From: Pandoraea sputorum
GTDB lineage: Bacteria; Pseudomonadota; Gammaproteobacteria; Burkholderiales; Burkholderiaceae
Reading direction: 5' to 3'
DNA length: 64,000 nt
Assembly: GCF_000814845.2 (NCBI RefSeq)
Contig: NZ_CP010431.2
Location: 2,728,001-2,792,000, forward strand
The notes under the pieces were generated by a model that had not been told where the DNA came from, searched no databases, and saw only the letters and a list, made by a program, of their open reading frames with translations. The position numbers and the translations under genes were made by a program. Of this stretch, positions 1 to 64,000 are shown piece after piece. Numbering within the stretch: position 1 is the first letter of the stretch; each line of letters starts with the position of its first letter.

Positions 1-80
1 CAATGAAAGTGCTCGACTATAGCCGTGGCTTCGGTCACGCCGATATCGTCTCGATTGCTTCGAAACGCAAATTTGAATGA
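1..80 (+). CDS. possible 3' end of an upstream gene (partial)
   Basis: One reading frame is open from the window edge to a TGA at 78-80 and ends in ...ASKRKFE. It reads like the tail of a gene that begins outside the window, because about 45 bases then separate it from the ribosome-binding site of the next gene. An internal ATG at position 3 would give only 25 residues, so an independent small gene is less likely. No family can be recognised from so short a tail. Confidence 0.3.
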   Translation, partial: MKVLDYSRGFGHADIVSIASKRKFE

Positions 81-126
81 CGTCGTCCGGGGCTGCATAC
101 GTCGTCTCAAAAACCAGAGGTGCCAC

Positions 127-588
127 ATGTATCGAAACATTCTGATGGCTTTCGACGGCAGCGCTTCGTCGGAGATCGCGCTTACTCATGCCGCACGCCT
201 CGCGCGCGCGTTGGGCGCCAGCCTGCGTGTCGCTTACGTCGAAGTCGATCCCGCGCTGTACTTCCCCCTGATGGCTGCGGCCTTGCCATCGATTTCCGAC
301 GTCAGAGACTCGGTCGGTGCGGAAACGATGGCCGTGCGGGAGGCGGCACTGAATGTGCTATCGCGCGAAGGGGTAGCGACCGACTTCATCACGCTGCCGC
401 TCGTCGACAGTCACATGCACGTGGCCGACCGTGTGCTCGCCGAGGCGCTGCGTGCCGGATCGGATCTTGTCATCTCCGGCTCACATGGCCGTCGGGGGCT
501 GTCTCGTCTGGCGCTCGGGAGCGAAGCGAGCCGTCTCGTATCACGCGCCGAGATCCCGGTGCTCGTCGTAAAGTCGACCGCTCAGTGA
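127..588 (+). CDS. universal stress protein, single UspA domain, ATP-binding type
   Basis: A 153-residue single-domain UspA-fold protein. The N-terminus MYRNILMAFDGS is the usual first strand and nucleotide loop. The ATP-binding signature G-x2-G-x9-G-S is complete (G118, G121, G131, S132), so the protein should bind ATP like MJ0577-type Usps. The ATG at 127 was chosen over an upstream in-frame start because AGAGG sits just before it and because the family begins at this methionine. It is the first of three Usp genes in the first 16 kb, next to Hsp20 and other stress genes. Its exact role, such as persistence under low oxygen, is inferred from context only. Confidence 0.9.
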   Translation: MYRNILMAFDGSASSEIALTHAARLARALGASLRVAYVEVDPALYFPLMAAALPSISDVRDSVGAETMAVREAALNVLSREGVATDFITLPLVDSHMHVADRVLAEALRAGSDLVISGSHGRRGLSRLALGSEASRLVSRAEIPVLVVKSTAQ

Positions 589-627
589 TCTTCCCGGCGA
601 TCTCGCGGGGGAGCGGTTCAATACGCG

Positions 628-1587
628 CTATTGCGCCACATTGACTACGAGAAGCGGGCGATCGATTTCTCGCGCCACGCGCTCGTTCTCGTGTCCCCGG
701 AACCACGAGAACATACCGTTGCGGTCCTCTGCCCCTACGACTACGACATCGGCCTTCCAACTACGCGCCTCCCGTTTGATGGCGCACGCCACGTCCTCGG
801 TCAGACGAGTGTGCGAGACCAGACGCTCGATCGTCATACCGGGGTTACCTTCGGCCATCACTGCCTGCGCTTTCGCCAACGCGTGATCGGCCGTCCGGGT
901 TTCGAGCGTTGGGGAGATGAGAAACTGACGCAGTTGAGCCAGGTCGATACCCCGGTCTTCGACGAACAACGCCAGAAGCCGGGCATGTGGCGGGGCAAGC
1001 CGCAAGCCCACACGCACCGCGTGTAGCGAAGCGTCGCTGCCGTCTACAGCAAACAAGAGGCGCTTCGCTGGGTGCAGCGTCGATTCGTCCGCATCGCCTG
1101 GCACCACAAGAATGGCGCGGTGCGTGTGCTCGGCCAATTCTGCGGACACCTTGGTCGCCAGCAGGGAAATCACGCCAGCAGTGCGCTCGGCCCCGACGAC
1201 GATCAGATCGGCGTCCCAGTCCCGGGCAGCGCGCGCCAATTGTGTGGCTATCTCGACGTTTCCGAGCGCCGGGCCGAGCAAGCGCAGATGGACTTGCGCA
1301 CCGCTGCTTCGCAGCGTTGAACGTGCCGTTTCGAGCGACGCCAGCTCATCGTTTTTCAGTTCCTCGAACGCCTCGCGAACGTCGGCGGGCGTGGCGGAGT
1401 GGGGCAGGAGGTAGGCCTTGGGGTCCTCGAAGATTCCCATTACCAGCACCTGCGTCTGTGCCGAGCAAAGGTGCGCTGCGTAGCTGACGGCCCTGTTCGA
1501 GGCACCGCCAGGGTCGACAGCGATGAGAATTCGCTTGAAGGGGCGATGTGCGGTCTGAGGCGACAGCAATGGCGAGTTGGGAGACAT
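628..1587 (-). CDS. universal stress protein, tandem UspA domains
   Basis: Two UspA domains lie in tandem: about residues 15-160 starting FKRILIAVDPGG, and about 170-319 starting AKRLLFAVDGSD. Neither half has a complete G-x2-G-x9-G-S/T loop (GAERTAG and GAEDRNG replace it), so nucleotide binding is doubtful, unlike the single-domain Usp at 127. An in-frame upstream ATG at 1644 would add 19 residues. The start at 1587 is preferred because the extension looks non-conserved and would crowd the divergent promoter region. It is transcribed divergently from the MgtC/DUF4010 membrane gene. Confidence 0.87.
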   Translation of the reverse strand: MSPNSPLLSPQTAHRPFKRILIAVDPGGASNRAVSYAAHLCSAQTQVLVMGIFEDPKAYLLPHSATPADVREAFEELKNDELASLETARSTLRSSGAQVHLRLLGPALGNVEIATQLARAARDWDADLIVVGAERTAGVISLLATKVSAELAEHTHRAILVVPGDADESTLHPAKRLLFAVDGSDASLHAVRVGLRLAPPHARLLALFVEDRGIDLAQLRQFLISPTLETRTADHALAKAQAVMAEGNPGMTIERLVSHTRLTEDVACAIKREARSWKADVVVVGAEDRNGMFSWFRGHENERVAREIDRPLLVVNVAQ

Positions 1588-1765
1588 GGTGGATATCACG
1601 GCAGATGCCGCGCCGAAGTGAGGTGTCGATACCAGCATAGGCACGCGAGCGGTCAGTGCGATTGCGCTCGATCAATGTTGGTTCATTGCGTAGGCACCGA
1701 TGCCATGCACCCACTAAGCTGGAGGCATTCTCGCTACGACGGTGGCAACCGTGCCGAATTTCGTC

Positions 1766-3019
1766 ATGACCGGACCCATGAATGACCTGTTGCCGTTTGC
1801 GGCGGCACTGGCGATCGGTTTGCTGATCGGTGCCGAACGGGAACGACGCAAAGGCACGACACGAGAGCGTGGTGCGGCGGGTATCCGGACGTTCGCCCTG
1901 ACCGCCATGCTCGGCACCGTCACCATGTCGGCAGGGGGTGTCTGGTTTGTCGTCGCGATGGCTGTCGGTCTCAGCACACTTCTGGCCGTGGCCTACTTGC
2001 GGCCGCACGACGACCCCGGATTGACGACCGAAGTCGCGCTGCTCCTTACCCTGACGCTCGGCGCACTGGCGCAACGCGCACCGGGTCTGAGCGTCGCGCT
2101 CGGTGTGGCCGTGGCATACGTGCTACAGGTCCGCTTTCGCCTCCATCGCTTTGTGACAGGCGCCATCACCGAGCGCGAATTGCAGGACGCGCTATTGCTC
2201 GCCGTCGCCGCACTCATCATTCTTCCCGTCCTTCCCGACCGGCCAATCGACGGGTTTCACGCTCTGAACCCCTACACGATCTGGCGGTTCACGGTGGTCA
2301 TGCTACTGGTCGCACTCATCGGACATATCGCGCAGCGCGTGCTCGGGCCGCGGGCAGGGCTGCCTGTCACGGGCTTCGTGTCGGGTTTTGCGTCGAGCAT
2401 TGCGACGATCAGTGCCATGGGGGCCCTGGCAAAACGAAATCCCGAACGGCTTCCGACGGCCGCAGCCGGTGCAGTGTTATCGACCATTGCGACGATGATA
2501 CAGCTGGGAATTGTGATCGGCACGATCCATCCCGGGGTGCTGATCCAACTGGCGTTCCCGCTTGGCGCCGGTGCGCTGAGCGCGCTGGCCTATGCCCTAT
2601 GGGCACTGTGGCGCGCAAGCCGTCAGAACGGGGCGGACATGCCCGTTATCGATACGGGTATCGATCTGAAGTCGGCATTGATACTGACGCTCAGCGTCTC
2701 GCTGGTCATGCTCGCATCGGGGGCACTTTCGCAATGGTATGGGCGCGCCGGTTTACTGGTCGTGGCGATGACCGGAGGATTGGCCGATGCGCACTCGGTG
2801 GCCGCCAGCGTCACCTCGCTTGTTGAGCAGGGGCAGTTGAGCATGCCGAGCGCGGCGCTCCCCATTCTTGCCGGCGTGTCGACGAACGCATTGGCCAAAG
2901 GCGTCGTCGCGGCGATTTCGGGTGGCCCGCGGTTCGCAAAGACGGTGGTGCCCGGCCTTATCTTTGTCGTCGCCGCCATCTGGCTTGCCGACCTTTTGTC
3001 TTCCACCGGCGGGGCCTAG
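1766..3019 (+). CDS. MgtC/SapB-type N-terminus plus DUF4010 integral membrane protein
   Basis: A polytopic membrane protein of about 417 residues. The N-terminal part has the MgtC/SapB signature (LAIGLLIGAERER, then a G-IRTFAL loop). The C-terminal two thirds is the DUF4010 region, with about 8-9 further hydrophobic segments and Gly/Ala-rich helices (TGFVSGFASSIATISAMG, LPILAGVSTNALAKG). The molecular function is unknown; a transport or stress role is usual speculation. The frame opens at GTG 1742. The ATGs at 1766 and 1778 are more natural starts, but none has a clear Shine-Dalgarno sequence. Confidence 0.85.
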   Translation: MTGPMNDLLPFAAALAIGLLIGAERERRKGTTRERGAAGIRTFALTAMLGTVTMSAGGVWFVVAMAVGLSTLLAVAYLRPHDDPGLTTEVALLLTLTLGALAQRAPGLSVALGVAVAYVLQVRFRLHRFVTGAITERELQDALLLAVAALIILPVLPDRPIDGFHALNPYTIWRFTVVMLLVALIGHIAQRVLGPRAGLPVTGFVSGFASSIATISAMGALAKRNPERLPTAAAGAVLSTIATMIQLGIVIGTIHPGVLIQLAFPLGAGALSALAYALWALWRASRQNGADMPVIDTGIDLKSALILTLSVSLVMLASGALSQWYGRAGLLVVAMTGGLADAHSVAASVTSLVEQGQLSMPSAALPILAGVSTNALAKGVVAAISGGPRFAKTVVPGLIFVVAAIWLADLLSSTGGA

Positions 3020-3185
3020 GCATTCGCCGGACAGACGTAAGCAGTGCTGGTGCCCCGTCAGATTAAATGGGGGGCTTGCTAAGTCTTCGCTAAGTGTCGT
3101 GCCTCAGAATTAGCCGTCATGGGCCGTGGCATTGTGCAACCGTGCAGGCCAAATGTAGTTTCCAACCGATGGATGAGAGGTTCAG

Positions 3186-3725
3186 ATGAAACAAAGCATT
3201 ACGCGTTACGATGCGGCGTCCCGGTACTTGCACTGGATCACTGCCGCACTTTTAGCGGTTCAATTTGGTGTCGCCTGGGCGATGCCGGATATCACGAAGC
3301 AAACGCCGGCCATCGGTCTCGTCGCGTGGCATCTCTCGTTAGGCGCAACGATTCTCGGGCTTACGGCAATACGGATGCTGTGGGCGCGTTGGCGGATCAA
3401 GCCGGAAAGCGGACAGAAGTCGCTTATGCATGCGTTCGCCGCAATTGCACACAAGGGGCTTTACGCACTTTTGGTGATCATGCCCGTGCTGGGCTGGATC
3501 AATGCGTCGGCAAGAGGCTACGGGGTCAAGTTCCTTGGCGTGATTCCGTTGCCTGCTTTATCGGCGCAGGGGTCATCGTTCGGTCACGCAATGGGCGACG
3601 TGCATTCGCTGCTGGCCTATGGGCTGTTGGGCGCTGTAGCGCTGCACGTTTGTGCTGCGCTTTACCATCACTGGGTGCTTCGGGACGGGACGTTGCACAA
3701 GATGCTTCCCCTGTCGAGAACATGA
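3186..3725 (+). CDS. cytochrome b561 family protein
   Basis: A 179-residue four-helix membrane cytochrome. Four histidines at family positions (H16, H49, H140, H154) can ligate two b haems, as in CybB. The N-terminal motif RYLHWITAALLAVQF is diagnostic. The family moves electrons from quinol in the inner membrane, for example to superoxide. GAGAGG precedes the ATG by about 7 bases. The gene converges on the TetR/NTF2-like operon, and a 16-bp hairpin lies between them. Confidence 0.92.
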   Translation: MKQSITRYDAASRYLHWITAALLAVQFGVAWAMPDITKQTPAIGLVAWHLSLGATILGLTAIRMLWARWRIKPESGQKSLMHAFAAIAHKGLYALLVIMPVLGWINASARGYGVKFLGVIPLPALSAQGSSFGHAMGDVHSLLAYGLLGAVALHVCAALYHHWVLRDGTLHKMLPLSRT

Positions 3726-3749
3726 CGCAGACTTGATGCGGGGCGCTGC

Positions 3750-3785
3750 CAACCGAGCACGCCGCCAGTGCGGCGTGCTCGGTTG
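3750..3785. terminator. long perfect hairpin between convergent genes
   Basis: Two 16-base arms (3750-3765 and 3770-3785) are exactly complementary around a CAGT loop. There is no T-run on either side, so this is a bidirectional, non-canonical terminator candidate for cytochrome b561 (+) and the NTF2-like gene (-). Confidence 0.6.
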
Positions 3786-3801
3786 CGGGTCGAACTTGCA
3801 A

Positions 3802-4281
3802 TCAGAGTCCGAGATCGGACAGCCCCGGATGATCGTCCGGCCGACGCCCAAGCGGCCAGTGGAACTTGCGCTCCGATTCCTTGATCGGCAGATCGTTAAT
3901 ACACGAGTAGCGATTCGACATAAGCCCATCCGGGCCGAACTCCCAGTTCTCGTTACCGTACGAGCGGAACCAGTTGCCGGAATCATCTCGCCATTCGTAG
4001 GCATAGCGCACCGCGATACGGTTATCGGCAAATGCCCACAGTTCCTTGATCAGACGATAGTCGAGTTCCTTGGCCCACTTGCGCTCGAGGAATGCCTGCG
4101 CTTCGGCACGGTTGTTCACGAATTCGGCGCGGTTGCGCCATTTCGTATCGACGGTATACGCGAGCGCGACCTTGGCGGCATCTCGGCTATTCCATCCGTC
4201 CTCGGCAAGGCGGATTTTCTGAATCGCGGTCTCACGCGTGAACGGCGGAAGCGGCGGACGGCTGTCGTTGGTGGATGACAC
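3802..4281 (-). CDS. nuclear transport factor 2-like protein, DUF1348 family
   Basis: 159 residues, the usual length of DUF1348 (SnoaL/NTF2-like cone fold). Typical stretches are [25 protein letters not shown] and the Trp/Tyr-rich core [21 protein letters not shown]. The family has no agreed reaction. The gene starts 23 bases after the stop of the TetR gene at 4305-4883 on the same strand, so the two very likely form one operon controlled from the operator at 4894-4934. Confidence 0.88.
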
Positions 4282-4304
4282 GTTGGATTACCTCACGGGT
4301 TGGG

Positions 4305-4883
4305 TTAAGACACGGCAAGAAGTCGACGCGCTACACGCGCGGCAGTGTCGGCGGCTTCGGTTCCGCCGAAAACGAGCGCGACCGAGATCGCGCCGTCAAT
4401 CAGGATCAACAGCTCTTCGGCGAGCGCATCCGGCTGGGGCAATCCGCTCGCGGTAGTGAGTTCGCTCAGGTAATCGAGAAGCCGTTGTTTATGGAGTTTC
4501 GATACCGACCGAATACTGCTGGCCGGATCGCCAATCTCACCGGCCGCGTTCAGGAACGCACAACCGTGAAAGCCGTCGGAGGCAAACCAAGTACGCAGGG
4601 CGTCGAAGCACGATTGCAGGCGATCGAGAGGATCGTCGCTTTTCGATGTCGCAGCGACGAACCATTGCATCCAACGCTCGTCGCGCCGCAGGAGCGCAGC
4701 TTCCACCAACGCTTCCTTCGTCGGATAGTGACGATAAAGCGTTTTGCGGACCACGCCCGACTCCTTGACGATGGCATCGACGCCAGTGGCGTGAATACCC
4801 CCTGCGTAGACGAGTCGCTCGGTGGTATCGAGCAGCGCGAGTTGAGGTGCAGAGAGATCGGCGAGTTGAGAAGAGAGGGCCAT
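4305..4883 (-). CDS. TetR/AcrR family transcriptional regulator
   Basis: 192 residues. An N-terminal TetR DNA-binding domain (residues about 13-60) contains the typical G-VDAIVKESGV-RKTLYRHYPTKEALV. The C-terminal ligand domain is unassigned. It is first gene of a two-gene operon with the DUF1348 protein. A perfect inverted repeat at 4894-4934 lies 11 bases upstream of its start codon, so autorepression is likely. The effector is unknown. Confidence 0.9.
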   Translation of the reverse strand: MALSSQLADLSAPQLALLDTTERLVYAGGIHATGVDAIVKESGVVRKTLYRHYPTKEALVEAALLRRDERWMQWFVAATSKSDDPLDRLQSCFDALRTWFASDGFHGCAFLNAAGEIGDPASSIRSVSKLHKQRLLDYLSELTTASGLPQPDALAEELLILIDGAISVALVFGGTEAADTAARVARRLLAVS

Positions 4884-4893
4884 TGGGAGATGC

Positions 4894-4934
4894 GGAGAAT
4901 GATCGTTCTCTGCAGTGTAGAACGATCATTCTCC
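4894..4934. promoter_or_regulatory. TetR operator: perfect 16-bp inverted repeat
   Basis: GGAGAATGATCGTTCT (4894-4909) and its exact reverse complement (4919-4934) are separated by 9 bases. Each arm is itself a near-palindrome of AGAAYGATCRTTCT form, so the site could hold two TetR dimers. It lies immediately upstream of the tetR start codon. Confidence 0.8.
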
Positions 4935-5348
4935 GGAGTCAATGAGATTTCAGGGAGCGCGTCGAATGTCTCGAAGTGGATATCTGTGAAGACGTTAAGA
5001 AATCGCGTTTCTGCTGATGGCTTGTGAGGGCGAATCAGATCGTTTCGATCTCAGACGAGAGGTCGACCCACCGTCGGTGATGCGCCGTTTCACGGCTCGC
5101 TGACCGATTCTGGCGCTGGGCTGGCCCGAAATTAAGGCGACTTCAAGGTATGAGTTCGCTGAAATCCTGCCGGACGAGTCGCCTGAACGATCGCGTGTCA
5201 TAAGTTTGCTTCCGCAGGCGCGGCAGCCTGAATCGACACCCCGGCTTGACTTCGGTCAATGACGGCGTGGGGCGCCCTTATACAGTAGATACGGTATGTG
5301 CCGGGGATACGGAGTACATCACCACGTTATCAACTTTTGGAGTCAGCC
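4935..5348. other. intergenic region upstream of hsp20
   Basis: 414 bases with no convincing gene. The only clear element is the FNR-like box at 5246-5259 about 90 bases before hsp20. The remainder may contain the divergent TetR-controlled promoter, but no partner gene reads rightward from the operator. Confidence 0.5.
5246..5259. promoter_or_regulatory. FNR/ANR-like box upstream of hsp20
   Basis: TTGAC-TTCG-GTCAA is a perfect 5-bp inverted repeat with 4-bp spacing, two symmetric changes from the FNR/ANR consensus TTGAT-N4-ATCAA. It lies 89 bases before the hsp20 ATG. The same design recurs at 14662 and 15885. Confidence 0.6.
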
Positions 5349-5777
5349 ATGGCCAACCTTACTCGATTCGATCCATTGAATATCGAAGAGCCTTTCGAAA
5401 GCTTTATCCGCAACGCCTTCTGGCGCCCGCTCGCGCTGGAAAGCAGCAAGCGCATGCAGATCAAACTCGATGTCGAGGAAGACGATACGAAGTTCACCGT
5501 TCGCGCCGACATGCCTGGCGTGAGCAAGGAGGACATCAAAGTGACACTGGATGGAAATCAGGTTTCCATCAGCGCCCACATCAGCGACTCGACGGAAAAA
5601 ACGGACAACGGCAACTTCGTGCATCGCGAGCGCTATGAAGGCGATATGTATCGCAGCTTTTCATTGTCGCAAAGCGTCGACAAAGACAAGGCACAAGCGA
5701 ATTACCGCGACGGCGTGCTCGAACTGGTCTTGCCGAAACGCGCCGATGCGAGCCGGCGCGAACTGACGATCCAGTGA
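5349..5777 (+). CDS. Hsp20/alpha-crystallin small heat-shock protein
   Basis: 142 residues. A short N-terminal arm is followed by an alpha-crystallin domain (about 35-135) with the class features RADMPGVSKEDIKVTLDGN and ELVLPKR. The family consists of ATP-independent holdase chaperones forming large oligomers in the cytoplasm. The ATG at 5349 has GGAG about 8 bases upstream. It stands alone, with an FNR-like box upstream, so control by oxygen limitation rather than a heat-shock sigma factor is plausible. Confidence 0.93.
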   Translation: MANLTRFDPLNIEEPFESFIRNAFWRPLALESSKRMQIKLDVEEDDTKFTVRADMPGVSKEDIKVTLDGNQVSISAHISDSTEKTDNGNFVHRERYEGDMYRSFSLSQSVDKDKAQANYRDGVLELVLPKRADASRRELTIQ

Positions 5778-5946
5778 AGCACGCGGCGTCAGCCGTCTTT
5801 CGCCTCGAGGCCGGAGCGGGGCTCGCAGGCCCTCTCCGGCAAGGCGTGCCAACTTATCCGACTGCCTCCGCAGGCTAGTGCCATCCCATCGACGGCGCTC
5901 CGTGACAAAAACGATCATGAACGAGAATAGGGGCCCGGGTACCGAA

Positions 5947-6780
5947 ATGGGACAAGTGATCGCCGCATGGCCGCGCCGAAACATCCGTCGGCTTACCGTC
6001 TCGTTGGCAGCGGCAATGCTGCTGTTGAGCGTGCCTGCGCAGGCGGACGCCGGGCCGGCACAGCATGACGTGCTTATCCTCGTTTACCACCGCTTTTCGG
6101 AGGGCAAATCGGCGCACGATGTGGGCTCGACTACAGTGAGCCTGGAGACGTTTTGCTCTCAGCTCGAATTCTTCACTGCGAACGGTTACCGGATCGTGCC
6201 GATGGCAGATGTGCTTGCGTGGCTCGCCGGGTCTCAGGACACGTTACCGCCGCGCGCCCTCGCGCTGACGCTGGACGACGGCCACCGATCGGTCTTCGAG
6301 ATTGCGTGGCCCATGCTCAAAGCCAGGTCAACGCCCGTCACGCTCTTCCTCTATCCCAGCGCGATCTCGAACGCGTCGTATGCGATGACCTGGAATCAGG
6401 TTCGCGAACTGACGAGATCGATACACGTCGGAGTCGGATCCCACACCTATTGGCACCCCAACTTCAAAACGGAGCGCGCCCGGCGCACGCCTGCCGACTA
6501 TGAGCGCTTCGTACGCGATCAATTCCGGCGTTCCCGGGCATCTCTCGAAACGGCAATGGGCAAACCCGTTCAGTGGCTGGCGTGGCCATTCGGAATCTAT
6601 GACCCACAGCTCGAAGCGATCGCACGCGAGGAGGGCTATCGATACGCATTCTCCATTGATGCGAAGCCCGTCACTCCTCATTCCGATCCGATGGCTATCC
6701 CGCGATACTTGATGACGCAAGAGTGCGGTGCGGTTTGCCTGCGACGCATGCTCACGCAAGCGCAGACACGCCATGATTAA
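5947..6780 (+). CDS. exported polysaccharide deacetylase (NodB domain, CE4)
   Basis: About 277 residues. A signal-peptide-like N-terminus (RRLTVSLAAAMLLLSVPAQA) precedes a NodB/CE4 domain. Motif 1 is TLDDG (catalytic and metal Asp). Motif 2 is SHTYWH, an H-x3-H metal pair. A later motif is WPFGIYD. Such enzymes remove N-acetyl groups from poly-N-acetylglucosamine or similar glycans in the periplasm. An upstream in-frame ATG at 5917 is also possible. The stop overlaps the start of the next gene (ATGATTAA), so the two are translationally coupled. Confidence 0.88.
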   Translation: MGQVIAAWPRRNIRRLTVSLAAAMLLLSVPAQADAGPAQHDVLILVYHRFSEGKSAHDVGSTTVSLETFCSQLEFFTANGYRIVPMADVLAWLAGSQDTLPPRALALTLDDGHRSVFEIAWPMLKARSTPVTLFLYPSAISNASYAMTWNQVRELTRSIHVGVGSHTYWHPNFKTERARRTPADYERFVRDQFRRSRASLETAMGKPVQWLAWPFGIYDPQLEAIAREEGYRYAFSIDAKPVTPHSDPMAIPRYLMTQECGAVCLRRMLTQAQTRHD

Positions 6781-8041
6781 TCGATTGAAGTGCACCGGCG
6801 CGATAGTGCTGTGCCTGCTGGCACTGGTTCCGCTCGCCGCGAACGGTATATCGGGCACAGTCGTCGACGCAACGTCGCGGCGTCCCATACCGGGTGCAAC
6901 CGTTGTCGCGGGCGCGCACGTGCAGGTGAGCGCAGAAGACGGATCGTTCACGATCCCCGAAGCGGATCCGTCTGTCACAACGCTGCAGATTAAGGCCCCG
7001 GGATTTGCAAGGGTCGCGATCCCCATGGCGCAGGCGGGGGAAGGCACTATCGTTTCAATGCCGAGGCTGCGCCCTAAGGCCGTTTATCTGTCTGCTTACG
7101 GCGTCGCGAGCCGATCGCTGCTTGCCAGCGCCGTGGCTCTCACGAACACCACGGTCATCAACGCCCTCGTGATCGATATGAAGGGCGATCGCGGCGTGAC
7201 GCCATACCGGAGCCCAGCGCGAGAGCGCATCGGCGCTCAGGCGCATGTTGTGAAGGGCGCGCCGCGCGTCGCGGACCTCCCGGGATTGATCAAGTCCCTG
7301 CATGCGCGCGGCCTCTATCTCATTGCGCGAATCGTCGTTTTCAAAGACGACCCTTTGGCGCAGGCGCATCCGGAGTGGGCCGTGCGCGATGCCAGGGGCG
7401 ACGTGTGGCGAGACCGGGAGCAGTTGCGATGGCTCGATCCGACATTGCCGCTCGTCTGGTCCCACAACCTTGATCTTGCGGAAGAAGCGGCGCGTATGGG
7501 ATTCGACGAGATCCAGTTCGACTATCTGCGATTTCCGGATACGTCAGGTCTGCAATTTCATGAGCCCAACACAGAGGCCAATCGGGTGGCGGCCATCACC
7601 GGCTTTCTCGACGCCGCGCGCGAGCGCCTGGTGCGCTACAACGTTTACACCTCCGCCGATATCTTCGGCTACGTGTGCTGGAACCTGAACGATACCGAAA
7701 TCGGGCAACGGATCGAGACGTTCGGTGCCCGCGTGGATTACATCTCCCCCATGCTTTACCCCTCAGGGTTCGCGTGGGGACTTCCCGGGTGCCGCAAGCC
7801 GACTGAACATGCCGGTGAGATCGTCGAGCGCTCGCTGGGCGAAGCCATTCGGCGCTCTGGATTGCCGGGCGTCAGATTCCGGCCATGGTTGCAGGCATTT
7901 CGAGATTACGCCTTCGATCATCGAACGTTCGGTGCGGCGGAAATCCAGGCACAGATCAGGGCGGCCGAGTCGGAGCAAACCGACGGCTGGATGCTGTGGA
8001 ATCCCAGAAATCAATACGATCCCGCCACGTTGCCGCGGTAG
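6773..8041 (+). CDS. putative exported glycoside hydrolase (DUF4015/PF13200-type barrel)
   Basis: 422 residues. A hydrophobic signal sequence ends near residue 23. A carboxypeptidase-regulatory-like beta domain follows (about 25-90: SGTVVDATSRRPIPGATV). The rest is a glycosyl-hydrolase-like TIM barrel of the DUF4015 type with the hallmark GFDEIQFDYLRFP and the end motif WMLWNPRNQYDP. Substrate is unknown. Its coupling to a NodB deacetylase recalls PgaB, where the two activities are fused in one chain for poly-GlcNAc processing. Confidence 0.85.
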   Translation: MINRLKCTGAIVLCLLALVPLAANGISGTVVDATSRRPIPGATVVAGAHVQVSAEDGSFTIPEADPSVTTLQIKAPGFARVAIPMAQAGEGTIVSMPRLRPKAVYLSAYGVASRSLLASAVALTNTTVINALVIDMKGDRGVTPYRSPARERIGAQAHVVKGAPRVADLPGLIKSLHARGLYLIARIVVFKDDPLAQAHPEWAVRDARGDVWRDREQLRWLDPTLPLVWSHNLDLAEEAARMGFDEIQFDYLRFPDTSGLQFHEPNTEANRVAAITGFLDAARERLVRYNVYTSADIFGYVCWNLNDTEIGQRIETFGARVDYISPMLYPSGFAWGLPGCRKPTEHAGEIVERSLGEAIRRSGLPGVRFRPWLQAFRDYAFDHRTFGAAEIQAQIRAAESEQTDGWMLWNPRNQYDPATLPR

Positions 8042-8243
8042 TGCTCCGCAAATGCCACTCGTTCATTTTCGGTAGAACGACACGTGGCGCGCACAGAATT
8101 TGATTCAGGCCAAAGCGCGGGCGTCCCGAATGACTACCGTTAACGTGTCGATCGTTCCATCTGAGTTGCAGCAACGACGCTTTCACGCACCGGGGCGACG
8201 GTCGGTTGTGCGCAAACGCGTATCCGCTATTTTCAGGAGCTGC

Positions 8244-8750
8244 ATGATGAAAGTCAGAGCCCGGTCGGCAATGGTTCGACCTGTGAGGTGGGATCGCTTT
8301 CCGGAAGCGGATATTCCGGACAGCTACAAGCAACCCGACTTAGCACCCGCCCTTGCTGTTTGCCCGGGCTGCCATGCCGTCTATCTGCGAGGGCGCTGGC
8401 AATGGCGTGCAATACCGCCTGGGGCGGCATCGGTGACCTGTTCCGCGTGTCATCGCATCGCAGACAACATGCCCGCCGCGCGCCTCTGCCTGGAAGGTGA
8501 TTTCGAGGCAAAGCATCGGGCCGAGATTCTCGGACTTGTCCAGCATCGGGTACAACGCTTGCAACGAGAGCATGCGATGGATCGCGTCATGAATGTCGCC
8601 TCGGATGAGACCGGGACCGTCATTACCACGACCGGCGTGCATGCGGCACGCGATATCGGTACCGCGATTCATCGAGCCTACGGCGGAAAGCTCCAATTCG
8701 ACTACGGGCACGGCCAATCCGAGTTGCGCGTGCGGTGGCATCGTCCCTGA
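8244..8750 (+). CDS. BCAM0308-family protein, putative zinc-ribbon
   Basis: 168 residues from ATG 8244 (CAGGAG upstream). Two Cys pairs, C40-x2-C43 (CPGC) and C66-x2-C69 (CSAC), form a likely zinc ribbon. The C-terminal half is alpha/beta and ends YGHGQSELRVRWHRP. The family is named after BCAM0308 of Burkholderia cenocepacia, which lies in the low-oxygen-activated locus; the biochemical role is unknown. A weak FNR-like half site (TTGAT-TCAG-GCCAA, 8100-8113) lies upstream. Confidence 0.82.
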   Translation: MMKVRARSAMVRPVRWDRFPEADIPDSYKQPDLAPALAVCPGCHAVYLRGRWQWRAIPPGAASVTCSACHRIADNMPAARLCLEGDFEAKHRAEILGLVQHRVQRLQREHAMDRVMNVASDETGTVITTTGVHAARDIGTAIHRAYGGKLQFDYGHGQSELRVRWHRP

Positions 8751-8802
8751 ACCGCAAGCACCCGCGCACAAGATTAGACGTCATTCACTGAGAATTCAGA
8801 CC

Positions 8803-9456
8803 ATGAACGACCTTCAACATTCTCCTTACGAAATCGTCCCCGAGGCGCCTGTGCGTCCGGCTGCGACCGGCTCCCCGGACATCATCGATCTTCCCTCGCC
8901 GGACCTGAGCGCCGGGGCCTCTCTGATGATTGCGCTTGCCCGGCGCAGAAGCACGCGGGAATATTCACCGGCTTCGTTGTCCGCCCAGCAACTCGGCGAC
9001 CTTTTGTGGGCCGCCAATGGCATTAACCGCGCGGACACCGGTGGACGCACGGCACCCTCCGCGCAGGGTGTTCACGAGATCGATATTTACGCTGCGTTGC
9101 CCGAAGGAGTGTACCGGTACGACCCCATTTCGCACGAGCTGCGGCTCAAGCATGCGGTGGATGCCCGAAACCTGACCGGGTATCAGGACTTCGTCAGCAA
9201 CGCGCCGCTGGATCTCGTTTATGTGGTGAGCCATGAACGCGCAGATCAGTTTCCTGCCGTGCAGCGGGACTCGTTTGCGGGGGTTGCCATCGGTGCAATC
9301 TCGCAGAACGTTTCGCTATACTGCGCCGCCTCGGGACTGGCGTGCGTAGTTCGCGGCTGGCTGAACCATCGTCTGCTCGCCGACGCCATGTCGCTGAACG
9401 AAAACGAAGTCCCCGTACTCGCACAGACGATCGGACACGCAGCGGTGACGCTCTGA
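8803..9456 (+). CDS. SagB/ThcOx-type nitroreductase family protein
   Basis: 217 residues. The nitroreductase FMN-binding start is clear (ARRRSTREYSPASLSAQQLGDLLWAANGINR). It continues with GGRTAPSAQGVHEIDIYAAL and the C-terminal GASGL-type helix (SLYCAASGLACVVRGW). This layout is typical of the SagB-like dehydrogenase subgroup, flavin-dependent oxidoreductases best known from azole-peptide clusters. No cyclodehydratase or precursor peptide is nearby, so a stand-alone reductase is more likely. It is convergent with the rhomboid gene. Confidence 0.85.
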   Translation: MNDLQHSPYEIVPEAPVRPAATGSPDIIDLPSPDLSAGASLMIALARRRSTREYSPASLSAQQLGDLLWAANGINRADTGGRTAPSAQGVHEIDIYAALPEGVYRYDPISHELRLKHAVDARNLTGYQDFVSNAPLDLVYVVSHERADQFPAVQRDSFAGVAIGAISQNVSLYCAASGLACVVRGWLNHRLLADAMSLNENEVPVLAQTIGHAAVTL

Positions 9457-9497
9457 AGAGCGGCGAAGCGAGGACGCAGCGTGGTGAACGCTCGAAT

Positions 9498-10127
9498 TTA
9501 CCCGCCAGCATGCTGCTGGCGGTTGTGCTGCCGCCAGTACAGCATCAGGAGTGCGCTTCCCAGCATTCCCCCCACATGGGCGAAATGCGCGATTCCGTTG
9601 AGCGTCCCGGAAACGCCTAGCGCCAACTCCGCAATACCGTAGAGCGTAGCGAACAGCCAGGCTGGAAGAGGGATGGGCGGAATAAGCAGAATGACCGTCC
9701 GGCGCGGGAACAGGACGGCAAATGCGAAGAGCAGGCCAAATACCCCGCCGGAGGCTCCCACGGTCGGATACGGCGAGGGAAGGAGCACAGACGTGACCAG
9801 CAGTTGTGTCAGCCCTGCGCTGAATGCGCTGCCGACGTAAAGCGCGAGCAAGCGCATTGCGCCGATCTCGTCTTCGATATCTCTGCCAAAGAGATAAAGC
9901 CCCCACATGTTGAAGGCGAGATGTACCCATCCCGAATGAAGCAGACTGTAGGTCAGCAGTTGCCAGACGTGAAAAGGTGCGACGGGATAAAGCGTGCCAG
10001 GGGTGTGCGCCATGTCCGAGGCTGCGGACGACAGGGGCCAAAGCGCGAGCACATCGATGGCGGTGTCGCCCACGGCCAGCTGAATCAAAAACGCCACGAC
10101 GTTGATAAGGACAATGAGTTGGGTCAT
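9498..10127 (-). CDS. rhomboid family intramembrane serine protease
   Basis: 209 residues with six or seven hydrophobic helices. The catalytic serine is in GASGG (S126), and the partner histidine is H184 in HFAHVGG. The L1/TM2 motif WQLLTYSLLHSGWVHLAFNM carries the conserved H and N. The family cleaves transmembrane substrates in the inner membrane. The ATG at 10127 follows an unknown 117-residue gene by 17 bases on the same strand, so they are probably co-transcribed. Confidence 0.92.
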   Translation of the reverse strand: MTQLIVLINVVAFLIQLAVGDTAIDVLALWPLSSAASDMAHTPGTLYPVAPFHVWQLLTYSLLHSGWVHLAFNMWGLYLFGRDIEDEIGAMRLLALYVGSAFSAGLTQLLVTSVLLPSPYPTVGASGGVFGLLFAFAVLFPRRTVILLIPPIPLPAWLFATLYGIAELALGVSGTLNGIAHFAHVGGMLGSALLMLYWRQHNRQQHAGG

Positions 10128-10144
10128 GGCGATTTTCGCTTTCT

Positions 10145-10498
10145 TCAATGAAGCACCCGGGGCAACGGGATGGGGATCGGTGCCATGAGTGCAATGTCGA
10201 AGTCGGTCCCCGCCATCGCATCGATCACCCGGTGCGCATGCGCGACAGCGACCTGAATGGCGCGATACGGGTCCGTATCCAGACAATTGCTCAGCCGAAT
10301 ATGAATGACGACGCCTTCCGATGCAACGGCTTCATTGCGTTCCCCCGGATCGTCGGTGTCCCCGACGCTAACACCACGCAAGACAGCGATGGGCACATAG
10401 CGCCGCTCATTGCTTGGAACAGAAAAGCCCCCCGGACCGACAAGTTTTGCCTGTGCCTCGATCTCGAAGCCTTTGTATCGCTGGTGAAGGGAAGACAT
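10145..10498 (-). CDS. hypothetical protein, 117 residues
   Basis: A small soluble protein without signal peptide or membrane helix. It reads as one mixed alpha/beta domain: a basic N-terminus (MSSLHQRYKGFEIEAQAKL), then a short helix near VAVAHAHRVIDAM. No family could be assigned. GGAG precedes the ATG at good spacing, and the gene sits directly upstream of the rhomboid protease, so it is real. Confidence 0.72.
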   Translation of the reverse strand: MSSLHQRYKGFEIEAQAKLVGPGGFSVPSNERRYVPIAVLRGVSVGDTDDPGERNEAVASEGVVIHIRLSNCLDTDPYRAIQVAVAHAHRVIDAMAGTDFDIALMAPIPIPLPRVLH

Positions 10499-10884
10499 GG
10501 AATCTCCGGTAAGTCATTTGAGTGATGTGCGCGTTTGCGGTGCCGTACATCTCGCCATCGGCTATCTCAAATGTATAGGCCCGTTCATGGCGATCGCCAT
10601 GACGCATGTCAAAACCGCATGCGCACGGGGCCGATGCGCAGGGTTTCTCCTTACGCCGACATTGCGCGTTCGCGTTGGGGTGGGGTGGGGTGACAGGCCG
10701 TGAGCGTTGAGCAACATTGATTTGCGACAAGGCTCCCCGCAGACAACGTGCCAAGCTGAAACGGTCGCGGATCGTACTGTGACGCTCGCCGTTTTTTGGG
10801 CACCCACAGTGAGTCGCGCAGGCGGCTCGCTTCGGCCACGGAGGACGGTGCACAAAGGCGTAGTCAGGTTTGAGGAGCAGATCG
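10499..10884. other. intergenic region between divergent genes
   Basis: 386 bases with no convincing gene. It must hold promoters for the hypothetical/rhomboid pair (-) and for the phosphoribosyltransferase (+). An FNR-like TTGAT-TTGC-GACAA (8 of 10 consensus positions) lies at 10717-10730. A G-rich run of three GGGG tracts lies at 10677-10690. Confidence 0.45.
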
Positions 10885-11514
10885 ATGCGTCCGTTTTCCA
10901 ACAGACAAGACGCCGGACGTCAGTTGGGTCGGGCGTTGGGTCGTTACGCGGGCAAACATCCGTTGATATTAGGCGTGCCGCGAGGGGGCGTGCCCGTCGC
11001 AAGCGCCGTTGCCACCGCGCTGGGCGGCGATCTCGATCTTGTACTGGTGCGCAAACTGAGGGCTCCCGGAAATGCCGAGCTTGCGATTGGCGCCGTAGAC
11101 GAATCCGGCGAGACGTTTCTGACACCTTACGCCCGAATGGGAAACCTCAAGAGCACCTATTTGCAGCAAGAGAGGCTCGCGCAACTGGAAACGTTGAAGC
11201 GCAGACGCGCCAGTCTTACGCCGGGCCGGAAGAGCATCAGCCCGCGGGGACGCATTGCGATTGTCGTCGATGACGGGGTCGCCACGGGATCCTCCATGAT
11301 CGCTGCGTTGCAGGCTGTGCGGCAATACGCACCGGCTCGTCTCATCTGTGCGGTGCCGGTGGCGCCGTCAGACGCGCTTCGCGCGCTTGCCACGTATGCC
11401 GACGAAGTGGTGAGCCTCGCCACGCCGGATGACTTTGCCGCAGTGGGAGAGTTCTATGAGGACTTTGCTCAGGTAAGTGACGATGAGGTGTTGACATGCC
11501 TGAAGATGACTTGA
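10885..11514 (+). CDS. phosphoribosyltransferase domain protein
   Basis: 209 residues. It has a type I PRTase fold with the PRPP-binding loop VVDDGVATG (127-135) and an N-terminal GVPRGGVPVA segment. This subgroup is usually annotated as a putative phosphoribosyl transferase of unknown base specificity and is common in stress loci with Usp genes. GAGGAG lies 8 bases before ATG 10885. It is 37 bases upstream of the ribonucleotide reductase gene, so an operon is likely, hinting at nucleotide salvage feeding dNTP synthesis. Confidence 0.87.
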   Translation: MRPFSNRQDAGRQLGRALGRYAGKHPLILGVPRGGVPVASAVATALGGDLDLVLVRKLRAPGNAELAIGAVDESGETFLTPYARMGNLKSTYLQQERLAQLETLKRRRASLTPGRKSISPRGRIAIVVDDGVATGSSMIAALQAVRQYAPARLICAVPVAPSDALRALATYADEVVSLATPDDFAAVGEFYEDFAQVSDDEVLTCLKMT

Positions 11515-11551
11515 CCCGATTCCCTAATCTGCAAGGCGCGAGTTGCATGAC

Positions 11552-13357
11552 ATGAAATCGCCCCCAGCATCGGAAATCTGCAACAGCCTATTAGCGCAGC
11601 GATACTTTGCGCCAGGGGAATCGACACGCAACGACGTCTACCGCCGTGTCGCGTGCGCGCTTGCGCAGGCCGAGCAGCCCAAACACCGAGCGCATCAAGC
11701 GCGGCGCATCTACGCCAATATGCTCCGTGGAGCGATCGGTGCGGGTCGAATCATGGCCAACGCAGGGACGCTTAAATCGGCCACGATGATCAATTGCTTC
11801 GTTCATCCGATCGTGGCGCCAGATACCCAAGTTGCGCAACAGCACGACATTCTGCGCGCGATACAGAACGCCTGCCGCACACTGCGCATGGGCGGCGGCG
11901 TGGGCTACGATTTCTCGAGCGTCGCCCCATGCAACGCCAGCGTGGGCGAGGAGGGCGGTTCGACCGGAGATGTCTGTGCAGTCATCGACCGCTTCGATCT
12001 CGCCTGCCGTTCGTTGCCACTTCCCGACACACGAGGAGGTGCGCAAATGGCGGTATTGCGATGCGACCATCCTGACCTGGAGGCCTTTATCGAGGCGAAG
12101 CGCGGCAGACTGCGCTGGGCGACGTTCAACGTTTCCATCGCGGTAACCGACGCTTTCATGCACGCCGTCGAGAACGACGCCGTGTGGCAACTTCAGCACC
12201 GTGCGACGCCCGACGCGAGAACGCTGGGGCGCGGTGTACACCGACTTGTCAACGGCAACTGGTGCTACGCCACCGTACCCGCGCGTCGTTTGTGGCGCCG
12301 CATTGCCGAAGCGGCTCATGACAGTGCGGAACCCGGGCTGCTCTTCATCGACACGATTCGGCGCGCCGACGATCTGGCCGATATCGAATCGATCGCCGCG
12401 ACGAACCCATGCGGTGAACAACCATTGCCTCCATGGGGGAGCTGCGTTCTCGGCCCGATCGACCTCTCACGCAGAGTCCGGCATCCGTTCGGAGTCGGTG
12501 GCAAGCCGGCGTTCGATTTTGCGACGCTCGGCCACCTCGTTCGCACACAGGTGCGAATGCTGGACAATGCCATCGATATCACGCAATGGCCAATGACGGA
12601 GCAGTGCATCGAGGCCAGGAGCAAGCGACGCATCGGTGTGGGAGTCACCGCGCTAGGCGACGCACTGACGATGATGTGCCAGCGCTACGATTCGCAAGCG
12701 GCACGCGATCTGGCCAGCGATATCGGCCGATGCCTTCGCGATAACGCTTACATGGCCTCGGCGATGCTCGCGGGCGAGCGCGGCCCATACCCGTTGTTTC
12801 GGCTCGAGCGAACCTTGTCCGCAGGTCACTTCGCCTCTTCGCTGCCCGACGCAGTGCGCGATCTCATCGCTCGGCAGGGGTTGCGTAACAGTCACTTGCT
12901 ATCGATCGCCCCAACCGGCAGTGTCAGTCTGGCGTTCTGTTCAAATTGTTCGAGCGGCATCGAACCCGCTTTCGACTGGGTGTTTCAGCGGCGTATGCGC
13001 CTGAACGACGAACCGGCGCGGGACTATCGACTCAAGAATCACGCGTTTCTGTCCTTTCAGAGGCTATGCGGCGAGCAAACGGCATTGCCTGACTACTTTG
13101 TCACGGCTGGGCAGGTCTCGGGCAGCGATCACCTCAACATGGTGGCGGCCCTTCAACCGTTTATCGATGGCGGCATTTCCAAAACCGTCCTGCTCTCGAA
13201 ACCCACATCGGTGCAAGAGGTAGGGACCATATTTAAGCAGGCCTGGCGTGCAGGACTCAAGGGGGTGACAGTCTTCCGCCAGGATGACATCGCCGATGCG
13301 GTACTGCATACGATCCCTTCGCCGTGCGACACCCCCCGGTGTGGCGTCGCGAGTTGA
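11552..13357 (+). CDS. nrdJ: adenosylcobalamin-dependent (class II) ribonucleotide reductase
   Basis: About 601 residues. It reduces ribonucleotides to deoxyribonucleotides with a B12-generated thiyl radical, independently of oxygen. Visible features are the first redox Cys in MINCF, the radical/catalytic segment NPCGEQPL followed by GSCVLG, the phosphate/GTG-like segment SIAPTGSVSLAFCSNCSSGIEP, and a C-terminal Cys pair (CDTPRC) for re-reduction. The length fits the short NrdJ subtype. An in-frame TTG at 11543 with AAGG upstream is an alternative start. Its place among low-oxygen stress genes fits DNA precursor supply without oxygen. Confidence 0.93.
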   Translation: MKSPPASEICNSLLAQRYFAPGESTRNDVYRRVACALAQAEQPKHRAHQARRIYANMLRGAIGAGRIMANAGTLKSATMINCFVHPIVAPDTQVAQQHDILRAIQNACRTLRMGGGVGYDFSSVAPCNASVGEEGGSTGDVCAVIDRFDLACRSLPLPDTRGGAQMAVLRCDHPDLEAFIEAKRGRLRWATFNVSIAVTDAFMHAVENDAVWQLQHRATPDARTLGRGVHRLVNGNWCYATVPARRLWRRIAEAAHDSAEPGLLFIDTIRRADDLADIESIAATNPCGEQPLPPWGSCVLGPIDLSRRVRHPFGVGGKPAFDFATLGHLVRTQVRMLDNAIDITQWPMTEQCIEARSKRRIGVGVTALGDALTMMCQRYDSQAARDLASDIGRCLRDNAYMASAMLAGERGPYPLFRLERTLSAGHFASSLPDAVRDLIARQGLRNSHLLSIAPTGSVSLAFCSNCSSGIEPAFDWVFQRRMRLNDEPARDYRLKNHAFLSFQRLCGEQTALPDYFVTAGQVSGSDHLNMVAALQPFIDGGISKTVLLSKPTSVQEVGTIFKQAWRAGLKGVTVFRQDDIADAVLHTIPSPCDTPRCGVAS

Positions 13358-13394
13358 TTCGCGCGCCCCGGGGTAAGGACGGCCCCTCCTGCCA

Positions 13395-13868
13395 TCAGCG
13401 TTTCGGCGGCGTCGGGCAGTTCGCGCAAAGGTGCAGATCACCGAGATAGCCAGGAATATCCCAATGGAAATTCAATTCCGCGCTCCCCCGGGCGGGGACT
13501 CGAACGGTGCGGTGCTCGGCCATTTGTGGCATTTGCGCCGCAACGCCGTAACGCCCAGGCGGCAATTTGACGAACAGGAACGGGCCTTCGGTTCTCACTG
13601 CGAGTATCGAATGTCCGGCGGCGTCGGAGATCATCACATCCACGTCCGACAGATAGCTGCCGGACGTCGTTGCGAAGGTCATTCGCAGGTTGTATCTGGC
13701 GGCCGCCTCGCGGAATTGTTGGACTTCATCCTCACCGATGCCGCCGGTGATAAAGGGGACCTCCGACGATTTCTCGTGTGTGGTAAGGGGCGCCGATACG
13801 GCATTGTCTGCCGTCCATAGGGCAGGAAGCCAGCAAAGCAAGCAGGCTATAGCAACGAATCTGATCAT
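13395..13868 (-). CDS. exported hypothetical protein, carboxypeptidase-regulatory-like fold
   Basis: 157 residues. A signal peptide at about 1-25 (MIRFVAIACLLCWLPALW) precedes a beta-sandwich-like domain with YLSDVDVMISDAAGHSIL and LPPGRYGVAA, typical of transthyretin/carboxypeptidase-regulatory-like domains. It ends in a small Cys pair (CANC). A strong AAGGGGAA precedes the ATG at 13868. It lies 47 bases downstream of the BON gene on the same strand, so they probably form an operon. Periplasmic; function unknown. Confidence 0.75.
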   Translation of the reverse strand: MIRFVAIACLLCWLPALWTADNAVSAPLTTHEKSSEVPFITGGIGEDEVQQFREAAARYNLRMTFATTSGSYLSDVDVMISDAAGHSILAVRTEGPFLFVKLPPGRYGVAAQMPQMAEHRTVRVPARGSAELNFHWDIPGYLGDLHLCANCPTPPKR

Positions 13869-13915
13869 GGCAATTCCCCTTGGAAGCCTCATGATGCAGC
13901 GCGCCGACGGCACGC

Positions 13916-14572
13916 CTACGGGCGCCCGACGGACATTTCATCGATTACATGTCGCACGCCGGGAGCGGACCACGCGGCGTTGCACGCCATCGTCTTCTCA
14001 TCCAGAGAACTGACATTCCCGCGCAACGTGACCGTGCCGTCGGCGACGTGAACGGAGATATGCCGCGCATCTTCCTCGGCATGCCGCCTGAGCGCCGACT
14101 CAATCTTGCTGGTGATATCGGTCGGTGCCGCACGGCGCTTGATACGAATATCGTTGAAGACGGTGTTGACACCACGAAGGTGCGCGACGACCTTCTCTGC
14201 CGCTAGCATCTGGTAGCCCCAGTCGACTTCACCGGTCAGCGTAACGCACCCTTTTTCCACGGTGACTTGTACGGCACGCTCGGATAGCCCTGCGCTCCAA
14301 AGCAGTACGGTGCGCGCAGTACTCGCGATGTCGGCATCGGTGCGTCGATGCTCGTTGGGTACCGCTACCACCATTTCGACGACCACGGCCCGCACGCCTT
14401 CGACACGCTGCGTCGCCCGCTTTGTCGCGAGTTTCTCTGCGTAGCTATGCAGATGGCCCGACAGCGTGACGATACCGTCGTGGACTTGTACGCCGATGTC
14501 CGCGGCATTGATGGCAGGGTCCCACTCCAGTTCCTGCTCCACGTCCTTCTTCAACTGAAGATCGTTTTTCAT
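13916..14572 (-). CDS. BON-domain protein with three BON repeats
   Basis: 218 residues with three BON domains (about 1-68, 78-146 and 150-216), each with the pattern -V-V-DG-VTL-G-V----(K). BON domains are associated with envelope stabilisation and osmotic stress (OsmY family). Unlike OsmY, no signal peptide is visible (MKNDLQLKKDVEQEL), so it is probably cytoplasmic. The start has a near-perfect AAGGAGGT. An FNR-like box at 14662-14675 lies 90 bases upstream. Confidence 0.9.
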   Translation of the reverse strand: MKNDLQLKKDVEQELEWDPAINAADIGVQVHDGIVTLSGHLHSYAEKLATKRATQRVEGVRAVVVEMVVAVPNEHRRTDADIASTARTVLLWSAGLSERAVQVTVEKGCVTLTGEVDWGYQMLAAEKVVAHLRGVNTVFNDIRIKRRAAPTDITSKIESALRRHAEEDARHISVHVADGTVTLRGNVSSLDEKTMACNAAWSAPGVRHVIDEMSVGRP

Positions 14573-14661
14573 CCTTACCTCCTTGTTTTACCGAAGGCGG
14601 TGCGCCCCGCGTCGATGACACCGCCCCACGATTCAAGCTAATCCATCGGGGCTCGGCGGGA

Positions 14662-14675
14662 TTGACGCTGGTCAA
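14662..14675. promoter_or_regulatory. FNR/ANR-like box upstream of the BON gene
   Basis: TTGAC-GCTG-GTCAA is a perfect 5-bp inverted repeat with 4-bp spacing, 90 bases from the BON start codon. The arms are identical to those of the box before hsp20 at 5246, at almost the same distance. Confidence 0.6.
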
Positions 14676-14793
14676 TGATCCGGTTGCATGAGCCGAATTC
14701 GGTGCCCGGATTTTCGACGCCAAACAGGGGTTGGGGACGGCGGGCGGTTCCGGTGAAGTCGTGCGTTGCCGTTACCGCTTAGCCCACGGGGCG

Positions 14794-15744
14794 TCACCCA
14801 TGCGACCCGCGTACGAGCAGGACCGGTGTTCGGGCGATCTGCGCCACGCGTCCGGCGACCGTGCCCAGCATCCAACGAACGATGCCGCGTCGCCCGTGAG
14901 TACCCATTACGATCAGGTCGGCATGCCAGCGTTGCGCCTCCCGGACAATCGCGTGCGCAATATCGTCCCTTGTGCGGTCCGTTCTGATGAGCGCGGTGCT
15001 AGATCTGGATGACGTTTGGGCGAGCGTCAGTTTTGCCGCCTCAAGCGCACGAGTCCCTTCTTCCACGAATTCGTTTTCGAGAAAATCGACGGGGACAAGA
15101 TCGCTCAGGCGCACCGCGCAATCGACCACGTAGAGTGCTCGGACATGCGTGACGCTCGTGGCAAACCGCAGGCCGAAGCACATTGCCTGCGTCGCCTGCT
15201 CGCTGCCGTCAATGGCGAACAACAAGCGATTGAGCGAATGGCTGACCTTTTCTGAAGAGATTTCGGGCACGACGAGCACCGGGCAGTTTGCGAGTCGCGC
15301 CACTGGTTCTGAAACGACACCCTCGATCCAGCGCGACAAGCCATGGTGCTGATGTGTGCCGAGCACCACCAGTTCCGCGTGCCATGCGAGCGCGTCGTCG
15401 ACGAGAGCGTGCACGACGTCACCACCGTGCTGGGACAGGTCGATTGTGTGCGTTTCGACGTGAATGTCCCGCTCGGCAAAAGCGCCGGCGGCGGCGGCAA
15501 CCGCCTCGTGCGCCTTCTCCGACAGTTCTGCGCGTGCCGCATTCAGCGCTTCGCCGACGAGCGAGCCTACGGGCACATGCGTGAGCGGGTTCTCAGCGAC
15601 ACTCACGAGACGGACCGCACCCGAGGGGGCGATAACACGTCGTGCAACGGCAATAGCATGTCTTGCCTCGCCATACGGGTCGATTGCGACGAACACGCGG
15701 GCGGGTAAGTGAGGGGGTGATTTCAGGGAAGTCGGTCCGTTCAT
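14794..15744 (-). CDS. universal stress protein, tandem UspA domains
   Basis: 316 residues with two UspA domains (about 15-160 and 165-316). The second has the complete ATP loop GTHGRRGIVRWMLGT. In the first, the equivalent GTHQHHG lacks the second Gly, so probably only the C-terminal half binds nucleotide. The sequence differs clearly from the tandem Usp at 628, so it is a separate paralogue. An FNR-like box at 15885-15898 lies about 140 bases upstream. Confidence 0.9.
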   Translation of the reverse strand: MNGPTSLKSPPHLPARVFVAIDPYGEARHAIAVARRVIAPSGAVRLVSVAENPLTHVPVGSLVGEALNAARAELSEKAHEAVAAAAGAFAERDIHVETHTIDLSQHGGDVVHALVDDALAWHAELVVLGTHQHHGLSRWIEGVVSEPVARLANCPVLVVPEISSEKVSHSLNRLLFAIDGSEQATQAMCFGLRFATSVTHVRALYVVDCAVRLSDLVPVDFLENEFVEEGTRALEAAKLTLAQTSSRSSTALIRTDRTRDDIAHAIVREAQRWHADLIVMGTHGRRGIVRWMLGTVAGRVAQIARTPVLLVRGSHG

Positions 15745-15884
15745 TGTTCACCACCTTTACGAATCGGGTTGTGCCAGGGGCGCGCGATCAATGCCGAAAG
15801 CGACGTTTGAGACGCGCTCACGAACGTCACCGTCTCGCGATCCGGCCGACGGTTTCAGTTTGGACGACGCCAGCCTCCGGCAGG

Positions 15885-15898
15885 TTGATTGAGGTCAA
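15885..15898. promoter_or_regulatory. FNR/ANR-like box, usp side
   Basis: TTGAT-TGAG-GTCAA has one consensus arm and one arm with a single change. It lies about 140 bases upstream of the Usp start at 15744. Confidence 0.58.
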
Positions 15899-15967
15899 CC
15901 ATCGGGCATGCCCCATGGGCTACGGACCGATGACAAGCGCGCAATGTGACGACGCCCACATGCCTTG

Positions 15968-15981
15968 TTGACTTGCATCAA
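15968..15981. promoter_or_regulatory. FNR/ANR-like box, rightward gene side
   Basis: TTGAC-TTGC-ATCAA has one consensus arm (ATCAA) and one with a single change. It lies 104 bases before the ATG at 16085 and 83 bases from the box at 15885. Confidence 0.58.
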
Positions 15982-16084
15982 GCCTCGTGCGGTGCTCGGA
16001 ACTAGCGTTGAGACGGGTTCCCGGAGGGGGCATGAAACGGCGTCGCCAGACCGGGCCTGTGTAAAAACTGAGGAGACAAACATC

Positions 16085-16522
16085 ATGCGAAGCGAGACGA
16101 GGCATGGGCGCGTTTGCGTCTTGATTTCTGCGGTATTTGCCATGCTGGCCGGGGAAGCGGGCGCACAACCGGTAGACGGCAATTGGGGGTGTGCGCAGGG
16201 TTATGGTCCCGGCATGATGCGTGACGGGAATGCCGGCCGAATGATGGGGCAGGGCATGATGGATGGGCCAGGGGGATGCGCTCCGTGTGCCGATGCCGAT
16301 CGGTTCCCGCAGCGCGAGAAGCTCAACCTGAGCGTCGATCAGGTACGCAGCAATATGGAGTCATGGCTAAGACGAGCGGGCAACCCGCGCCTGAAGGTGG
16401 GTAAGGTGGCCGAGCGCGATGCCGATACGGTTTCCGTCGAAGTCGTGACGGTCGAAAAGAACGTGCTCGTGCAACGCTACGACGTGAACCGGCACTCCGG
16501 CTGCATCCGACCGGCGCGGTAG
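16085..16522 (+). CDS. small exported Gly/Met-rich protein, unknown function
   Basis: 145 residues. A signal peptide ends near residue 28 (MLAGEAGA-QP). A Gly/Met/Cys-rich segment follows (about 35-70, with repeated GMM/GQGMM and C-APC), then a C-terminal alpha/beta domain (EKLNLSVDQVRSNMESWLRRAG..). The Met and Cys clusters suggest metal (copper) contact, but this is inference. GAGGAG precedes the ATG by 11 bases. The upstream FNR-like box suggests co-regulation with the neighbouring stress genes. Confidence 0.78.
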   Translation: MRSETRHGRVCVLISAVFAMLAGEAGAQPVDGNWGCAQGYGPGMMRDGNAGRMMGQGMMDGPGGCAPCADADRFPQREKLNLSVDQVRSNMESWLRRAGNPRLKVGKVAERDADTVSVEVVTVEKNVLVQRYDVNRHSGCIRPAR

Positions 16523-16621
16523 TCAGCGGCATTGCCTTGGGATCGGGGCAGACGCCTTGGGCACCTTATCCCCGTGCGAAACGACAAGCGAATGTCGGAC
16601 GGCCGGGCTCAATCGTCCGCT

Positions 16622-16849
16622 TCAGCGGGATTTAGACGCTCTTTCCTTCTTCTGTCGTTTGCGCGACATATCGGAAATGAGCCACCGCGCAACCGCCTCG
16701 GGGCCGTTGATATCGCAGGAGGCAAGACGGCAATCGTCGTCAAGGTACGCAATCACCGATCCATTGACGACACGGTAGTGCCCCACGTACCGGCGACCGT
16801 TGATCTCGACTTCCACCGGCGTGCGGCTATCTGAATTGAATGGCGACAT
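16622..16849 (-). CDS. small hypothetical protein, 75 residues
   Basis: The translation has a plausible compact beta-rich core (VEVEINGRRYVGHYRVVNGSVIAYL) and a very basic tail (MSRKRQKKERASKSR). No family was recognised. There is no obvious Shine-Dalgarno sequence. Support is the protein-like composition and its location opposite DUF883, with a shared FNR-like site between them at 16929. Confidence 0.55.
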   Translation of the reverse strand: MSPFNSDSRTPVEVEINGRRYVGHYRVVNGSVIAYLDDDCRLASCDINGPEAVARWLISDMSRKRQKKERASKSR

Positions 16850-16928
16850 GATCGGGCTTGTTCCGATGTTTTTACCGCTTCACGATAGTCACGACGGCGC
16901 TCGGATTTGCACGGAAATCAGGAGATGC

Positions 16929-16942
16929 TTGATCTATGTCAT
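16929..16942. promoter_or_regulatory. FNR/ANR-like site between small gene and DUF883
   Basis: TTGAT-CTAT-GTCAT has one consensus arm, while the other differs at two positions. It lies 80 bases from the leftward 75-residue gene and 126 bases from the DUF883 gene. Confidence 0.42.
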
Positions 16943-17067
16943 CGCCGCTCGAAGTGCCCGGGTTTTGACCTGAGGCAAAGCCAACCGACGAATCGATGCC
17001 ACTATCCAAAAGGCGCCAGACAGTCCGGCGGCGACAAATGCAGTGCCAGAACTCAAAGGAGTCGAAC

Positions 17068-17442
17068 ATGAACGACACTTCGATGGAACATCGGAATCAA
17101 CGGCAGACCCTCATCAACGATGCAGATGCGCTGCTCGCGGACGTCAAAGCGCTTTTGAAGGACCTCGCCGACGAAGCAAGTCTGGAGGTGGGGCAAGCCA
17201 ATCCGTCGCTCGGTGCGCGACTGCAGAATCTAACCGCGCATCTTGAGGACTTGCGCAAGACAAGCCGCCAAACAATGTCCGAATGGGCGACGGTGACAGA
17301 TGGCTATGTGCACGCGCACCCGTGGAAAGCGCTCGCCGCGACGGCCTCGGTCGCGGCGGTGGCGGCAGCGGCGGGAGCGATCGCGGTGCCCAAGCTCGTG
17401 CGACGCCGGGCGCGTGCGACGGATGGCGACGTCCAGTTGTAA
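17068..17442 (+). CDS. DUF883 (ElaB/YqjD-like) membrane-anchored protein
   Basis: 124 residues. A soluble amphipathic helical region (about 10-85) is followed by a C-terminal hydrophobic, Ala/Gly-zipper helix (about 92-115) and the basic tail RRRARATDG. This is the ElaB/YqjD/YgaM architecture. Those proteins bind ribosomes at the inner membrane in stationary phase. CAAAGGAG lies 8 bases before the ATG at 17068. It is the last gene of the stress block before the atypical region. Confidence 0.88.
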   Translation: MNDTSMEHRNQRQTLINDADALLADVKALLKDLADEASLEVGQANPSLGARLQNLTAHLEDLRKTSRQTMSEWATVTDGYVHAHPWKALAATASVAAVAAAAGAIAVPKLVRRRARATDGDVQL

Positions 17443-17455
17443 CGCTATTGCGCAA

Positions 17456-17484
17456 CTGCCGGACGACAGCAACGTTGGCCAGCC
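17456..17484 (+). repeat. left outer end repeat of a 2.4-kb element
   Basis: A 29-base segment beginning CTGCCGGACGACAG and ending GGCCAGCC. It matches the inverted segment at 19820-19848 at 25 of 29 positions. It may continue into a degenerate adjacent copy (GGAAGCAACC). Confidence 0.6.
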
Positions 17485-17557
17485 GGAAGCAACCCTAATC
17501 ATTTGAATTTTATTGAAATTCCCAGCAAGAATGCATATTTGAGCGTCCTGATCCGTG

Positions 17558-17573
17558 CAGCAACGTTGGCCAG
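17558..17573 (+). repeat. left inner copy of the end repeat
   Basis: An exact 16-base copy of CAGCAACGTTGGCCAG, also present at 17467-17482, 91 bases away and in the same orientation. A diverged inverted copy lies at 19796-19815. Confidence 0.6.
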
Positions 17574-17946
17574 TTGTCAGCTTCGCGTAGCAACTTGAGG
17601 CAGGTGACATTCCAAAGGGGAAACGAAGGGCAGGTGTCGCTCTCGGCGTCGGAACAACGGACAGTCGAACGGATGATGGTCGTAGGAAAGATCAAATCGG
17701 ATTGTGTAACTGCCTCTATCACGAGCAACTCAAATGCAGAACACTGGTGTTACTTGGTACCGCGTTTGTCGAGTTCTTTCACCAATGCACACAAGTGTCG
17801 CCGTACGTGGCGTGCGATGTAGCGAATCAATTTTAATCCGACACCAGCAGGGCGGTCGCTTGTGGCCGATAACGGGTGACCGCTTTCGACCCTCACGCGC
17901 CTTTCGGCATTTTGCGTCAAATGTCTGATCGGTGGTCGAAATCTGA

Positions 17947-18951
17947 CTAAAGGTCAATCGGGGGCGGCAGATGCGCGTGGACAAAGCGAGCCACTTCGGC
18001 GCGCAACTCCATGTCTTCTGGCGCGCCCATGAAACCGCCATGAGGCATTGCTTCGAAGATGTGTAGCTCGCAGGGAACGTTGACGCGGCGCAGGGCGCGG
18101 TGCAGTCGAACGGCGTTCGACAGGAACAGGTCGCGCGTGCCGCTCTGGACAAAGGTCGGCACAAAACCCCGGGAGAAATCGCCGAACAGCGGCGACAGAT
18201 AGGGATGAGCCAGATCGGCATCCGCCGCATACAACAGGTTGTTAGACATAAGCGGTCTGGGCAGCAATACGTCGACGAGCTGGTTTAGTACGAAGCTGTC
18301 GCCGGACTCGGTCAAATCCACTTCCGGCGACAGCAACACCAGCGCTGCCGGCAGTGGTAGCCCTTCGTCGCGCGCGCGCAGCAGCATGGCTGCGGCCAGA
18401 TTGCCGCCGGCGGACCGGCCGCCGACGATGATATTGCGCGGCGAATACTGTTGCAGCAGACGCCGGTACACCGCCATGCAGTCGTCCAGCGCGGCCGGAT
18501 ACGGGTGCTCCGGCGGCATGCGGTAATCGATGCCCCAGCAGCGGAGGCCCAACTGGTCGGCGTGCATTTGCGCACCGATACGGCAAACTGCGCCACCGCC
18601 GAAGACCAAGCCGCCGCCATGCAGATCAACATAGATCGCGTCCTCGACCAGAGGGTTTGTCGGTGCGGCGATGTGTACTGTGGCGCCATCAACCTCCACG
18701 GTTTCCACGCTCGCGCGCAACTGGCCGGCCATCTGGGCCATCGCGGCCCCGTATTGCGCGTCGGCAGCGGCCTTCAAGCGCATCCAGCCGTCGAAGTCCT
18801 CCGGGTGGGGCGGGCAGTGCAACGCATTTAGCGGCATGCCGTCGGCATTGACGAGGCGGCGCAGCGCGGCTTGGGCCTCGACGCTGATACTGTGAGGAAA
18901 GGGGATGTCACGGGCCGGAACTCGGACTCCGTCGGCCGGGATCGTGTTCAT
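17947..18951 (-). CDS. alpha/beta hydrolase, hormone-sensitive-lipase (HGGG) family esterase
   Basis: 334 residues. The oxyanion-hole motif is DLHGGGLVFGGG. The nucleophile elbow is GGRSAGG (an Arg replaces the common Asp of GDSAG). The acid lies near SGTRDLF, and the histidine is in MPHGGF. There is no signal peptide, so it is a cytosolic carboxylesterase of unknown substrate. The ATG at 18951 has GAAGGA upstream. It begins 13 bases after the TetR stop on the same strand, so regulator and enzyme form an operon. Both genes sit between inverted repeats and were probably acquired together. Confidence 0.9.
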   Translation of the reverse strand: MNTIPADGVRVPARDIPFPHSISVEAQAALRRLVNADGMPLNALHCPPHPEDFDGWMRLKAAADAQYGAAMAQMAGQLRASVETVEVDGATVHIAAPTNPLVEDAIYVDLHGGGLVFGGGAVCRIGAQMHADQLGLRCWGIDYRMPPEHPYPAALDDCMAVYRRLLQQYSPRNIIVGGRSAGGNLAAAMLLRARDEGLPLPAALVLLSPEVDLTESGDSFVLNQLVDVLLPRPLMSNNLLYAADADLAHPYLSPLFGDFSRGFVPTFVQSGTRDLFLSNAVRLHRALRRVNVPCELHIFEAMPHGGFMGAPEDMELRAEVARFVHAHLPPPIDL

Positions 18952-18964
18952 GGCAAATCCTTCT

Positions 18965-19546
18965 TTAAAGTGCGTCAGGGCTGGACGGCCAGTGCTGTAG
19001 CGCCACATGCAGGGCCTCCAGACTGCGCCGCCAAGAGGTTTCGGCATCGGGCGCGCTATGCGCGAATGCGGTTGACAGTTCGAGCGTTGCATAGCCCATG
19101 AAAAAACTGCCGAGAAAGCGGATGGCATGGACCTGTTCGGCCTCGGGCAACGCGTAGCCACGCAGCACCGCGCGACTCAATTGCGCCAGTTGTGGGCCGG
19201 CACTGGCAGCAGCGAGTTCAGGCGCCAGTTGGTAGCGGGCGGCGGCGAAGCGGCCGGGGTGTCGATGCGCATAGTCGCGATGGACATCGGCCAGCGCCCA
19301 CAGCGCGTCCTTGCCAGCACGGCCAGCGATCGCTTCGGTGGCGGCGTCGGCAAGTTGCCGTAGAGCAAACAGAGCAATCTGGCATTTCAGCGCGTCCAGA
19401 TTTTTTACGTGGGAGTAGAGGCTGGCGAGCCGGACATTGAACCTGCGCGCCACTGCGGCGCCAGTCAGTTGTTCGAAGCCGATTTCGTCGGCCAGTTCGG
19501 CCCCGCCTTCCACGAGCCGGGCGACCGTCAATCCTGTCTTGGTCAT
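18965..19546 (-). CDS. TetR family regulator with WHG-type C-terminus
   Basis: 193 residues. The N-terminal HTH reads VARLVEGGAELADEIGFEQLTGAAVARRFNVRLASLYSHV-N. The C-terminal domain resembles the TetR WHG group (DVHRDYAHRHPGRFAAARYQ). GAGGAA precedes the ATG at 19546. It lies upstream of the esterase in one operon. Two palindromes at 19566-19600, just upstream, are probable autoregulatory operators. Confidence 0.9.
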   Translation of the reverse strand: MTKTGLTVARLVEGGAELADEIGFEQLTGAAVARRFNVRLASLYSHVKNLDALKCQIALFALRQLADAATEAIAGRAGKDALWALADVHRDYAHRHPGRFAAARYQLAPELAAASAGPQLAQLSRAVLRGYALPEAEQVHAIRFLGSFFMGYATLELSTAFAHSAPDAETSWRRSLEALHVALQHWPSSPDAL

Positions 19547-19565
19547 TGAGTTCCTCGCCACAAAA

Positions 19566-19600
19566 CTAATAGTATTAGGTTTTTTCCTAACTGTATTAGG
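19566..19600. promoter_or_regulatory. two tandem TetR operator-like palindromes
   Basis: CTAATAGTATTAG (19566-19578) is a palindrome around a central G. CCTAACTGTATTAGG (19586-19600) has 5-bp outer arms. Their centres are 21 bp apart, two helical turns, and 20-55 bases from the tetR start codon. Confidence 0.68.
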
Positions 19601-19795
19601 ACTCAGCCGTAGAGTCAAATTGTGCGGGGATACATGCACGTGATCTGAACGAGCATGTGCTCGGAACGAGACAGGTATCGGAGTGTCGCGAGAAATTGAA
19701 CTAGGCGTCCATATCCACGACCGCAACAAGAGGCAAGTAACTAGCGACAACGAGCAACTAGAGGCATGCGTCTGTGGGATTTGGATTTCCGCGAA

Positions 19796-19815
19796 CACCT
19801 GGCCATCGTTGCTCC
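19796..19815 (-). repeat. right inner copy of the end repeat (inverted)
   Basis: Read on the minus strand it is GGAGCAACGATGGCCAGGTG, a diverged counterpart of the left inner copy and its flanks (about 18 of 22 matching). Confidence 0.5.
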
Positions 19816-19819
19816 CACT

Positions 19820-19848
19820 GGCTGGTCAAAGTTACTGCCGTCCGGCAG
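19820..19848 (-). repeat. right outer end repeat (inverted)
   Basis: Read on the minus strand it begins CTGCCGGACGGCAG and ends TTGACCAGCC. It matches the left outer repeat at 25 of 29 positions. Confidence 0.6.
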
Positions 19849-19926
19849 CGGTTGGGGCCGCTGCAAATTGAGACCCGTCGATGTGTCCGGGCAGGTTATA
19901 GATCTGGATGCTCGGGAGTGTCCTAA

Positions 19927-19954
19927 ATTTAACATAATGTACATTATGCGAATA
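19927..19954 (-). other. dif: dif-like XerCD recombination site (chromosome dimer resolution)
   Basis: On the minus strand the 28 bases read as an 11-bp XerC arm TATTCGCATAA, hexamer TGTACA, and XerD arm TTATGTTAAAT. The XerD arm is identical to that of E. coli dif. The XerC arm shares its inner seven bases, and the hexamer differs by one base (TGTATA in E. coli), giving 24 of 28 overall. Within it, CATAATGTACATTATG is a perfect palindrome. Such sites sit opposite the replication origin, where XerC and XerD resolve chromosome dimers under FtsK. No second copy was seen in the window. Confidence 0.85.
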
Positions 19955-19980
19955 TACGGTATGTATTTGGAGGTTGCGTC

Positions 19981-20052
19981 ATGACACGATTTCGGCCGAT
20001 CTCGGGTGCAACAGCCAGGATTGACATGCTTAGGAAAGCTACAAGCTCTTGA
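19981..20052 (+). CDS. tiny ORF with strong ribosome-binding site
   Basis: ATG at 19981 is preceded by TTGGAGG with 7-base spacing and opens a 23-residue frame (MTRFRPISG..., ends ATSS). The strong site suggests real translation, but the peptide matches nothing known to me. It could be a leader peptide or the 5' remnant of a gene broken by rearrangement next to dif. Confidence 0.3.
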   Translation: MTRFRPISGATARIDMLRKATSS

Positions 20053-20413
20053 TCCTCCTCGCTTGAGTTGAAACGCACAACAAGGAACTCGCTTTTCGGG
20101 GGCAAGCTCAGTCATTCCCGATTGACAGTCGTTAAAACGTGTGAAAGTATTCGCGGGATTAAATGGTTGCCGAATATAACAAGAACGCTGCGTCGATCGA
20201 CGGCGCAAGCCAATATAACGGGGTTGTCCGAATGCTTCGTACTGCGTTTCAGACGTCATACGCCTTTGCGCGAGCGCAACTTTCCTTTGCTGCACGGCAA
20301 GGCAACGCCATTTCGACATTTTCTGTCGCACCCGACCGACTCATCGCCGTATCTCGCGTCTTGACGCACTAGCGTCTGCACGCCCTCCCGACTTACGCAC
20401 CGAATATCAACGG

Positions 20414-20438
20414 ACTTCGCCCGCATGGCGGAGTTTTT
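20414..20438 (+). terminator. terminator-like hairpin upstream of the autotransporter
   Basis: ACTTCGCC (20414-20421) pairs with GGCGGAGT (20427-20434) around CGCAT, followed by TTTT-G-T. No gene reads into it from the left, so it may end a small RNA or act as an attenuator in the autotransporter leader, 84 bases before the start. Confidence 0.5.
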
Positions 20439-20522
20439 GTGTTGGCTTCACGGGCGTTAGGCCCGGGGGCGTACCGAATCCAGGGTCCGTCGCAATAAAA
20501 GAATACTCATTAGGGGAAGCAA

Positions 20523-23500
20523 ATGAATCACGTCTACCGCGTGGTGTGGAGCGTCGCTCTTGGCATGTATCAGGTCGCATCGGAAATTGCCTGCGGCCAT
20601 AGTGGCAAGTCACGATCGGTGGACCGTCGCCAGACACGCAAGGCGGCAGCCGCTGCGGCACTGGTCGCACTCTCAGGCGTGGTTCAGGCGGTGCCCGCGC
20701 CCTACGCGGGGATACTCACGCAGTCTGATAACAACGGGTTCGCGCTTTCTCCCGGCAACGCAATGGGGTGGTTCCCCGTATGGGACTGGAACGGTACCGA
20801 TCTGAACATCACGATGACCGGCGTCAAGACCGTGAGTTTCAACAACCTGACTGGGCAGATCCAGGTGGGTGCTGGGGCTGCAATATACGGTGGCTCAGAG
20901 GGTATTGTCATCACGGCAACTAGCCTGCTGTCGAACCTGTCGACGCTGACGAACAACGGTACCGTGTCGGGCTCGCAAACCGGCGTGACCGTGGCCGGGG
21001 CGTTGGGTTCGATTGCCAACAATGGCCTGATTTCGAATGGGCTGTTTAACGCCGCTGCCGTTCAGGTGTCGGGGACTGTCGGAACGCTGACTAACACCGG
21101 CGCCATCACCGGCGCAAGCGATCGCGGCAATGGCATTACCGTGGCACCGGCGGACCCTGCTCTGCCTGCCCTGCTCAACCGTATTGACAATACCGGTACG
21201 ATTTCCGGTGGCACGAACGGTATTAACAACGCGGGCGGGACGATCGGTACGATCTCGAACAACGTTGCCGGAACCGTAACAGGCACGATCAAGGGGCAAG
21301 TCGGCATTGTCAATACGACCAACTACCTCAACGGTACCCTCGTGGCCGGCTCGCTCGATCGGCTCGAGAACTCCGGCCTGATAACGGGAACGGACGTCGG
21401 TATTGCCAACGCGTCGACGATCGGCACGATTCACAACAATGCATCGGGTTTGATCTCGGGCACCAGCTCCTACGGGATTCGCAACGCGCTCGGCCAGATC
21501 TCCGCAATCGAGAACAGCGGCAATATCACGGGGGGCATCATCGGTGTCCAGAACCTGGCGACGATCACATCGGTCGATAACGTCGGCCAGATTTCCGGCG
21601 TATCCACCGGATTGGCCAACACTTCGCATATCAGCACATTAACCAATTCGGGCACGATTGCCGCGACCGATGTCTCGGTGGATGCGATGGGGCTGGTTAG
21701 CACCGGCCAGTTCGGCGCGCTTAGCAATAGCGGACTGATTAGCGGATTTAACGCCCTTGTGAATCAAGCGCCGGGCAATGGTGCGTCGGCTACGCTGGGC
21801 ACGCTCACGAACAGCGGCACGATTGCTGGCGCTGGTGGCACGATTTCCAGCGCAGCGCATGGCGTGGCGAATTACGGTGGCACCATCGGTACGATCAACA
21901 ACCTCGCCAGTGGCAAGATCACGGCGACCGGCACCAATCTGCCTGCCGGGGTTTACAACAGTGCTTCGGTCATCGGTGGCACGATGTACGGCGGTACGAT
22001 CAACGCGATCAACAACGCGGGTCTGATCACGGGCGATTACTACGCGATCTATAACACCGACCGTATCAATACGATTAACAACCTCGCCGGTGGCGTGATC
22101 ACGGCGTCTGGCGGCGCGATCTCGAATCAGGACCTCAACGGCAGCATCGGCCAGATCAACAACGCGGGCACCATCGGCGGCTGGATCATCAACCGCTCGG
22201 TCAACGATATGCGCATCAGTGGCGCCACCGACTCGACGTTCGGTACGCTCACGGGCGTTGGCGGCGGTGTCGGTACTATCGTGAGCACCAGCGCCGATGT
22301 GCACTTCAACGGCGGCAACCTGCTGGTCAACGACAACTTCGACCTGAACGGTACGCGTACGGCTTACAACGATGCGTCGGTGCTGCAAGTCAATCGCGCG
22401 CTTCAGGTCGCGGGTAACTATGCGCAGGCAACGGGCGCAACGCTGCAAATCGGCGTGGCAAACAACGCAGTGACGACGGGCGACATGACCACCGACAGCG
22501 GCTACGGCCGCCTGGTGGTGAGCGGCAACACCACTCTCGCCGTGGGCTCGAATGTCGCGCTGCAATCGCTAGGCTATTCGTTTGCCGCCGGGCAGCGCTA
22601 TGTGGTGATCGACACCGCCGGTACCGCCAACTACAACGCGGATTCGCTGGTGTACAAGGTCAACGGTTCGACGACGCTTGCTGCAACCGGTGCTGCCGTG
22701 ACCAACGGCACGCATCAGAATCTGGTGGTGACCCTCGCCCAAGGCTCGGGAAACAACGGTGGAACGCCGAGCGGTGGTAACGGTGGCAATAGCGGTGGCA
22801 ATAACGGCGGTAACAACGGCGGCAACAACGGTGGCAGCGAAGGCGGCAACAACGGCGGCACTACGCCGGCGTTCGACCCGCGCAGTTATGCCACCATCGC
22901 ATCCAACCCGAATGCCGTCTCGTCGCTGCGCGGGCTGCTCGGCTACACCGGCGTGAGCGACCTGCGGTTGCTAAACCTGTACAACGCGACACTGGGTTCG
23001 CTCAGCGATAACTCGACGAGTTCGGCTAACCGCGTTGGCCAGCAACTGGCACCGGTTCAGCACATCCGTGCCGCAGGTGCCGCGACGATCGACGCGTTGG
23101 GTGTGGTGAACACACACGTCAATAGCCTGCGCCTTGCACAGGCGGGCGGCACGGGCGTGGCCACGGGCGATGGCGCGTCGAATTGGGGAGTGTGGGGTGA
23201 GGCGTTTGGTGGTCACGCCAGCCAGTCGGCACGTGATGATGTCGATGGTTACAGCAGCAATTACGGCGGCCTGTTGGTCGGTGCCGACCGTGCCTTCGGC
23301 GATCACTGGCGTGCCGGTGGTGCGTTCCAGTTCTCGCGCACGGTCATCAACAACGACGGCAGCACGTCGGGCAACAACACGAGCGTGAATGGTTACGGGC
23401 TGATCGGCTATGCCACCTTCACGGGCCAGCCGTGGTACGTGAACGTATCGGGTTCGGCGGTGATGCAACGCTACAACTCGACGCGTATGGTGTCGATGCA

Positions 23501-24023
23501 AGGCTTCAACGGCGTTGCGAGCGGCAGCTCCAACGGTCAGCAATATGTGGCCAGTGCCGAGTTCGGTTATCCGCTGGCAGTCGGTCGCGCAGTAGTTACG
23601 CCGCTGGCGAACCTCACGTATAGCTATCTGAACCAGAACAGCTACACGGAAACTGGCGGCAACGGCACAGCGCTGTCGGTGAGCAGCGCGTCTGCGAGCT
23701 CGGTGCGCAGCGCGTTGGGTGCGAAGTTTGCACTGCCGTTCGATACGTCCTATGGCAGCCTGGTGCCGGAATTGAGCGTGCGTTGGGTGCACGAGTACAA
23801 CCGTACGCGTTTGGCCACCGGGGCAAGCTTCGCTGCAGACCCGATCGGCCAGACGGGCTTCACGACAGTGGGCGCGACGCCGGTGTCTGACCTGGCGGAT
23901 ATTTCGTTAGGACTCACGCTCCTGCGTGCGAACAACCTGAGCGCCTCGGTTCGCTACCAGTTGCAAGCCGGTTCGGGCTTCATCTCCCACACGGGTATCG
24001 TGCGCGTGCAACAGCGTTTCTAA
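20523..24023 (+). CDS. large autotransporter (type V secretion) outer-membrane protein
   Basis: 1166 residues. The extended signal peptide region (ESPR: MNHVYRVVWSVALGMYQVASE) is followed by a classical signal core ending near VVQAVPA. A passenger of about 60-740 is built of degenerate repeats of the TLTNNGTISG / INNAGLITG type, predicting a beta-helix. A Gly/Asn linker (NGGNNGGNNGG..., about 745-785) precedes the C-terminal beta-barrel (about 885-1166), which starts at GVWGEAFGG and ends in RVQQRF, the terminal Phe required for BamA recognition. The likely role is adhesion or biofilm. AGGGGAA precedes the ATG. Confidence 0.93.
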   Translation: MNHVYRVVWSVALGMYQVASEIACGHSGKSRSVDRRQTRKAAAAAALVALSGVVQAVPAPYAGILTQSDNNGFALSPGNAMGWFPVWDWNGTDLNITMTGVKTVSFNNLTGQIQVGAGAAIYGGSEGIVITATSLLSNLSTLTNNGTVSGSQTGVTVAGALGSIANNGLISNGLFNAAAVQVSGTVGTLTNTGAITGASDRGNGITVAPADPALPALLNRIDNTGTISGGTNGINNAGGTIGTISNNVAGTVTGTIKGQVGIVNTTNYLNGTLVAGSLDRLENSGLITGTDVGIANASTIGTIHNNASGLISGTSSYGIRNALGQISAIENSGNITGGIIGVQNLATITSVDNVGQISGVSTGLANTSHISTLTNSGTIAATDVSVDAMGLVSTGQFGALSNSGLISGFNALVNQAPGNGASATLGTLTNSGTIAGAGGTISSAAHGVANYGGTIGTINNLASGKITATGTNLPAGVYNSASVIGGTMYGGTINAINNAGLITGDYYAIYNTDRINTINNLAGGVITASGGAISNQDLNGSIGQINNAGTIGGWIINRSVNDMRISGATDSTFGTLTGVGGGVGTIVSTSADVHFNGGNLLVNDNFDLNGTRTAYNDASVLQVNRALQVAGNYAQATGATLQIGVANNAVTTGDMTTDSGYGRLVVSGNTTLAVGSNVALQSLGYSFAAGQRYVVIDTAGTANYNADSLVYKVNGSTTLAATGAAVTNGTHQNLVVTLAQGSGNNGGTPSGGNGGNSGGNNGGNNGGNNGGSEGGNNGGTTPAFDPRSYATIASNPNAVSSLRGLLGYTGVSDLRLLNLYNATLGSLSDNSTSSANRVGQQLAPVQHIRAAGAATIDALGVVNTHVNSLRLAQAGGTGVATGDGASNWGVWGEAFGGHASQSARDDVDGYSSNYGGLLVGADRAFGDHWRAGGAFQFSRTVINNDGSTSGNNTSVNGYGLIGYATFTGQPWYVNVSGSAVMQRYNSTRMVSMQGFNGVASGSSNGQQYVASAEFGYPLAVGRAVVTPLANLTYSYLNQNSYTETGGNGTALSVSSASASSVRSALGAKFALPFDTSYGSLVPELSVRWVHEYNRTRLATGASFAADPIGQTGFTTVGATPVSDLADISLGLTLLRANNLSASVRYQLQAGSGFISHTGIVRVQQRF

Positions 24024-24027
24024 CTTT

Positions 24028-24074
24028 AGGTGTTGCACCTGCGTTGACCTTTACTGGAAACAGGAGCAACACCT
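24028..24074. terminator. imperfect long stem-loop between convergent genes
   Basis: Arms 24028-24041 and 24061-24074 are complementary at 13 of 14 positions around a 19-base loop. The structure lies between the autotransporter stop and the M20 hydrolase stop and may end both transcripts. No U-tract is present. Confidence 0.5.
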
Positions 24075-24101
24075 CGCGTGTGAGAGCGTCGGCCTACCAG
24101 G

Positions 24102-25250
24102 TCACGCCCCCGCCAACTCCAGCGCGAGCGCACGATAGATGTCGCGTGCGCCCTCCAGTTGGTCGAGCGCGATCGACTCGTCGATGGTGTGCGCGTCTTC
24201 CTCGTTCCCCGGGCCCAGACCAATGGTCGGAATCCCGCGGCGCCCCGCCGATTCCGATCCGTTGGTGCAAAAGCGCCAGGTGCCAAGACTCGCGACGCGG
24301 CCCGCCGACTGAACGGCGCGCCCCGCAGCAGACACCAGCGCGTGATCGTCTGCAATCTGCCACGCAGGCAACCATCGGAAAGGCCGTGCGCAGCAACCGG
24401 TGAATGTCCGCACCTTGTCTCCGGTCACGCTCAGCGTGAAGCGCTCCAGACCCGCAGCGCGCAATTGCACCTCGATCTCCGAGAGCACATCCTGCGACGT
24501 CTCCCCAGGTAGCGTGCGCCGGTCGAAGCGGATCGTCGTCGCCGTCGGAATCATCGAGATCGACGGATACGGTGTCGAGACGATGTCCGTGGGCACCAGC
24601 AGTGCGTTACCCAACGACGCGTGCGTCGGCAACTGAAGATCCTGCAAGGCGATTAGCGCCCGTGCCGCCGCATGCAGCGGATTCTCGCCGCACTCAGGCG
24701 ACGCCGCATGCGCAGGCGTGCCCTCGAACGTCAGCAGAATTTCCATGCGGCCCTTCTGCCCCGACTTGATCTGAAGCTTCGACGGCTCGCAAATCACCAC
24801 CGCTGCGGGCGAGCACCGGTCCAGCACCGGCGCCAACGCGAAGCCTTCGACGACTTCCTCCATCACGCTGGCCGAAACCGCGACGCGCTGCGTCAGACGC
24901 CCCGTCGCCGCAGCCTGCGCTACGCCACACATCGCAGCCGCGATGCCGCCCTTCATGTCGGTGCTGCCACGCCCGTAGAGCCGCCCGTCGCGAATCTCAC
25001 CGCCGAATGGCTCGATCGACCACTCGCCCACCACGGGCACAACATCCATGTGGCCGTCGAACAGCACGGCAACATCCGTATCCGCCGGACCGATAAGGCC
25101 CAGCACCGATCCGTTCTCGTCGCGATGAATCTCGTCGAAGCCGAGATCGCGCATGTGCTGTTCGACCAGCGAGGCCATGCTCCCCTCCTCGCCCGAGAAG
25201 CTCGGCGTGCGCACCATTTCCTGCGTCAGGGCAATAACATCGATCGTCAT
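24102..25250 (-). CDS. ygeY: M20 metallohydrolase, YgeY-like
   Basis: 382 residues of the ArgE/DapE/CPG2 M20 fold. Metal ligand segments are LFDGHMDVVP, YGRGSTDMKGG and MEEVVEG (catalytic Glu pair), with a late H in EDAHTIDES. The sequence and neighbourhood (diaminopropionate ammonia-lyase, carbamoylases) match the YgeY group of E. coli, whose substrate is uncertain and is linked to selenium/purine-type catabolism. The ATG at 25250 was chosen because MTIDVIALTQEMV is the family start; a long upstream extension is not conserved. It is last gene of a six-gene operon. Confidence 0.87.
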   Translation of the reverse strand: MTIDVIALTQEMVRTPSFSGEEGSMASLVEQHMRDLGFDEIHRDENGSVLGLIGPADTDVAVLFDGHMDVVPVVGEWSIEPFGGEIRDGRLYGRGSTDMKGGIAAAMCGVAQAAATGRLTQRVAVSASVMEEVVEGFALAPVLDRCSPAAVVICEPSKLQIKSGQKGRMEILLTFEGTPAHAASPECGENPLHAAARALIALQDLQLPTHASLGNALLVPTDIVSTPYPSISMIPTATTIRFDRRTLPGETSQDVLSEIEVQLRAAGLERFTLSVTGDKVRTFTGCCARPFRWLPAWQIADDHALVSAAGRAVQSAGRVASLGTWRFCTNGSESAGRRGIPTIGLGPGNEEDAHTIDESIALDQLEGARDIYRALALELAGA

Positions 25251-25270
25251 GTCGTCATGTCTCCCGAGGC

Positions 25271-26626
25271 TTAGCGGTTGACCAACCGCGCCGGGACACG
25301 CAGCACCAGGATGGCACCGATGAACGCGAAGCTCGCGAGGAAGTACATGCCCCAGTCGGTCGAGCCTGTTGTGTCCTTGATCCAGCCGATCGCGTAAGGG
25401 CTGACGAATGCCGCCAATCCGGCGAAAGCGTTGATTCCGGCGATACCCGCGGCTGCACTGCGGCCTTCGAGGAAGGCCGTCGGCAAGCTCCAGAACAGCG
25501 GCGAGCACACCATGCATCCGGCAGCGGCGACCGAGAGCATGGCAACGGCCACCGGCGGGTTATGACCGAACAGTGTCGAGAGGATGAGACCGACGCCACC
25601 CACGATGAACGGAATCACCATGTGCCAACGGCGTTCGCGGGTCTTGTCCGAATGACGACACACCAGCACCATCGACACGACCGCACACGCATTGGGGATC
25701 GCCGTGAGCAAGCCAATCTCCAGCAGCGACGTCACACCGGTCGACTTGATCACCGATGGAATCCAGAACGCCAGGCCCGACAGACTCGACACCGTGCAAT
25801 AGCAGATCAGCGCCATGTGCAACACCCGACGGTCCTGAAGCAGTTTCCAGAGCGACACGTGCTCGACCTTCTCGCGCGTTTCCGCCGCCACGTTATGGGC
25901 GAGGCGCGCCTTTTCGGCATCGTTGAGCCAGCGCGCATCGGTGATGCGGTCGTCGAGATACGCGAGCACCGCGACACCCAGCACGAGCGACGGCACGGCT
26001 TCAATGATGAACATCCATTGCCAGCCTGCAAAGCCGTGGCCCATATGAAATGTCTGCATGATCCAGCCAGAGAGCGGACCGCCGAGAATCCCGGCAAACG
26101 GCACGGCCGTCATGAAAATGGCGACGATCTGTCCGCGACGTGCTGACGGGAACCAGTACGTCAGGTACAGGATGATGCCCGGGTAAAAGCCCGCTTCGGC
26201 GGCACCCAACAGGAAGCGCAGCACATAGAACTGGGTCGGGGTCTGCGCGAAGGCCATGGCCGCAGAGATGAACCCCCACAGGACCATGATGCGCGCCAGC
26301 GTCTTCTTGGCGCCGATGCGGTGCATCAGCACGTTGCTGGGCACTTCGAACAGGAAGTAGCCAATGAAGAAGATGCCGGCGCCAAGGCCGTACACGGTCT
26401 CGGAAAAGCCAAGGTCGTCGAGCATCTGTAGCTTGGCGAAACCGACGTTCACTCGATCGAGGAACGCGGCCACGTAGCACAGCATCAGGAACGGCACGAG
26501 CCGCCACGCCACACGACGGTACAGTTCATTGTCGGCAGCGGCAGCGAGCGCGCCAGGGTCGGCATGCATGGAATGGTCAGGCGGGTTGCCCGCAAGGGAT
26601 GCAGGGGACGGTGCGTTTTTCATCAT
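25271..26626 (-). CDS. MFS transporter, anion:cation symporter (ACS) type
   Basis: About 451 residues with 12 predicted helices. The N-terminal WRLVPFLMLCYVAAFLDRVNVGFAKLQM is typical of the ACS group (phthalate/tartrate/4-hydroxyphenylacetate permeases), with R-PTQFYVLRFLLGAAEAGFYPG in TM4-5. It probably imports the organic acid or ureido compound used by the flanking enzymes. The start ATGATG (26626 or 26623) is preceded by GGAG; the second ATG has better spacing. Confidence 0.9.
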   Translation of the reverse strand: MMKNAPSPASLAGNPPDHSMHADPGALAAAADNELYRRVAWRLVPFLMLCYVAAFLDRVNVGFAKLQMLDDLGFSETVYGLGAGIFFIGYFLFEVPSNVLMHRIGAKKTLARIMVLWGFISAAMAFAQTPTQFYVLRFLLGAAEAGFYPGIILYLTYWFPSARRGQIVAIFMTAVPFAGILGGPLSGWIMQTFHMGHGFAGWQWMFIIEAVPSLVLGVAVLAYLDDRITDARWLNDAEKARLAHNVAAETREKVEHVSLWKLLQDRRVLHMALICYCTVSSLSGLAFWIPSVIKSTGVTSLLEIGLLTAIPNACAVVSMVLVCRHSDKTRERRWHMVIPFIVGGVGLILSTLFGHNPPVAVAMLSVAAAGCMVCSPLFWSLPTAFLEGRSAAAGIAGINAFAGLAAFVSPYAIGWIKDTTGSTDWGMYFLASFAFIGAILVLRVPARLVNR

Positions 26627-26838
26627 AGGCTCCAGCGCGAATATATCTCGTGACGAACTGTTGGCCAGGCGTGATGCGCACGAAGACTTCGGCATAAGCT
26701 TCGGGCAACACGTTCCCCTGCGGGCCTCGCGGCCTGCATGCCTGTTATGGGGGTTGGGAAAAACCGGGAGGCGTCGCGTTGCCTGCCGCGTGCCTCCGTC
26801 AGACGCTTGTGCGTCTCACACGGTATGGCGAACCGGCA

Positions 26839-27777
26839 TCAAGCCTCCGGTGCCACTGCGCCGCGCCGCTCGACGATCATGCGATACGCCTCCGGACGAC
26901 GGTGCTTTGCAAAATTGAAAGTCGTGCTCTTGTACGAGTGGCACAGATCTAGGTCGCAACGCGCGATGGCGAGTTCGTCGCCTTTGGTCGAACACGCGGC
27001 CACGACTTCACCCGACGGCGCGATGATGCAGCTACCACCGATCATCTCGCAGCCCTCTTCCTTGCCCGCCTTGGCCACGCCGACGACCCATGTGCCGTTC
27101 TGATAGGCACCCGCCTGCATCACCAACTGATTGTGGAACATCGACAGATCGTCGTGCTCTGGCGCAGGCGGGTTGTGGACCGGCGTGTTGTAGCCGAGCA
27201 GGATCATCTCGACGCCTTGCAGGCCCATCACGCGGTAGGTCTCCGACCAGCGGCGGTCGTTGCACAGCGCCATACCCATTACGCCTCCGAAACCCCGCCA
27301 CACTTCGAACGAATCGCCCGGCTCGAAGTAGTACTTCTCCAGATGCTGGAACGCGCGCCACGGCTCGTTCTCTGCATGGCCCGGCAAATGCACCTTGCGG
27401 TACTTGCCGATGATGTTGCCGTCGGCGCCCACCAGAATCGACGTGTTGAAGCGGTGCGGCCGGCCTGCGTCGTCGAGCGCGATTTCCGCATACCCCAGGT
27501 AGAAGCCGATGCCCAGACGTTTGGCCGTGTCGAACAGCACCTGCGTTTGCGGACCGGGCATTTCGCGCTCGTAGAACGCGTCGATTTCGACCGGGTCTTC
27601 CATGTACCAGCGCGGGAAGAACGTCGTGAGCGCCAGCTCAGGGAAGACGACCAGGTTGCAGCCCATCGCGTGGGCGTTATGCAGATGTGCGAGCAGACGC
27701 TCCATCACGTCGGCTCGGGAATCGGCGCGCTGGATCGGTCCGAGCTGCGCGGCGGCGACGTTGACGATACGGGACAT
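26839..27777 (-). CDS. nitrilase-family amidohydrolase, N-carbamoyl-D-amino-acid hydrolase type
   Basis: 312 residues. The catalytic triad E47 (VFPELALTTFFPRWY), K128 (KYRKVHLPGH) and C172 (ALCNDRRW) lies at almost the same positions as in Agrobacterium D-carbamoylase. Long shared stretches (EMPGP, LGYAE, RFNTSILV, FQHLEKYYFEPGD, YNTPVHNPP) support carbamoylase activity: release of NH3 and CO2 from an N-carbamoyl group. The actual substrate here may be a carbamoylated diaminopropionate rather than a hydantoin product. AGGAG precedes the ATG. Confidence 0.88.
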   Translation of the reverse strand: MSRIVNVAAAQLGPIQRADSRADVMERLLAHLHNAHAMGCNLVVFPELALTTFFPRWYMEDPVEIDAFYEREMPGPQTQVLFDTAKRLGIGFYLGYAEIALDDAGRPHRFNTSILVGADGNIIGKYRKVHLPGHAENEPWRAFQHLEKYYFEPGDSFEVWRGFGGVMGMALCNDRRWSETYRVMGLQGVEMILLGYNTPVHNPPAPEHDDLSMFHNQLVMQAGAYQNGTWVVGVAKAGKEEGCEMIGGSCIIAPSGEVVAACSTKGDELAIARCDLDLCHSYKSTTFNFAKHRRPEAYRMIVERRGAVAPEA

Positions 27778-27891
27778 TACGTTTTCTCCTTGATGAATCC
27801 TCGAATCCCTGCGCGTCCGATGTGCCGGACGCCTCCTCCAGGGGTACTGCCTGACATATATTGGGTATGCGTTTCGATCTTCGGCTCGGCC

Positions 27892-29157
27892 TCAACTGGC
27901 CAACTCGGTCATCAGCGCGAGCAGCAGGTTCGCCCCGGCGCCGATGTCAAGGTCGTGGGTATACTCCGCCACGTTGTGCGAGAGACCCTTCACGCTCGGC
28001 ACGAAAATCATGCCCGCCGGACACACGCGAGCGAGCATCTGGGCATCGTGCCCTGCCCCGCTCGGCATACGTCTGACCGAATGACCGCGCTCACGCGCCA
28101 ACGACTCGACCCGCGCGACAATGCGCTCGTCGAATTGCACCGGCGCAAAGTCCGCGAGCGACCGATGCGAGATGCGTACGCCCTCCGCTTGCGCAAGCGC
28201 CTCGGCCTTCGCGAAGACACGACGCACTGCTTCCGAAAGCACATCGGCATCGGTATTGCGAAGGTCCAGGGTAAAGACCGCACGATTCGGAATCACATTG
28301 ATGAGGTTCGGCGATACCGTGACATGCCCGACCGTCGCCAACTGACCACCACCGAGTTCGCGCGCGAGATCCCGCGCGAAACTGGCAATCGCGTAGGCGA
28401 CATAGCCCGCATCGTGACGCATGCCCATCGGCGTTGTACCGGCATGATTCGACACGCCCTCGACCGTGAACTCGGTCCAGTGAATGCCCTGCACGCCTGT
28501 CACCGCACCGATCGTGATGTCCTCATGCTCCAGCACCGGCCCTTGTTCGACGTGAAGCTCCACGAACGCATGCACATCGGGACGATCAACCGGTTGCGGG
28601 CCCGAAAAGCCGATACGCGTGAGGTTCTCTCGCACCGTAGTGCCATCGATGCCGACCGTCTCCAGCGCGTCGTTGAGCGGCATGCCACCGACGTAGACCA
28701 GGCTGCCCATCATGTCCGGCGAGAAACGCGCGCCCTCCTCGTTCGTGAAGAACCCGACAGCGAGCGGGCGGCGCGTGACGATGCCCGCATCGTTGAGCGA
28801 GGCAATGACTTCCAGACCTGCAAGCACGCCGAGGTTACCGTCGTAACGCCCGCCCGTGCGCACGGTGTCGATATGCGATCCGGTCATCACCGGCGGCCCG
28901 TCTTCCAGACCGGCGCGTACGCCGACGACGTTGCCGATAGCATCCACGCTCACCGACAACCCGAGCTCGCGCATCCAGCCTACGACGAGCTTGCGGCCTT
29001 CACCATCGGCGTCGGTCAGCGCCAGGCGGCAGCAGCCACCGCCGTCGATGGCACCCACTTCGGCCAGCGCCGCAATGCGCGCCAGCAATCGCGGTAGATC
29101 GATGCGCAAACCGGCGATCTCGTTGTCTGAAGATACGGTATTGAGAAGCGTACTCAT
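27892..29157 (-). CDS. Zn-dependent hydrolase, N-carbamoyl-L-amino-acid hydrolase family
   Basis: 421 residues of the M20-like hydantoinase/carbamoylase family. Metal ligands are visible in GSHIDTVRTGGRYDG, FFTNEEGARF and ELHVEQGP; substrate contacts lie in HAGTTPMG-R-DA and the C-terminal SGAGHDAQ and LSHNVAEYT. It hydrolyses N-carbamoyl (or allantoate-like) groups. It starts 15 bases after the ammonia-lyase stop. Having both a D-type nitrilase and an L-type carbamoylase in one operon suggests use of both stereoisomers or two sequential ureido cleavages. Confidence 0.9.
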   Translation of the reverse strand: MSTLLNTVSSDNEIAGLRIDLPRLLARIAALAEVGAIDGGGCCRLALTDADGEGRKLVVGWMRELGLSVSVDAIGNVVGVRAGLEDGPPVMTGSHIDTVRTGGRYDGNLGVLAGLEVIASLNDAGIVTRRPLAVGFFTNEEGARFSPDMMGSLVYVGGMPLNDALETVGIDGTTVRENLTRIGFSGPQPVDRPDVHAFVELHVEQGPVLEHEDITIGAVTGVQGIHWTEFTVEGVSNHAGTTPMGMRHDAGYVAYAIASFARDLARELGGGQLATVGHVTVSPNLINVIPNRAVFTLDLRNTDADVLSEAVRRVFAKAEALAQAEGVRISHRSLADFAPVQFDERIVARVESLARERGHSVRRMPSGAGHDAQMLARVCPAGMIFVPSVKGLSHNVAEYTHDLDIGAGANLLLALMTELAS

Positions 29158-29172
29158 GAGGTGTCTCGTCGC

Positions 29173-30447
29173 TCAGGCCGCGCGCGCCTTTTGGACACCC
29201 GCCGCGTCAGCCGTCACGGCTTGCGCGGGCTTGCCGACGATCTGCTCGTACAGCGCCGGATCTGTCGCGCCTTCGCTACCGAAGACCAGCACCCGGCTCA
29301 ACGCGTCGAGTCCCAGCTCCGCACGTGCCCGCGCATCGGCCGCAGCACCCAGGCATCCGGCAAGACCGGCGACGGCCGATTCGCCCGCGACCATCGGGGC
29401 GTCTCCATAGCGGCCGTCCGCGAGAATGCGCATCGTTTCCATCGCAGACGCGTCGTCAATGGTCAGGAACGCCTGTGCCCCCGGACGCAGCATTTCCCAC
29501 GCGAGCAGCGAGACTTCACCGCACGCCAACCCGGCCATCACCGTATCGAGGTCGCCATGCACCGCCACCGGCTCGCCTGCGCGCGCGCTCTCGTACAAGC
29601 AAGCCGCCTTGTCCGGCTCGACTACGATGAAGCGCGGACGTGCTTCGCCGCGTGCTTCGAGCGTCTCCCAGAAATGCGCGAGCACCGCGGCGGCAAGACC
29701 GCCCACGCCGCCCTGCAGGAAGACGTGCGTCGGGCGTTGGCCCGATTCGTCGCCGAACTGGCGCAGCGCTTCGTCGGCCATCACGGCGTAGCCCTGCATC
29801 ACATCCTTGGGCACATCCATGTAGCCAGGGTACGACGTGTCCGACACGACAAACCGGCCCAGACGTTCAGCGTCTTCGGCGGCCTGACGCACGGCGTCGT
29901 CGTAGTTGCCCGCTGTACGCACGACCTCGGCGCCGTAATGCGCGATGGCGTCGACGCGGCCCTGACTGACGGTCGCATGCACGTAGATCACGCACTGGCA
30001 GCCGAAGCGCTCTGCGCCCCATGCCACCGAGCGGCCATGATTGCCGTCGGTCGCACACGTCACACACAACGTGCGGGTCAGGTCGGCAAAGCGGCCCGAG
30101 AGCAGGTCGGCCACGCTTACGCCTTTTTCACCGGTACGCGCTTCGATTTCGCGGATGAGCAGACGACTCACCGCATAGGCCCCGCCCAGCGCCTTGAAGC
30201 TCCCCAATCCGAAGCGACCCGCTTCGTCCTTGTAGCGGATCTGCGCGACACCGGCGGCGCGCGCCAGCCCGTCGAGTGCGACGAGCGGCGTCTCGGCGTA
30301 GCCGGGCCAGCATGTGATTTCTCGCGCAGCCGTGGCAAATGCGTCGCCGCCCAGGATCGCGCGACGCGCTTCGCCATACGCGGCATCGGGTTCGACGGCC
30401 GGGTTCACAAAGCGTTGCAAGCGCAGATTGGGAAGGGGGTGGGTCAT
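29173..30447 (-). CDS. dpaL: diaminopropionate ammonia-lyase
   Basis: 424 residues, fold type II PLP enzyme. The PLP lysine is K85 in GLGSFKALGGAY, and the phosphate/quinonoid loops CATDGNHGRSVAWGA and QGGVGGLAAA are typical of DpaL/YgeX. The enzyme converts D- and L-2,3-diaminopropionate to pyruvate and two ammonia, accepting both isomers. GAGGAG precedes the ATG. This gives the pathway its endpoint in central metabolism. Confidence 0.93.
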   Translation of the reverse strand: MTHPLPNLRLQRFVNPAVEPDAAYGEARRAILGGDAFATAAREITCWPGYAETPLVALDGLARAAGVAQIRYKDEAGRFGLGSFKALGGAYAVSRLLIREIEARTGEKGVSVADLLSGRFADLTRTLCVTCATDGNHGRSVAWGAERFGCQCVIYVHATVSQGRVDAIAHYGAEVVRTAGNYDDAVRQAAEDAERLGRFVVSDTSYPGYMDVPKDVMQGYAVMADEALRQFGDESGQRPTHVFLQGGVGGLAAAVLAHFWETLEARGEARPRFIVVEPDKAACLYESARAGEPVAVHGDLDTVMAGLACGEVSLLAWEMLRPGAQAFLTIDDASAMETMRILADGRYGDAPMVAGESAVAGLAGCLGAAADARARAELGLDALSRVLVFGSEGATDPALYEQIVGKPAQAVTADAAGVQKARAA

Positions 30448-30492
30448 ACAAACTCCTCGGTTTCTGGGTGGATCTGTCGGTATCGGTTCCGG

Positions 30493-31353
30493 CTATCGGC
30501 GCAAGTCGCCGTAGTCGTCGTGCAGGCGCTCGATGTGGGCAAGCCGCTCGCGTGCTGCGTCGCCAAGGGCAAGGCCCAGGCGGGTGCAAAGGTGGTTGAT
30601 GACGCTCATGGCGGCCACATACGAATCAAACATGCCGGTTGTGCGGTTCACGCAGCGCAGCACGATGTCACTACGTGCGGGTAGTTCGGTCGCCGTCGGA
30701 TCGGTCAGGATCACCACGCGGGCCCCCACACGGTTGGCGTGCTCCACCATCGGCCGGAGCAAATTCACGCGGCGGCGGAAGTCCATGACAACGAGCACGT
30801 CGTCTGCACTCAAGTCGGCAAGATCTTCCGCAAGGTTCAGGCCTGCACCGGGTACGAGCAGCACGCCATCGCGCACCTGTGTGAGCAATGCCCACATGTA
30901 CTGGGCAAGCACGCGGCCATTGCGAAAACCTGCGATGAAAATGCGACGAGCGCTCGCACCCATCGCTACAGCGCGCTGAATATCCGCAGCGTCGATGCGT
31001 TCGAACGTGTGCGCGAGGTTCTGCAGGTCGGTGGCCAGATGCGCACCCAGCGCACCTTCCGGAGCGTCGCCCGTGGCTTCAGGAGCGGCAATGCCGGCCA
31101 GCGCGAACAGCGGCGAGCCGTGGTCGGCATCGTCACGCATGCGAGTGCGCAGGTCATTGAAGGTCTCGTATCCCAGGCGCTTGAAGAAGCGCGCCGCCGA
31201 TGCCTTAGAGACTTCCGCCATTTCCGCGAGCTCGGTGGCGGAGTACGAGGCCAGTTGCGACAAGTGCGTTAGCACCACGTCCGCGAGACGCTTTTCACTG
31301 GGTGTGAAGTCGTCTTGCAGTTGCAGAATGCGATCTTGAAGCGTGCCGTTCAT
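30493..31353 (-). CDS. MurR/RpiR family regulator (HTH plus SIS domain)
   Basis: 286 residues. An RpiR-type HTH at about 1-75 (LTHLSQLASYSATELAEMAEVSKASAARFFKRLGY) precedes a SIS domain at about 110-270 (AGFRNGRVLAQYMWALLTQV, VVMDFRRRV). SIS domains normally bind phosphosugars, but several relatives sense amino-acid or purine catabolites. It is first gene of the catabolic operon, 45 bases before dpaL. Twin GTTTCAGT repeats upstream are candidate operators. TTGGAAAA precedes the ATG. Confidence 0.9.
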   Translation of the reverse strand: MNGTLQDRILQLQDDFTPSEKRLADVVLTHLSQLASYSATELAEMAEVSKASAARFFKRLGYETFNDLRTRMRDDADHGSPLFALAGIAAPEATGDAPEGALGAHLATDLQNLAHTFERIDAADIQRAVAMGASARRIFIAGFRNGRVLAQYMWALLTQVRDGVLLVPGAGLNLAEDLADLSADDVLVVMDFRRRVNLLRPMVEHANRVGARVVILTDPTATELPARSDIVLRCVNRTTGMFDSYVAAMSVINHLCTRLGLALGDAARERLAHIERLHDDYGDLRR

Positions 31354-31443
31354 GGTGTTTTCCAATCAGCCCGACGATTCCTCGGCGGGCGCAAAGTTGC
31401 GGGTTCCAGCATGCTGCCACCGTCTGCGCCGTTTGCCTCGCAA

Positions 31444-31481
31444 GTTTCAGTGACCATCGTTTTTGGAACTTATGTTTCAGT
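31444..31481. promoter_or_regulatory. direct repeats, candidate RpiR operators
   Basis: GTTTCAGT occurs at 31444-31451 and again at 31474-31481, exactly 30 bp apart (about three helical turns). The similarity continues for a few bases (GACC / AAAC). It lies about 90-130 bases upstream of the rpiR start. Confidence 0.4.
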
Positions 31482-31621
31482 AAACTATGTAAACGAAAAT
31501 AAAGTGTCAAAAAGAAAAAAATAAAGCTACTGGCTCCAAACCTCCGTCGACGGCCAGGAAGGGAACAAAAAGGGCGAAAGGGAGAAAGGGTCCTGGGCTC
31601 GAATCGATCAAATCGCCGCCC

Positions 31622-31652
31622 AAATAAAAAATGCCCGCCGAATGGCGGGCAT
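31622..31652 (-). terminator. rho-independent terminator of the carbonic anhydrase gene
   Basis: ATGCCCGCC (31631-31639) and GGCGGGCAT (31644-31652) form a perfect 9-bp stem with a 4-base loop. On the minus strand it is followed directly by TTTTTATTT. It lies 70 bases past the carbonic anhydrase stop. Confidence 0.88.
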
Positions 31653-31721
31653 TGCATGCCGAAAACTGCAGGCGCCTCGCAGGCGACGGTTACGCGATAC
31701 CGTCCAGCGCCTTGGCGAGAC

Positions 31722-32372
31722 TCATCGAGTGCGGGAGGCGACTGCCACCGTGTTCGGCGAGTCGGCCAGCGGGACGAACTTGCGGGTCTCACCGTCAAGC
31801 GCGTCGATGCCGCCGGTTTCGATGTCGTAGACCCATCCATGCAGGTTCATACGGCCTTGCTCAAGCGCAAGGGCAACCGACGGATGCGTGCGAATGTTCG
31901 CCAGCTGCGCAATCACATTCTCCCTGACCAACCCGTCCAGCTTGGCACTAGGCGTGTCGTACGAATGCGCTGCATTGATTGCCTTCGCGGCGTCGGCGTG
32001 ACGCAGCCAGTTGGCTACGGCGGGCATGTGGTCGAGACAGGTGCAGCGTGAAATCGCGCCCATCGCACCGCAGTCCGAGTGGCCGCAGATCACAATGTCC
32101 TGTACCCCCAATACCGAAACCGCGTACTCGACGGTAGCGGAAACGCCACCGGGTTCCGGTCCGTATGATGGAACGATGTTTCCCGCATTGCGAATGACGA
32201 ATAGCTCACCGGGCTCGCGCTGCGTGAGCAGCTCGGGCACGACTCGACTATCCGAACAGGTAACAAAGAGGGCTTTGGGGTTCTGACTCGTGGCGAGTCG
32301 CTTGAAAAGCTCGACGCGCTGAGGAAAGGCCTCGCGCTGGAAACGCAGAAAGCCGTCAATGATGTCACGCAT
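31722..32372 (-). CDS. beta-class carbonic anhydrase
   Basis: 216 residues. Zinc and catalytic residues are in place: C39, D41 and R43 (CSDSR), then H98 and C101 (GHSDC). Further family motifs are RNAGNIVP and [11 protein letters not shown]. It interconverts CO2 and bicarbonate in the cytoplasm. It is single-gene, with its own terminator. The start at 32372 (AGAGA upstream) fits the normal family length; longer in-frame extensions do not. Confidence 0.93.
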
Positions 32373-32719
32373 AGCAAATCTCTGAGTTAAGACGTCGGTG
32401 CAAGGGCGATCGCTTTGCCTAGCCATGATCCGCCATCGACCGGTGCTCATTATCCCCCATCCGCCTCCACAGCCCAATGCCCCGTCAGACGAACTTGGCA
32501 CGAGGGCTGACTGACCATCGCACCGAAGCGACGCGAATCACCTGCCCTCCTGAGCGATGCACCCGAGCATCAAATGAGTCACAATCGAATCATAATGCAA
32601 ACTCATATTTTCCACATTTTTCAATTTTGAGTCCAATTATTGACTCAGTGGAATTCATGAGCTACGGTTTGAGTCAGAGAATCAATTCGACTCATAACAC
32701 CATCGGAAGGAAACGCTCA
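32373..32719. other. divergent promoter region with TGAGTC repeats
   Basis: 347 bases between carbonic anhydrase (-) and the LitR-like regulator (+). The right half (32570-32700) is AT-rich and full of TGAGTC/GACTCA words. Nothing gene-like is seen. Confidence 0.5.
32574..32694. promoter_or_regulatory. cluster of inverted TGAGTC repeats (probable MerR/LitR operators)
   Basis: TGAGTC/GACTCA pairs are found at 32628-32633 with 32642-32647 (inner symmetry AAT-T-ATT) and at 32670-32675 with 32689-32694. A further TGAGTC at 32575-32580 is answered by ACTCAT at 32601-32606. All precede the regulator gene, so autoregulation and control of the downstream cluster are plausible. Confidence 0.6.
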
Positions 32720-33688
32720 GTGAGTTCACCTCGACGGTATCGAAGCGGCGAGGCCGCAAAACTTGTAGACATGCCAGCCGCGACGTTGCGGATTTGGGAG
32801 CAGAGATACGGCGTAATCTCCCCGGCTACCAGCGCCTCCGGACAGCGCCTTTACTCCGACGAAGACGTGAGTCGGCTGAGAACGATCAAGTCGCTGGTCG
32901 ACAACGGACGTCCCATCGGTGTCATCGCACGCCTGGACAACGCGCAACTGATGAGACTGGCGAGTGGCGCCAACAGCGCTTCTCTTGCCGAGCACACGCA
33001 CGGCGCAACGCTGTTCGTCGTCGGTTTCGGGGACAGCGTCACGTCCGATCTGCCCGCCGGTGTCATGCACGAGTCGTTCGATAGCGTCGAAGAGATTCCG
33101 CACCTGGCCGAGGGGGCGGGTGCGGCGCGCGGATTGGCCGTACGGGTCGAGTCGTTGCATGAAGACACAATACTGTCCGTCGTCGCCGCTGCGCAGTCAG
33201 CCCATTGCGATCACGTCCTCGTCGTCTATGCATTCGGCACGCGTCAGGCCATCGAACTGGCTCGCCTTGCACGGATACGGCTGGCACGCACTTCCGATGC
33301 CTTGATCCATACAGACGAATTGCTTTCCGATTTCTTGCAGACATTGACGAATGCGGATGATGCAACGTCGGCGAACCGTCAGTTCTGGTCACGTACACCG
33401 CGTCGTTTTGATGAAGAGACGTTAAGCAAATTGGCGCGCCAGTCCTCAACCATTGCCTGTGAATGTCCCAAGCATCTCGTTGAACTGGTGCTGCAAATCG
33501 CAGCCTTTGAGCGTTATAGCGACGAATGCATATCGCGCTCCCCGGCCGACGCCCTGCTACATCGACATCTGGGCGATGCCGCCAACAGGGCTGTCGCATT
33601 GTTTGAAGACGCGCTGGCCGCAGTCGTCGAGCATGAGGGCTGGTCGCTCCCATTGCCCGCGCCGGTCTCACGACCGGACGACTGCTGA
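32720..33688 (+). CDS. litR: MerR family regulator, LitR/PplR-like light-response type
   Basis: About 322 residues from GTG 32720, which has GGAAGGAAA upstream. An in-frame ATG at 32657 would place the start inside the operator cluster. The MerR HTH is at about 5-75 (YRSGEAAKLVDMPAATLRIWEQRYG, then GQRLYSDEDVSRLRTI). The C-terminal part is cobalamin-domain-like in length, but the B12 signature D-x-H-x2-G is not visible. It carries the CEC motif (IACECPKHLVELVLQIAAFERYS) of short LitR/PplR relatives. It heads a cluster of lipid-modification genes known elsewhere as light-induced. Confidence 0.82.
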   Translation: MSSPRRYRSGEAAKLVDMPAATLRIWEQRYGVISPATSASGQRLYSDEDVSRLRTIKSLVDNGRPIGVIARLDNAQLMRLASGANSASLAEHTHGATLFVVGFGDSVTSDLPAGVMHESFDSVEEIPHLAEGAGAARGLAVRVESLHEDTILSVVAAAQSAHCDHVLVVYAFGTRQAIELARLARIRLARTSDALIHTDELLSDFLQTLTNADDATSANRQFWSRTPRRFDEETLSKLARQSSTIACECPKHLVELVLQIAAFERYSDECISRSPADALLHRHLGDAANRAVALFEDALAAVVEHEGWSLPLPAPVSRPDDC

Positions 33689-33722
33689 CCCTCCGTCCCC
33701 CATCACTCTTCACAGGTCAGCC

Positions 33723-34298
33723 ATGAGAGACCTCGTTGGCACGAGAACATCGCTGCGCATACCGTTGCTGGGTCTGCTTTCGTTCATGCTGATATTGCTT
33801 TGCGCGTGCGCCAGCACGAAGCCCCCTCCGGGCGTGGTTCCCGTATCGCCATTCGATATCGGTCGCTATGAGGGGCGTTGGTATGAGCTCGCACGTCTGG
33901 ACCACTCATTCGAACGGGGCATGACCGACGTATCCGCAACGTACGCCCCGGCACAGGACGGTAGCGTCAAAGTGCAGAACCGCGGGTTCGATCCAGTGAG
34001 CGGTCGGTGGAAGGAGGCAATCGGCAAAGCGCGCTTCACCGGGGCGCCGGACGTCGCGTCACTGAAAGTTTCGTTCTTCGGACCCTTTTACGGTGGCTAC
34101 CATGTAGCGGCGCTGGATCCCGACTATCGATGGGCGTTGGTGCTCGGGCCCGATACCGGGTACTGCTGGATTCTGGCTCGGGAGAAGCATCTTGATGACG
34201 CCCAGCTGAAGCAGATCGTGGCACGCGCAAAGACACTCGGCGTCGATACTGAGTCGCTGATCTGGGTGAGTCACAGTCGGGTGGACCCCACGCAATGA
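33723..34298 (+). CDS. blc: outer-membrane lipocalin (Blc-like lipoprotein)
   Basis: 191 residues. A signal peptide with lipobox (LLCAC) precedes the lipocalin start GRYEGRWYELARLDHSFERG (G-x-W motif). Strand motifs GPFYGGYHVAALDPDYRWALV and the final R (LAREKHL) follow. Bacterial lipocalins bind lysophospholipids or fatty acids at the outer membrane. A basic segment lies before the hydrophobic core. It is the first of two lipocalin genes in this cluster. Confidence 0.88.
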   Translation: MRDLVGTRTSLRIPLLGLLSFMLILLCACASTKPPPGVVPVSPFDIGRYEGRWYELARLDHSFERGMTDVSATYAPAQDGSVKVQNRGFDPVSGRWKEAIGKARFTGAPDVASLKVSFFGPFYGGYHVAALDPDYRWALVLGPDTGYCWILAREKHLDDAQLKQIVARAKTLGVDTESLIWVSHSRVDPTQ

Positions 34299-34478
34299 CA
34301 TGCCTGGCAAGCCCTGCTCCTCCAGCAAGGTCCGCCAAGAGGACGGCCGACCGGTCGTCTGCCGATCATCACAGGAATCCAGTCTCCCGCAAATACATCA
34401 CCGGTCGCATTTCAAAAAATCTCGTCAGAAGTGCATCCGGTGACGCCCCCTCTTCGTATACATCGCAACGACACTCAC

Positions 34479-35279
34479 ATGCCGGAAATGTCACCGATGC
34501 TAACGACTGCCGTGATGACCCTGTGCGGGCTGATCATCGCCTTCGCTTTGGCCTGGGTATTGCAGAAACAAACGAGAAACGCTGGCTTGGTCGATCCGAT
34601 ATGGGCTGCCGCACTGGCTGCGGTGGCCATATTCGTGGCATTGCAGGGCACAGGAGATGCCCTCACCCGGATTTTTGTCGGCGTAGCCGGTGGCGTCTGG
34701 GGCGTGCGCCTTGCTGTGCATCTGTGGCGTCGAAATTGGGGCAAGCCTGAAGACGCACGCTACCGGGCCTTCCGCGAGCGATGGGCGGCGGCGGCCGACC
34801 GCAACATGTTCTGGTTCTTCCAACTCCAGGGCGTGATATCGATGTTGCTCGCGGTCGCGTTCTTTGTTCCGGCCTTCAGCGCTCAGGCCGCCTCGCCACT
34901 GAGTGTGGGCGTCGCGGCGCTAATCTGGGCGAGTGCGATTGCAGGAGAGACGGCCGCTGATCATCAGTTGCGCAACTTCGTATCCGATCCCGCACATCGG
35001 GGCCAGGTCTGTCGCGCGGGATGGTGGCGGTACTCGCGCCACCCAAATTATTTCTTCGAATGCCTGCACTGGTGCAGCTACGCCGCACTCTCCATCTCGA
35101 TGCCGTGGGGATGGACGACGCTTTTTCCCCCGCTGCTCATGGCATGGCTGCTGCTCAAGGTGTCGGGCATCCCACTGCTGGAGGCGCACCTGATGGCCAC
35201 CCGCCCGGCCTACCGGGAGTACATGAAAACCACCAGTTCGCTGTTCCCCTGGCCGCCGAAAGCCTCTCGCCAGGCGTGA
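34479..35279 (+). CDS. DUF1295 (steroid 5-alpha-reductase-like) membrane protein
   Basis: About 266 residues with 6-7 membrane helices. The family signature is in the C-terminal third: RAGWWRYSRHPNYFFECLHW and the terminal R-AYREYMKTTSSLFPWPP. Relatives are NADPH-dependent reductases or isoprenylcysteine-methyltransferase-like enzymes. In light or singlet-oxygen clusters the gene accompanies cyclopropane-fatty-acid-synthase-like genes, so a fatty-acid or lipid reductase role is likely. The ATG at 34479 was chosen; a GTG at 34431 is also in frame. Confidence 0.86.
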   Translation: MPEMSPMLTTAVMTLCGLIIAFALAWVLQKQTRNAGLVDPIWAAALAAVAIFVALQGTGDALTRIFVGVAGGVWGVRLAVHLWRRNWGKPEDARYRAFRERWAAAADRNMFWFFQLQGVISMLLAVAFFVPAFSAQAASPLSVGVAALIWASAIAGETAADHQLRNFVSDPAHRGQVCRAGWWRYSRHPNYFFECLHWCSYAALSISMPWGWTTLFPPLLMAWLLLKVSGIPLLEAHLMATRPAYREYMKTTSSLFPWPPKASRQA

Positions 35280-35318
35280 TCGGCTTGACAAACATCCGCT
35301 TGCACGGAGTACGACATT

Positions 35319-36434
35319 ATGACTGTCTCTCTTACGCAGCCACCTTCGATCAGCCCCAGCGCCACCGAAGCATCGGGGTTGATCCGGCTTTGTGAGTTGG
35401 GTGTGGTGCCCGACGCGCTGTTACGCGCCGGAATGCGACGACTGATACGTCAACGGCTCAGGCAGGAGCACGCGTCACACGTGGAACGCAGCGTGTCGGC
35501 GCTGTCGGACCTCGTGAAAGAACTGCGCGCGAGTCCCATTGCCATTGCGGCTCAGCACGCCAATGCACAGCACTACGAGGTGCCCAGCGAGTTTTTCCAA
35601 GCTCATCTGGGGCCTGCGATGAAATACTCCTGCTGCTACTACGAGCACGAGGAGACAACGCTGGAACAGGCCGAACAGGCGATGCTGGAGCGTTATGCCG
35701 AGCGCGCACAGCTCGCCGACGGACAGCGCATCCTCGATCTCGGCTGTGGATGGGGATCGCTCGCGCTGTGGCTGGCCGAGCGGTACCCCAGCGCCCAGAT
35801 CGTCGGGCTTTCCAATTCCCATGGTCAACGACGGTTCATCGAAGCGACGGCCGAAAGACGGGGGCTGCACAACCTTCGGATCGTGACAGGCAACGTCGCA
35901 GACTTCGACTTTTCCGACGATGTCCCTGCGCAATTCGACCGTGTCCTGTCGATCGAGATGTTCGAGCACATGAAGAATTACGGTGCGCTGATGCGCAAGA
36001 TCGCGCACTGGCTCGACGATCGGGGAATGTTGTTCGTGCACATCTTTGCGCATCGCTATCTGGCCTATCACTTCCAGGATCGGGACGGCTCCGACTGGAT
36101 GTCGCGACATTTCTTTACTGGCGGCACCATGCCGAGTGCCGATCTGCTGCTTCACTTCCAGGACGACCTGCGCCTGACCGACCGGTGGTGGGTCGATGGG
36201 CAACACTACGCACGCACGGCCAACGACTGGGGCGATGCGCTCGACGCCTCCAGAGCGACGACACTCCCGCTGCTGGAGGCGGCCTACGGAGCGCAGGCTC
36301 GTCTGCAATTTCAGCGCTGGCGCATGTTCTACATGGCCGTCGCGGAGCTGTTCGGCTACGCCCGGGGCCAACATTGGGGTGTGGGCCACTACCTGTTCGA
36401 AAAGCGTCCAACGACCGTCGGAGGCACGCCGTGA
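35319..36434 (+). CDS. SAM-dependent methyltransferase, cyclopropane-fatty-acid-synthase family (first copy)
   Basis: 371 residues. The SAM-binding motif is RILDLGCGWGS (about 137-147). CFA-type features are HYEVPSEFFQAHLGP, EMFEHMKNYGALM, and an iron/bicarbonate-site-like HIFAHRYLAYHF. It is diverged from the second CFA-type gene at 39123, so the two probably act on different double bonds or steps, for example methylation toward furan or branched fatty acids. Its stop overlaps the GTG start of the next gene. Confidence 0.88.
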   Translation: MTVSLTQPPSISPSATEASGLIRLCELGVVPDALLRAGMRRLIRQRLRQEHASHVERSVSALSDLVKELRASPIAIAAQHANAQHYEVPSEFFQAHLGPAMKYSCCYYEHEETTLEQAEQAMLERYAERAQLADGQRILDLGCGWGSLALWLAERYPSAQIVGLSNSHGQRRFIEATAERRGLHNLRIVTGNVADFDFSDDVPAQFDRVLSIEMFEHMKNYGALMRKIAHWLDDRGMLFVHIFAHRYLAYHFQDRDGSDWMSRHFFTGGTMPSADLLLHFQDDLRLTDRWWVDGQHYARTANDWGDALDASRATTLPLLEAAYGAQARLQFQRWRMFYMAVAELFGYARGQHWGVGHYLFEKRPTTVGGTP

Positions 36435-37024
36435 TCAGACATTCGGCCGCAGGCGCGGCACTCGTCTTCGCGGTACTGGCCGGTTGCTCCGGCTCGCCAC
36501 CCAACCCGAATCCGCTCGCGGACGTGCCGCTCAAGGTCGCACCGGTCGATTTGCCACGCTATATGGGCCGTTGGTATGTCATTGCCAATATTCCCTATTT
36601 CGCGGAGCGCGATTTCGTCGCAAGCCGTGCCGAATGGGCGCTACGCGAAGACGGGCGCATCGACGATCACTTCTACGGGCGCAAAGGCGGGTTCGACCAA
36701 CCCGAGCGCCACTATCAATTTGTCGACAGCGTTGTGCCCGGCAGCGGCGGCGGCCATTGGCGCGTGCGGCTCTTCTGGCCGATCTACGTCTCGCAACTCA
36801 CTTTGTACGTGGATCCGGATTACCGCTACACGCTGCTCGGCTACCCGGACAAATCGCTGGGCTGGATATTTTCGCGTTCCCCAACGATGGACGACGCGAC
36901 GTATCGCTCCCTACTGACGCGCTTATCGGCCATGGGCTATGACATATCGCGATTTCGACGCGTGCCGCAATTGCCGGAGCAACTCGGGAAGCCCGGCTTT
37001 GCACCATCTGAAGGATCTGACTGA
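36431..37024 (+). CDS. lipocalin family lipoprotein (second copy)
   Basis: 197 residues from GTG 36431, which overlaps the preceding stop (GTGA) and has GGAG upstream. A short signal with lipobox VLAGC precedes the lipocalin domain starting PRYMGRWYVIANIPYFAERD. DPDYRYTLLGYPDKSLGWIFSRSP follows. It is distinct from the first lipocalin (different loop lengths, longer C-terminal tail), so it is an old paralogue rather than a recent duplication. Confidence 0.86.
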   Translation: MIRHSAAGAALVFAVLAGCSGSPPNPNPLADVPLKVAPVDLPRYMGRWYVIANIPYFAERDFVASRAEWALREDGRIDDHFYGRKGGFDQPERHYQFVDSVVPGSGGGHWRVRLFWPIYVSQLTLYVDPDYRYTLLGYPDKSLGWIFSRSPTMDDATYRSLLTRLSAMGYDISRFRRVPQLPEQLGKPGFAPSEGSD

Positions 37025-37039
37025 CGGAGAGTACGTGCA

Positions 37040-38341
37040 ATGAGTCCAACGACGGTTCTACCTCCCGGGCAACGGATTGCGGTGATCGGCGCAGGGATCT
37101 CGGGGCTGGCCAGCGCGTATCTGCTCGCGCGCAAGCATCGGGTGACGGTATTCGAGGCGGGCGAATATGCGGGCGGACACACCAACACGGTCGATGTCGA
37201 GCTCGACGGCATGCGCGCGCCCGTCGACACGGGCTTTCTCGTGTTCAACGAGCGCACTTATCCAAACCTCATCGCCCTCTTCGACGAGCTTGGCGTGCGC
37301 TCCATCGCCAGCGACATGTCGTTCTCCGTGTCCGTCGGCAGCGGTGCGCTCGAGTGGGCAGGGACCAATTTGAATACCGTCTTCGCACAACGCAGAAATC
37401 TCTGTTCACCGAGTTTTCTCGGCATGCTGCGTGACATCATGCGATTCAATGCTGCGGCGCAACGCCATCTCGAGAGTGCCTCGCGCGACCGACAGTCCGT
37501 CGGCGAGCTGCTGCTCGCGCATGGTTATGGCCAGCCGTTCCAGCAGCATTACCTGCTGCCCATGGCGGCGGCAATCTGGTCGAGCCGCGCGACCGATATT
37601 CTTCGATTTCCGGCGGTCACGTTCCTACGGTTCTGCCAGAATCACGCCCTGCTGCAAATCCGGGATCGGCCGCAGTGGCGCACGGTCGCTGGTGGTGGCC
37701 GCGAGTACGTCAGGCGGATTACCGCCACGCTGGAGGACGTTCGACTCCGAACGCCGGTGAAGCAAGTGACGCGCGACAGCAATGGCGTGACGATCTGTTT
37801 TGGCGACGCACAGGCCGAACGCTTCGACGCGGTGGTGATGGCCAGCCATACCCCAACGAGTCTTCGTTTGCTTGCAGACGCCGATCCCACGGAACGCCGC
37901 GTGCTCGGCGGCGTGCGCTATCAGCCCAACATTGCCGTGCTCCACACCGACCCGACGCTGCTCCCCCGGAGCCGACGCGTATGGTCGGCATGGAATTATG
38001 TGAGTCACGCGAGCCGCACGACTGCCGACGCTGCCCCGGTTTGCGTGAGCTACCTGATCAATCAGCTCCAGGCCTTGCCATTCAGCACGCCGGTCATCGT
38101 GACGCTCAACCCGGTACGAGAGCCCGCGCCGTCGACGGTGCTCGGCCGTTATGCCTACGAGCATCCGTTACTCGATCTCGCCGCAGTGGACGCACAGTCG
38201 CTCCTTCCGGCGTTACAGGGGCGTCGGCGAACCTGGTTCGCCGGAGCGTGGACCGGCTACGGGTTTCACGAGGATGGCCTCAAATCCGCGCTGCGTGTCG
38301 CCCGGGATTTCGACGTTCTGCCGTCATGGGCCGCCCTATGA
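37040..38341 (+). CDS. FAD-dependent NAD(P)-binding amine-oxidase-like oxidoreductase
   Basis: 433 residues. The N-terminal dinucleotide motif RIAVIGAGISGLASAYLLA and the following GGHTNTV...DTGFLVFNERTYPNL are typical of the group found with DUF1365 and CFA-like genes. The C-terminal FAD motif reads WFAGAWTGYGFHEDGLKSAL. It probably oxidises or desaturates a lipid acyl chain. Its stop overlaps the ATG of the DUF1365 gene. Confidence 0.9.
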   Translation: MSPTTVLPPGQRIAVIGAGISGLASAYLLARKHRVTVFEAGEYAGGHTNTVDVELDGMRAPVDTGFLVFNERTYPNLIALFDELGVRSIASDMSFSVSVGSGALEWAGTNLNTVFAQRRNLCSPSFLGMLRDIMRFNAAAQRHLESASRDRQSVGELLLAHGYGQPFQQHYLLPMAAAIWSSRATDILRFPAVTFLRFCQNHALLQIRDRPQWRTVAGGGREYVRRITATLEDVRLRTPVKQVTRDSNGVTICFGDAQAERFDAVVMASHTPTSLRLLADADPTERRVLGGVRYQPNIAVLHTDPTLLPRSRRVWSAWNYVSHASRTTADAAPVCVSYLINQLQALPFSTPVIVTLNPVREPAPSTVLGRYAYEHPLLDLAAVDAQSLLPALQGRRRTWFAGAWTGYGFHEDGLKSALRVARDFDVLPSWAAL

Positions 38342-39126
38342 TCCCGACCAGCCCAACCGATCCGACGGACGCCCCGGCCGCCTGGCTACTCAAAGGGCGC
38401 GTCATGCACGAACGTCTTCACCCCGTCGCGCACCGCTTCACGTACCCCTTGTTTCAGATCTCTTGCGACGTTGCGCGGATGAACACGTTGGTGCGCTGGT
38501 GGTTCGCCGTGGACCGACGTCGCCTTCTGAGCCTGAAGTCGTCCGACTACGGGGCGAGAGACGGTCGTTCGCTGGACATCTGGATGCGCGAACGTCTCGC
38601 CGAAGCCGCGATTCCTGCCGACGGTGTCATCTGGCTGCAAACCATTCCACGCATCGCCGGTTTCGCGTTCAACCCGGTGAGCTTCTGGTATTGCCACGAT
38701 CGCGCGGGAGACCTGCGCGCGATCTACGCGGAAGTGAACAATACGTTCGGTCAGCATCACGGCTACTTGCTGTGCGCGCCGGGTGCGGCCCCCATTCGAG
38801 GCGATACCGCGCTCCAGTGTCGCAAGACGTTTCACGTCTCCCCGTTCTGCAAGGTCGAGGGACAGTATGCATTTCGCGTCAACCGACACGGGCGGGTGTG
38901 GTCGGTCGGCATTGATTACTACGTGGACGGCCAGCGACTTCTGCAAACCGCCATCGGCATGCATGCCGAGCCGCTCACCGGCCTGGCTGTGCTGAAGGCG
39001 ATGCTCGGCGCGCCGTTCAATGCCCTGAGCGTCGTTATTCGAATTCATTGGCAGGCACTGCGGCTATGGCGCAAAGGCGTGCCGTTCCACGGAAAGTCGC
39101 CATTAGATCGGGAAATCAGATCATGA
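38338..39126 (+). CDS. DUF1365 family protein
   Basis: About 262 residues. Family markers are VMHERLHPVAHRFTYPLF, FNPVSFWYCHDRAGDLRAIYAEVNNTFGQHHGYLL and KTFHVSPFC. Its function is unknown, but it is constantly paired with the FAD oxidoreductase and CFA-type enzymes, including the Rhodobacter singlet-oxygen (RpoE/ChrR) regulon. It overlaps the genes on both sides by 4 bases (ATGA), so translation is coupled. Confidence 0.9.
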   Translation: MIPTSPTDPTDAPAAWLLKGRVMHERLHPVAHRFTYPLFQISCDVARMNTLVRWWFAVDRRRLLSLKSSDYGARDGRSLDIWMRERLAEAAIPADGVIWLQTIPRIAGFAFNPVSFWYCHDRAGDLRAIYAEVNNTFGQHHGYLLCAPGAAPIRGDTALQCRKTFHVSPFCKVEGQYAFRVNRHGRVWSVGIDYYVDGQRLLQTAIGMHAEPLTGLAVLKAMLGAPFNALSVVIRIHWQALRLWRKGVPFHGKSPLDREIRS

Positions 39127-40334
39127 CCCTGCTTCGCCTTCTTTCCCCTCAGACGGCAGTCCCGCTGGGTGCCCGAGTATTCTGTGCCTTGTTGCAGCGT
39201 CTTAGCACCGGCCATCTGACACTCGTGACACCCGACGGCTCAGTACAAGTTTTCGGCAAATCCAGCGACTCGCCGGGCGCCACGCTTCAGATCCACGACT
39301 GGCGCGCCTGTCGTCAGATCCTGCGCGCGGGCGATATCGGCTTTGCCGAAGCCTATATTGCGGGGTGGATCGATACGCCGGACATCGCCGCACTGCTACG
39401 CCTGGCGCTACGCAATCGGTCCTCGATTGAAAGACCGATCGTCGGATCACGATTGAGCCGGATCTGGTTTCACCTGCGGCACGCGATGCGCCGGAATTCG
39501 CGGGCGGGCAGCCAGCGCAACGTCCATGCGCATTACGATCTGGGTAACCCGTTCTACGGCCTGTGGCTGGACCCGACCTGGACCTATTCGAGTGCGCTGT
39601 TCGAGGGCGATGCGCAACGCTCACTGTCCGACGCGCAGTGCGCCAAGTACCAACGCATTATCGACACACTCGGATTGCGTCCTGGCGACGAAGTACTGGA
39701 GATCGGGTGTGGCTGGGGCGGATTTGCCCTGCACGCAGCGCGGCAAGGCATTTCGGTTCACGGCATCACGCTGTCGCAGGAGCAACTGGCGCTCGCGCGC
39801 CGCCGGATCGCCGACGCCGGTCTGGCGCACGCGGCAACCGTGTCGCTCACAGACTACCGGGACGTTCAGGGACAGTTCGATGCCGTGGTGTCCATCGAAA
39901 TGTTCGAGGCGGTCGGGCAGGCCTACTGGACGCCCTTCTTCAGCTTGCTGGCGCAGCGCCTTCGCCCTGGCGGTCGCGCGTTGATCCAGAGCATCACGAT
40001 TGCGGATGAGGCGTTCGAAGCCTATCGCGAATCCAGCGACTTCATTCGGGAATTCATTTTCCCGGGCGGCATGCTGCCGAGCGTGCCGCGCTTTGTCGCC
40101 GCAGCGCGAAGCGGTGGCTTGCATGCCCGTGAGACGCTGAAGTTCGGCCCGGACTATGCACGCACACTGAATCTGTGGCACGCGGCGTTTTCGTCCCGAA
40201 TCGACGACGTCCTCGCGCAAGGATTCGACGAATCGTTCATCCGCACGTGGCGCCTCTATCTGAAATATTGCGAAGTGGCGTTCGACGAACAGCGCATCGA
40301 CGTGAATCAGTTTCTGCTCACGCGCGACGACTGA
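39123..40334 (+). CDS. cfa: cyclopropane-fatty-acyl-phospholipid synthase (second copy)
   Basis: 403 residues. The N-terminal domain is as in classical CFA synthases. Then come HYDLGNPFYGLWLDPTWTYSSALF, SAM motif EVLEIGCGWGGFAL, IEMFEAVG, and the C-terminal EFIFPGGMLPS and WRLYLKYCEVAF. It transfers a methylene from SAM to an unsaturated acyl chain at the inner membrane. It is last of the tightly packed cluster, and a small hairpin follows at 40385-40404. Confidence 0.92.
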   Translation: MTLLRLLSPQTAVPLGARVFCALLQRLSTGHLTLVTPDGSVQVFGKSSDSPGATLQIHDWRACRQILRAGDIGFAEAYIAGWIDTPDIAALLRLALRNRSSIERPIVGSRLSRIWFHLRHAMRRNSRAGSQRNVHAHYDLGNPFYGLWLDPTWTYSSALFEGDAQRSLSDAQCAKYQRIIDTLGLRPGDEVLEIGCGWGGFALHAARQGISVHGITLSQEQLALARRRIADAGLAHAATVSLTDYRDVQGQFDAVVSIEMFEAVGQAYWTPFFSLLAQRLRPGGRALIQSITIADEAFEAYRESSDFIREFIFPGGMLPSVPRFVAAARSGGLHARETLKFGPDYARTLNLWHAAFSSRIDDVLAQGFDESFIRTWRLYLKYCEVAFDEQRIDVNQFLLTRDD

Positions 40335-40384
40335 CCCGGTCACATCGGGAGCATTTCCCCCATTTTCGGTAAACTGTCGGTTTC

Positions 40385-40404
40385 CGGGAGGCATTGCCCT
40401 CCCG
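40385..40404 (+). terminator. short GC hairpin after the cfa cluster
   Basis: CGGGAGG (40385-40391) pairs with CCTCCCG (40398-40404) around a 6-base loop, 19 bases before the next start codon. There is no T-run, so it may be a weak terminator or a leader structure of the next gene. Confidence 0.4.
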
Positions 40405-40422
40405 CAGCTTATTCAGTTCCCC

Positions 40423-41277
40423 ATGTCGAATACCCACGAAATCCGTCCCGGCCAGTCCATTGAACTGCTCAAGGAACTCCACATCCTGACGCGCGACGGC
40501 AAGATGAATCAGGACAGCCGACGCAAGCTCAAGCAGGTCTATCACCTGTTTCAGTTCATCGAGCCGCTGCTACAGGAAGTCAAGAACGACAATGGCCGCG
40601 TGACGCTCGTCGATCACGGTGCCGGGAAGTCCTATCTGGGCTTCATCCTTTACGATCTGTTCTTCAAGGCACTGGCTGACGATTCGCATATCTTCGGCAT
40701 CGAAACCCGTGAGGAACTCGTCAAGACCTCCACGGCGCTGGCGCAACGCCTCGGCTTTCCGGGCATGTCGTTCCTGAACCTGTCGGTCGCCGATTCGATC
40801 ACCTCCCCGGCATTGCCCGAAACGGTCGACGTCGTCACTGCACTCCATGCGTGCAATACCGCAACGGACGACGCCATCCGGTTTGCGCTCGCCAAGCAAG
40901 CCCGTCACATTGTGCTCGTGCCCTGCTGTCAGGCCGAAGTCGCCGCCGTCCTGCGCAAACACAAGGGGCAGCAACTGGCAGGCAATCCGTTGACGGAAAT
41001 CTGGCGTCACCCGTTGCACACGCGCGAATTCGGCAGCCAGGTCACCAACGTGCTGCGCTGCCTCCAGCTCGAAGCCCATGGCTATCAGGTCAACGTGACC
41101 GAACTGGTCGGCTGGGAGCACTCGATGAAGAACGAGCTGATCATCGCCCAGTACAAGGATCTGCCGCGTCGTCGTCCTGCCGAGCGTCTGGAAAGCGTGC
41201 TGGCGTCGCTGGGACTCGAAGAAATGCGTGAACGTTTCTTCACCACCGACGCGCCAGCCTCCGTCGCCGAAGCCTAA
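40423..41277 (+). CDS. class I SAM-dependent methyltransferase (PF13679-like)
   Basis: 284 residues. The SAM motif I region is VTLVDHGAGKSYLGFIL, followed by IFGIETREELV and VTALHACNTATDDAIRFAL-K-A-HIVLVPCCQ. These match the METTL25/Trm13-like methyltransferase domain, which often acts on RNA or protein. The substrate is unknown. Its stop codon overlaps that of the convergent GST gene by 4 bases. Confidence 0.84.
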   Translation: MSNTHEIRPGQSIELLKELHILTRDGKMNQDSRRKLKQVYHLFQFIEPLLQEVKNDNGRVTLVDHGAGKSYLGFILYDLFFKALADDSHIFGIETREELVKTSTALAQRLGFPGMSFLNLSVADSITSPALPETVDVVTALHACNTATDDAIRFALAKQARHIVLVPCCQAEVAAVLRKHKGQQLAGNPLTEIWRHPLHTREFGSQVTNVLRCLQLEAHGYQVNVTELVGWEHSMKNELIIAQYKDLPRRRPAERLESVLASLGLEEMRERFFTTDAPASVAEA

Positions 41278-41927
41278 ATCTCCACCGCGCGATACCCCGG
41301 TTGCCGGAACGGATGCGCTTCGGCAAATTCCGGCATCTCGAAGCAGCGCTTCGTCAACTCAGCCACCCGGGGAAATTCGTCCATGTCGACCTGATACAGA
41401 TCGGCAATGATCTTCTGACCGGCGACGCAGATGTCCGCGAGCGTCGGTGTCGCGCCGACGACGAACGGTGCAGCCGGGCGCACCATCAGCATCCGCTCGT
41501 ACGTTGCCAGCCCCGCCCTCCCCCAATGCGCGCACCAGGCCTCGATGGCGTCGGTGCCCACGCCGTACGTCTGCGCCAGATGCTTGCGAACGCGCGGCAC
41601 GACAAACGGATGTGAATCCGCCACGTGCACCTGCGCGACCGCACGGACATACGCGCGTTCACGCGCGATCTCCGGCATCAATCGTGGTTCGGGAAACACC
41701 TCGTCCAGATACTCCATGATCGCCATCGACTGAAAGACGTGATGGCCGTCGTGAACCAAGGTCGGTACCACGCGCTCGGCATTGACGTGCGCATAATCGG
41801 CGTCGAACTGACGTCCCGCAAGAATGTCGACCTCGATCTCCTCAAACGGGAGCTTCTTCAAGGCAAGCGCAACCTTCACGCGAAACGCAGCGTTCGAACG
41901 CCAGAATCCATAGAGCTGAATTGTCAT
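41274..41927 (-). CDS. glutathione S-transferase, zeta/maleylacetoacetate-isomerase-like
   Basis: 217 residues. The thioredoxin-like N-domain starts QLYGFWRSNAAFRVKVALALKKL, resembling the zeta-class S-S/N-A-x-R-V active-site helix. ERVVPTLVHDG-H-V-QSMAIMEYLDE is the glutathione site, followed by an all-helical C-domain. It could be maleylacetoacetate isomerase or another zeta-like GST. No tyrosine-degradation neighbours are present, so the exact isomerase call is uncertain. Two palindromes lie upstream. Confidence 0.82.
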   Translation of the reverse strand: MTIQLYGFWRSNAAFRVKVALALKKLPFEEIEVDILAGRQFDADYAHVNAERVVPTLVHDGHHVFQSMAIMEYLDEVFPEPRLMPEIARERAYVRAVAQVHVADSHPFVVPRVRKHLAQTYGVGTDAIEAWCAHWGRAGLATYERMLMVRPAAPFVVGATPTLADICVAGQKIIADLYQVDMDEFPRVAELTKRCFEMPEFAEAHPFRQPGYRAVEI

Positions 41928-41996
41928 TGCGATAGTCCAATCGTCGTGTTGTCGAAGAGACGCAAATGCACTGTGCAGGCCTTAGCGTCACACACG

Positions 41997-42052
41997 ATTG
42001 CATTTGCAATTCAATCGATGGGAATGATGCCATTTGACGATTGCATATGCAA
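41997..42052. promoter_or_regulatory. two TTGCAT/ATGCAA palindromes upstream of the GST gene
   Basis: ATTGCATTTGCAAT (41997-42010) has 6-bp arms, and TTGCATATGCAA (42041-42052) is a perfect palindrome; centres are 43 bp apart. A related GCAAATGC lies at about 41972-41979. They are candidate operators of an unidentified regulator for the GST at 41927, or for arsH on the other side. Confidence 0.5.
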
Positions 42053-42179
42053 CAAATTGCGCTGATCAGACACCCTCTTTACGCGTATCGCAGGCGATTA
42101 CCGCAGCAGTATCAGAGCCTGCGCTTTGCCCCCACTAACCGATAAGCCCCTGTCCGCTCCATGGGCTTCTTGCATTGAA

Positions 42180-42190
42180 TTCTATATTTC
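42180..42190. promoter_or_regulatory. candidate ArsR site upstream of arsH
   Basis: TTCTATATTTC lies 26 bases before the arsH start. The same 11 bases recur in the arsR-arsC divergent gap at 43396-43406. Both are embedded in AT-rich imperfect dyads (TTATTAGAAA follows here). Confidence 0.5.
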
Positions 42191-42215
42191 CATATTATTA
42201 GAAACATCAAACCCA

Positions 42216-42980
42216 ATGCCAAAGCCTTCCATGTCAATCGTGCCGCCGCCACCGACCACTGCTCTGAAGCCGGAGTATCTCGACGAGACCATCGCGGCCC
42301 GGCTCGGCCTCCCCGCCGACCCGCCGGTTCGTATCCTGATGTTGTACGGTTCCTTGCGCGAACGCTCCTACTCACGTCTTGTCACCGAGGAAGCGGCTCG
42401 ACTGCTCACACGGATGGGCGCTGAGGTCCGCATCTTCGATCCGCGCGGTCTGCCGATGCCCGACGAGACGACTGGCGAGCCCCATCCCAAAGTCAAAGAG
42501 CTACGTGATCTGTCGCTCTGGTCCGAGGGCCACGTCTGGTGCAGCCCCGAGCGGCACGGCACGATTTCCGCCGTCATCAAGAACCAGATCGATCACCTTC
42601 CCTTATCGATGGGTGGCATCCGTCCGACACAGGGCCGAACGCTCGCCGTGATGCAGGTGAGCGGTGGATCGCAATCGTTCAATTCCGTCAATCAGTTGCG
42701 GCAACTCGGCCGATGGATGCGGATGTTCACGATCCCGAACCAGTCATCGGTTGCCAAAGCGTTTCAGGAGTTCGATGAGGACGGTCGCATGAAACCGTCG
42801 GCCTACTACGACCGTGTCGTCGATGTGATGGAAGAGTTGGTGAAATTTACGCTGTTGCTGCGCGACAAGCGCGATTATCTGGTCGATCGTTACAGCGAGC
42901 GTGTGGAAGCCGGAACGCCGATTGATCCGGTGACGGATCTATCCAGCATCGCCCTCGGTGCCTCACTGAACGCCCGCTGA
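42216..42980 (+). CDS. arsH: ArsH, NADPH-dependent FMN reductase / organoarsenical oxidase
   Basis: 254 residues. The flavodoxin-like FMN loop [16 protein letters not shown] is the ArsH signature, followed by [21 protein letters not shown] and [13 protein letters not shown]. ArsH oxidises trivalent organoarsenicals with NADPH. An in-frame ATG at 42231 is an alternative start. It is convergent with arsR and shares an upstream 11-mer with the arsR/arsC promoter. Confidence 0.93.
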
Positions 42981-43014
42981 ACGTCCGCTAAGGCAGAGGC
43001 ACATCGCCGTCACA

Positions 43015-43371
43015 TCAGCACTTGCGCGGTGACACCGGCTCGCACAGCCCCGGCACGCCGCCACAGCAGTTTTCGGTTAGGAAGCCGATCAGCGCATTCA
43101 TCTTCTCGATGGACGCCGCGTAGTAGATATACCGGCCTTCCTGCCGTGCAGTAATCAGCCCCGCGTTCGCGAGTTCTTTCAAATGGAAGGACAGTGTGGC
43201 GTTGGCAAGGCCTAGCGCTTCGGCGATGTTGCCCACGCTCAGCCCGTCCGGCCCGGCAACGACCAGAAGCCGGAACACGGCGAGACGATTGCCTTGCGCC
43301 AACGCAGCAAGGGCCTTTACGGCATCGGTATCGTTAAGAGCAGTTTGCATGGCGTCAGACATTGAGGTCAT
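43015..43371 (-). CDS. arsR: ArsR-family arsenic repressor
   Basis: About 118 residues. The winged-helix core is QGNRLAVFRLLVVAGPDGLSVGNIAEALGLANATLSFHLKELANAGLI. The classical CxC site in the recognition helix is absent. Instead a C-terminal cysteine cluster (CC near 102-103, then C110 and C118) suggests the As(III) site type seen in Acidithiobacillus ArsR. ATG 43371 is preferred for its GAGGA; the longer start at 43392 would leave only 30 bases to arsC. Confidence 0.9.
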   Translation of the reverse strand: MTSMSDAMQTALNDTDAVKALAALAQGNRLAVFRLLVVAGPDGLSVGNIAEALGLANATLSFHLKELANAGLITARQEGRYIYYAASIEKMNALIGFLTENCCGGVPGLCEPVSPRKC

Positions 43372-43395
43372 CCGCATTCCTCGCGGATTCATTAT

Positions 43396-43406
43396 TTCTA
43401 TATTTC
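43396..43406. promoter_or_regulatory. candidate ArsR operator in the arsR-arsC gap
   Basis: TTCTATATTTC is identical to the element at 42180-42190. It lies between the divergent arsR and arsC starts and is followed by TGGAATTTTAGA. Confidence 0.55.
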
Positions 43407-43422
43407 TGGAATTTTAGATCAA

Positions 43423-43944
43423 ATGATACAAGCAGACACCCCAAAGCGCCACGTGTTGTTCCTTTGTACGCACAACTCGGCCCGCTCGATTCTTGCCGAA
43501 GGCATTCTGAACGACCTCGGTAGCGAGCGCTTCGTCGCCCACAGCGCGGGCAGCCAGCCCGCTGGACAACCGAACCCGCATGCATTGGAATTGTTGTCGT
43601 CGCGCGGCATCGATACATCGTCTATGCGAAGCAAATCGTGGGACGAGTTCGCACAACCTGACGCACCGCGCATCGATTTCATCTTCACCGTCTGCGACAA
43701 CGCGGCCGGCGAGACGTGTCCGATCTGGCCGGGGCACCCGGCCAAAGCGCACTGGGGTGTGCCCGATCCGTCGCAAGTACGAGGCGAGCCGGAGGAGGTG
43801 CGCAAAGCCTTTCTTCAAACGTATCTGCAACTCCGCACACGCATCGAGCTGTTCCTCGACCTTCCCCTGGAGAAGCTCGAAGTGGCAGACGCACAACAAC
43901 GTCTTCAGGAAATGGCGAACCGGCTACGCGCCCGGGGGCAGTGA
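43423..43944 (+). CDS. arsC: arsenate reductase, low-molecular-weight phosphatase (thioredoxin) type
   Basis: 173 residues. The P-loop CTHNSARS (C15-x5-R) and later Cys in FTVCDNAAGETCPIWPG fit LMW-PTP-fold arsenate reductases. It reduces As(V) to As(III) for export by the next gene. The stop overlaps the acr3 start (GTGATG). The Shine-Dalgarno sequence is poor, possibly a short leader. Confidence 0.92.
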   Translation: MIQADTPKRHVLFLCTHNSARSILAEGILNDLGSERFVAHSAGSQPAGQPNPHALELLSSRGIDTSSMRSKSWDEFAQPDAPRIDFIFTVCDNAAGETCPIWPGHPAKAHWGVPDPSQVRGEPEEVRKAFLQTYLQLRTRIELFLDLPLEKLEVADAQQRLQEMANRLRARGQ

Positions 43945-45026
43945 TGACGGATAAGTCTCAACAGACTGGCAGCGACAACGGCGCAACGCCGGCCCCGATG
44001 CGAGCCTTCGAGCGATATCTCTCGATCTGGGTGCTCCTTTGCATGACGGTAGGCGTGTTCGTCGGACATGCGACACCTGCACTCGCCGAGTCGGTGTCAC
44101 GGATTGAATTCGCTCACGTCAACATCGTGGTCGCAGCACTCATCTGGGTGATGATTGTTCCGATGCTGCTCAAAATCGACTTCAGCGCACTGGGCCGTGT
44201 GACAGAACACTGGCGCGGTGTCGTCGTCACGGTGGCGATCAACTGGCTTGCCAAGCCATTCTCGATGGCGCTTCTCGGCTGGTTGTTCGTACGTCACCTC
44301 TTTGCAACGTGGTTACCGGCGGATTCGCTCGACAGCTACATAGCAGGCCTGATCCTGCTTGCCGCCGCACCTTGCACCGCGATGGTTTTCGTGTGGTCGC
44401 AACTGTGCCGGGGTGACGCCCACTTCACACTGGCGCAGGTCGCGCTGAACGACGCCATCATGGTCGTCGCTTTCGCGCCCATTGTCGCGCTACTGCTGGG
44501 CGTGTCCTCGATCACGGTGCCTTGGGCGACACTCGTTGTGTCGGTGTTGACGTATATCCTGATTCCCGTTGGGATCGCACAGGGATTGCGTCGCATCATG
44601 CTCCGACGCAGTCGCAAGACACTCGATACTGTCGCGGCCGCCGCCGCGCCGTTCTCCATGGCGGCATTGCTCGCGACGCTCGTCCTCTTGTTCGCCTTTC
44701 AGGGAGAAACGATTGTCGCGAATCCTGTCGTGATCGGATTGCTCGCCATTCCCATCGTGGTTCAGGTACTGCTGAACGCGGGACTTGCCTATCTGCTGAA
44801 TCGAAAGCTCGGCGTTGCGCATTGCGTGGCCGGTCCATCGAGCCTGATTGCGGCAAGCAACTTCTTCGAATTAGCGGTCGCAACGGCCATCAGCGTGTTC
44901 GGGATGCGGTCCGGCGCAGCGTTGGCGACAGTCGTCGGCGTGCTGGTCGAAGTCCCGCTGATGCTTGTCGTCGTTCATGCCGTCAATCGTTCGAAGCATT
45001 GGTACGAAACAAGCCTCACCAGATAG
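43944..45026 (+). CDS. acr3: ACR3-type arsenite efflux permease
   Basis: 360 residues with 10 predicted helices. Family motifs are VAALIWVMIVPMLLKIDF, NWLAKPFSMALLGWLFV and the Cys-containing AAAPCTAMVFVWSQLCRGD. It exports arsenite across the inner membrane. It is translationally coupled to arsC. Confidence 0.93.
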   Translation: MTDKSQQTGSDNGATPAPMRAFERYLSIWVLLCMTVGVFVGHATPALAESVSRIEFAHVNIVVAALIWVMIVPMLLKIDFSALGRVTEHWRGVVVTVAINWLAKPFSMALLGWLFVRHLFATWLPADSLDSYIAGLILLAAAPCTAMVFVWSQLCRGDAHFTLAQVALNDAIMVVAFAPIVALLLGVSSITVPWATLVVSVLTYILIPVGIAQGLRRIMLRRSRKTLDTVAAAAAPFSMAALLATLVLLFAFQGETIVANPVVIGLLAIPIVVQVLLNAGLAYLLNRKLGVAHCVAGPSSLIAASNFFELAVATAISVFGMRSGAALATVVGVLVEVPLMLVVVHAVNRSKHWYETSLTR

Positions 45027-45198
45027 ACCGTGCGCAGTGGCCTCGGGAAAAGCTGAATGACAGAAATTCATCACTTCTTGAAATGGATGACAAACACGGG
45101 CATTTCGGCCAGAATTTCCCCGGCTCGCCGGATTCGGTCAGACGCACCCGGCATGCCACCTCCCGATGCACCGACCAACTCAGCAGAAGGCTCAAGAA

Positions 45199-46080
45199 AT
45201 GTCACATCCTGTCTTTCTCGAGAGTCCGCCGTGGCCACGCATGCCGGAGGGCCGTAAGGGCGAATTGAAGACGTACTTCTCCGCCGACGGCCCGTCGCTG
45301 GAAGCCAATGCCTATCTTCCGCTGTTCTGGCGGGTGCTCTTTTCCGTCGAGGACATTCACTTTGCCTACGTCATCGACGAGTTCGACCCGGACGACGAAG
45401 CCGTAGAAATCGAAGAGTTTCTTGAAGGCGCGACGCAAGCGGAAAAGGATGCGAAGTACCCCTATCTGGTAACGACAAAGGCGCTGGCGCTCGAACGTGC
45501 CGCCCGTCGACGCGACAACGTGATCGAGCTGCTGGGCGAACGTTACCGGCCGATCTTCGACGCCTTCGTCAACTACCTCGGCACTGCGTACGGCGGGTTC
45601 ATCCTCGTGCGCACCGGCGGCCTGCCCGACGTGACCGACGCCACCGAGTGGATAACCACCGAACTTGAACAAGTAGCGGCACTGGATCACGGCGCACACG
45701 TCCAAGCCGCACTTGCCGACGAAATCGAAGACCTTCGGCGTATCTCCGATACCGATGCCGTCTGGCGCTCGACCGGCACCGGCAATCCGCGCGCCGAGGT
45801 GAATCCGTGGCCGAGCCGGTCGCTGGTGGAGACTTTCCCGGCATGCGCGCCTCGCTCGCGTCCTGCAGCAGCAGAGCGTCCGCCTGCCGTCGAGAAGCAT
45901 CAATACAGGAATCCCAACGCGTTCGACAAGGCGCTCGAATGGGTGGCCATTCTGATGTTTGCTGCGGTCGCCGTCTGCACCTGGGCCGTCACCCGGTCGG
46001 TCTGGAAAGCGGTTGTCGCGACGGTCGTTGTCACCGGCATCATGGCGTGGCTGCTGGTGCGGGTGCGACGAACTCGCTGA
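45199..46080 (+). CDS. hypothetical protein with C-terminal membrane anchor
   Basis: 293 residues. A soluble, acidic N-terminal domain of about 180 residues (PVFLESPPWPRMPEGRKGELKTYFSADG; YVIDEFDPDDEAVEIEEFLEG) is followed by a Pro/Ala-rich linker (about 210-235) and two adjacent hydrophobic helices (about 250-288) with a basic end. No family was recognised. The ATG at 45199 has AGAAGG upstream. Confidence 0.7.
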   Translation: MSHPVFLESPPWPRMPEGRKGELKTYFSADGPSLEANAYLPLFWRVLFSVEDIHFAYVIDEFDPDDEAVEIEEFLEGATQAEKDAKYPYLVTTKALALERAARRRDNVIELLGERYRPIFDAFVNYLGTAYGGFILVRTGGLPDVTDATEWITTELEQVAALDHGAHVQAALADEIEDLRRISDTDAVWRSTGTGNPRAEVNPWPSRSLVETFPACAPRSRPAAAERPPAVEKHQYRNPNAFDKALEWVAILMFAAVAVCTWAVTRSVWKAVVATVVVTGIMAWLLVRVRRTR

Positions 46081-46114
46081 CACCGCGACGCTCAGCCAGA
46101 CGGCGCGGGACAAA

Positions 46115-46861
46115 TCAGTCCGCGCCGATCATCGCATCGAGCCCTTTGAGCCATTGCACACGGGCGGTCGTCTCTCTCGACGCCTGCCCGTCGCGGCAGG
46201 CCTGAGCGTTCGGATGGCCTTCGGACGGACACACGACGGCAATCAATCCACTCTCAGCGACTGCAAACGCACGCCACTTTTCATTCGATGTCCGAACGGC
46301 ATTGTTCGACGCTGGCGGTAATCTCCGCATCATTCGGCGGCCCCAACGGTCGACCTCGGCGTTTGCGGCATGACCCGGCGTCTTTGCGCACGCCAGACGT
46401 GCGTCCTTCGAAGCGGCGGTCGAGACCTCACCGCAATCGCGATAGCGGGCGAGCGTCTGTGCCCGCCGTTGTGTCAGCAGCATGACGTCATTGGCGTTCG
46501 CGGGCGCGTACATCGTCCCATGCACGGTGGCGTAGACAGCGGCGATGAGCTTCAGATCGGCATCCCGGCTCGCAAGCCACGCGCGTTGTGCCGCGAGTAA
46601 CGCCGGGCGCGCCGTTTCCGGCAATGTGTCGCGCAACGATTGATAGTTGACATTCAGACGGGCGTCCCACGCTTGCGTGGCATCGTCGATGCACTCGTCC
46701 TGCCCGCCGGTGGACTGCTTTTCAGGATCGGCAAGACATCTGGCGAGGATCTGATCGATGTTTCCGGGCACGCCGGACGCTGGCGCATCGGCCGCCGTGG
46801 CGGCACACGACAGGCAGAGGGCCAGCGCAGGCAGGCCACACAGTAGCAAGCGATTCACCAT
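46115..46861 (-). CDS. exported LprI-like (DUF1311) protein
   Basis: 248 residues. A signal peptide (about 1-23, ends ATAAD) precedes an LprI/DUF1311 domain: C-x(n)-QDECIDDATQAWDARLNVNYQSLRDTLPETARPALLAAQRAWLASRD. A second Cys-containing part of unknown role contains MMRRLPPASNNAVRTSNEKWRAFAVAESGLIAVVCPSEG. LprI proteins can inhibit host lysozyme. The duplication-like extension makes it longer than the usual 120-150 residues. Confidence 0.8.
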   Translation of the reverse strand: MVNRLLLCGLPALALCLSCAATAADAPASGVPGNIDQILARCLADPEKQSTGGQDECIDDATQAWDARLNVNYQSLRDTLPETARPALLAAQRAWLASRDADLKLIAAVYATVHGTMYAPANANDVMLLTQRRAQTLARYRDCGEVSTAASKDARLACAKTPGHAANAEVDRWGRRMMRRLPPASNNAVRTSNEKWRAFAVAESGLIAVVCPSEGHPNAQACRDGQASRETTARVQWLKGLDAMIGAD

Positions 46862-47176
46862 ATCGGTTGTCGTTCCGGCAGGAATCTCGGATTAGCGGAT
46901 TCAAGCGCGTGTGCCATAAAAAATCAAGCATCCCTCAAATGGTGGATGCATCGAGTCCTCTCCCGTGACTGTCCTCCTGTCAAAACAGCACCACAAAAAC
47001 GCAGGGGGAAAATATGGCAGACGTCTACAAGCGGGCCCACCGCGCGAAACTTGCCCTGCCGCCGCAGGCTCAGTCGTAATGCGACGCGGCCAGCTTGTTG
47101 AGCTTGTCCCTTGCGCCCGGCGTTTAGTCACCGGACGCACCGGGTGCATCGGACATGCGCCCGACCTCCTCCGGCT
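46862..47176. other. intergenic region
   Basis: 315 bases without a convincing gene. A weak hairpin (GCATCC 46928-46933 with GGATGC 46944-46949, followed on the minus strand by TTGATTTTTTAT) may end the leftward hydrolase transcript. Confidence 0.4.
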
Positions 47177-48214
47177 TTACAGCGAGACGACTTCCAGAAT
47201 CGCGTCGGCGAACGCCTTCGGGGCTTCCTGCGGCAGGTTGTGACCGATGCCGCCGCCGATATCGCGGTGCTGATACTTGCCGGTGAACTTCTTCGCATAG
47301 GCCGCCGGGGCCGGATGCGGCGCGCCGTTGGCGTCGCCTTCCATCGTGATCGTGGGCACAGTGATCGCCGGGGCCGTCGCGAGACGTTTTTCCAGTGCAT
47401 CGAACCGCGCCTCACCTTGCACGAGGCCCAGACGCCAGCGGTAGTTGTGAATCACGATGTCCACGTGATCGGGGTTGTGGAACGCGGCAGCCGAGCGCGC
47501 GTACGTCGCGTCGTCAAACTGCCACTTCGGCGACGCCAGTTGCCAGATCAGCTTGTTGAACGCGTCGGTGTTGGCGGCGTAACCCTTCGCACCGCGCTCG
47601 GTAGCGAAGTAGAACTGATACCACCATTGCAGTTCGGCTTGCGGCGGCAGCGGCACCGCATTGCCCGCCTGACTGCCGATCAGATAGCCGCTCACGGAGA
47701 CCATCGCCTTCACGCGCTCCGGCCAGAGTGCCGCGACGATGTTTGCCGTGCGCGCGCCCCAGTCGTAGCCGCCGAGAATGGCTTGATCGATCTTCAGCGC
47801 GTCCATCAGGGCGATGATGTCGGCCGCCACCACGGCTTGCTGTCCGTTGCGCGGAGCGCTGGCCGAGAGCAGACGCGTCGTCCCATAACCGCGCAGGTAC
47901 GGCACGATCACGCGGTAACCGGCGGCGGCCAGCAGCGGCGCAACGTCCACATAGCTGTAGATGTCGTACGGCCAGCCGTGCAGCAGGATGACAACCTTGC
48001 CATTCTTCGGTCCGGCTTCGGCGTAACCGACGTTCAGGTCGCCGGCGTCGATCTGACGGATCGCTTCGAACGACGTGTGACCACCGACCGAACCTGACGC
48101 ACCGGCAGACGAAGCCGCATTGGCCAGTTGCGACAGCCCCAATTCAGCGAGCGTGACACCTGCGAGCGTGGTGCCAAGAAGACGACGACGGCGAAGATTG
48201 ACCGGATCCGACAT
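47177..48214 (-). CDS. exported alpha/beta hydrolase, epoxide-hydrolase/dehalogenase type (Tat signal)
   Basis: 345 residues. A twin-arginine-like signal (NLRRRRLLGTTLAGVTLAEL, cleavage near NAA) precedes an alpha/beta fold. The oxyanion motif is HGWPYD. The nucleophile elbow GGYDWGAR has Asp instead of Ser, as in epoxide hydrolases and haloalkane dehalogenases. The late His is in GGGIGHNLPQEAP. The cap contains WWYQFYFATERG. The substrate is unknown. It is probably periplasmic and folded before export. Confidence 0.88.
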   Translation of the reverse strand: MSDPVNLRRRRLLGTTLAGVTLAELGLSQLANAASSAGASGSVGGHTSFEAIRQIDAGDLNVGYAEAGPKNGKVVILLHGWPYDIYSYVDVAPLLAAAGYRVIVPYLRGYGTTRLLSASAPRNGQQAVVAADIIALMDALKIDQAILGGYDWGARTANIVAALWPERVKAMVSVSGYLIGSQAGNAVPLPPQAELQWWYQFYFATERGAKGYAANTDAFNKLIWQLASPKWQFDDATYARSAAAFHNPDHVDIVIHNYRWRLGLVQGEARFDALEKRLATAPAITVPTITMEGDANGAPHPAPAAYAKKFTGKYQHRDIGGGIGHNLPQEAPKAFADAILEVVSL

Positions 48215-48373
48215 GACTGATGACCTCTCTGAGTAATATTCCGGCGGCTGCCGGGATTAGCTCCAACCTCACACCTGCGGTGCGTGCCGAGCGCTTACCC
48301 GTAGTTATATCGGCGAGTTCATCGTCGTTTATGTCCGAATGTATCTGGCCGGACAAGTGACACATACGGATTC

Positions 48374-48396
48374 AAAAAACCCCGGTTTCCCGGGGT
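48374..48396 (-). terminator. rho-independent terminator
   Basis: ACCCCGG (48379-48385) pairs with CCGGGGT (48390-48396) around a 4-base loop. On the minus strand it is followed by TTTTT. It lies 55 bases past the stop of the hydrolase gene at 48450. Confidence 0.88.
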
Positions 48397-48449
48397 AATT
48401 CGAGGGATGGAGCGGCGCTGGCCGCCCCCGTCACCCCGGACGACAGGTC

Positions 48450-49232
48450 TTACTTGACGCTGGCGACCGCGTCGAGAATCACCTTCGCCACGTCGGCCGG
48501 ACGCGACTGCTGCGGCACGTGGCTCGTCGGCAGCTCCGTTACCTTCGCACCGATCGTGCGCGCCATGATGCGCTGGGCTTCCGGGTTGATCATGCGGTCG
48601 TTCTGGCTGATCACGAACCACGACGGCTTCTGGTGCCACGAGGCGACGCTGATCTTTTCGCCAAACGCCGATCCCTTGATCGGGCCCTGCGTCGCGGCCA
48701 TCACGCGCGCTTGCTTGGCGGGCACGTCCTGCGCGAAGAACTTGGCAACGACTGCCGGGGGCAGGCTCAGCCAGCCGCTGGCGTCGGCCACGATATGATC
48801 GATGCCCGGTGCCTTGGGCAGGTCTTTCGAGAGCGTTTCGACCGACTGACCGGCGTCCGGCGCGAAGGCGGATACGTAGACGAGGCTGGCGACCTTGTCG
48901 TCCTTGCCCGCTTCGGTGATAACGGCGCCGCCCCACGAGTGGCCAACGAGCACGACCTTGCCCGGCTGATTGTCGATGGCGCGTGTGGCGGCAGCGACGT
49001 CGCCGGAGAGCGAGTCGAGCGGGTTCTGCACTGCCGTTACGGGGACACCCTTTTCCTGGAGGATGGCGACGACCTTGGCCCAGTCGGAGCCGTCGGCGAA
49101 CGCGCCGTGAACGATCACGACGGAAGGCGCGCCGTCGCGGGCGGTGGCCGCAGGGGCAGCGTGTGCGGAAACGGCAGCGCCCAGCAAACCGGCGCTAAGC
49201 AACATGGCGGCGAGAGTAGAATGGCGGTTCAT
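48450..49232 (-). CDS. exported alpha/beta-fold hydrolase
   Basis: 260 residues. The signal peptide ends SAHA-AP. Motifs are the oxyanion-hole HGAFADGSDWAKV, nucleophile GHSWGGAV, acid near ISQNDRMI, and His in TSHVPQQSRP. This combination is the salicylate/methyl-ester-hydrolase-like group common in proteobacteria. AAGGAG lies 7 bases before the ATG at 49232. It is divergent from the HD/LuxR gene. Confidence 0.9.
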   Translation of the reverse strand: MNRHSTLAAMLLSAGLLGAAVSAHAAPAATARDGAPSVVIVHGAFADGSDWAKVVAILQEKGVPVTAVQNPLDSLSGDVAAATRAIDNQPGKVVLVGHSWGGAVITEAGKDDKVASLVYVSAFAPDAGQSVETLSKDLPKAPGIDHIVADASGWLSLPPAVVAKFFAQDVPAKQARVMAATQGPIKGSAFGEKISVASWHQKPSWFVISQNDRMINPEAQRIMARTIGAKVTELPTSHVPQQSRPADVAKVILDAVASVK

Positions 49233-49389
49233 CGAAATCTCCTTGATTCGGGAAAACGAGCCACGAGGTTGGCTCGACTGGTTGCCAGTGTCGTCGTCTC
49301 GCGCTTGCGCCGGTATCGGACGATCGACCGATGCAGGCACCTGATGATCGATAGCGCCTCCATCCTTCTGCCCCTCATCCACGTCCAAC

Positions 49390-50844
49390 ATGTCATCGAG
49401 CACCGCCGGCCTCACCGACGCGATTCTTGCGCTCGCCTTCATCGGCGATCTCAGCATGGGCCGCTCGACGGACCACTCACGCCGCGCCGCGTGCCTTGCC
49501 GGCTGGCTCGCGCAGGAATGCGGTGCAGACCTCGACGCGCAGAATCATGCCCGCGCGACGGCACTGCTGCGCTGGTCCGGTTGCACGGCGAACGCCGGTG
49601 GCTTTGCCGAGTTGCTGGGCGACGACGTCGCCGCGCGCGAGGCCATGATGGCGCAAACGCTGCCTCCGCTCTCCGCGCAAACCCAATCGCTCATCGTGCC
49701 GTTGGCCCTGATTCACTGCGAAGTGTCGGGCGACGTCGCCGCGACGATGGGGATGCCGCCGCGCGTGGTCGACGCGCTGCGCAACGTCTTCGAACGCTTC
49801 GACGGCAAAGGCATGCCCGCCGGGCACGACGGCGATGCGATTCCGGAGACGGTGTTCTTCGTCAACGTCGCGAGCGATCTCGAAATTCTGGCGCGCGCCC
49901 ATGGACGTGAAAGCGCCCTTGCCTTCCTGCGCAGTCAGTCGGACGCCAAGTATCCCGCGCGTTTGGTAGATGCAGCCCTGCGTCAGGCGAACCGTTGGCT
50001 GGATGCGCTGGACGCAGCCGATCCTGACACCGGCGCGTGGCGCCTCGCACAGCCCATCCATCATGCCGACGTGCCGCTGTCGCTGCTGGCGGATGTCACC
50101 GAACTGAAGCTGCCGTGGCTCGCCGGTTTCTCACGTCGTACTGCAGATCTGGCGTCGCGTACGGCACAAAGCGTCGCCCTCGACATCGACATCCAGACGC
50201 AATTGCACTCGGCCGCCCTGTTGCACGGCATCGGCCGCGCAGCCTTGCCGAACCGGCTTTGGGAGACGGACGGCAAACTGTCCGCCGATCAGTGGGAGAA
50301 GGTTCGTCTCGTCCCTTACTGGAGCGCGCGTGCCGCCAAACAGATCGACGGACTGCGGCAGGTGGCCGACCTTGCGTCCTACGCTTACGAACGGCTTGAC
50401 GGTAGCGGCTATTTCCGTGGTGTCGACGGCTCGACGCTGACGACGCCGCAGCGTGTTCTGGCCACGTCGGTCGCGTTCGAGGCACTGCTGGCGACGCGTC
50501 CGTGGCGCCCAGCCCACACGTTCGACGAGGCGGTGGGACTGATCGAGCGTGAAGCCGCCGCCGGAAAGTTCGATGCCGAAATCGTGGCGGCGGTCGTTGC
50601 AACGTCGCAGGGGCAAACGGTGCGCCCGCGCGCGACGCCACCGGGCACGGCCTCGCTGCTCTCGCCGCGTGAGATCGACGTGCTGCGCCAAATCAGCGCA
50701 GGACTGAGTAACAAAGAAGCCGCCCGCGCGCTGGCTCTAAGTCCCAGCACGGTGCGCACACACGTCGAAAGCATCTTCCGCAAGCTGGATTGTTCGACGC
50801 GCGCAGCCGCGACCCTCAAGGCACTCACGGCGGGCATGATCTGA
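49390..50844 (+). CDS. HD-GYP-like domain protein with LuxR-type HTH
   Basis: 484 residues. A duplicated HD-fold region (about 1-400) is followed by a LuxR HTH at the C-terminus (about 418-475: LLSPREIDVLRQISAGLSNKEAARALALSPSTVRTHVESIFRKLD). The second HD region keeps ERLDGSGYFRGV, which corresponds to the GYP-side loop. The catalytic HDIGK is HGIGR (279-283), and the HHE motif reads AYE, so metal-dependent c-di-GMP hydrolysis is unlikely. It may sense rather than cleave a ligand. The helix-turn-helix fusion suggests direct gene control. Confidence 0.86.
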   Translation: MSSSTAGLTDAILALAFIGDLSMGRSTDHSRRAACLAGWLAQECGADLDAQNHARATALLRWSGCTANAGGFAELLGDDVAAREAMMAQTLPPLSAQTQSLIVPLALIHCEVSGDVAATMGMPPRVVDALRNVFERFDGKGMPAGHDGDAIPETVFFVNVASDLEILARAHGRESALAFLRSQSDAKYPARLVDAALRQANRWLDALDAADPDTGAWRLAQPIHHADVPLSLLADVTELKLPWLAGFSRRTADLASRTAQSVALDIDIQTQLHSAALLHGIGRAALPNRLWETDGKLSADQWEKVRLVPYWSARAAKQIDGLRQVADLASYAYERLDGSGYFRGVDGSTLTTPQRVLATSVAFEALLATRPWRPAHTFDEAVGLIEREAAAGKFDAEIVAAVVATSQGQTVRPRATPPGTASLLSPREIDVLRQISAGLSNKEAARALALSPSTVRTHVESIFRKLDCSTRAAATLKALTAGMI

Positions 50845-50909
50845 CGCCCCGCGTGATAGCATTCCGGCTTTAGCGCCCCAGCCCACCGCAATCTACGATC
50901 CTTCGACGC

Positions 50910-51344
50910 ATGACATCGTCTTCTCGCAAACGTCTCACTGCATGGCTCGGCCTCGCCGCCATGTGGCTGGCGATTTGCATGCCGATCGTCAGCCAGGGAC
51001 TCGCGGCACATCGCGCCGGACAGGCGCGTGTGCTGGATGCGGCGTTCTGTACTGTCGACGGCGCCACGCACGCGTCGTCCGCCGTGCTGGTGGCAGGGAC
51101 GGCCCACGGGCACGACGACGCGACACACGGCGCAGGCATGTCGCATGCCGCGCATGAGAATCAGGGCGACCTTTGCGACTACTGTTCGCTGCTCGCCAAT
51201 CATCCGCCGCTCGTCATGCCCGCGCTCGCCGGCGCGATCTCGTTCGCATGGATCGCACGCGCCGGACCGGTCGCGAATGCCGTTGCGTCGAACACCCAAT
51301 CCGCTTACACGCCGCCTGCGCGTGCCCCGCCTGCCGTTTCCTGA
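50910..51344 (+). CDS. DUF2946 family protein
   Basis: 144 residues. An N-terminal membrane/signal helix (RLTAWLGLAAMWLAICMPIVSQ) is followed by a His-rich segment (HGHDDATHGAGMSHAAHENQ) and the DUF2946 hallmark CDYCSLLANHPP, then a second hydrophobic stretch. The family is associated with copper or other metal handling next to PepSY proteins, as here. Confidence 0.85.
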   Translation: MTSSSRKRLTAWLGLAAMWLAICMPIVSQGLAAHRAGQARVLDAAFCTVDGATHASSAVLVAGTAHGHDDATHGAGMSHAAHENQGDLCDYCSLLANHPPLVMPALAGAISFAWIARAGPVANAVASNTQSAYTPPARAPPAVS

Positions 51345-51485
51345 CCTCGCGTTCAGTCCGATGCCTCGCCACGCCCGGTGACGGCGTCGCTCTTCATTCG
51401 CGCCCAATGCCTGCCTGACGCTTGCGCCAGCGGCATGCGCGCGCCGCTGCCATGCAGCGGCGACACGAGACGGAATCGTCGCAAC

Positions 51486-53036
51486 ATGCAGACCTCACAT
51501 CCGCCGTACTCCCAGACGCCTCACACCCGTGAAGAGCAACCGACGGCCGCCGCTGGCCAATACCGCACCCTCTGGCGCTGGCACTTCTATGCCGGTCTCT
51601 TCGTGATGCCCTGGCTTATGGTGCTCGCCATCACCGGCACGATTTACGTCTTCCAGCCGCAGATCGAACCATGGCTCTATCACGACCGGCTGATCGTCGC
51701 AGCATCCACCGAGCCGCGCCTGGCCGAGCAGACGCTGATGGAACGCGCGGCGGCGGCGCTGCCCGCAGGCGCGAAAGTCAGCTCCGTCGAAGTCAATCGC
51801 GATCCGACGCGCAGCGCGGAGTTCATCTTCCGCTTGCCCGATGGCGAGCGTGAGAGCGTCTATCTGAATCCGTACACCGGCGCGGTGCTCGGTACGCTCA
51901 GCGTCGAACACCGGCTGATGGCGCAGGCGCGTGCGTTGCATCGCTCGCTCATGCTGGGCAAGCCCGGCGAATTGCTCATGGAGCTGGCCGGGTGCTGGAC
52001 ACTCGTCATGCTCGTGACCGGACTCGCGCTCTGGTGGCCCCGAGCAGGCGCAACGTGGGCGAATGCGCTGCGTCCTCGTTTGCAGTTGCGCGGGCGTCCG
52101 TTGTTGCGCAATCTGCATGGCGTCGCGGGCTTGTGGCTCGCCGCAGGTGGACTGGCGTTCGTGCTCTCGGGACTGCCGTGGTCCGGCTCGTGGGGCGCGC
52201 AGTTCAAGGTGCTGACGTCGAAGATCGGCATGGGCTCGCCGCCCGGTGTCTGGGGCGAAGCACCGGTGCGCTCGCAGGTACCGGCAAAGCCCATGAAGAT
52301 GGACGACCTGCCTATCGCCCAGATGCCGTGGGCCGTGGGAAACACGCAGGTCCCGCAATCGGCGCCGCCTGCAAATGCCGATGAAATGGCAAAAATGCCG
52401 GGCATGAACCATGCCGCGCACGATACAAAGGTAGCGGCCGACGAACATGCTGCCCACAACGGACACAGCGAACACAGTGCCCCGGGTAACACAGGCCGGT
52501 CGCCCGCTGCGTTGCGTGCAGAAGGCGCGCTGCCCATCGACGACGTGATGGCCATTGCCTCGCGTCTGGGTGTGCAAAGTGGCTATAGTCTCGTCGTACC
52601 GAAGCGTCCCGATGGCGTCTACACCGTGTCGTACTTCCCTGCCGACCCGAAGGCCGAGCGCACGATTCACATCGATCAGTACAGCGGCCGCGTGCTTCGC
52701 GACATCGATTACAACGCGTACGGTGCCGTCGCGCAGGCGGTTTCGTATGGCACCGCGCTGCACATGGGGCGGTACTTCGGCGTAGCCAATCAATGGCTGT
52801 GCGCTGCAATTTCGATGGGATTGTTCGCCATGGCCGCAACGGGCGCGATCATGTGGTGGATGCGCCGTCCGGCACGCACGCTGGGGGCGCCTTCGCGCCC
52901 GCAAACGCGTCCGCCGATGCGCGGATGGACCGCCGGTATGGTGGCGCTCGGCTGCATTTTCCCGCTCATGGGGGCGACCATGGCGCTCGTCTGGGCGGGT
53001 GACCGGGCAGTGTTCGGGCGACGCTCGGGCGCGTAG
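51486..53036 (+). CDS. PepSY-domain membrane protein
   Basis: 516 residues. Four or five membrane helices begin at TLWRWHFYAGLFVMPWLMVLAITG, a signature of PepSY-TM (iron/copper-uptake associated reductase-like) proteins. Two periplasmic PepSY modules lie around 60-150 and 375-445. A His/Met-rich loop between them (about 330-370, with MPGMNHAAHD and EHAAHNGHSEH) suggests metal binding. It sits directly after DUF2946. The ATG at 51486 lacks a strong Shine-Dalgarno sequence. Confidence 0.87.
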   Translation: MQTSHPPYSQTPHTREEQPTAAAGQYRTLWRWHFYAGLFVMPWLMVLAITGTIYVFQPQIEPWLYHDRLIVAASTEPRLAEQTLMERAAAALPAGAKVSSVEVNRDPTRSAEFIFRLPDGERESVYLNPYTGAVLGTLSVEHRLMAQARALHRSLMLGKPGELLMELAGCWTLVMLVTGLALWWPRAGATWANALRPRLQLRGRPLLRNLHGVAGLWLAAGGLAFVLSGLPWSGSWGAQFKVLTSKIGMGSPPGVWGEAPVRSQVPAKPMKMDDLPIAQMPWAVGNTQVPQSAPPANADEMAKMPGMNHAAHDTKVAADEHAAHNGHSEHSAPGNTGRSPAALRAEGALPIDDVMAIASRLGVQSGYSLVVPKRPDGVYTVSYFPADPKAERTIHIDQYSGRVLRDIDYNAYGAVAQAVSYGTALHMGRYFGVANQWLCAAISMGLFAMAATGAIMWWMRRPARTLGAPSRPQTRPPMRGWTAGMVALGCIFPLMGATMALVWAGDRAVFGRRSGA

Positions 53037-53076
53037 CCCGCCGTCGGCGACACCCGAGCGAGTTCGCAGGTGTCGC

Positions 53077-54288
53077 TCAGACCCTGAGCACGTCGCCAGG
53101 TCGCGCGCCAACATAGGCGGCACGCGGCCTAATCAGTTGCGTGCTCTCGCGTTGCTCTCTGGCATGCGCGATCCAGCCGATGGTGCGTCCGAGGGCGAAG
53201 AGACCGAACGCGGCACCGACGGGCAATCCCAGGTGACGGCGCACCGCCACGAGCGCGAAATCTAGCGACGGGCGCTGGCCGATCAGTGTGTCGGCCGAGT
53301 CGATCATTGTTTGCCATGCGGGATGCGCAGGCAACACCCGCGCAAGCATCGCACTTGCCCGCACATCCCCGGCCGGATAAAGATGATGGCCGAAGCCAGG
53401 CAACTTCTCGCCCCGCGCCAATCGCTCGCGCATGCGCACGGCGGTATCGATCTCACCGACTTCGTCCCACATCGCTTCGTTGCGTGCGGTGGTGCCCCCA
53501 TGACGGCCGCCGGTCAGCGCGGACAGCCCGGCAACGATTGCCGCGCGCAAGCTCGCGCCGGTGGACGCCACACAGCGAGCCGTGAAGCTCGATGCGTTCA
53601 ACTCATGGTCCGCGCACAACACCAGTGCCATACGGATGAGATCGGCACCCTCAGCGTCTTTCACCCCCCAAGCGGCTGCACATTGTTCGTGAATTGGCGC
53701 GTGGCTTGGTAGTGTGCCAAGCAAACAAGCCGTCATCGTACGCAGCAACGCGGCGCTGCCCTGCGCGACACGCACCGGGTCGCGTTGCCAGATCGCGGTC
53801 GACGCGTCGTCGCTCGCGACGGTGAATGCGGGCAGCAATGCGTCTTCGGCACGGCGGTCGCGATACCGTTCGAGCAACATCACGGGCCAGTCGGCGGCGA
53901 GGTGCCTCATGGAGGCGGTTGCATCGTCGCCAAATGCAGACGCCTCATCGCATTGCCACAGCCATGCCGCCGTGGCTTCGACACACGCCGTTTGCGCCAT
54001 CTGCAACGCGTCACGTCCGCGGTAGTAGCACCGGCCGTCTTCAATCAGCGTGATGGAAGACTCCAGCACCGGCATGCCCCAGTCGAGCGCGGCCTTGGCC
54101 ACCTCCTTCGGCTTGCGTCCGCGCGTGCGTTGCGTCGCCAGGCGCTCGACGTCCGATACCCGATAACGACGGTCGCGATGCGTCTTGCCCGGTTCGGCAT
54201 GCAGCAGGCCACGACTGACGTACGCGTAGAGGGTCTGGAGCGACACGCCGAGATGCTCGGCCGCTTGTTTCGCAGTGAAGTATTGCAT
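53077..54288 (-). CDS. citrate-synthase-family protein fused to an excisionase/MerR-like DNA-binding domain
   Basis: 403 residues. Residues 1-50 form a helix-turn-helix (FTAKQAAEHLGVSLQTLYAYVSRGLL, DRRYRVSDVERL). The rest is a citrate/2-methylcitrate synthase fold with all three active-site residues: H228 (ADHELNAS), H301/302 (GFGHHLYPAGD) and D343 (PSLDFAL). It may condense an acyl-CoA with an oxoacid and also regulate its own promoter. It is divergent from a CoA-transferase, and a perfect 19-bp palindrome lies 27 bases upstream. Confidence 0.88.
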   Translation of the reverse strand: MQYFTAKQAAEHLGVSLQTLYAYVSRGLLHAEPGKTHRDRRYRVSDVERLATQRTRGRKPKEVAKAALDWGMPVLESSITLIEDGRCYYRGRDALQMAQTACVEATAAWLWQCDEASAFGDDATASMRHLAADWPVMLLERYRDRRAEDALLPAFTVASDDASTAIWQRDPVRVAQGSAALLRTMTACLLGTLPSHAPIHEQCAAAWGVKDAEGADLIRMALVLCADHELNASSFTARCVASTGASLRAAIVAGLSALTGGRHGGTTARNEAMWDEVGEIDTAVRMRERLARGEKLPGFGHHLYPAGDVRASAMLARVLPAHPAWQTMIDSADTLIGQRPSLDFALVAVRRHLGLPVGAAFGLFALGRTIGWIAHAREQRESTQLIRPRAAYVGARPGDVLRV

Positions 54289-54314
54289 CGTCGAAGCCGG
54301 TGGATGACCAACAG

Positions 54315-54333
54315 ATTGATTAAGTTAATCAAT
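54315..54333. promoter_or_regulatory. 19-bp palindromic operator between citrate-synthase-like and CoA-transferase genes
   Basis: ATTGATTAAGTTAATCAAT has two exact 9-bp arms around a central G. It lies 26 bases from the leftward start and 98 from the rightward start, in an AT-rich divergent gap. It is the natural target for the fused DNA-binding domain. Confidence 0.7.
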
Positions 54334-54431
54334 ATTGACAATAAAATCCATCGGCTTAAGCTTCAATGCGCCGGCAGTCTTGCATCGCGACTCATTGCGA
54401 CGCCACGTATCGAATCGTTCGAGGACTTCCC

Positions 54432-55919
54432 ATGCGTTCCCCTGTTTCACAGACCTCCCCTGCGACGTCTCCGACGTCCCATCTTGCACTGCCGTTGGCG
54501 GAAGACACCGGTGTTGTCGCGTCCTACCTGCGCGAGATGCGCCATGCCGTCGACGGCGGCAAGCACGCGGCGACCGATCTCACGCTGAGTGGCACCGGTG
54601 CATTGCCCTGCACATTTCCGTACACCGATTTCGCGACCGCCTCGATCGCGACGGCGACACTCGCCGTGGCCGGTCTGACCACGGGGGTCACGGGCGACTA
54701 CGGCCTGAGCGCACACGCCGTTGCACCGCACATCAATGTCGACAGGCGGTTGGCGTCGTTCTGGTTTCAGACGTCGTTGCGTGCGCAAGGTTGGTCCTCG
54801 CCCCCGATGTGGGACCCGATTGCAGGCGACTACCGGACGGCCGACGGCTGGATTCGTCTGCACACTAATGCCCCGCATCATCGTGCGGCCGCACTCGCGG
54901 TACTGGGTGTGCAAGCCGACAGAGACGCCGTCGCGCGGGTCGTTTCCACGTGGCAAGCCGACGCCCTCGAAGCCGCCGTCGTGGCGCAAGGCGGTTGCGC
55001 CGCCGCCATGCGTTCGCTCGCGCAATGGCGGGAGCATCCGCAAGGGATGGCCGTCGCCAGCGAACCCTTGCTGCATTGGGAGACGTTCGACACCGCAAGC
55101 GCCAGCAACGCGCGACGCGGCACATGGCAGCCCATGCGCGAACGCCCGCTGAGCGGTATTCGCGTGCTGGATCTGACACGCATCCTCGCGGGGCCGACGG
55201 CTACACGCTTTCTCGCTGGCTTCGGCGCACAGGTACTGCGCATCGATCCGCCCGGCTGGGACGAACCCGGCACGGTGCCGGAAGTCGTGCTCGGCAAACG
55301 CTGCGCAAGGCTTGACCTGAAGTGCGCGGATGGGCGCGAAGCGCTTGAGCGATTGCTGCGCGACGCAGACATCGTCGTTCACGGCTACCGTCCCGACGCA
55401 TTGGAAGGCCTCGGACTCGGTGCCGCCCGCCGCCGCGAACTCAATCCGACGTTGATCGACGTCTCGCTCGATGCCTACGGGTGGCAAGGTCCGTGGTCCG
55501 CGCGACGCGGCTTCGACAGTCTGCTGCAGATGAGCGCAGGTATTGCCGACGCGGGGATGCGCGCGGCCGGGGCCGAGCGTCCGGTGCCGCTCCCCGGGCA
55601 AGGCATCGATTACGCGACCGGGTACCTGATGGCGGCGGCGGCCGTGCATGCGCTGGCGCTACGTCAGACACAGGGCGTCGGAAGTTCGGTGAAGGCTTCA
55701 CTGGCCAGAACGGCCAGCCTGCTTGTCACGCACCGTACGCCGGAGAACGCGCCGCCGCCGTTGGCCGCCGAGACGGCGGACGATCTGTCACCGCGCATCG
55801 AGGACACGTCGTGGGGGCCAGTCCGACGCGTCGCCACGCCGATGTCGGTGGCGGGTACGCCCGTCGACTGGGCATTGCCCGCGCTGGCCTTGGGAACGGC
55901 AACGCCACAGTGGCCGTAA
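54432..55919 (+). CDS. CoA-transferase, family III (CaiB/BaiF type)
   Basis: 495 residues, longer than the usual 400. The core motif begins LSGIRVLDLTRILAGPTATRFLAGFGAQVLRIDPP (about 238-273), followed by LDLKCADGREALERLLRDADIVVHGYRP. The N-terminal 230 residues are an extra related segment. Such enzymes move CoA between carboxylic acids. Paired with the divergent citrate-synthase-like gene, it probably activates an organic acid before or after the condensation. Confidence 0.88.
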   Translation: MRSPVSQTSPATSPTSHLALPLAEDTGVVASYLREMRHAVDGGKHAATDLTLSGTGALPCTFPYTDFATASIATATLAVAGLTTGVTGDYGLSAHAVAPHINVDRRLASFWFQTSLRAQGWSSPPMWDPIAGDYRTADGWIRLHTNAPHHRAAALAVLGVQADRDAVARVVSTWQADALEAAVVAQGGCAAAMRSLAQWREHPQGMAVASEPLLHWETFDTASASNARRGTWQPMRERPLSGIRVLDLTRILAGPTATRFLAGFGAQVLRIDPPGWDEPGTVPEVVLGKRCARLDLKCADGREALERLLRDADIVVHGYRPDALEGLGLGAARRRELNPTLIDVSLDAYGWQGPWSARRGFDSLLQMSAGIADAGMRAAGAERPVPLPGQGIDYATGYLMAAAAVHALALRQTQGVGSSVKASLARTASLLVTHRTPENAPPPLAAETADDLSPRIEDTSWGPVRRVATPMSVAGTPVDWALPALALGTATPQWP

Positions 55920-55974
55920 TCATCTACGACAGGGTTTGCGGTCGTCGCCGCGCACCCTTCCGCTGGCCGCGCCG

Positions 55975-57750
55975 TCAGTCGATGGCGTGGCGCTTCGCCT
56001 GACGAGCCGCGTGCAACTGGCGTTCCGCCTGACTCAGCAAAGCCGACACGCTCGTGGGCGCGCCAGTGCGCCTGTCGATGACTTCGAAGGTCGCGGGATC
56101 TGCCATCGCAATGCCGAAACTAGCGGTCAGCGTCAGCGCTTCTCCGTTCGGCAAAGCGAGCGTCGTCGCTTCGATGCGTCCACGTAGCAATTCCGCGAAC
56201 TGTCGGGCGCGCGATTCGTCGAGCACGCGCGCAAGAATCACGAACGCATCTGCACCCAGTCGCGCCACGACGTCCCCCGGTTGGCACGTATTCAGACAGA
56301 CCGCGCCCACACGGCGCAGCACGTCGTCGCCCACGCTGTGGCCCCACGCGGCATTGAGTTGCGTGAAGTTGTCGATATCGAACTTGATCAGTGCAATGTG
56401 GCCGGGCGTACGCATCGCACACAGCGCCTGCGCCTGACGCTCGAAGGCGCGCCAGTTCATCAGGCGCGTGAGCGGATCGGTATCCGAACTCATCTCCAGC
56501 TCGCCGACCAGTCGCGCGCGCTCGCGGCGCAATTGCACCAGCTCGACGGCGTTCAACCGCAGCGCTCGCAACGCGTCGAACACGGCGCGCACCTGTTCGC
56601 GCTTCATCGGGATGCCCTCGACCGGCACCGTTGCGTCGAGATTACCTTGGGCGAGATCGTCGACGAAGCGGGTCGCAGACTCAAACGGCAGCACCACGGT
56701 GCGCCGGAAGTTGCGCATCGCCACGATGATGACGAACACCAGTACCGCTTCCGCCAACGACGTCAGGATCAGCCATCGCAACGCCCGGGAGCGTTGCAGT
56801 TCGACTTTGCGTTGTGCGAGCCGTAGCATGGTGTCGCGCAGGTCCGTGATGGCGCGCATCGTCGGCACATACTGGCGGGCGAACTCGGCCGTTGTGAGCG
56901 CGGGCGGATTCGGCTGCGCGGCCAGCGTGCGAACCGTCGCCACGTAGTGCAGCCCGGTACCGAAATATTGGGCGTTCAGCGCGCTCAGCGAGTCGGGGCC
57001 CAGCTCCGGCGGTTCGTTGACGCGCGCGCCGATCATGTCGCGCAACTGGTCGATGCGACCGAGCGTTCGCTCGATGGCGCGCTGATCGGCTTCGGTCAGT
57101 GTCTGTCGAGTGGTAAGTGCGGCGGTGAAGTGCGACCCGAGTTGTCCGGCGTGCTCCCGGAGATCGGCCGCGAGACGCGCGAGGATGACGTAATGCAGTG
57201 CACCCGGTGCGCCGCGAGAGACGATATCGATGCGCGACGACGCCACAGGCGTGAAGTCGGCGATGACGCGAACCATGCGCTCGACGGCATCGCGAACGGA
57301 GGCATCGCTGCGCATTTCGCGCGGACGCTGCACCAGCAGATCAACGTTCGCGCTGGCTGCCGCGAGATCGAGCCGTGCCCGCTCGACGGCACGCAGACCG
57401 CTCGCACATTGGTTGCAGGCGTCCGAAGACAGCGCAGAGAGCAGTTCCTCAAGTCGTTCGTTGGTCGCTTCACGTGCGTTGCGCAAGGCAGTGACCGACG
57501 ACGCGGGCAGCGGAAGGTCCGCGCCCAAAACGGCATTGGCCGGCCCGCGCTCGGCGGACGCCTTCTCCATCGCAAGCAACGTCGCGCGCAAGGCGTCGAG
57601 CGCGATCGCTGCATCGCTGGCCCGCCGGTACGTGCCCCACGCCAGGCACAGCAACCCGCTGCAAAGCATGACGACGGCGCAGACGATGGCGAGATTCTGT
57701 AACCGGAGACGGCCCGTGAGCGAAATGGCCGAAAGTAACTTGCGCTTCAT
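55975..57750 (-). CDS. membrane GGDEF-domain protein with degenerate active site
   Basis: 591 residues. TM1 at about 17-39 is followed by a long helical periplasmic sensor (about 40-345), TM2 at about 347-368, a HAMP-like linker, and a GGDEF fold at about 430-591. The signature reads RLGADAF (499-503, GADAF in place of GGDEF), losing the catalytic Glu and the second Gly, so diguanylate cyclase activity is unlikely. It keeps D-I-D-N-F and the general fold, so it may be a receptor or scaffold. Convergent with the CoA-transferase. Confidence 0.87.
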   Translation of the reverse strand: MKRKLLSAISLTGRLRLQNLAIVCAVVMLCSGLLCLAWGTYRRASDAAIALDALRATLLAMEKASAERGPANAVLGADLPLPASSVTALRNAREATNERLEELLSALSSDACNQCASGLRAVERARLDLAAASANVDLLVQRPREMRSDASVRDAVERMVRVIADFTPVASSRIDIVSRGAPGALHYVILARLAADLREHAGQLGSHFTAALTTRQTLTEADQRAIERTLGRIDQLRDMIGARVNEPPELGPDSLSALNAQYFGTGLHYVATVRTLAAQPNPPALTTAEFARQYVPTMRAITDLRDTMLRLAQRKVELQRSRALRWLILTSLAEAVLVFVIIVAMRNFRRTVVLPFESATRFVDDLAQGNLDATVPVEGIPMKREQVRAVFDALRALRLNAVELVQLRRERARLVGELEMSSDTDPLTRLMNWRAFERQAQALCAMRTPGHIALIKFDIDNFTQLNAAWGHSVGDDVLRRVGAVCLNTCQPGDVVARLGADAFVILARVLDESRARQFAELLRGRIEATTLALPNGEALTLTASFGIAMADPATFEVIDRRTGAPTSVSALLSQAERQLHAARQAKRHAID

Positions 57751-57962
57751 TGACGATGACACCGTCGGCCACACGGTACGGAGTCCCACTGAGGTCGCGA
57801 CGGATGCCCCGTGATGGCAGCAATCCGGGGCATGCCTCGGAAACGTCGTGCCCGGCACTTGGCACACACGCTTGGCATCGCAAAAACCGCCTTTGGAAGG
57901 CAGAAATCACGAGGCGTCATTGTCGCACACCGCTATGCCACGCCCCGTGTAACTCCCTAAAC

Positions 57963-60074
<2,112 letters not shown>

Positions 60075-60075
60075 T

Positions 60076-60093
60076 TATGCAACCGGTTGCATA
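60076..60093. promoter_or_regulatory. PadR operator 1 (fadH side)
   Basis: TATGCAACCGGTTGCATA is a perfect 18-bp palindrome 82 bases upstream of fadH. Confidence 0.75.
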
Positions 60094-60124
60094 GTTTGAG
60101 GGCGATTCTAGCGCGTCCCGACAA

Positions 60125-60144
60125 CTATGCAACCCGTTGCATAG
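60125..60144. promoter_or_regulatory. PadR operator 2 (padR side)
   Basis: CTATGCAAC-CC-GTTGCATAG has exact 9-bp arms around CC. It is the same ATGCAAC/GTTGCAT core as site 1, with centres 50 bp apart, and lies 28 bases upstream of padR. Confidence 0.75.
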
Positions 60145-60172
60145 TGCGATTAGAGTCCCTAGACTAGCGGGC

Positions 60173-60742
60173 ATGCCGCTCGCCCACGCCCTGATGACCT
60201 CGCTGCTGGAGAAATCCTCTTCGGGGTACGATCTCGCCCGCCGCTTCGACAAATCCATCGGTTTCTTCTGGCACGCCACGCATCAGCAGATCTATCGCGA
60301 GCTGGCACGGATGGAGACTGCCGGGTGGATCGTCTCGACGGCCGCCCCGGATGGCGGACGCACGCGCAAACGCGTCTATCGGGTCCTCGACGGCGGACGC
60401 GACGAACTGCTCGCGTGGGCCGCCACACCGACCGAGCCGTCCGACCTGCGCGACGACCTCATGGTCCGATTGCGGGCGGACGCTGCCATCGGCTCCCTGC
60501 GCCTACAGCCTGAACTGGCGCGGCGCGCGGCGCTTCACGCGCAAAAACTGGCCGCCTATCAGGCCATCGAAACACGCGACTTCCCGGCGGACGCACCGCT
60601 GACACGCGAAACCGCCTTGCAACGTCATATCCTGCGATTGGGCGTGCGCTACGAACAAGGGTGGCTGGACTGGACCCGCGAGGCGCTGGCCCTGCTGGTG
60701 CAATGGGACGGGCCTGCGACCGGCGCGCCTGACGAAGCCTGA
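60173..60742 (+). CDS. PadR family transcriptional regulator
   Basis: 189 residues. The PadR winged helix is at about 3-75 (ALMTSLLEKSSSGYDLARRFDKSIGFFWHATHQQIYRELARMETAGWI). The C-terminal helical dimer domain ends with the typical LRLGVRYEQGWLDWTREAL. The start at 60173 lies just after the second operator. It probably represses fadH and itself. Confidence 0.9.
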   Translation: MPLAHALMTSLLEKSSSGYDLARRFDKSIGFFWHATHQQIYRELARMETAGWIVSTAAPDGGRTRKRVYRVLDGGRDELLAWAATPTEPSDLRDDLMVRLRADAAIGSLRLQPELARRAALHAQKLAAYQAIETRDFPADAPLTRETALQRHILRLGVRYEQGWLDWTREALALLVQWDGPATGAPDEA

Positions 60743-60885
60743 TCAGGCAGCCTGATGCCATCGAACGAGACCGCCAATTCGTCCCATTTTCTTGTCAACG
60801 AACGGGGTGTCTGGCGCGTTTAACGTGAGAATCGACGTTAAGCTTACCGGCGAACGTCACCGTTTTTCGCCCCCCCTAGGCATTC

Positions 60886-61920
60886 ATGGTGTTTTCTTCC
60901 AAGCGCTCCAAGATTTCCCGGCTGGCCGGCCGCGCCCGCGTCGCGACGCTCTCCCTGCTGGCAGCCGCCGTACTCCCGCTGACGTTCTCGTCCGCCCACG
61001 CCGGCACGGTCATCGTGCTCGACTCGGGTGCCGCGCAGCTTTCCCTCATCGATCAGGCGTCACACAAGGTCATTGGCACGATGCCCACGGGCAAAGAGCC
61101 GCATCACCTGATGATTACGCCCGACAAGCGCTCGCTGATCGTGGCCAATTCGGTCTCGAACAGCCTGATGTTTCTCGACCCGAACACCGGCAAGTTCCAG
61201 CGTCAGGTCGCGGACATCGACGACCCCTACCAGCTCGGCTTCTCGCCCGACCGCAAATGGTTCGTGACGGCGGCATTGCGTCTGGATCGTGTCGATCTGT
61301 ATCACTACGACGGTGAAAACGTCACGGTCGCCAAGCGCATTCCGCTGGCCAAGACCCCGAGCCACATGACGTTCTCGTCAGACAGCAAGACGGTGTTCGT
61401 CACGCTTCAGGACTCGGGCGAGCTGGCCGCCATCGACCTGGCGACGCAAACGGTGAAATGGCGCATGCCGGTCGGCAAGACCCCGGCAGGCCTGTGGATG
61501 ACGCCGGGCGACAAGTATCTGCTCGTCGGCATGACCGGCGAAGACGACGTCGCTGTGGTCGACTGGCGCGCGCAGAAGGTCGTCAAGCGTATTCAGACCG
61601 GCCGTGGCGCGCACAACTTCCGATCGCTGTCCGACGGACGCCATATCGCGGTCAGCAACCGCGTGGAAAGTACCATCAGTATTCTCGACTACGAGTCGCT
61701 GACCAAGGTGGCCGACCTCACCGGTCTCATGCCCGGACCGGACGATATGGAATTGTCCGCAGATAAACGCTATCTTTGGGTAACGTTCCGATTTGCCCGC
61801 CACGTTGGCGTGATCGACCTGACGACGCGCAAACTGGTCGACACCATTGCTGTGAACCGTTCGCCGCACGGCATCTATTTTGCCGACCGCGCCCCGGTTC
61901 TCTCGCCGAATCCGGACTGA
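60886..61920 (+). CDS. exported YVTN/YncE-like beta-propeller protein
   Basis: 344 residues. A signal peptide ends near residue 39 (SSAHAG), followed by about seven WD-like blades with the recurrent VIVLDSG, LIDQASHKVIGTMPTGKEPHHLMITPDKRSLIVAN and IDLATQTVKWRMPVGKTPAGLWMTPGDKYLLVG. These YncE-type propellers are periplasmic scaffolds or metal/redox-carrier modules. It lies 12 bases upstream of a sterol-desaturase-like gene, so an operon is near certain. Confidence 0.9.
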   Translation: MVFSSKRSKISRLAGRARVATLSLLAAAVLPLTFSSAHAGTVIVLDSGAAQLSLIDQASHKVIGTMPTGKEPHHLMITPDKRSLIVANSVSNSLMFLDPNTGKFQRQVADIDDPYQLGFSPDRKWFVTAALRLDRVDLYHYDGENVTVAKRIPLAKTPSHMTFSSDSKTVFVTLQDSGELAAIDLATQTVKWRMPVGKTPAGLWMTPGDKYLLVGMTGEDDVAVVDWRAQKVVKRIQTGRGAHNFRSLSDGRHIAVSNRVESTISILDYESLTKVADLTGLMPGPDDMELSADKRYLWVTFRFARHVGVIDLTTRKLVDTIAVNRSPHGIYFADRAPVLSPNPD

Positions 61921-61932
61921 CAAGGCAGATAG

Positions 61933-62937
61933 ATGATTCAGGAAGCCCTCAACTTCGTCGATAGCGGCATCTCCGCCGTTCAGACACTCGTCTACGTGGA
62001 TGTGGTGCAGCCGCTGCTGTTCCACTTCAACCTGATGGGTTACGACGACGATATCTACGATGCCCTCTATCTGGTGATCATCGGCGTATTGCAGGTCGGC
62101 CTGACGTACCTGCTGTTGCGCCCGCTCGAAGCGCTGCGCCCCGTTGAGCAGTGGCAAGACCGCAAGCAGGTGCGGGCCGACGTGATCTATACGTGGATCG
62201 CCAAGCTCGGCATTCTGAATCTGGTGTTCTTCGTGGTATTGCAGCCGTTCTTTAACGACTTGCAGAGCCAGATGGTGATTCACGGGCTGCCCAGCGTCGA
62301 TCTGGACGGCCTGGTGCCCGGCGTGACCGACCAGCCCATCGTATCGTTCCTGCTGTATCTGACGGTGCTCGACTTCGCTGGCTATTGGTATCACCGCTGG
62401 CAGCATCGCTTTGGCGTCTGGTGGGAGCTGCATGCCGTGCATCACAGCCAGCAGCAGATGTCGCTGTGGTCGGACGACCGCAATCACTTTCTCGACGACA
62501 TCGTGCAGGCCGCATTCTTCGCCGCAATCGCTCTGTTCATCGGTGTGCAGCCGGCGCAGTACGTGGTGCTGGTGGCCGTGGGCAATTTCCTGCAAAGCGT
62601 GCAGCACGTCAATGCCCGCCTGCCGTATGGCCCGGTGCTCGAACGCCTGATCGTGAGCCCGACGTTCCATCGTCGCCATCACGCGATTGGCTACGGACAC
62701 GAAGGCACGCGCTATGGCTGCAACTTCGGTGTGCTCTTCCCGTGGTGGGATATGCTCTTCCGCACGGCATCGTGGGAAAAGACCGTTGAGCCGACCGGCA
62801 TTCGCGACCAGTTGCCCGCCCCGGCAGGACGTTCGCGCCGCTACGGTCTGGGCGTCATTGCCCAGCAGGTCCGCGCCTTCGGCCGCATCGTCAAGCGTCT
62901 CGCACCTCGCCGCACGTCGCCCCGTCAGCCGGTCTGA
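61933..62937 (+). CDS. sterol desaturase / fatty-acid hydroxylase family protein
   Basis: 334 residues. Two or three N-terminal membrane helices precede the three histidine boxes HRWQH, HAVHHSQQ and HRRHHAIG, ligands of a diiron centre that oxygenates lipids in the membrane. Substrate could be a fatty acid or hopanoid-type lipid. It is coupled to the upstream beta-propeller, which may hold or monitor the product. Confidence 0.9.
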   Translation: MIQEALNFVDSGISAVQTLVYVDVVQPLLFHFNLMGYDDDIYDALYLVIIGVLQVGLTYLLLRPLEALRPVEQWQDRKQVRADVIYTWIAKLGILNLVFFVVLQPFFNDLQSQMVIHGLPSVDLDGLVPGVTDQPIVSFLLYLTVLDFAGYWYHRWQHRFGVWWELHAVHHSQQQMSLWSDDRNHFLDDIVQAAFFAAIALFIGVQPAQYVVLVAVGNFLQSVQHVNARLPYGPVLERLIVSPTFHRRHHAIGYGHEGTRYGCNFGVLFPWWDMLFRTASWEKTVEPTGIRDQLPAPAGRSRRYGLGVIAQQVRAFGRIVKRLAPRRTSPRQPV

Positions 62938-63001
62938 ACCGCCTTCCCGGCGTAGAAGGGCTTCCGGCCCCTTACCGTTAAGCCCCGCAGTAACGATGTA
63001 A

Positions 63002-63026
63002 CAGGGGGACGACGATCGTCCCCCTG
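63002..63026. terminator. bidirectional hairpin between convergent genes
   Basis: An 11-bp perfect stem (CAGGGGGACGA, 63002-63012, with 63016-63026) has a 3-base loop. It lies between the sterol desaturase (+) and the small lipoprotein (-). No T-run. Confidence 0.6.
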
Positions 63027-63110
63027 CCTCCCGGCCGGGCACGCAGACCAACGGGTCGACGAAACCAACAGAGGCAACAAAGACGAAGACGCCAGCGTCG
63101 GCGCACTGAC

Positions 63111-63521
63111 CTAGCGAGGCTTATTCGCGGCTGGACCAAAGTCCGGGTCGGAGCCGAACGTCTTGCCGCGCGGCACATTGGCGCAGGCGGGCAAGTCCGG
63201 GAAGTCGGTGCAGATGATCCGCCGGTCCTGATACTGGAATCCGTGGTCGATCATGCACAACTCGCCCTTGGCGAAGTCGTTGAGCGTCATGTCCTTGCGG
63301 TCGACGTAAGCCGAGTTGGGGAAGCCGCATGCCAGCATGGCATTGCGCACGCCCTGCTCGTCGACACCGCGCTTTGCCCAGAGCTTGTAGAGCGGTGGCG
63401 AGGGCTGAAATGGGCGCGTGGTGCAGGCGGCGAGCCCGACGGCGCCAAGCGTCACCATCAGCAAGGTGCTCCATCGAACCCGTCCAGCGATATGAAGCCC
63501 CCCCTTGGGATGCTTCAGCAT
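63111..63521 (-). CDS. small lipoprotein, unknown function
   Basis: 136 residues. Signal sequence and lipobox are VGLAAC (acylated Cys near 33). The mature part contains LWAKRGVDEQGVRNAMLACGFPNSAYVDR and three further Cys (C84 region, IICTDFPDLPAC), which could form disulphides in the periplasm. The family is not recognised beyond a general Burkholderiaceae lipoprotein look. Confidence 0.78.
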   Translation of the reverse strand: MLKHPKGGLHIAGRVRWSTLLMVTLGAVGLAACTTRPFQPSPPLYKLWAKRGVDEQGVRNAMLACGFPNSAYVDRKDMTLNDFAKGELCMIDHGFQYQDRRIICTDFPDLPACANVPRGKTFGSDPDFGPAANKPR

Positions 63522-63706
63522 GCCAACCTCATAACGTCTCCAATTCGTGAAGTGAATGTGCGAAATCCGCGTCTAAGTCGCACGGATTGTGGGGCATTGT
63601 AGCGCCACGCCGCACCAATAAATGACGACCGGGTGCAGGGTTGTAGGCGCCAGCAGCCGGTCTACTGGTATTCTTCGGCGCTGAACCGGATTGAATTCTG
63701 CGAAAC

Positions 63707-64000
63707 ATGGTGCAACTGCAATCCCATGCTGGCGACGCGCTCGCCAGCCATCACATCGCGTGGTACGTCTACATGCTGCGCTCGTTCCTCGCCCTGCTTG
63801 TGCTGGGTGCATGCGCCTGGGGGGCGATGGCCCTCGCCTACCGTTGCCCGGGGCCGACGCTCGTGCGCTATCTCGTGATCGCCGTCTGGGTACTGCTCGG
63901 GGTTGTTGCGATCGTTGCGCTCTTGCGTGTGCGCGCCGGTATGCCGCTGCGGGGTTGGCCGCTCGCCTTTCTGATCGCGCTCGTGCTGCTCATCGGCTGG
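63707..64000 (+). CDS. DUF4105 (Lnb N-terminal periplasmic domain)-like membrane protein, 5' part
   Basis: An open frame of 98 codons from ATG 63707 runs to the window edge. It contains three hydrophobic helices: about 24-42 (LRSFLALLVLGACAWGAMALAY), 54-70 (YLVIAVWVLLGVVAIVALL) and 83-98. A short Pro-Gly turn (RCPGPTLVRY) separates the first two. This is the N-terminal anchor pattern of DUF4105 proteins. The diagnostic periplasmic domain lies outside the window, so the family call is tentative. Confidence 0.55.
   Translation, partial: MVQLQSHAGDALASHHIAWYVYMLRSFLALLVLGACAWGAMALAYRCPGPTLVRYLVIAVWVLLGVVAIVALLRVRAGMPLRGWPLAFLIALVLLIGW

Follow-up and report, generated by a model that had tools for sequence, protein, structure and literature searches.

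A single dif site on the Pandoraea sputorum chromosome and mobile elements that probably land at its XerC edge in the genus

A 28-base dif-like element in Pandoraea sputorum raises two questions: is it the dif site of the chromosome, and hence a marker of the replication terminus, and what has shaped the DNA on its two sides? We analyzed a window of 64 kb (the whole stretch of DNA studied here), bases 2,728,001–2,792,000 of one contig of 5,742,997 bases (5.74-Mb genome); positions below are those of the window unless a genome is named, and the features are listed in Table 1. Taken together, the sequence comparisons point, with high confidence, to a single chromosomal dif at whose XerC edge mobile elements land in the genus, with what appear to be degraded GInt ends in the window.

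Table 1. Features of the window at and around dif
Feature	Position	Strand	Basis or remark
dif site, 28 bp	19927..19954	- (read XerC to XerD)	sequence, copy number, skew, genus alignment
XerD arm of dif	19927-19937
Central hexamer of dif, TGTACA	19938-19943
XerC arm of dif	19944-19954
Probable GInt left-end remnant, overlapping the outer XerC arm	19951..20021	+	GTTGC-N30-GCAAC at 19973-20012
Second GInt-left-end-like sequence, immediately behind the stop codon of the autotransporter gene	24025..24081	+	GTTGC-N29-GCAAC at 24032-24070
TetR-like regulator gene (TetR_C_33), XerD-side neighbor of dif	18965..19546	-
Autotransporter gene (ESPR and autotransporter beta-domain), XerC-side neighbor of dif	20523..24023	+
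Methyltransferase-domain gene (Methyltransf_32), XerC-side anchor of dif	40423..41277	+	18/21 neighborhoods

The element reads ATTTAACATAATGTACATTATGCGAATA (G+C 6/28) and has the 28-bp layout expected of a chromosomal dif, two 11-bp Xer arms and a central hexamer. Its reverse complement is identical to E. coli dif at 24/28 positions, differing at positions 1, 2, 4, and 16; as the preliminary description had it, the whole XerD arm and the seven inner bases of the XerC arm agree, and the hexamer is one base off. A chance match had been called very unlikely, and the window indeed contains one match, compared with a mean of 0.03 in 100 shuffles (18 fixed bases, at most 3 mismatches). The whole genome holds one exact match and one match with 3 mismatches at 1,994,531, 0.75 Mb away; no better dif match was found on the same replicon.

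The dnaA gene is at base 535, and dif lies 47.8% of the way round from it. Cumulative G–C, proposed to invert at about 19.94 kb, peaks at 23,911, 4.0 kb from dif, and the keto (G+T) excess peaks at 21,082, 1.1 kb from dif (both in 400 contiguous kb); the median distance between dif and the skew maximum given for 161 chromosomes is 7.3 kb (PMC2731167). In sampled 20-kb pieces elsewhere, the skew is positive in 9/10 before the terminus (−0.002 in the tenth) and negative in 10/10 after it. In relatives, the left side of the 20 kb around dif has the higher G–C skew in 20/20, with a strict plus/minus change across dif in 17/20 (exceptions G002, G012, and G025). Among ten genomes with dnaA and dif on one large contig (G003, in six contigs, being dropped), dif is 46.8–49.1% from dnaA in nine, and its orientation relative to dnaA is not conserved (five each way). 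The dif of G026 (G026:C1:3541985) is 63.3% from dnaA, unlike that of the other nine.

The KOPS-like word GGGNAGGG points toward dif in 60/71 cases (800 kb sampled), ranking fifth of 56 words of equal composition, and the best break in its polarity within 400 kb falls at 37–42 or 79–81 kb (24 net of 34, vs. 22 at dif). Since four other words of equal composition orient equally well or better and the best break is elsewhere than at dif, KOPS polarity is too unspecific to serve as an extra proof of dif and adds little. The most strand-biased octamer of 31,458 scored is GCAGGGCG (95 vs. 24 toward dif; 800 kb sampled, G000:C1, the window genome), a possible KOPS-like word of the genus.

Exactly one dif is present in each of 32/32 Pandoraea genomes, with no mismatch in 27 and one in five; a match with at most 3 mismatches is found in 55/61 genomes searched, and an exact 24-mer scan of named genomes yields 22 stretches, 19 of them from Pandoraea. 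In the alignment of 30 genomes, TTTAACATAAT-NNNN-ATTATGCG is invariant except for two central columns (25/30 and 27/30), and the last three columns of the 26-base core are conserved in 27/30, 28/30, and 26/30. The genome encodes XerC and XerD, both scoring above the NCBIfam cut-offs, and two genes with an FtsK_gamma domain. The exact 22-base dif core is also seen in five IMG/VR contigs (L097–L101) with unrelated flanks.

The claim that the window spans the terminus thus holds: position, uniqueness, conservation in the genus, low G+C, and partner genes are as expected, and the element is almost certainly the single chromosomal dif. The opposite reading, a chance or non-chromosomal Xer-like sequence (plasmid pdif, phage attachment site) rather than a working dif, is largely refuted and very improbable. 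In its favor, plasmids and phages, and those five contigs, carry similar sites; against it, the element is a single copy, at the skew maximum, and occurs once in all 32 genus genomes with unrelated flanks. By analogy with the family, XerC and XerD, which FtsK would bring together, would bind the two arms when the cell divides and resolve chromosome dimers by strand exchange within TGTACA.

As a dif, the element is ordinary. Like other proteobacterial sites, it is 28 bp long, low in G+C, partly palindromic, intergenic, and close to the GC-skew maximum, with variable outer arms and flanks, and its XerC side TTCGCATAATGT is common to the listed sites of Bordetella, Thiobacillus, and Methylobacillus (PMC2731167, PMC3025954). 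It differs in that the self-complementary TGTACA makes CATAATGTACATTATG a perfect 16-bp palindrome. No description of a Pandoraea dif site was found in a literature search.

In the flanks, two causes of turnover are to be weighed: site-specific insertion at dif, and replacement without site-specific recombination, in which the 28 bp are all that selection retains while ordinary insertions and deletions exchange the rest. Both sides of dif vary, as expected under ordinary turnover, and published dif flanks are likewise variable (PMC2731167). For the immediate flanks of 30 genomes, no homology is seen in 426/435 pairs; in the other nine it breaks off where the 28-mer ends on one flank and continues along the other, and in none is it present on both sides, which argues against ordinary turnover. 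For example, G010 and G030 share 95% identity for more than 1.5 kb beyond the XerC arm and show no relation beyond the XerD arm; for G023 and G025, likeness (87%) is confined to the XerD side. With BLAST, which can span diverged DNA, two pairs are homologous on both sides of dif, G004–G028 and G025–G029.

At a larger scale, the anchor gene keeps its orientation and its place on the XerC side in 18/21 neighborhoods (the other three covered 10 kb only), at distances from dif between 0.15 kb (G011) and 37 kb (G030), with 20.5 kb in the window; a marker on the left side is 7.7 kb from dif in G027 and 42.7 kb in the window genome. In G008 (L127), the DNA 5–10 kb from dif on the XerD side is homologous, in inverted orientation, to the XerC-side flank of G001 and G024, which suggests a local inversion next to dif. 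The idea that the terminus explains acquired genes is borne out in part: species differ strongly in the genes that lie next to dif, as the range of anchor distances illustrates. For the window itself it fares less well, with no tRNA gene found in its 64 kb, the nearest Pfam integrase match of the genome about 95 kb away, and most scanned genes near dif looking metabolic, not mobile. The cluster at 1742–17442 comprises DUF4010/MgtC, nitroreductase, ribonucleotide reductase, BON, and universal stress genes, and presumably resembles a low-oxygen stress island.

Insertions with recognizable ends are seen in relatives. In both G030 and G010, a ginABCD-type island begins at the XerC end of an intact dif, with the GinA start about 0.1 kb from dif. 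An inverted repeat is followed by four genes encoding 410, 515/514, 684/772, and 158/157 amino acids (G030/G010); the first two match Pfam Phage_integrase, the third matches it below threshold only, and the fourth does not. This is the GInt layout of three integrase genes and a small fourth one, and variable cargo after the recombinases and imperfect direct repeats at the ends, the latter as seen in G010, are further points of likeness (PMC5385486). The targets differ: the text of PMC5385486 names ssb, ribonucleotide reductase, and others, whereas the Pandoraea islands are at dif. The word "dif" does not occur in the text of PMC5385486 (supplementary tables aside) or of PMC10214605, and a literature search, supplementary target tables and most subscription papers aside, found no GInt at dif. 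A PDB search with GinA gave no hits.

The end repeats were found in G010 only, TATGCGAGTCAA near dif and TTTGCGAATAAC at the far end; the far end of the G030 island was looked for and not found. The dif next to both islands is intact at 21/21 scored positions; the XerC arm has changed in its outermost bases only. Homology between G010 and G027 sets in again at +21.2 kb, and the far end found there in G010 is GGCACCAAGTTTGCGAATAAC. A far end that matches it, AGTACCAAGTTTGCGAATTAC, is seen at +6.0 kb in G005, which has no GinA left. Both far ends resemble what remains of the XerC arm, as a crossover in TGCGA would lead one to expect. The cargo includes defense genes: CBASS cyclase, E1-E2, and JAB next to ginABCD in G030 (L120 542–3782); CBASS phospholipase and cyclase, a reverse transcriptase (RT-protease type), and a GajB-like gene in G010 (L138 8987–18844, L124 937–2619). 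We consider it likely that GInts target dif in the relatives.

GinA relatives, counted at E 1e-20 in genome sets that overlap, are present in 2/32 genomes of the genus, 3/399 of the order, and 1/369 of the class, with matches in 24 of 72,556 plasmid records (10 of the 24 examined). A dif-like site (at least 19 of 21 scored positions) precedes GinA in 6/16 loci, on the same strand and at 123–277 bp, namely in G030, G010, G049, G709, and two Cupriavidus megaplasmids, C. necator pHG1 and one from C. oxalaticus; the best scores of 200 shuffles per locus are 13 to 16 of 21, and neither G049 nor G709 has another match in its genome. All six loci have GTTGC-N-GCAAC 22–23 bases after the site, and the motif is likewise placed in P. 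megapolitana, where the XerD arm is kept and the XerC arm is damaged, and in P. aeruginosa pBJ86, where another palindrome stands in place of dif. A clear full dif is absent from 10/16 loci tested, among them G033, P. koreensis, P. aromaticivorans, and P. caledonica. The candidate CGCATAA-N6-TTATGGAA at GinA on three alphaproteobacterial plasmids was rejected as a dif, its score being not clearly above shuffles, and no convincing match was found for the far island ends on pHG1 and the P. megapolitana stretch. ISNCY-family transposase genes are seen just upstream of GinA on three plasmids (L168, L169, L174), and the GinA genes of P. aromaticivorans and P. caledonica are adjoined by an ISNCY transposase; these transposases may favor such sites too.

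A second type of insert is phage-like. In G027, an exact half-dif (central hexamer and inner XerC arm, 16/16) is found at +10,461, where homology to G010 resumes, and the approximately 10.5 kb between dif and half-dif (L125) encode a PM2-type coat protein, a packaging ATPase, and a replication protein; the gene content and junction look like those of a PM2/corticovirus-like prophage with a Xer-type insertion at dif. In G213, 20 kb separate the sole full-length dif match from a half-dif adjoining a truncated GinA (G213:C1:2580140–2600419; L157, L163, L176), and the 10 kb nearest the half-dif (10 of the 20 kb scanned) contain filamentous-phage Zot, secretin, and replication (Rep) genes, an arrangement to be expected if a later phage had displaced an older GInt outward. 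Insertion in G027, and probably in G213, thus had the outcome known for Xer-exploiting elements (IMEX) such as LME-1 of Legionella (PMC9765430) and non-tailed and filamentous Vibrio prophages (PMC9966536, PMC11630473), which leave an intact dif and a modified second site; the differences are the Pandoraea hosts and, for GInts, recombinases of their own. That an element at dif brings a recombinase is no novelty as such, because integrase genes are frequent in the tailless prophages found at dif in Vibrio (PMC11630473).

Such second sites are infrequent. A second half-dif is clear in 1/16 intervals between dif and the anchor and unclear in 15/16, and none is seen to the left of dif in 21 neighborhoods; IMEX as the sole cause of flank turnover were rejected on the former count. 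A whole-28-mer scan of the 21 neighborhoods of 20 kb gave nothing convincing, the top candidate, at −151 in G030, scoring 13.6 vs. 13.1 for the shuffled best. In the window genome, neither a XerC nor a XerD half-site is found between dif and the anchor (best 5/16 mismatches). The scarcity of half-sites, in the intervals as well as to the left of dif, is what ordinary insertions and deletions would leave; nevertheless, two types of insert with matching junctions, the GInt ends of G010 and G005 and the half-dif of G027, speak against them, and we regard turnover without site-specific recombination as unlikely.

No GinA is found in the window genome at E 1e-20, and the window contains no GInt, only two sequences that resemble its left end. 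A profile of GInt left ends matches the sequence adjoining dif with E 0.0039 in 400 kb and 0.015 in 1.6 Mb, and the sequence after the autotransporter gene with E 0.0007 in 400 kb (0.0005 without G013) and 0.0028 in 1.6 Mb. In the 1.6 Mb of Pandoraea DNA, searched with a profile of 11 ends that excludes the window genome, E below 1 is seen only at dif, in G030, G010, G018, G005, G013, and the window genome, and at the second window copy; G030 and G010 also show reverse-strand self matches to the profile. The window genome and G013 are 77% alike over 99 bases next to and including dif, and G013 resembles GInt ends with E 4.5e-9 under a profile built without it.

Both sequences might instead be ordinary hairpins or a chance inverted repeat, a reading that is quite possible and somewhat short of probable. 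The bare motif GTTGC-N28..31-GCAAC occurs 9 times in 400 kb of the window genome, hence two in 64 kb are not unusual alone; the second copy, behind a stop codon, is in a possible place for a terminator, and it may be a terminator-like hairpin; and the match adjoining dif disappears if G013 is left out of the profile. Folding of the latter is no better than shuffles, with z −1.54 for the second copy. On the other side, the profile singles out only dif-adjacent ends and the second copy in the 1.6 Mb, and the motif next to dif is rightly spaced from it, as in five other genomes of the genus (6/30 vs. 6/12,000 shuffled flanks). The evidence for a GInt remnant next to dif is moderate, and, judged by these sequence matches, we lean slightly toward GInt scars for the end-like sequences of the window.

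The XerC edge of dif would thus be a landing place of mobile elements in the genus. GInt islands would bring their own recombinases and leave dif intact; phages would leave a second half-dif, like Xer-integrated elements; and in the window only degraded GInt ends appear to remain. From the sequences compared, the terminus looks like successive insertions stacked against dif, and the combination of dif-targeting GInts and layered insertions is well supported in the relatives and moderately in the window. A more complete scheme, for which we see about even chances, is that a GInt clade uses dif of chromosomes and large plasmids as its attachment site: the crossover would take place in the XerC arm, the left end would rebuild the arm, and dif would keep working; defense genes would reach the terminus; later phages would push the islands outward, with insertions recorded in order and the scars in the window representing two layers.

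The dif site provides a firm coordinate of the replication terminus for this chromosome, and the 32 genomes of the genus are a clean case of a 28-bp element retained while its surroundings are replaced. If GInts target dif harmlessly, this would explain how recombinase-bearing islands and their defense cargo reach the terminus, and, if true, competition or tolerance between GinABCD and XerCD at one site would become simply testable.
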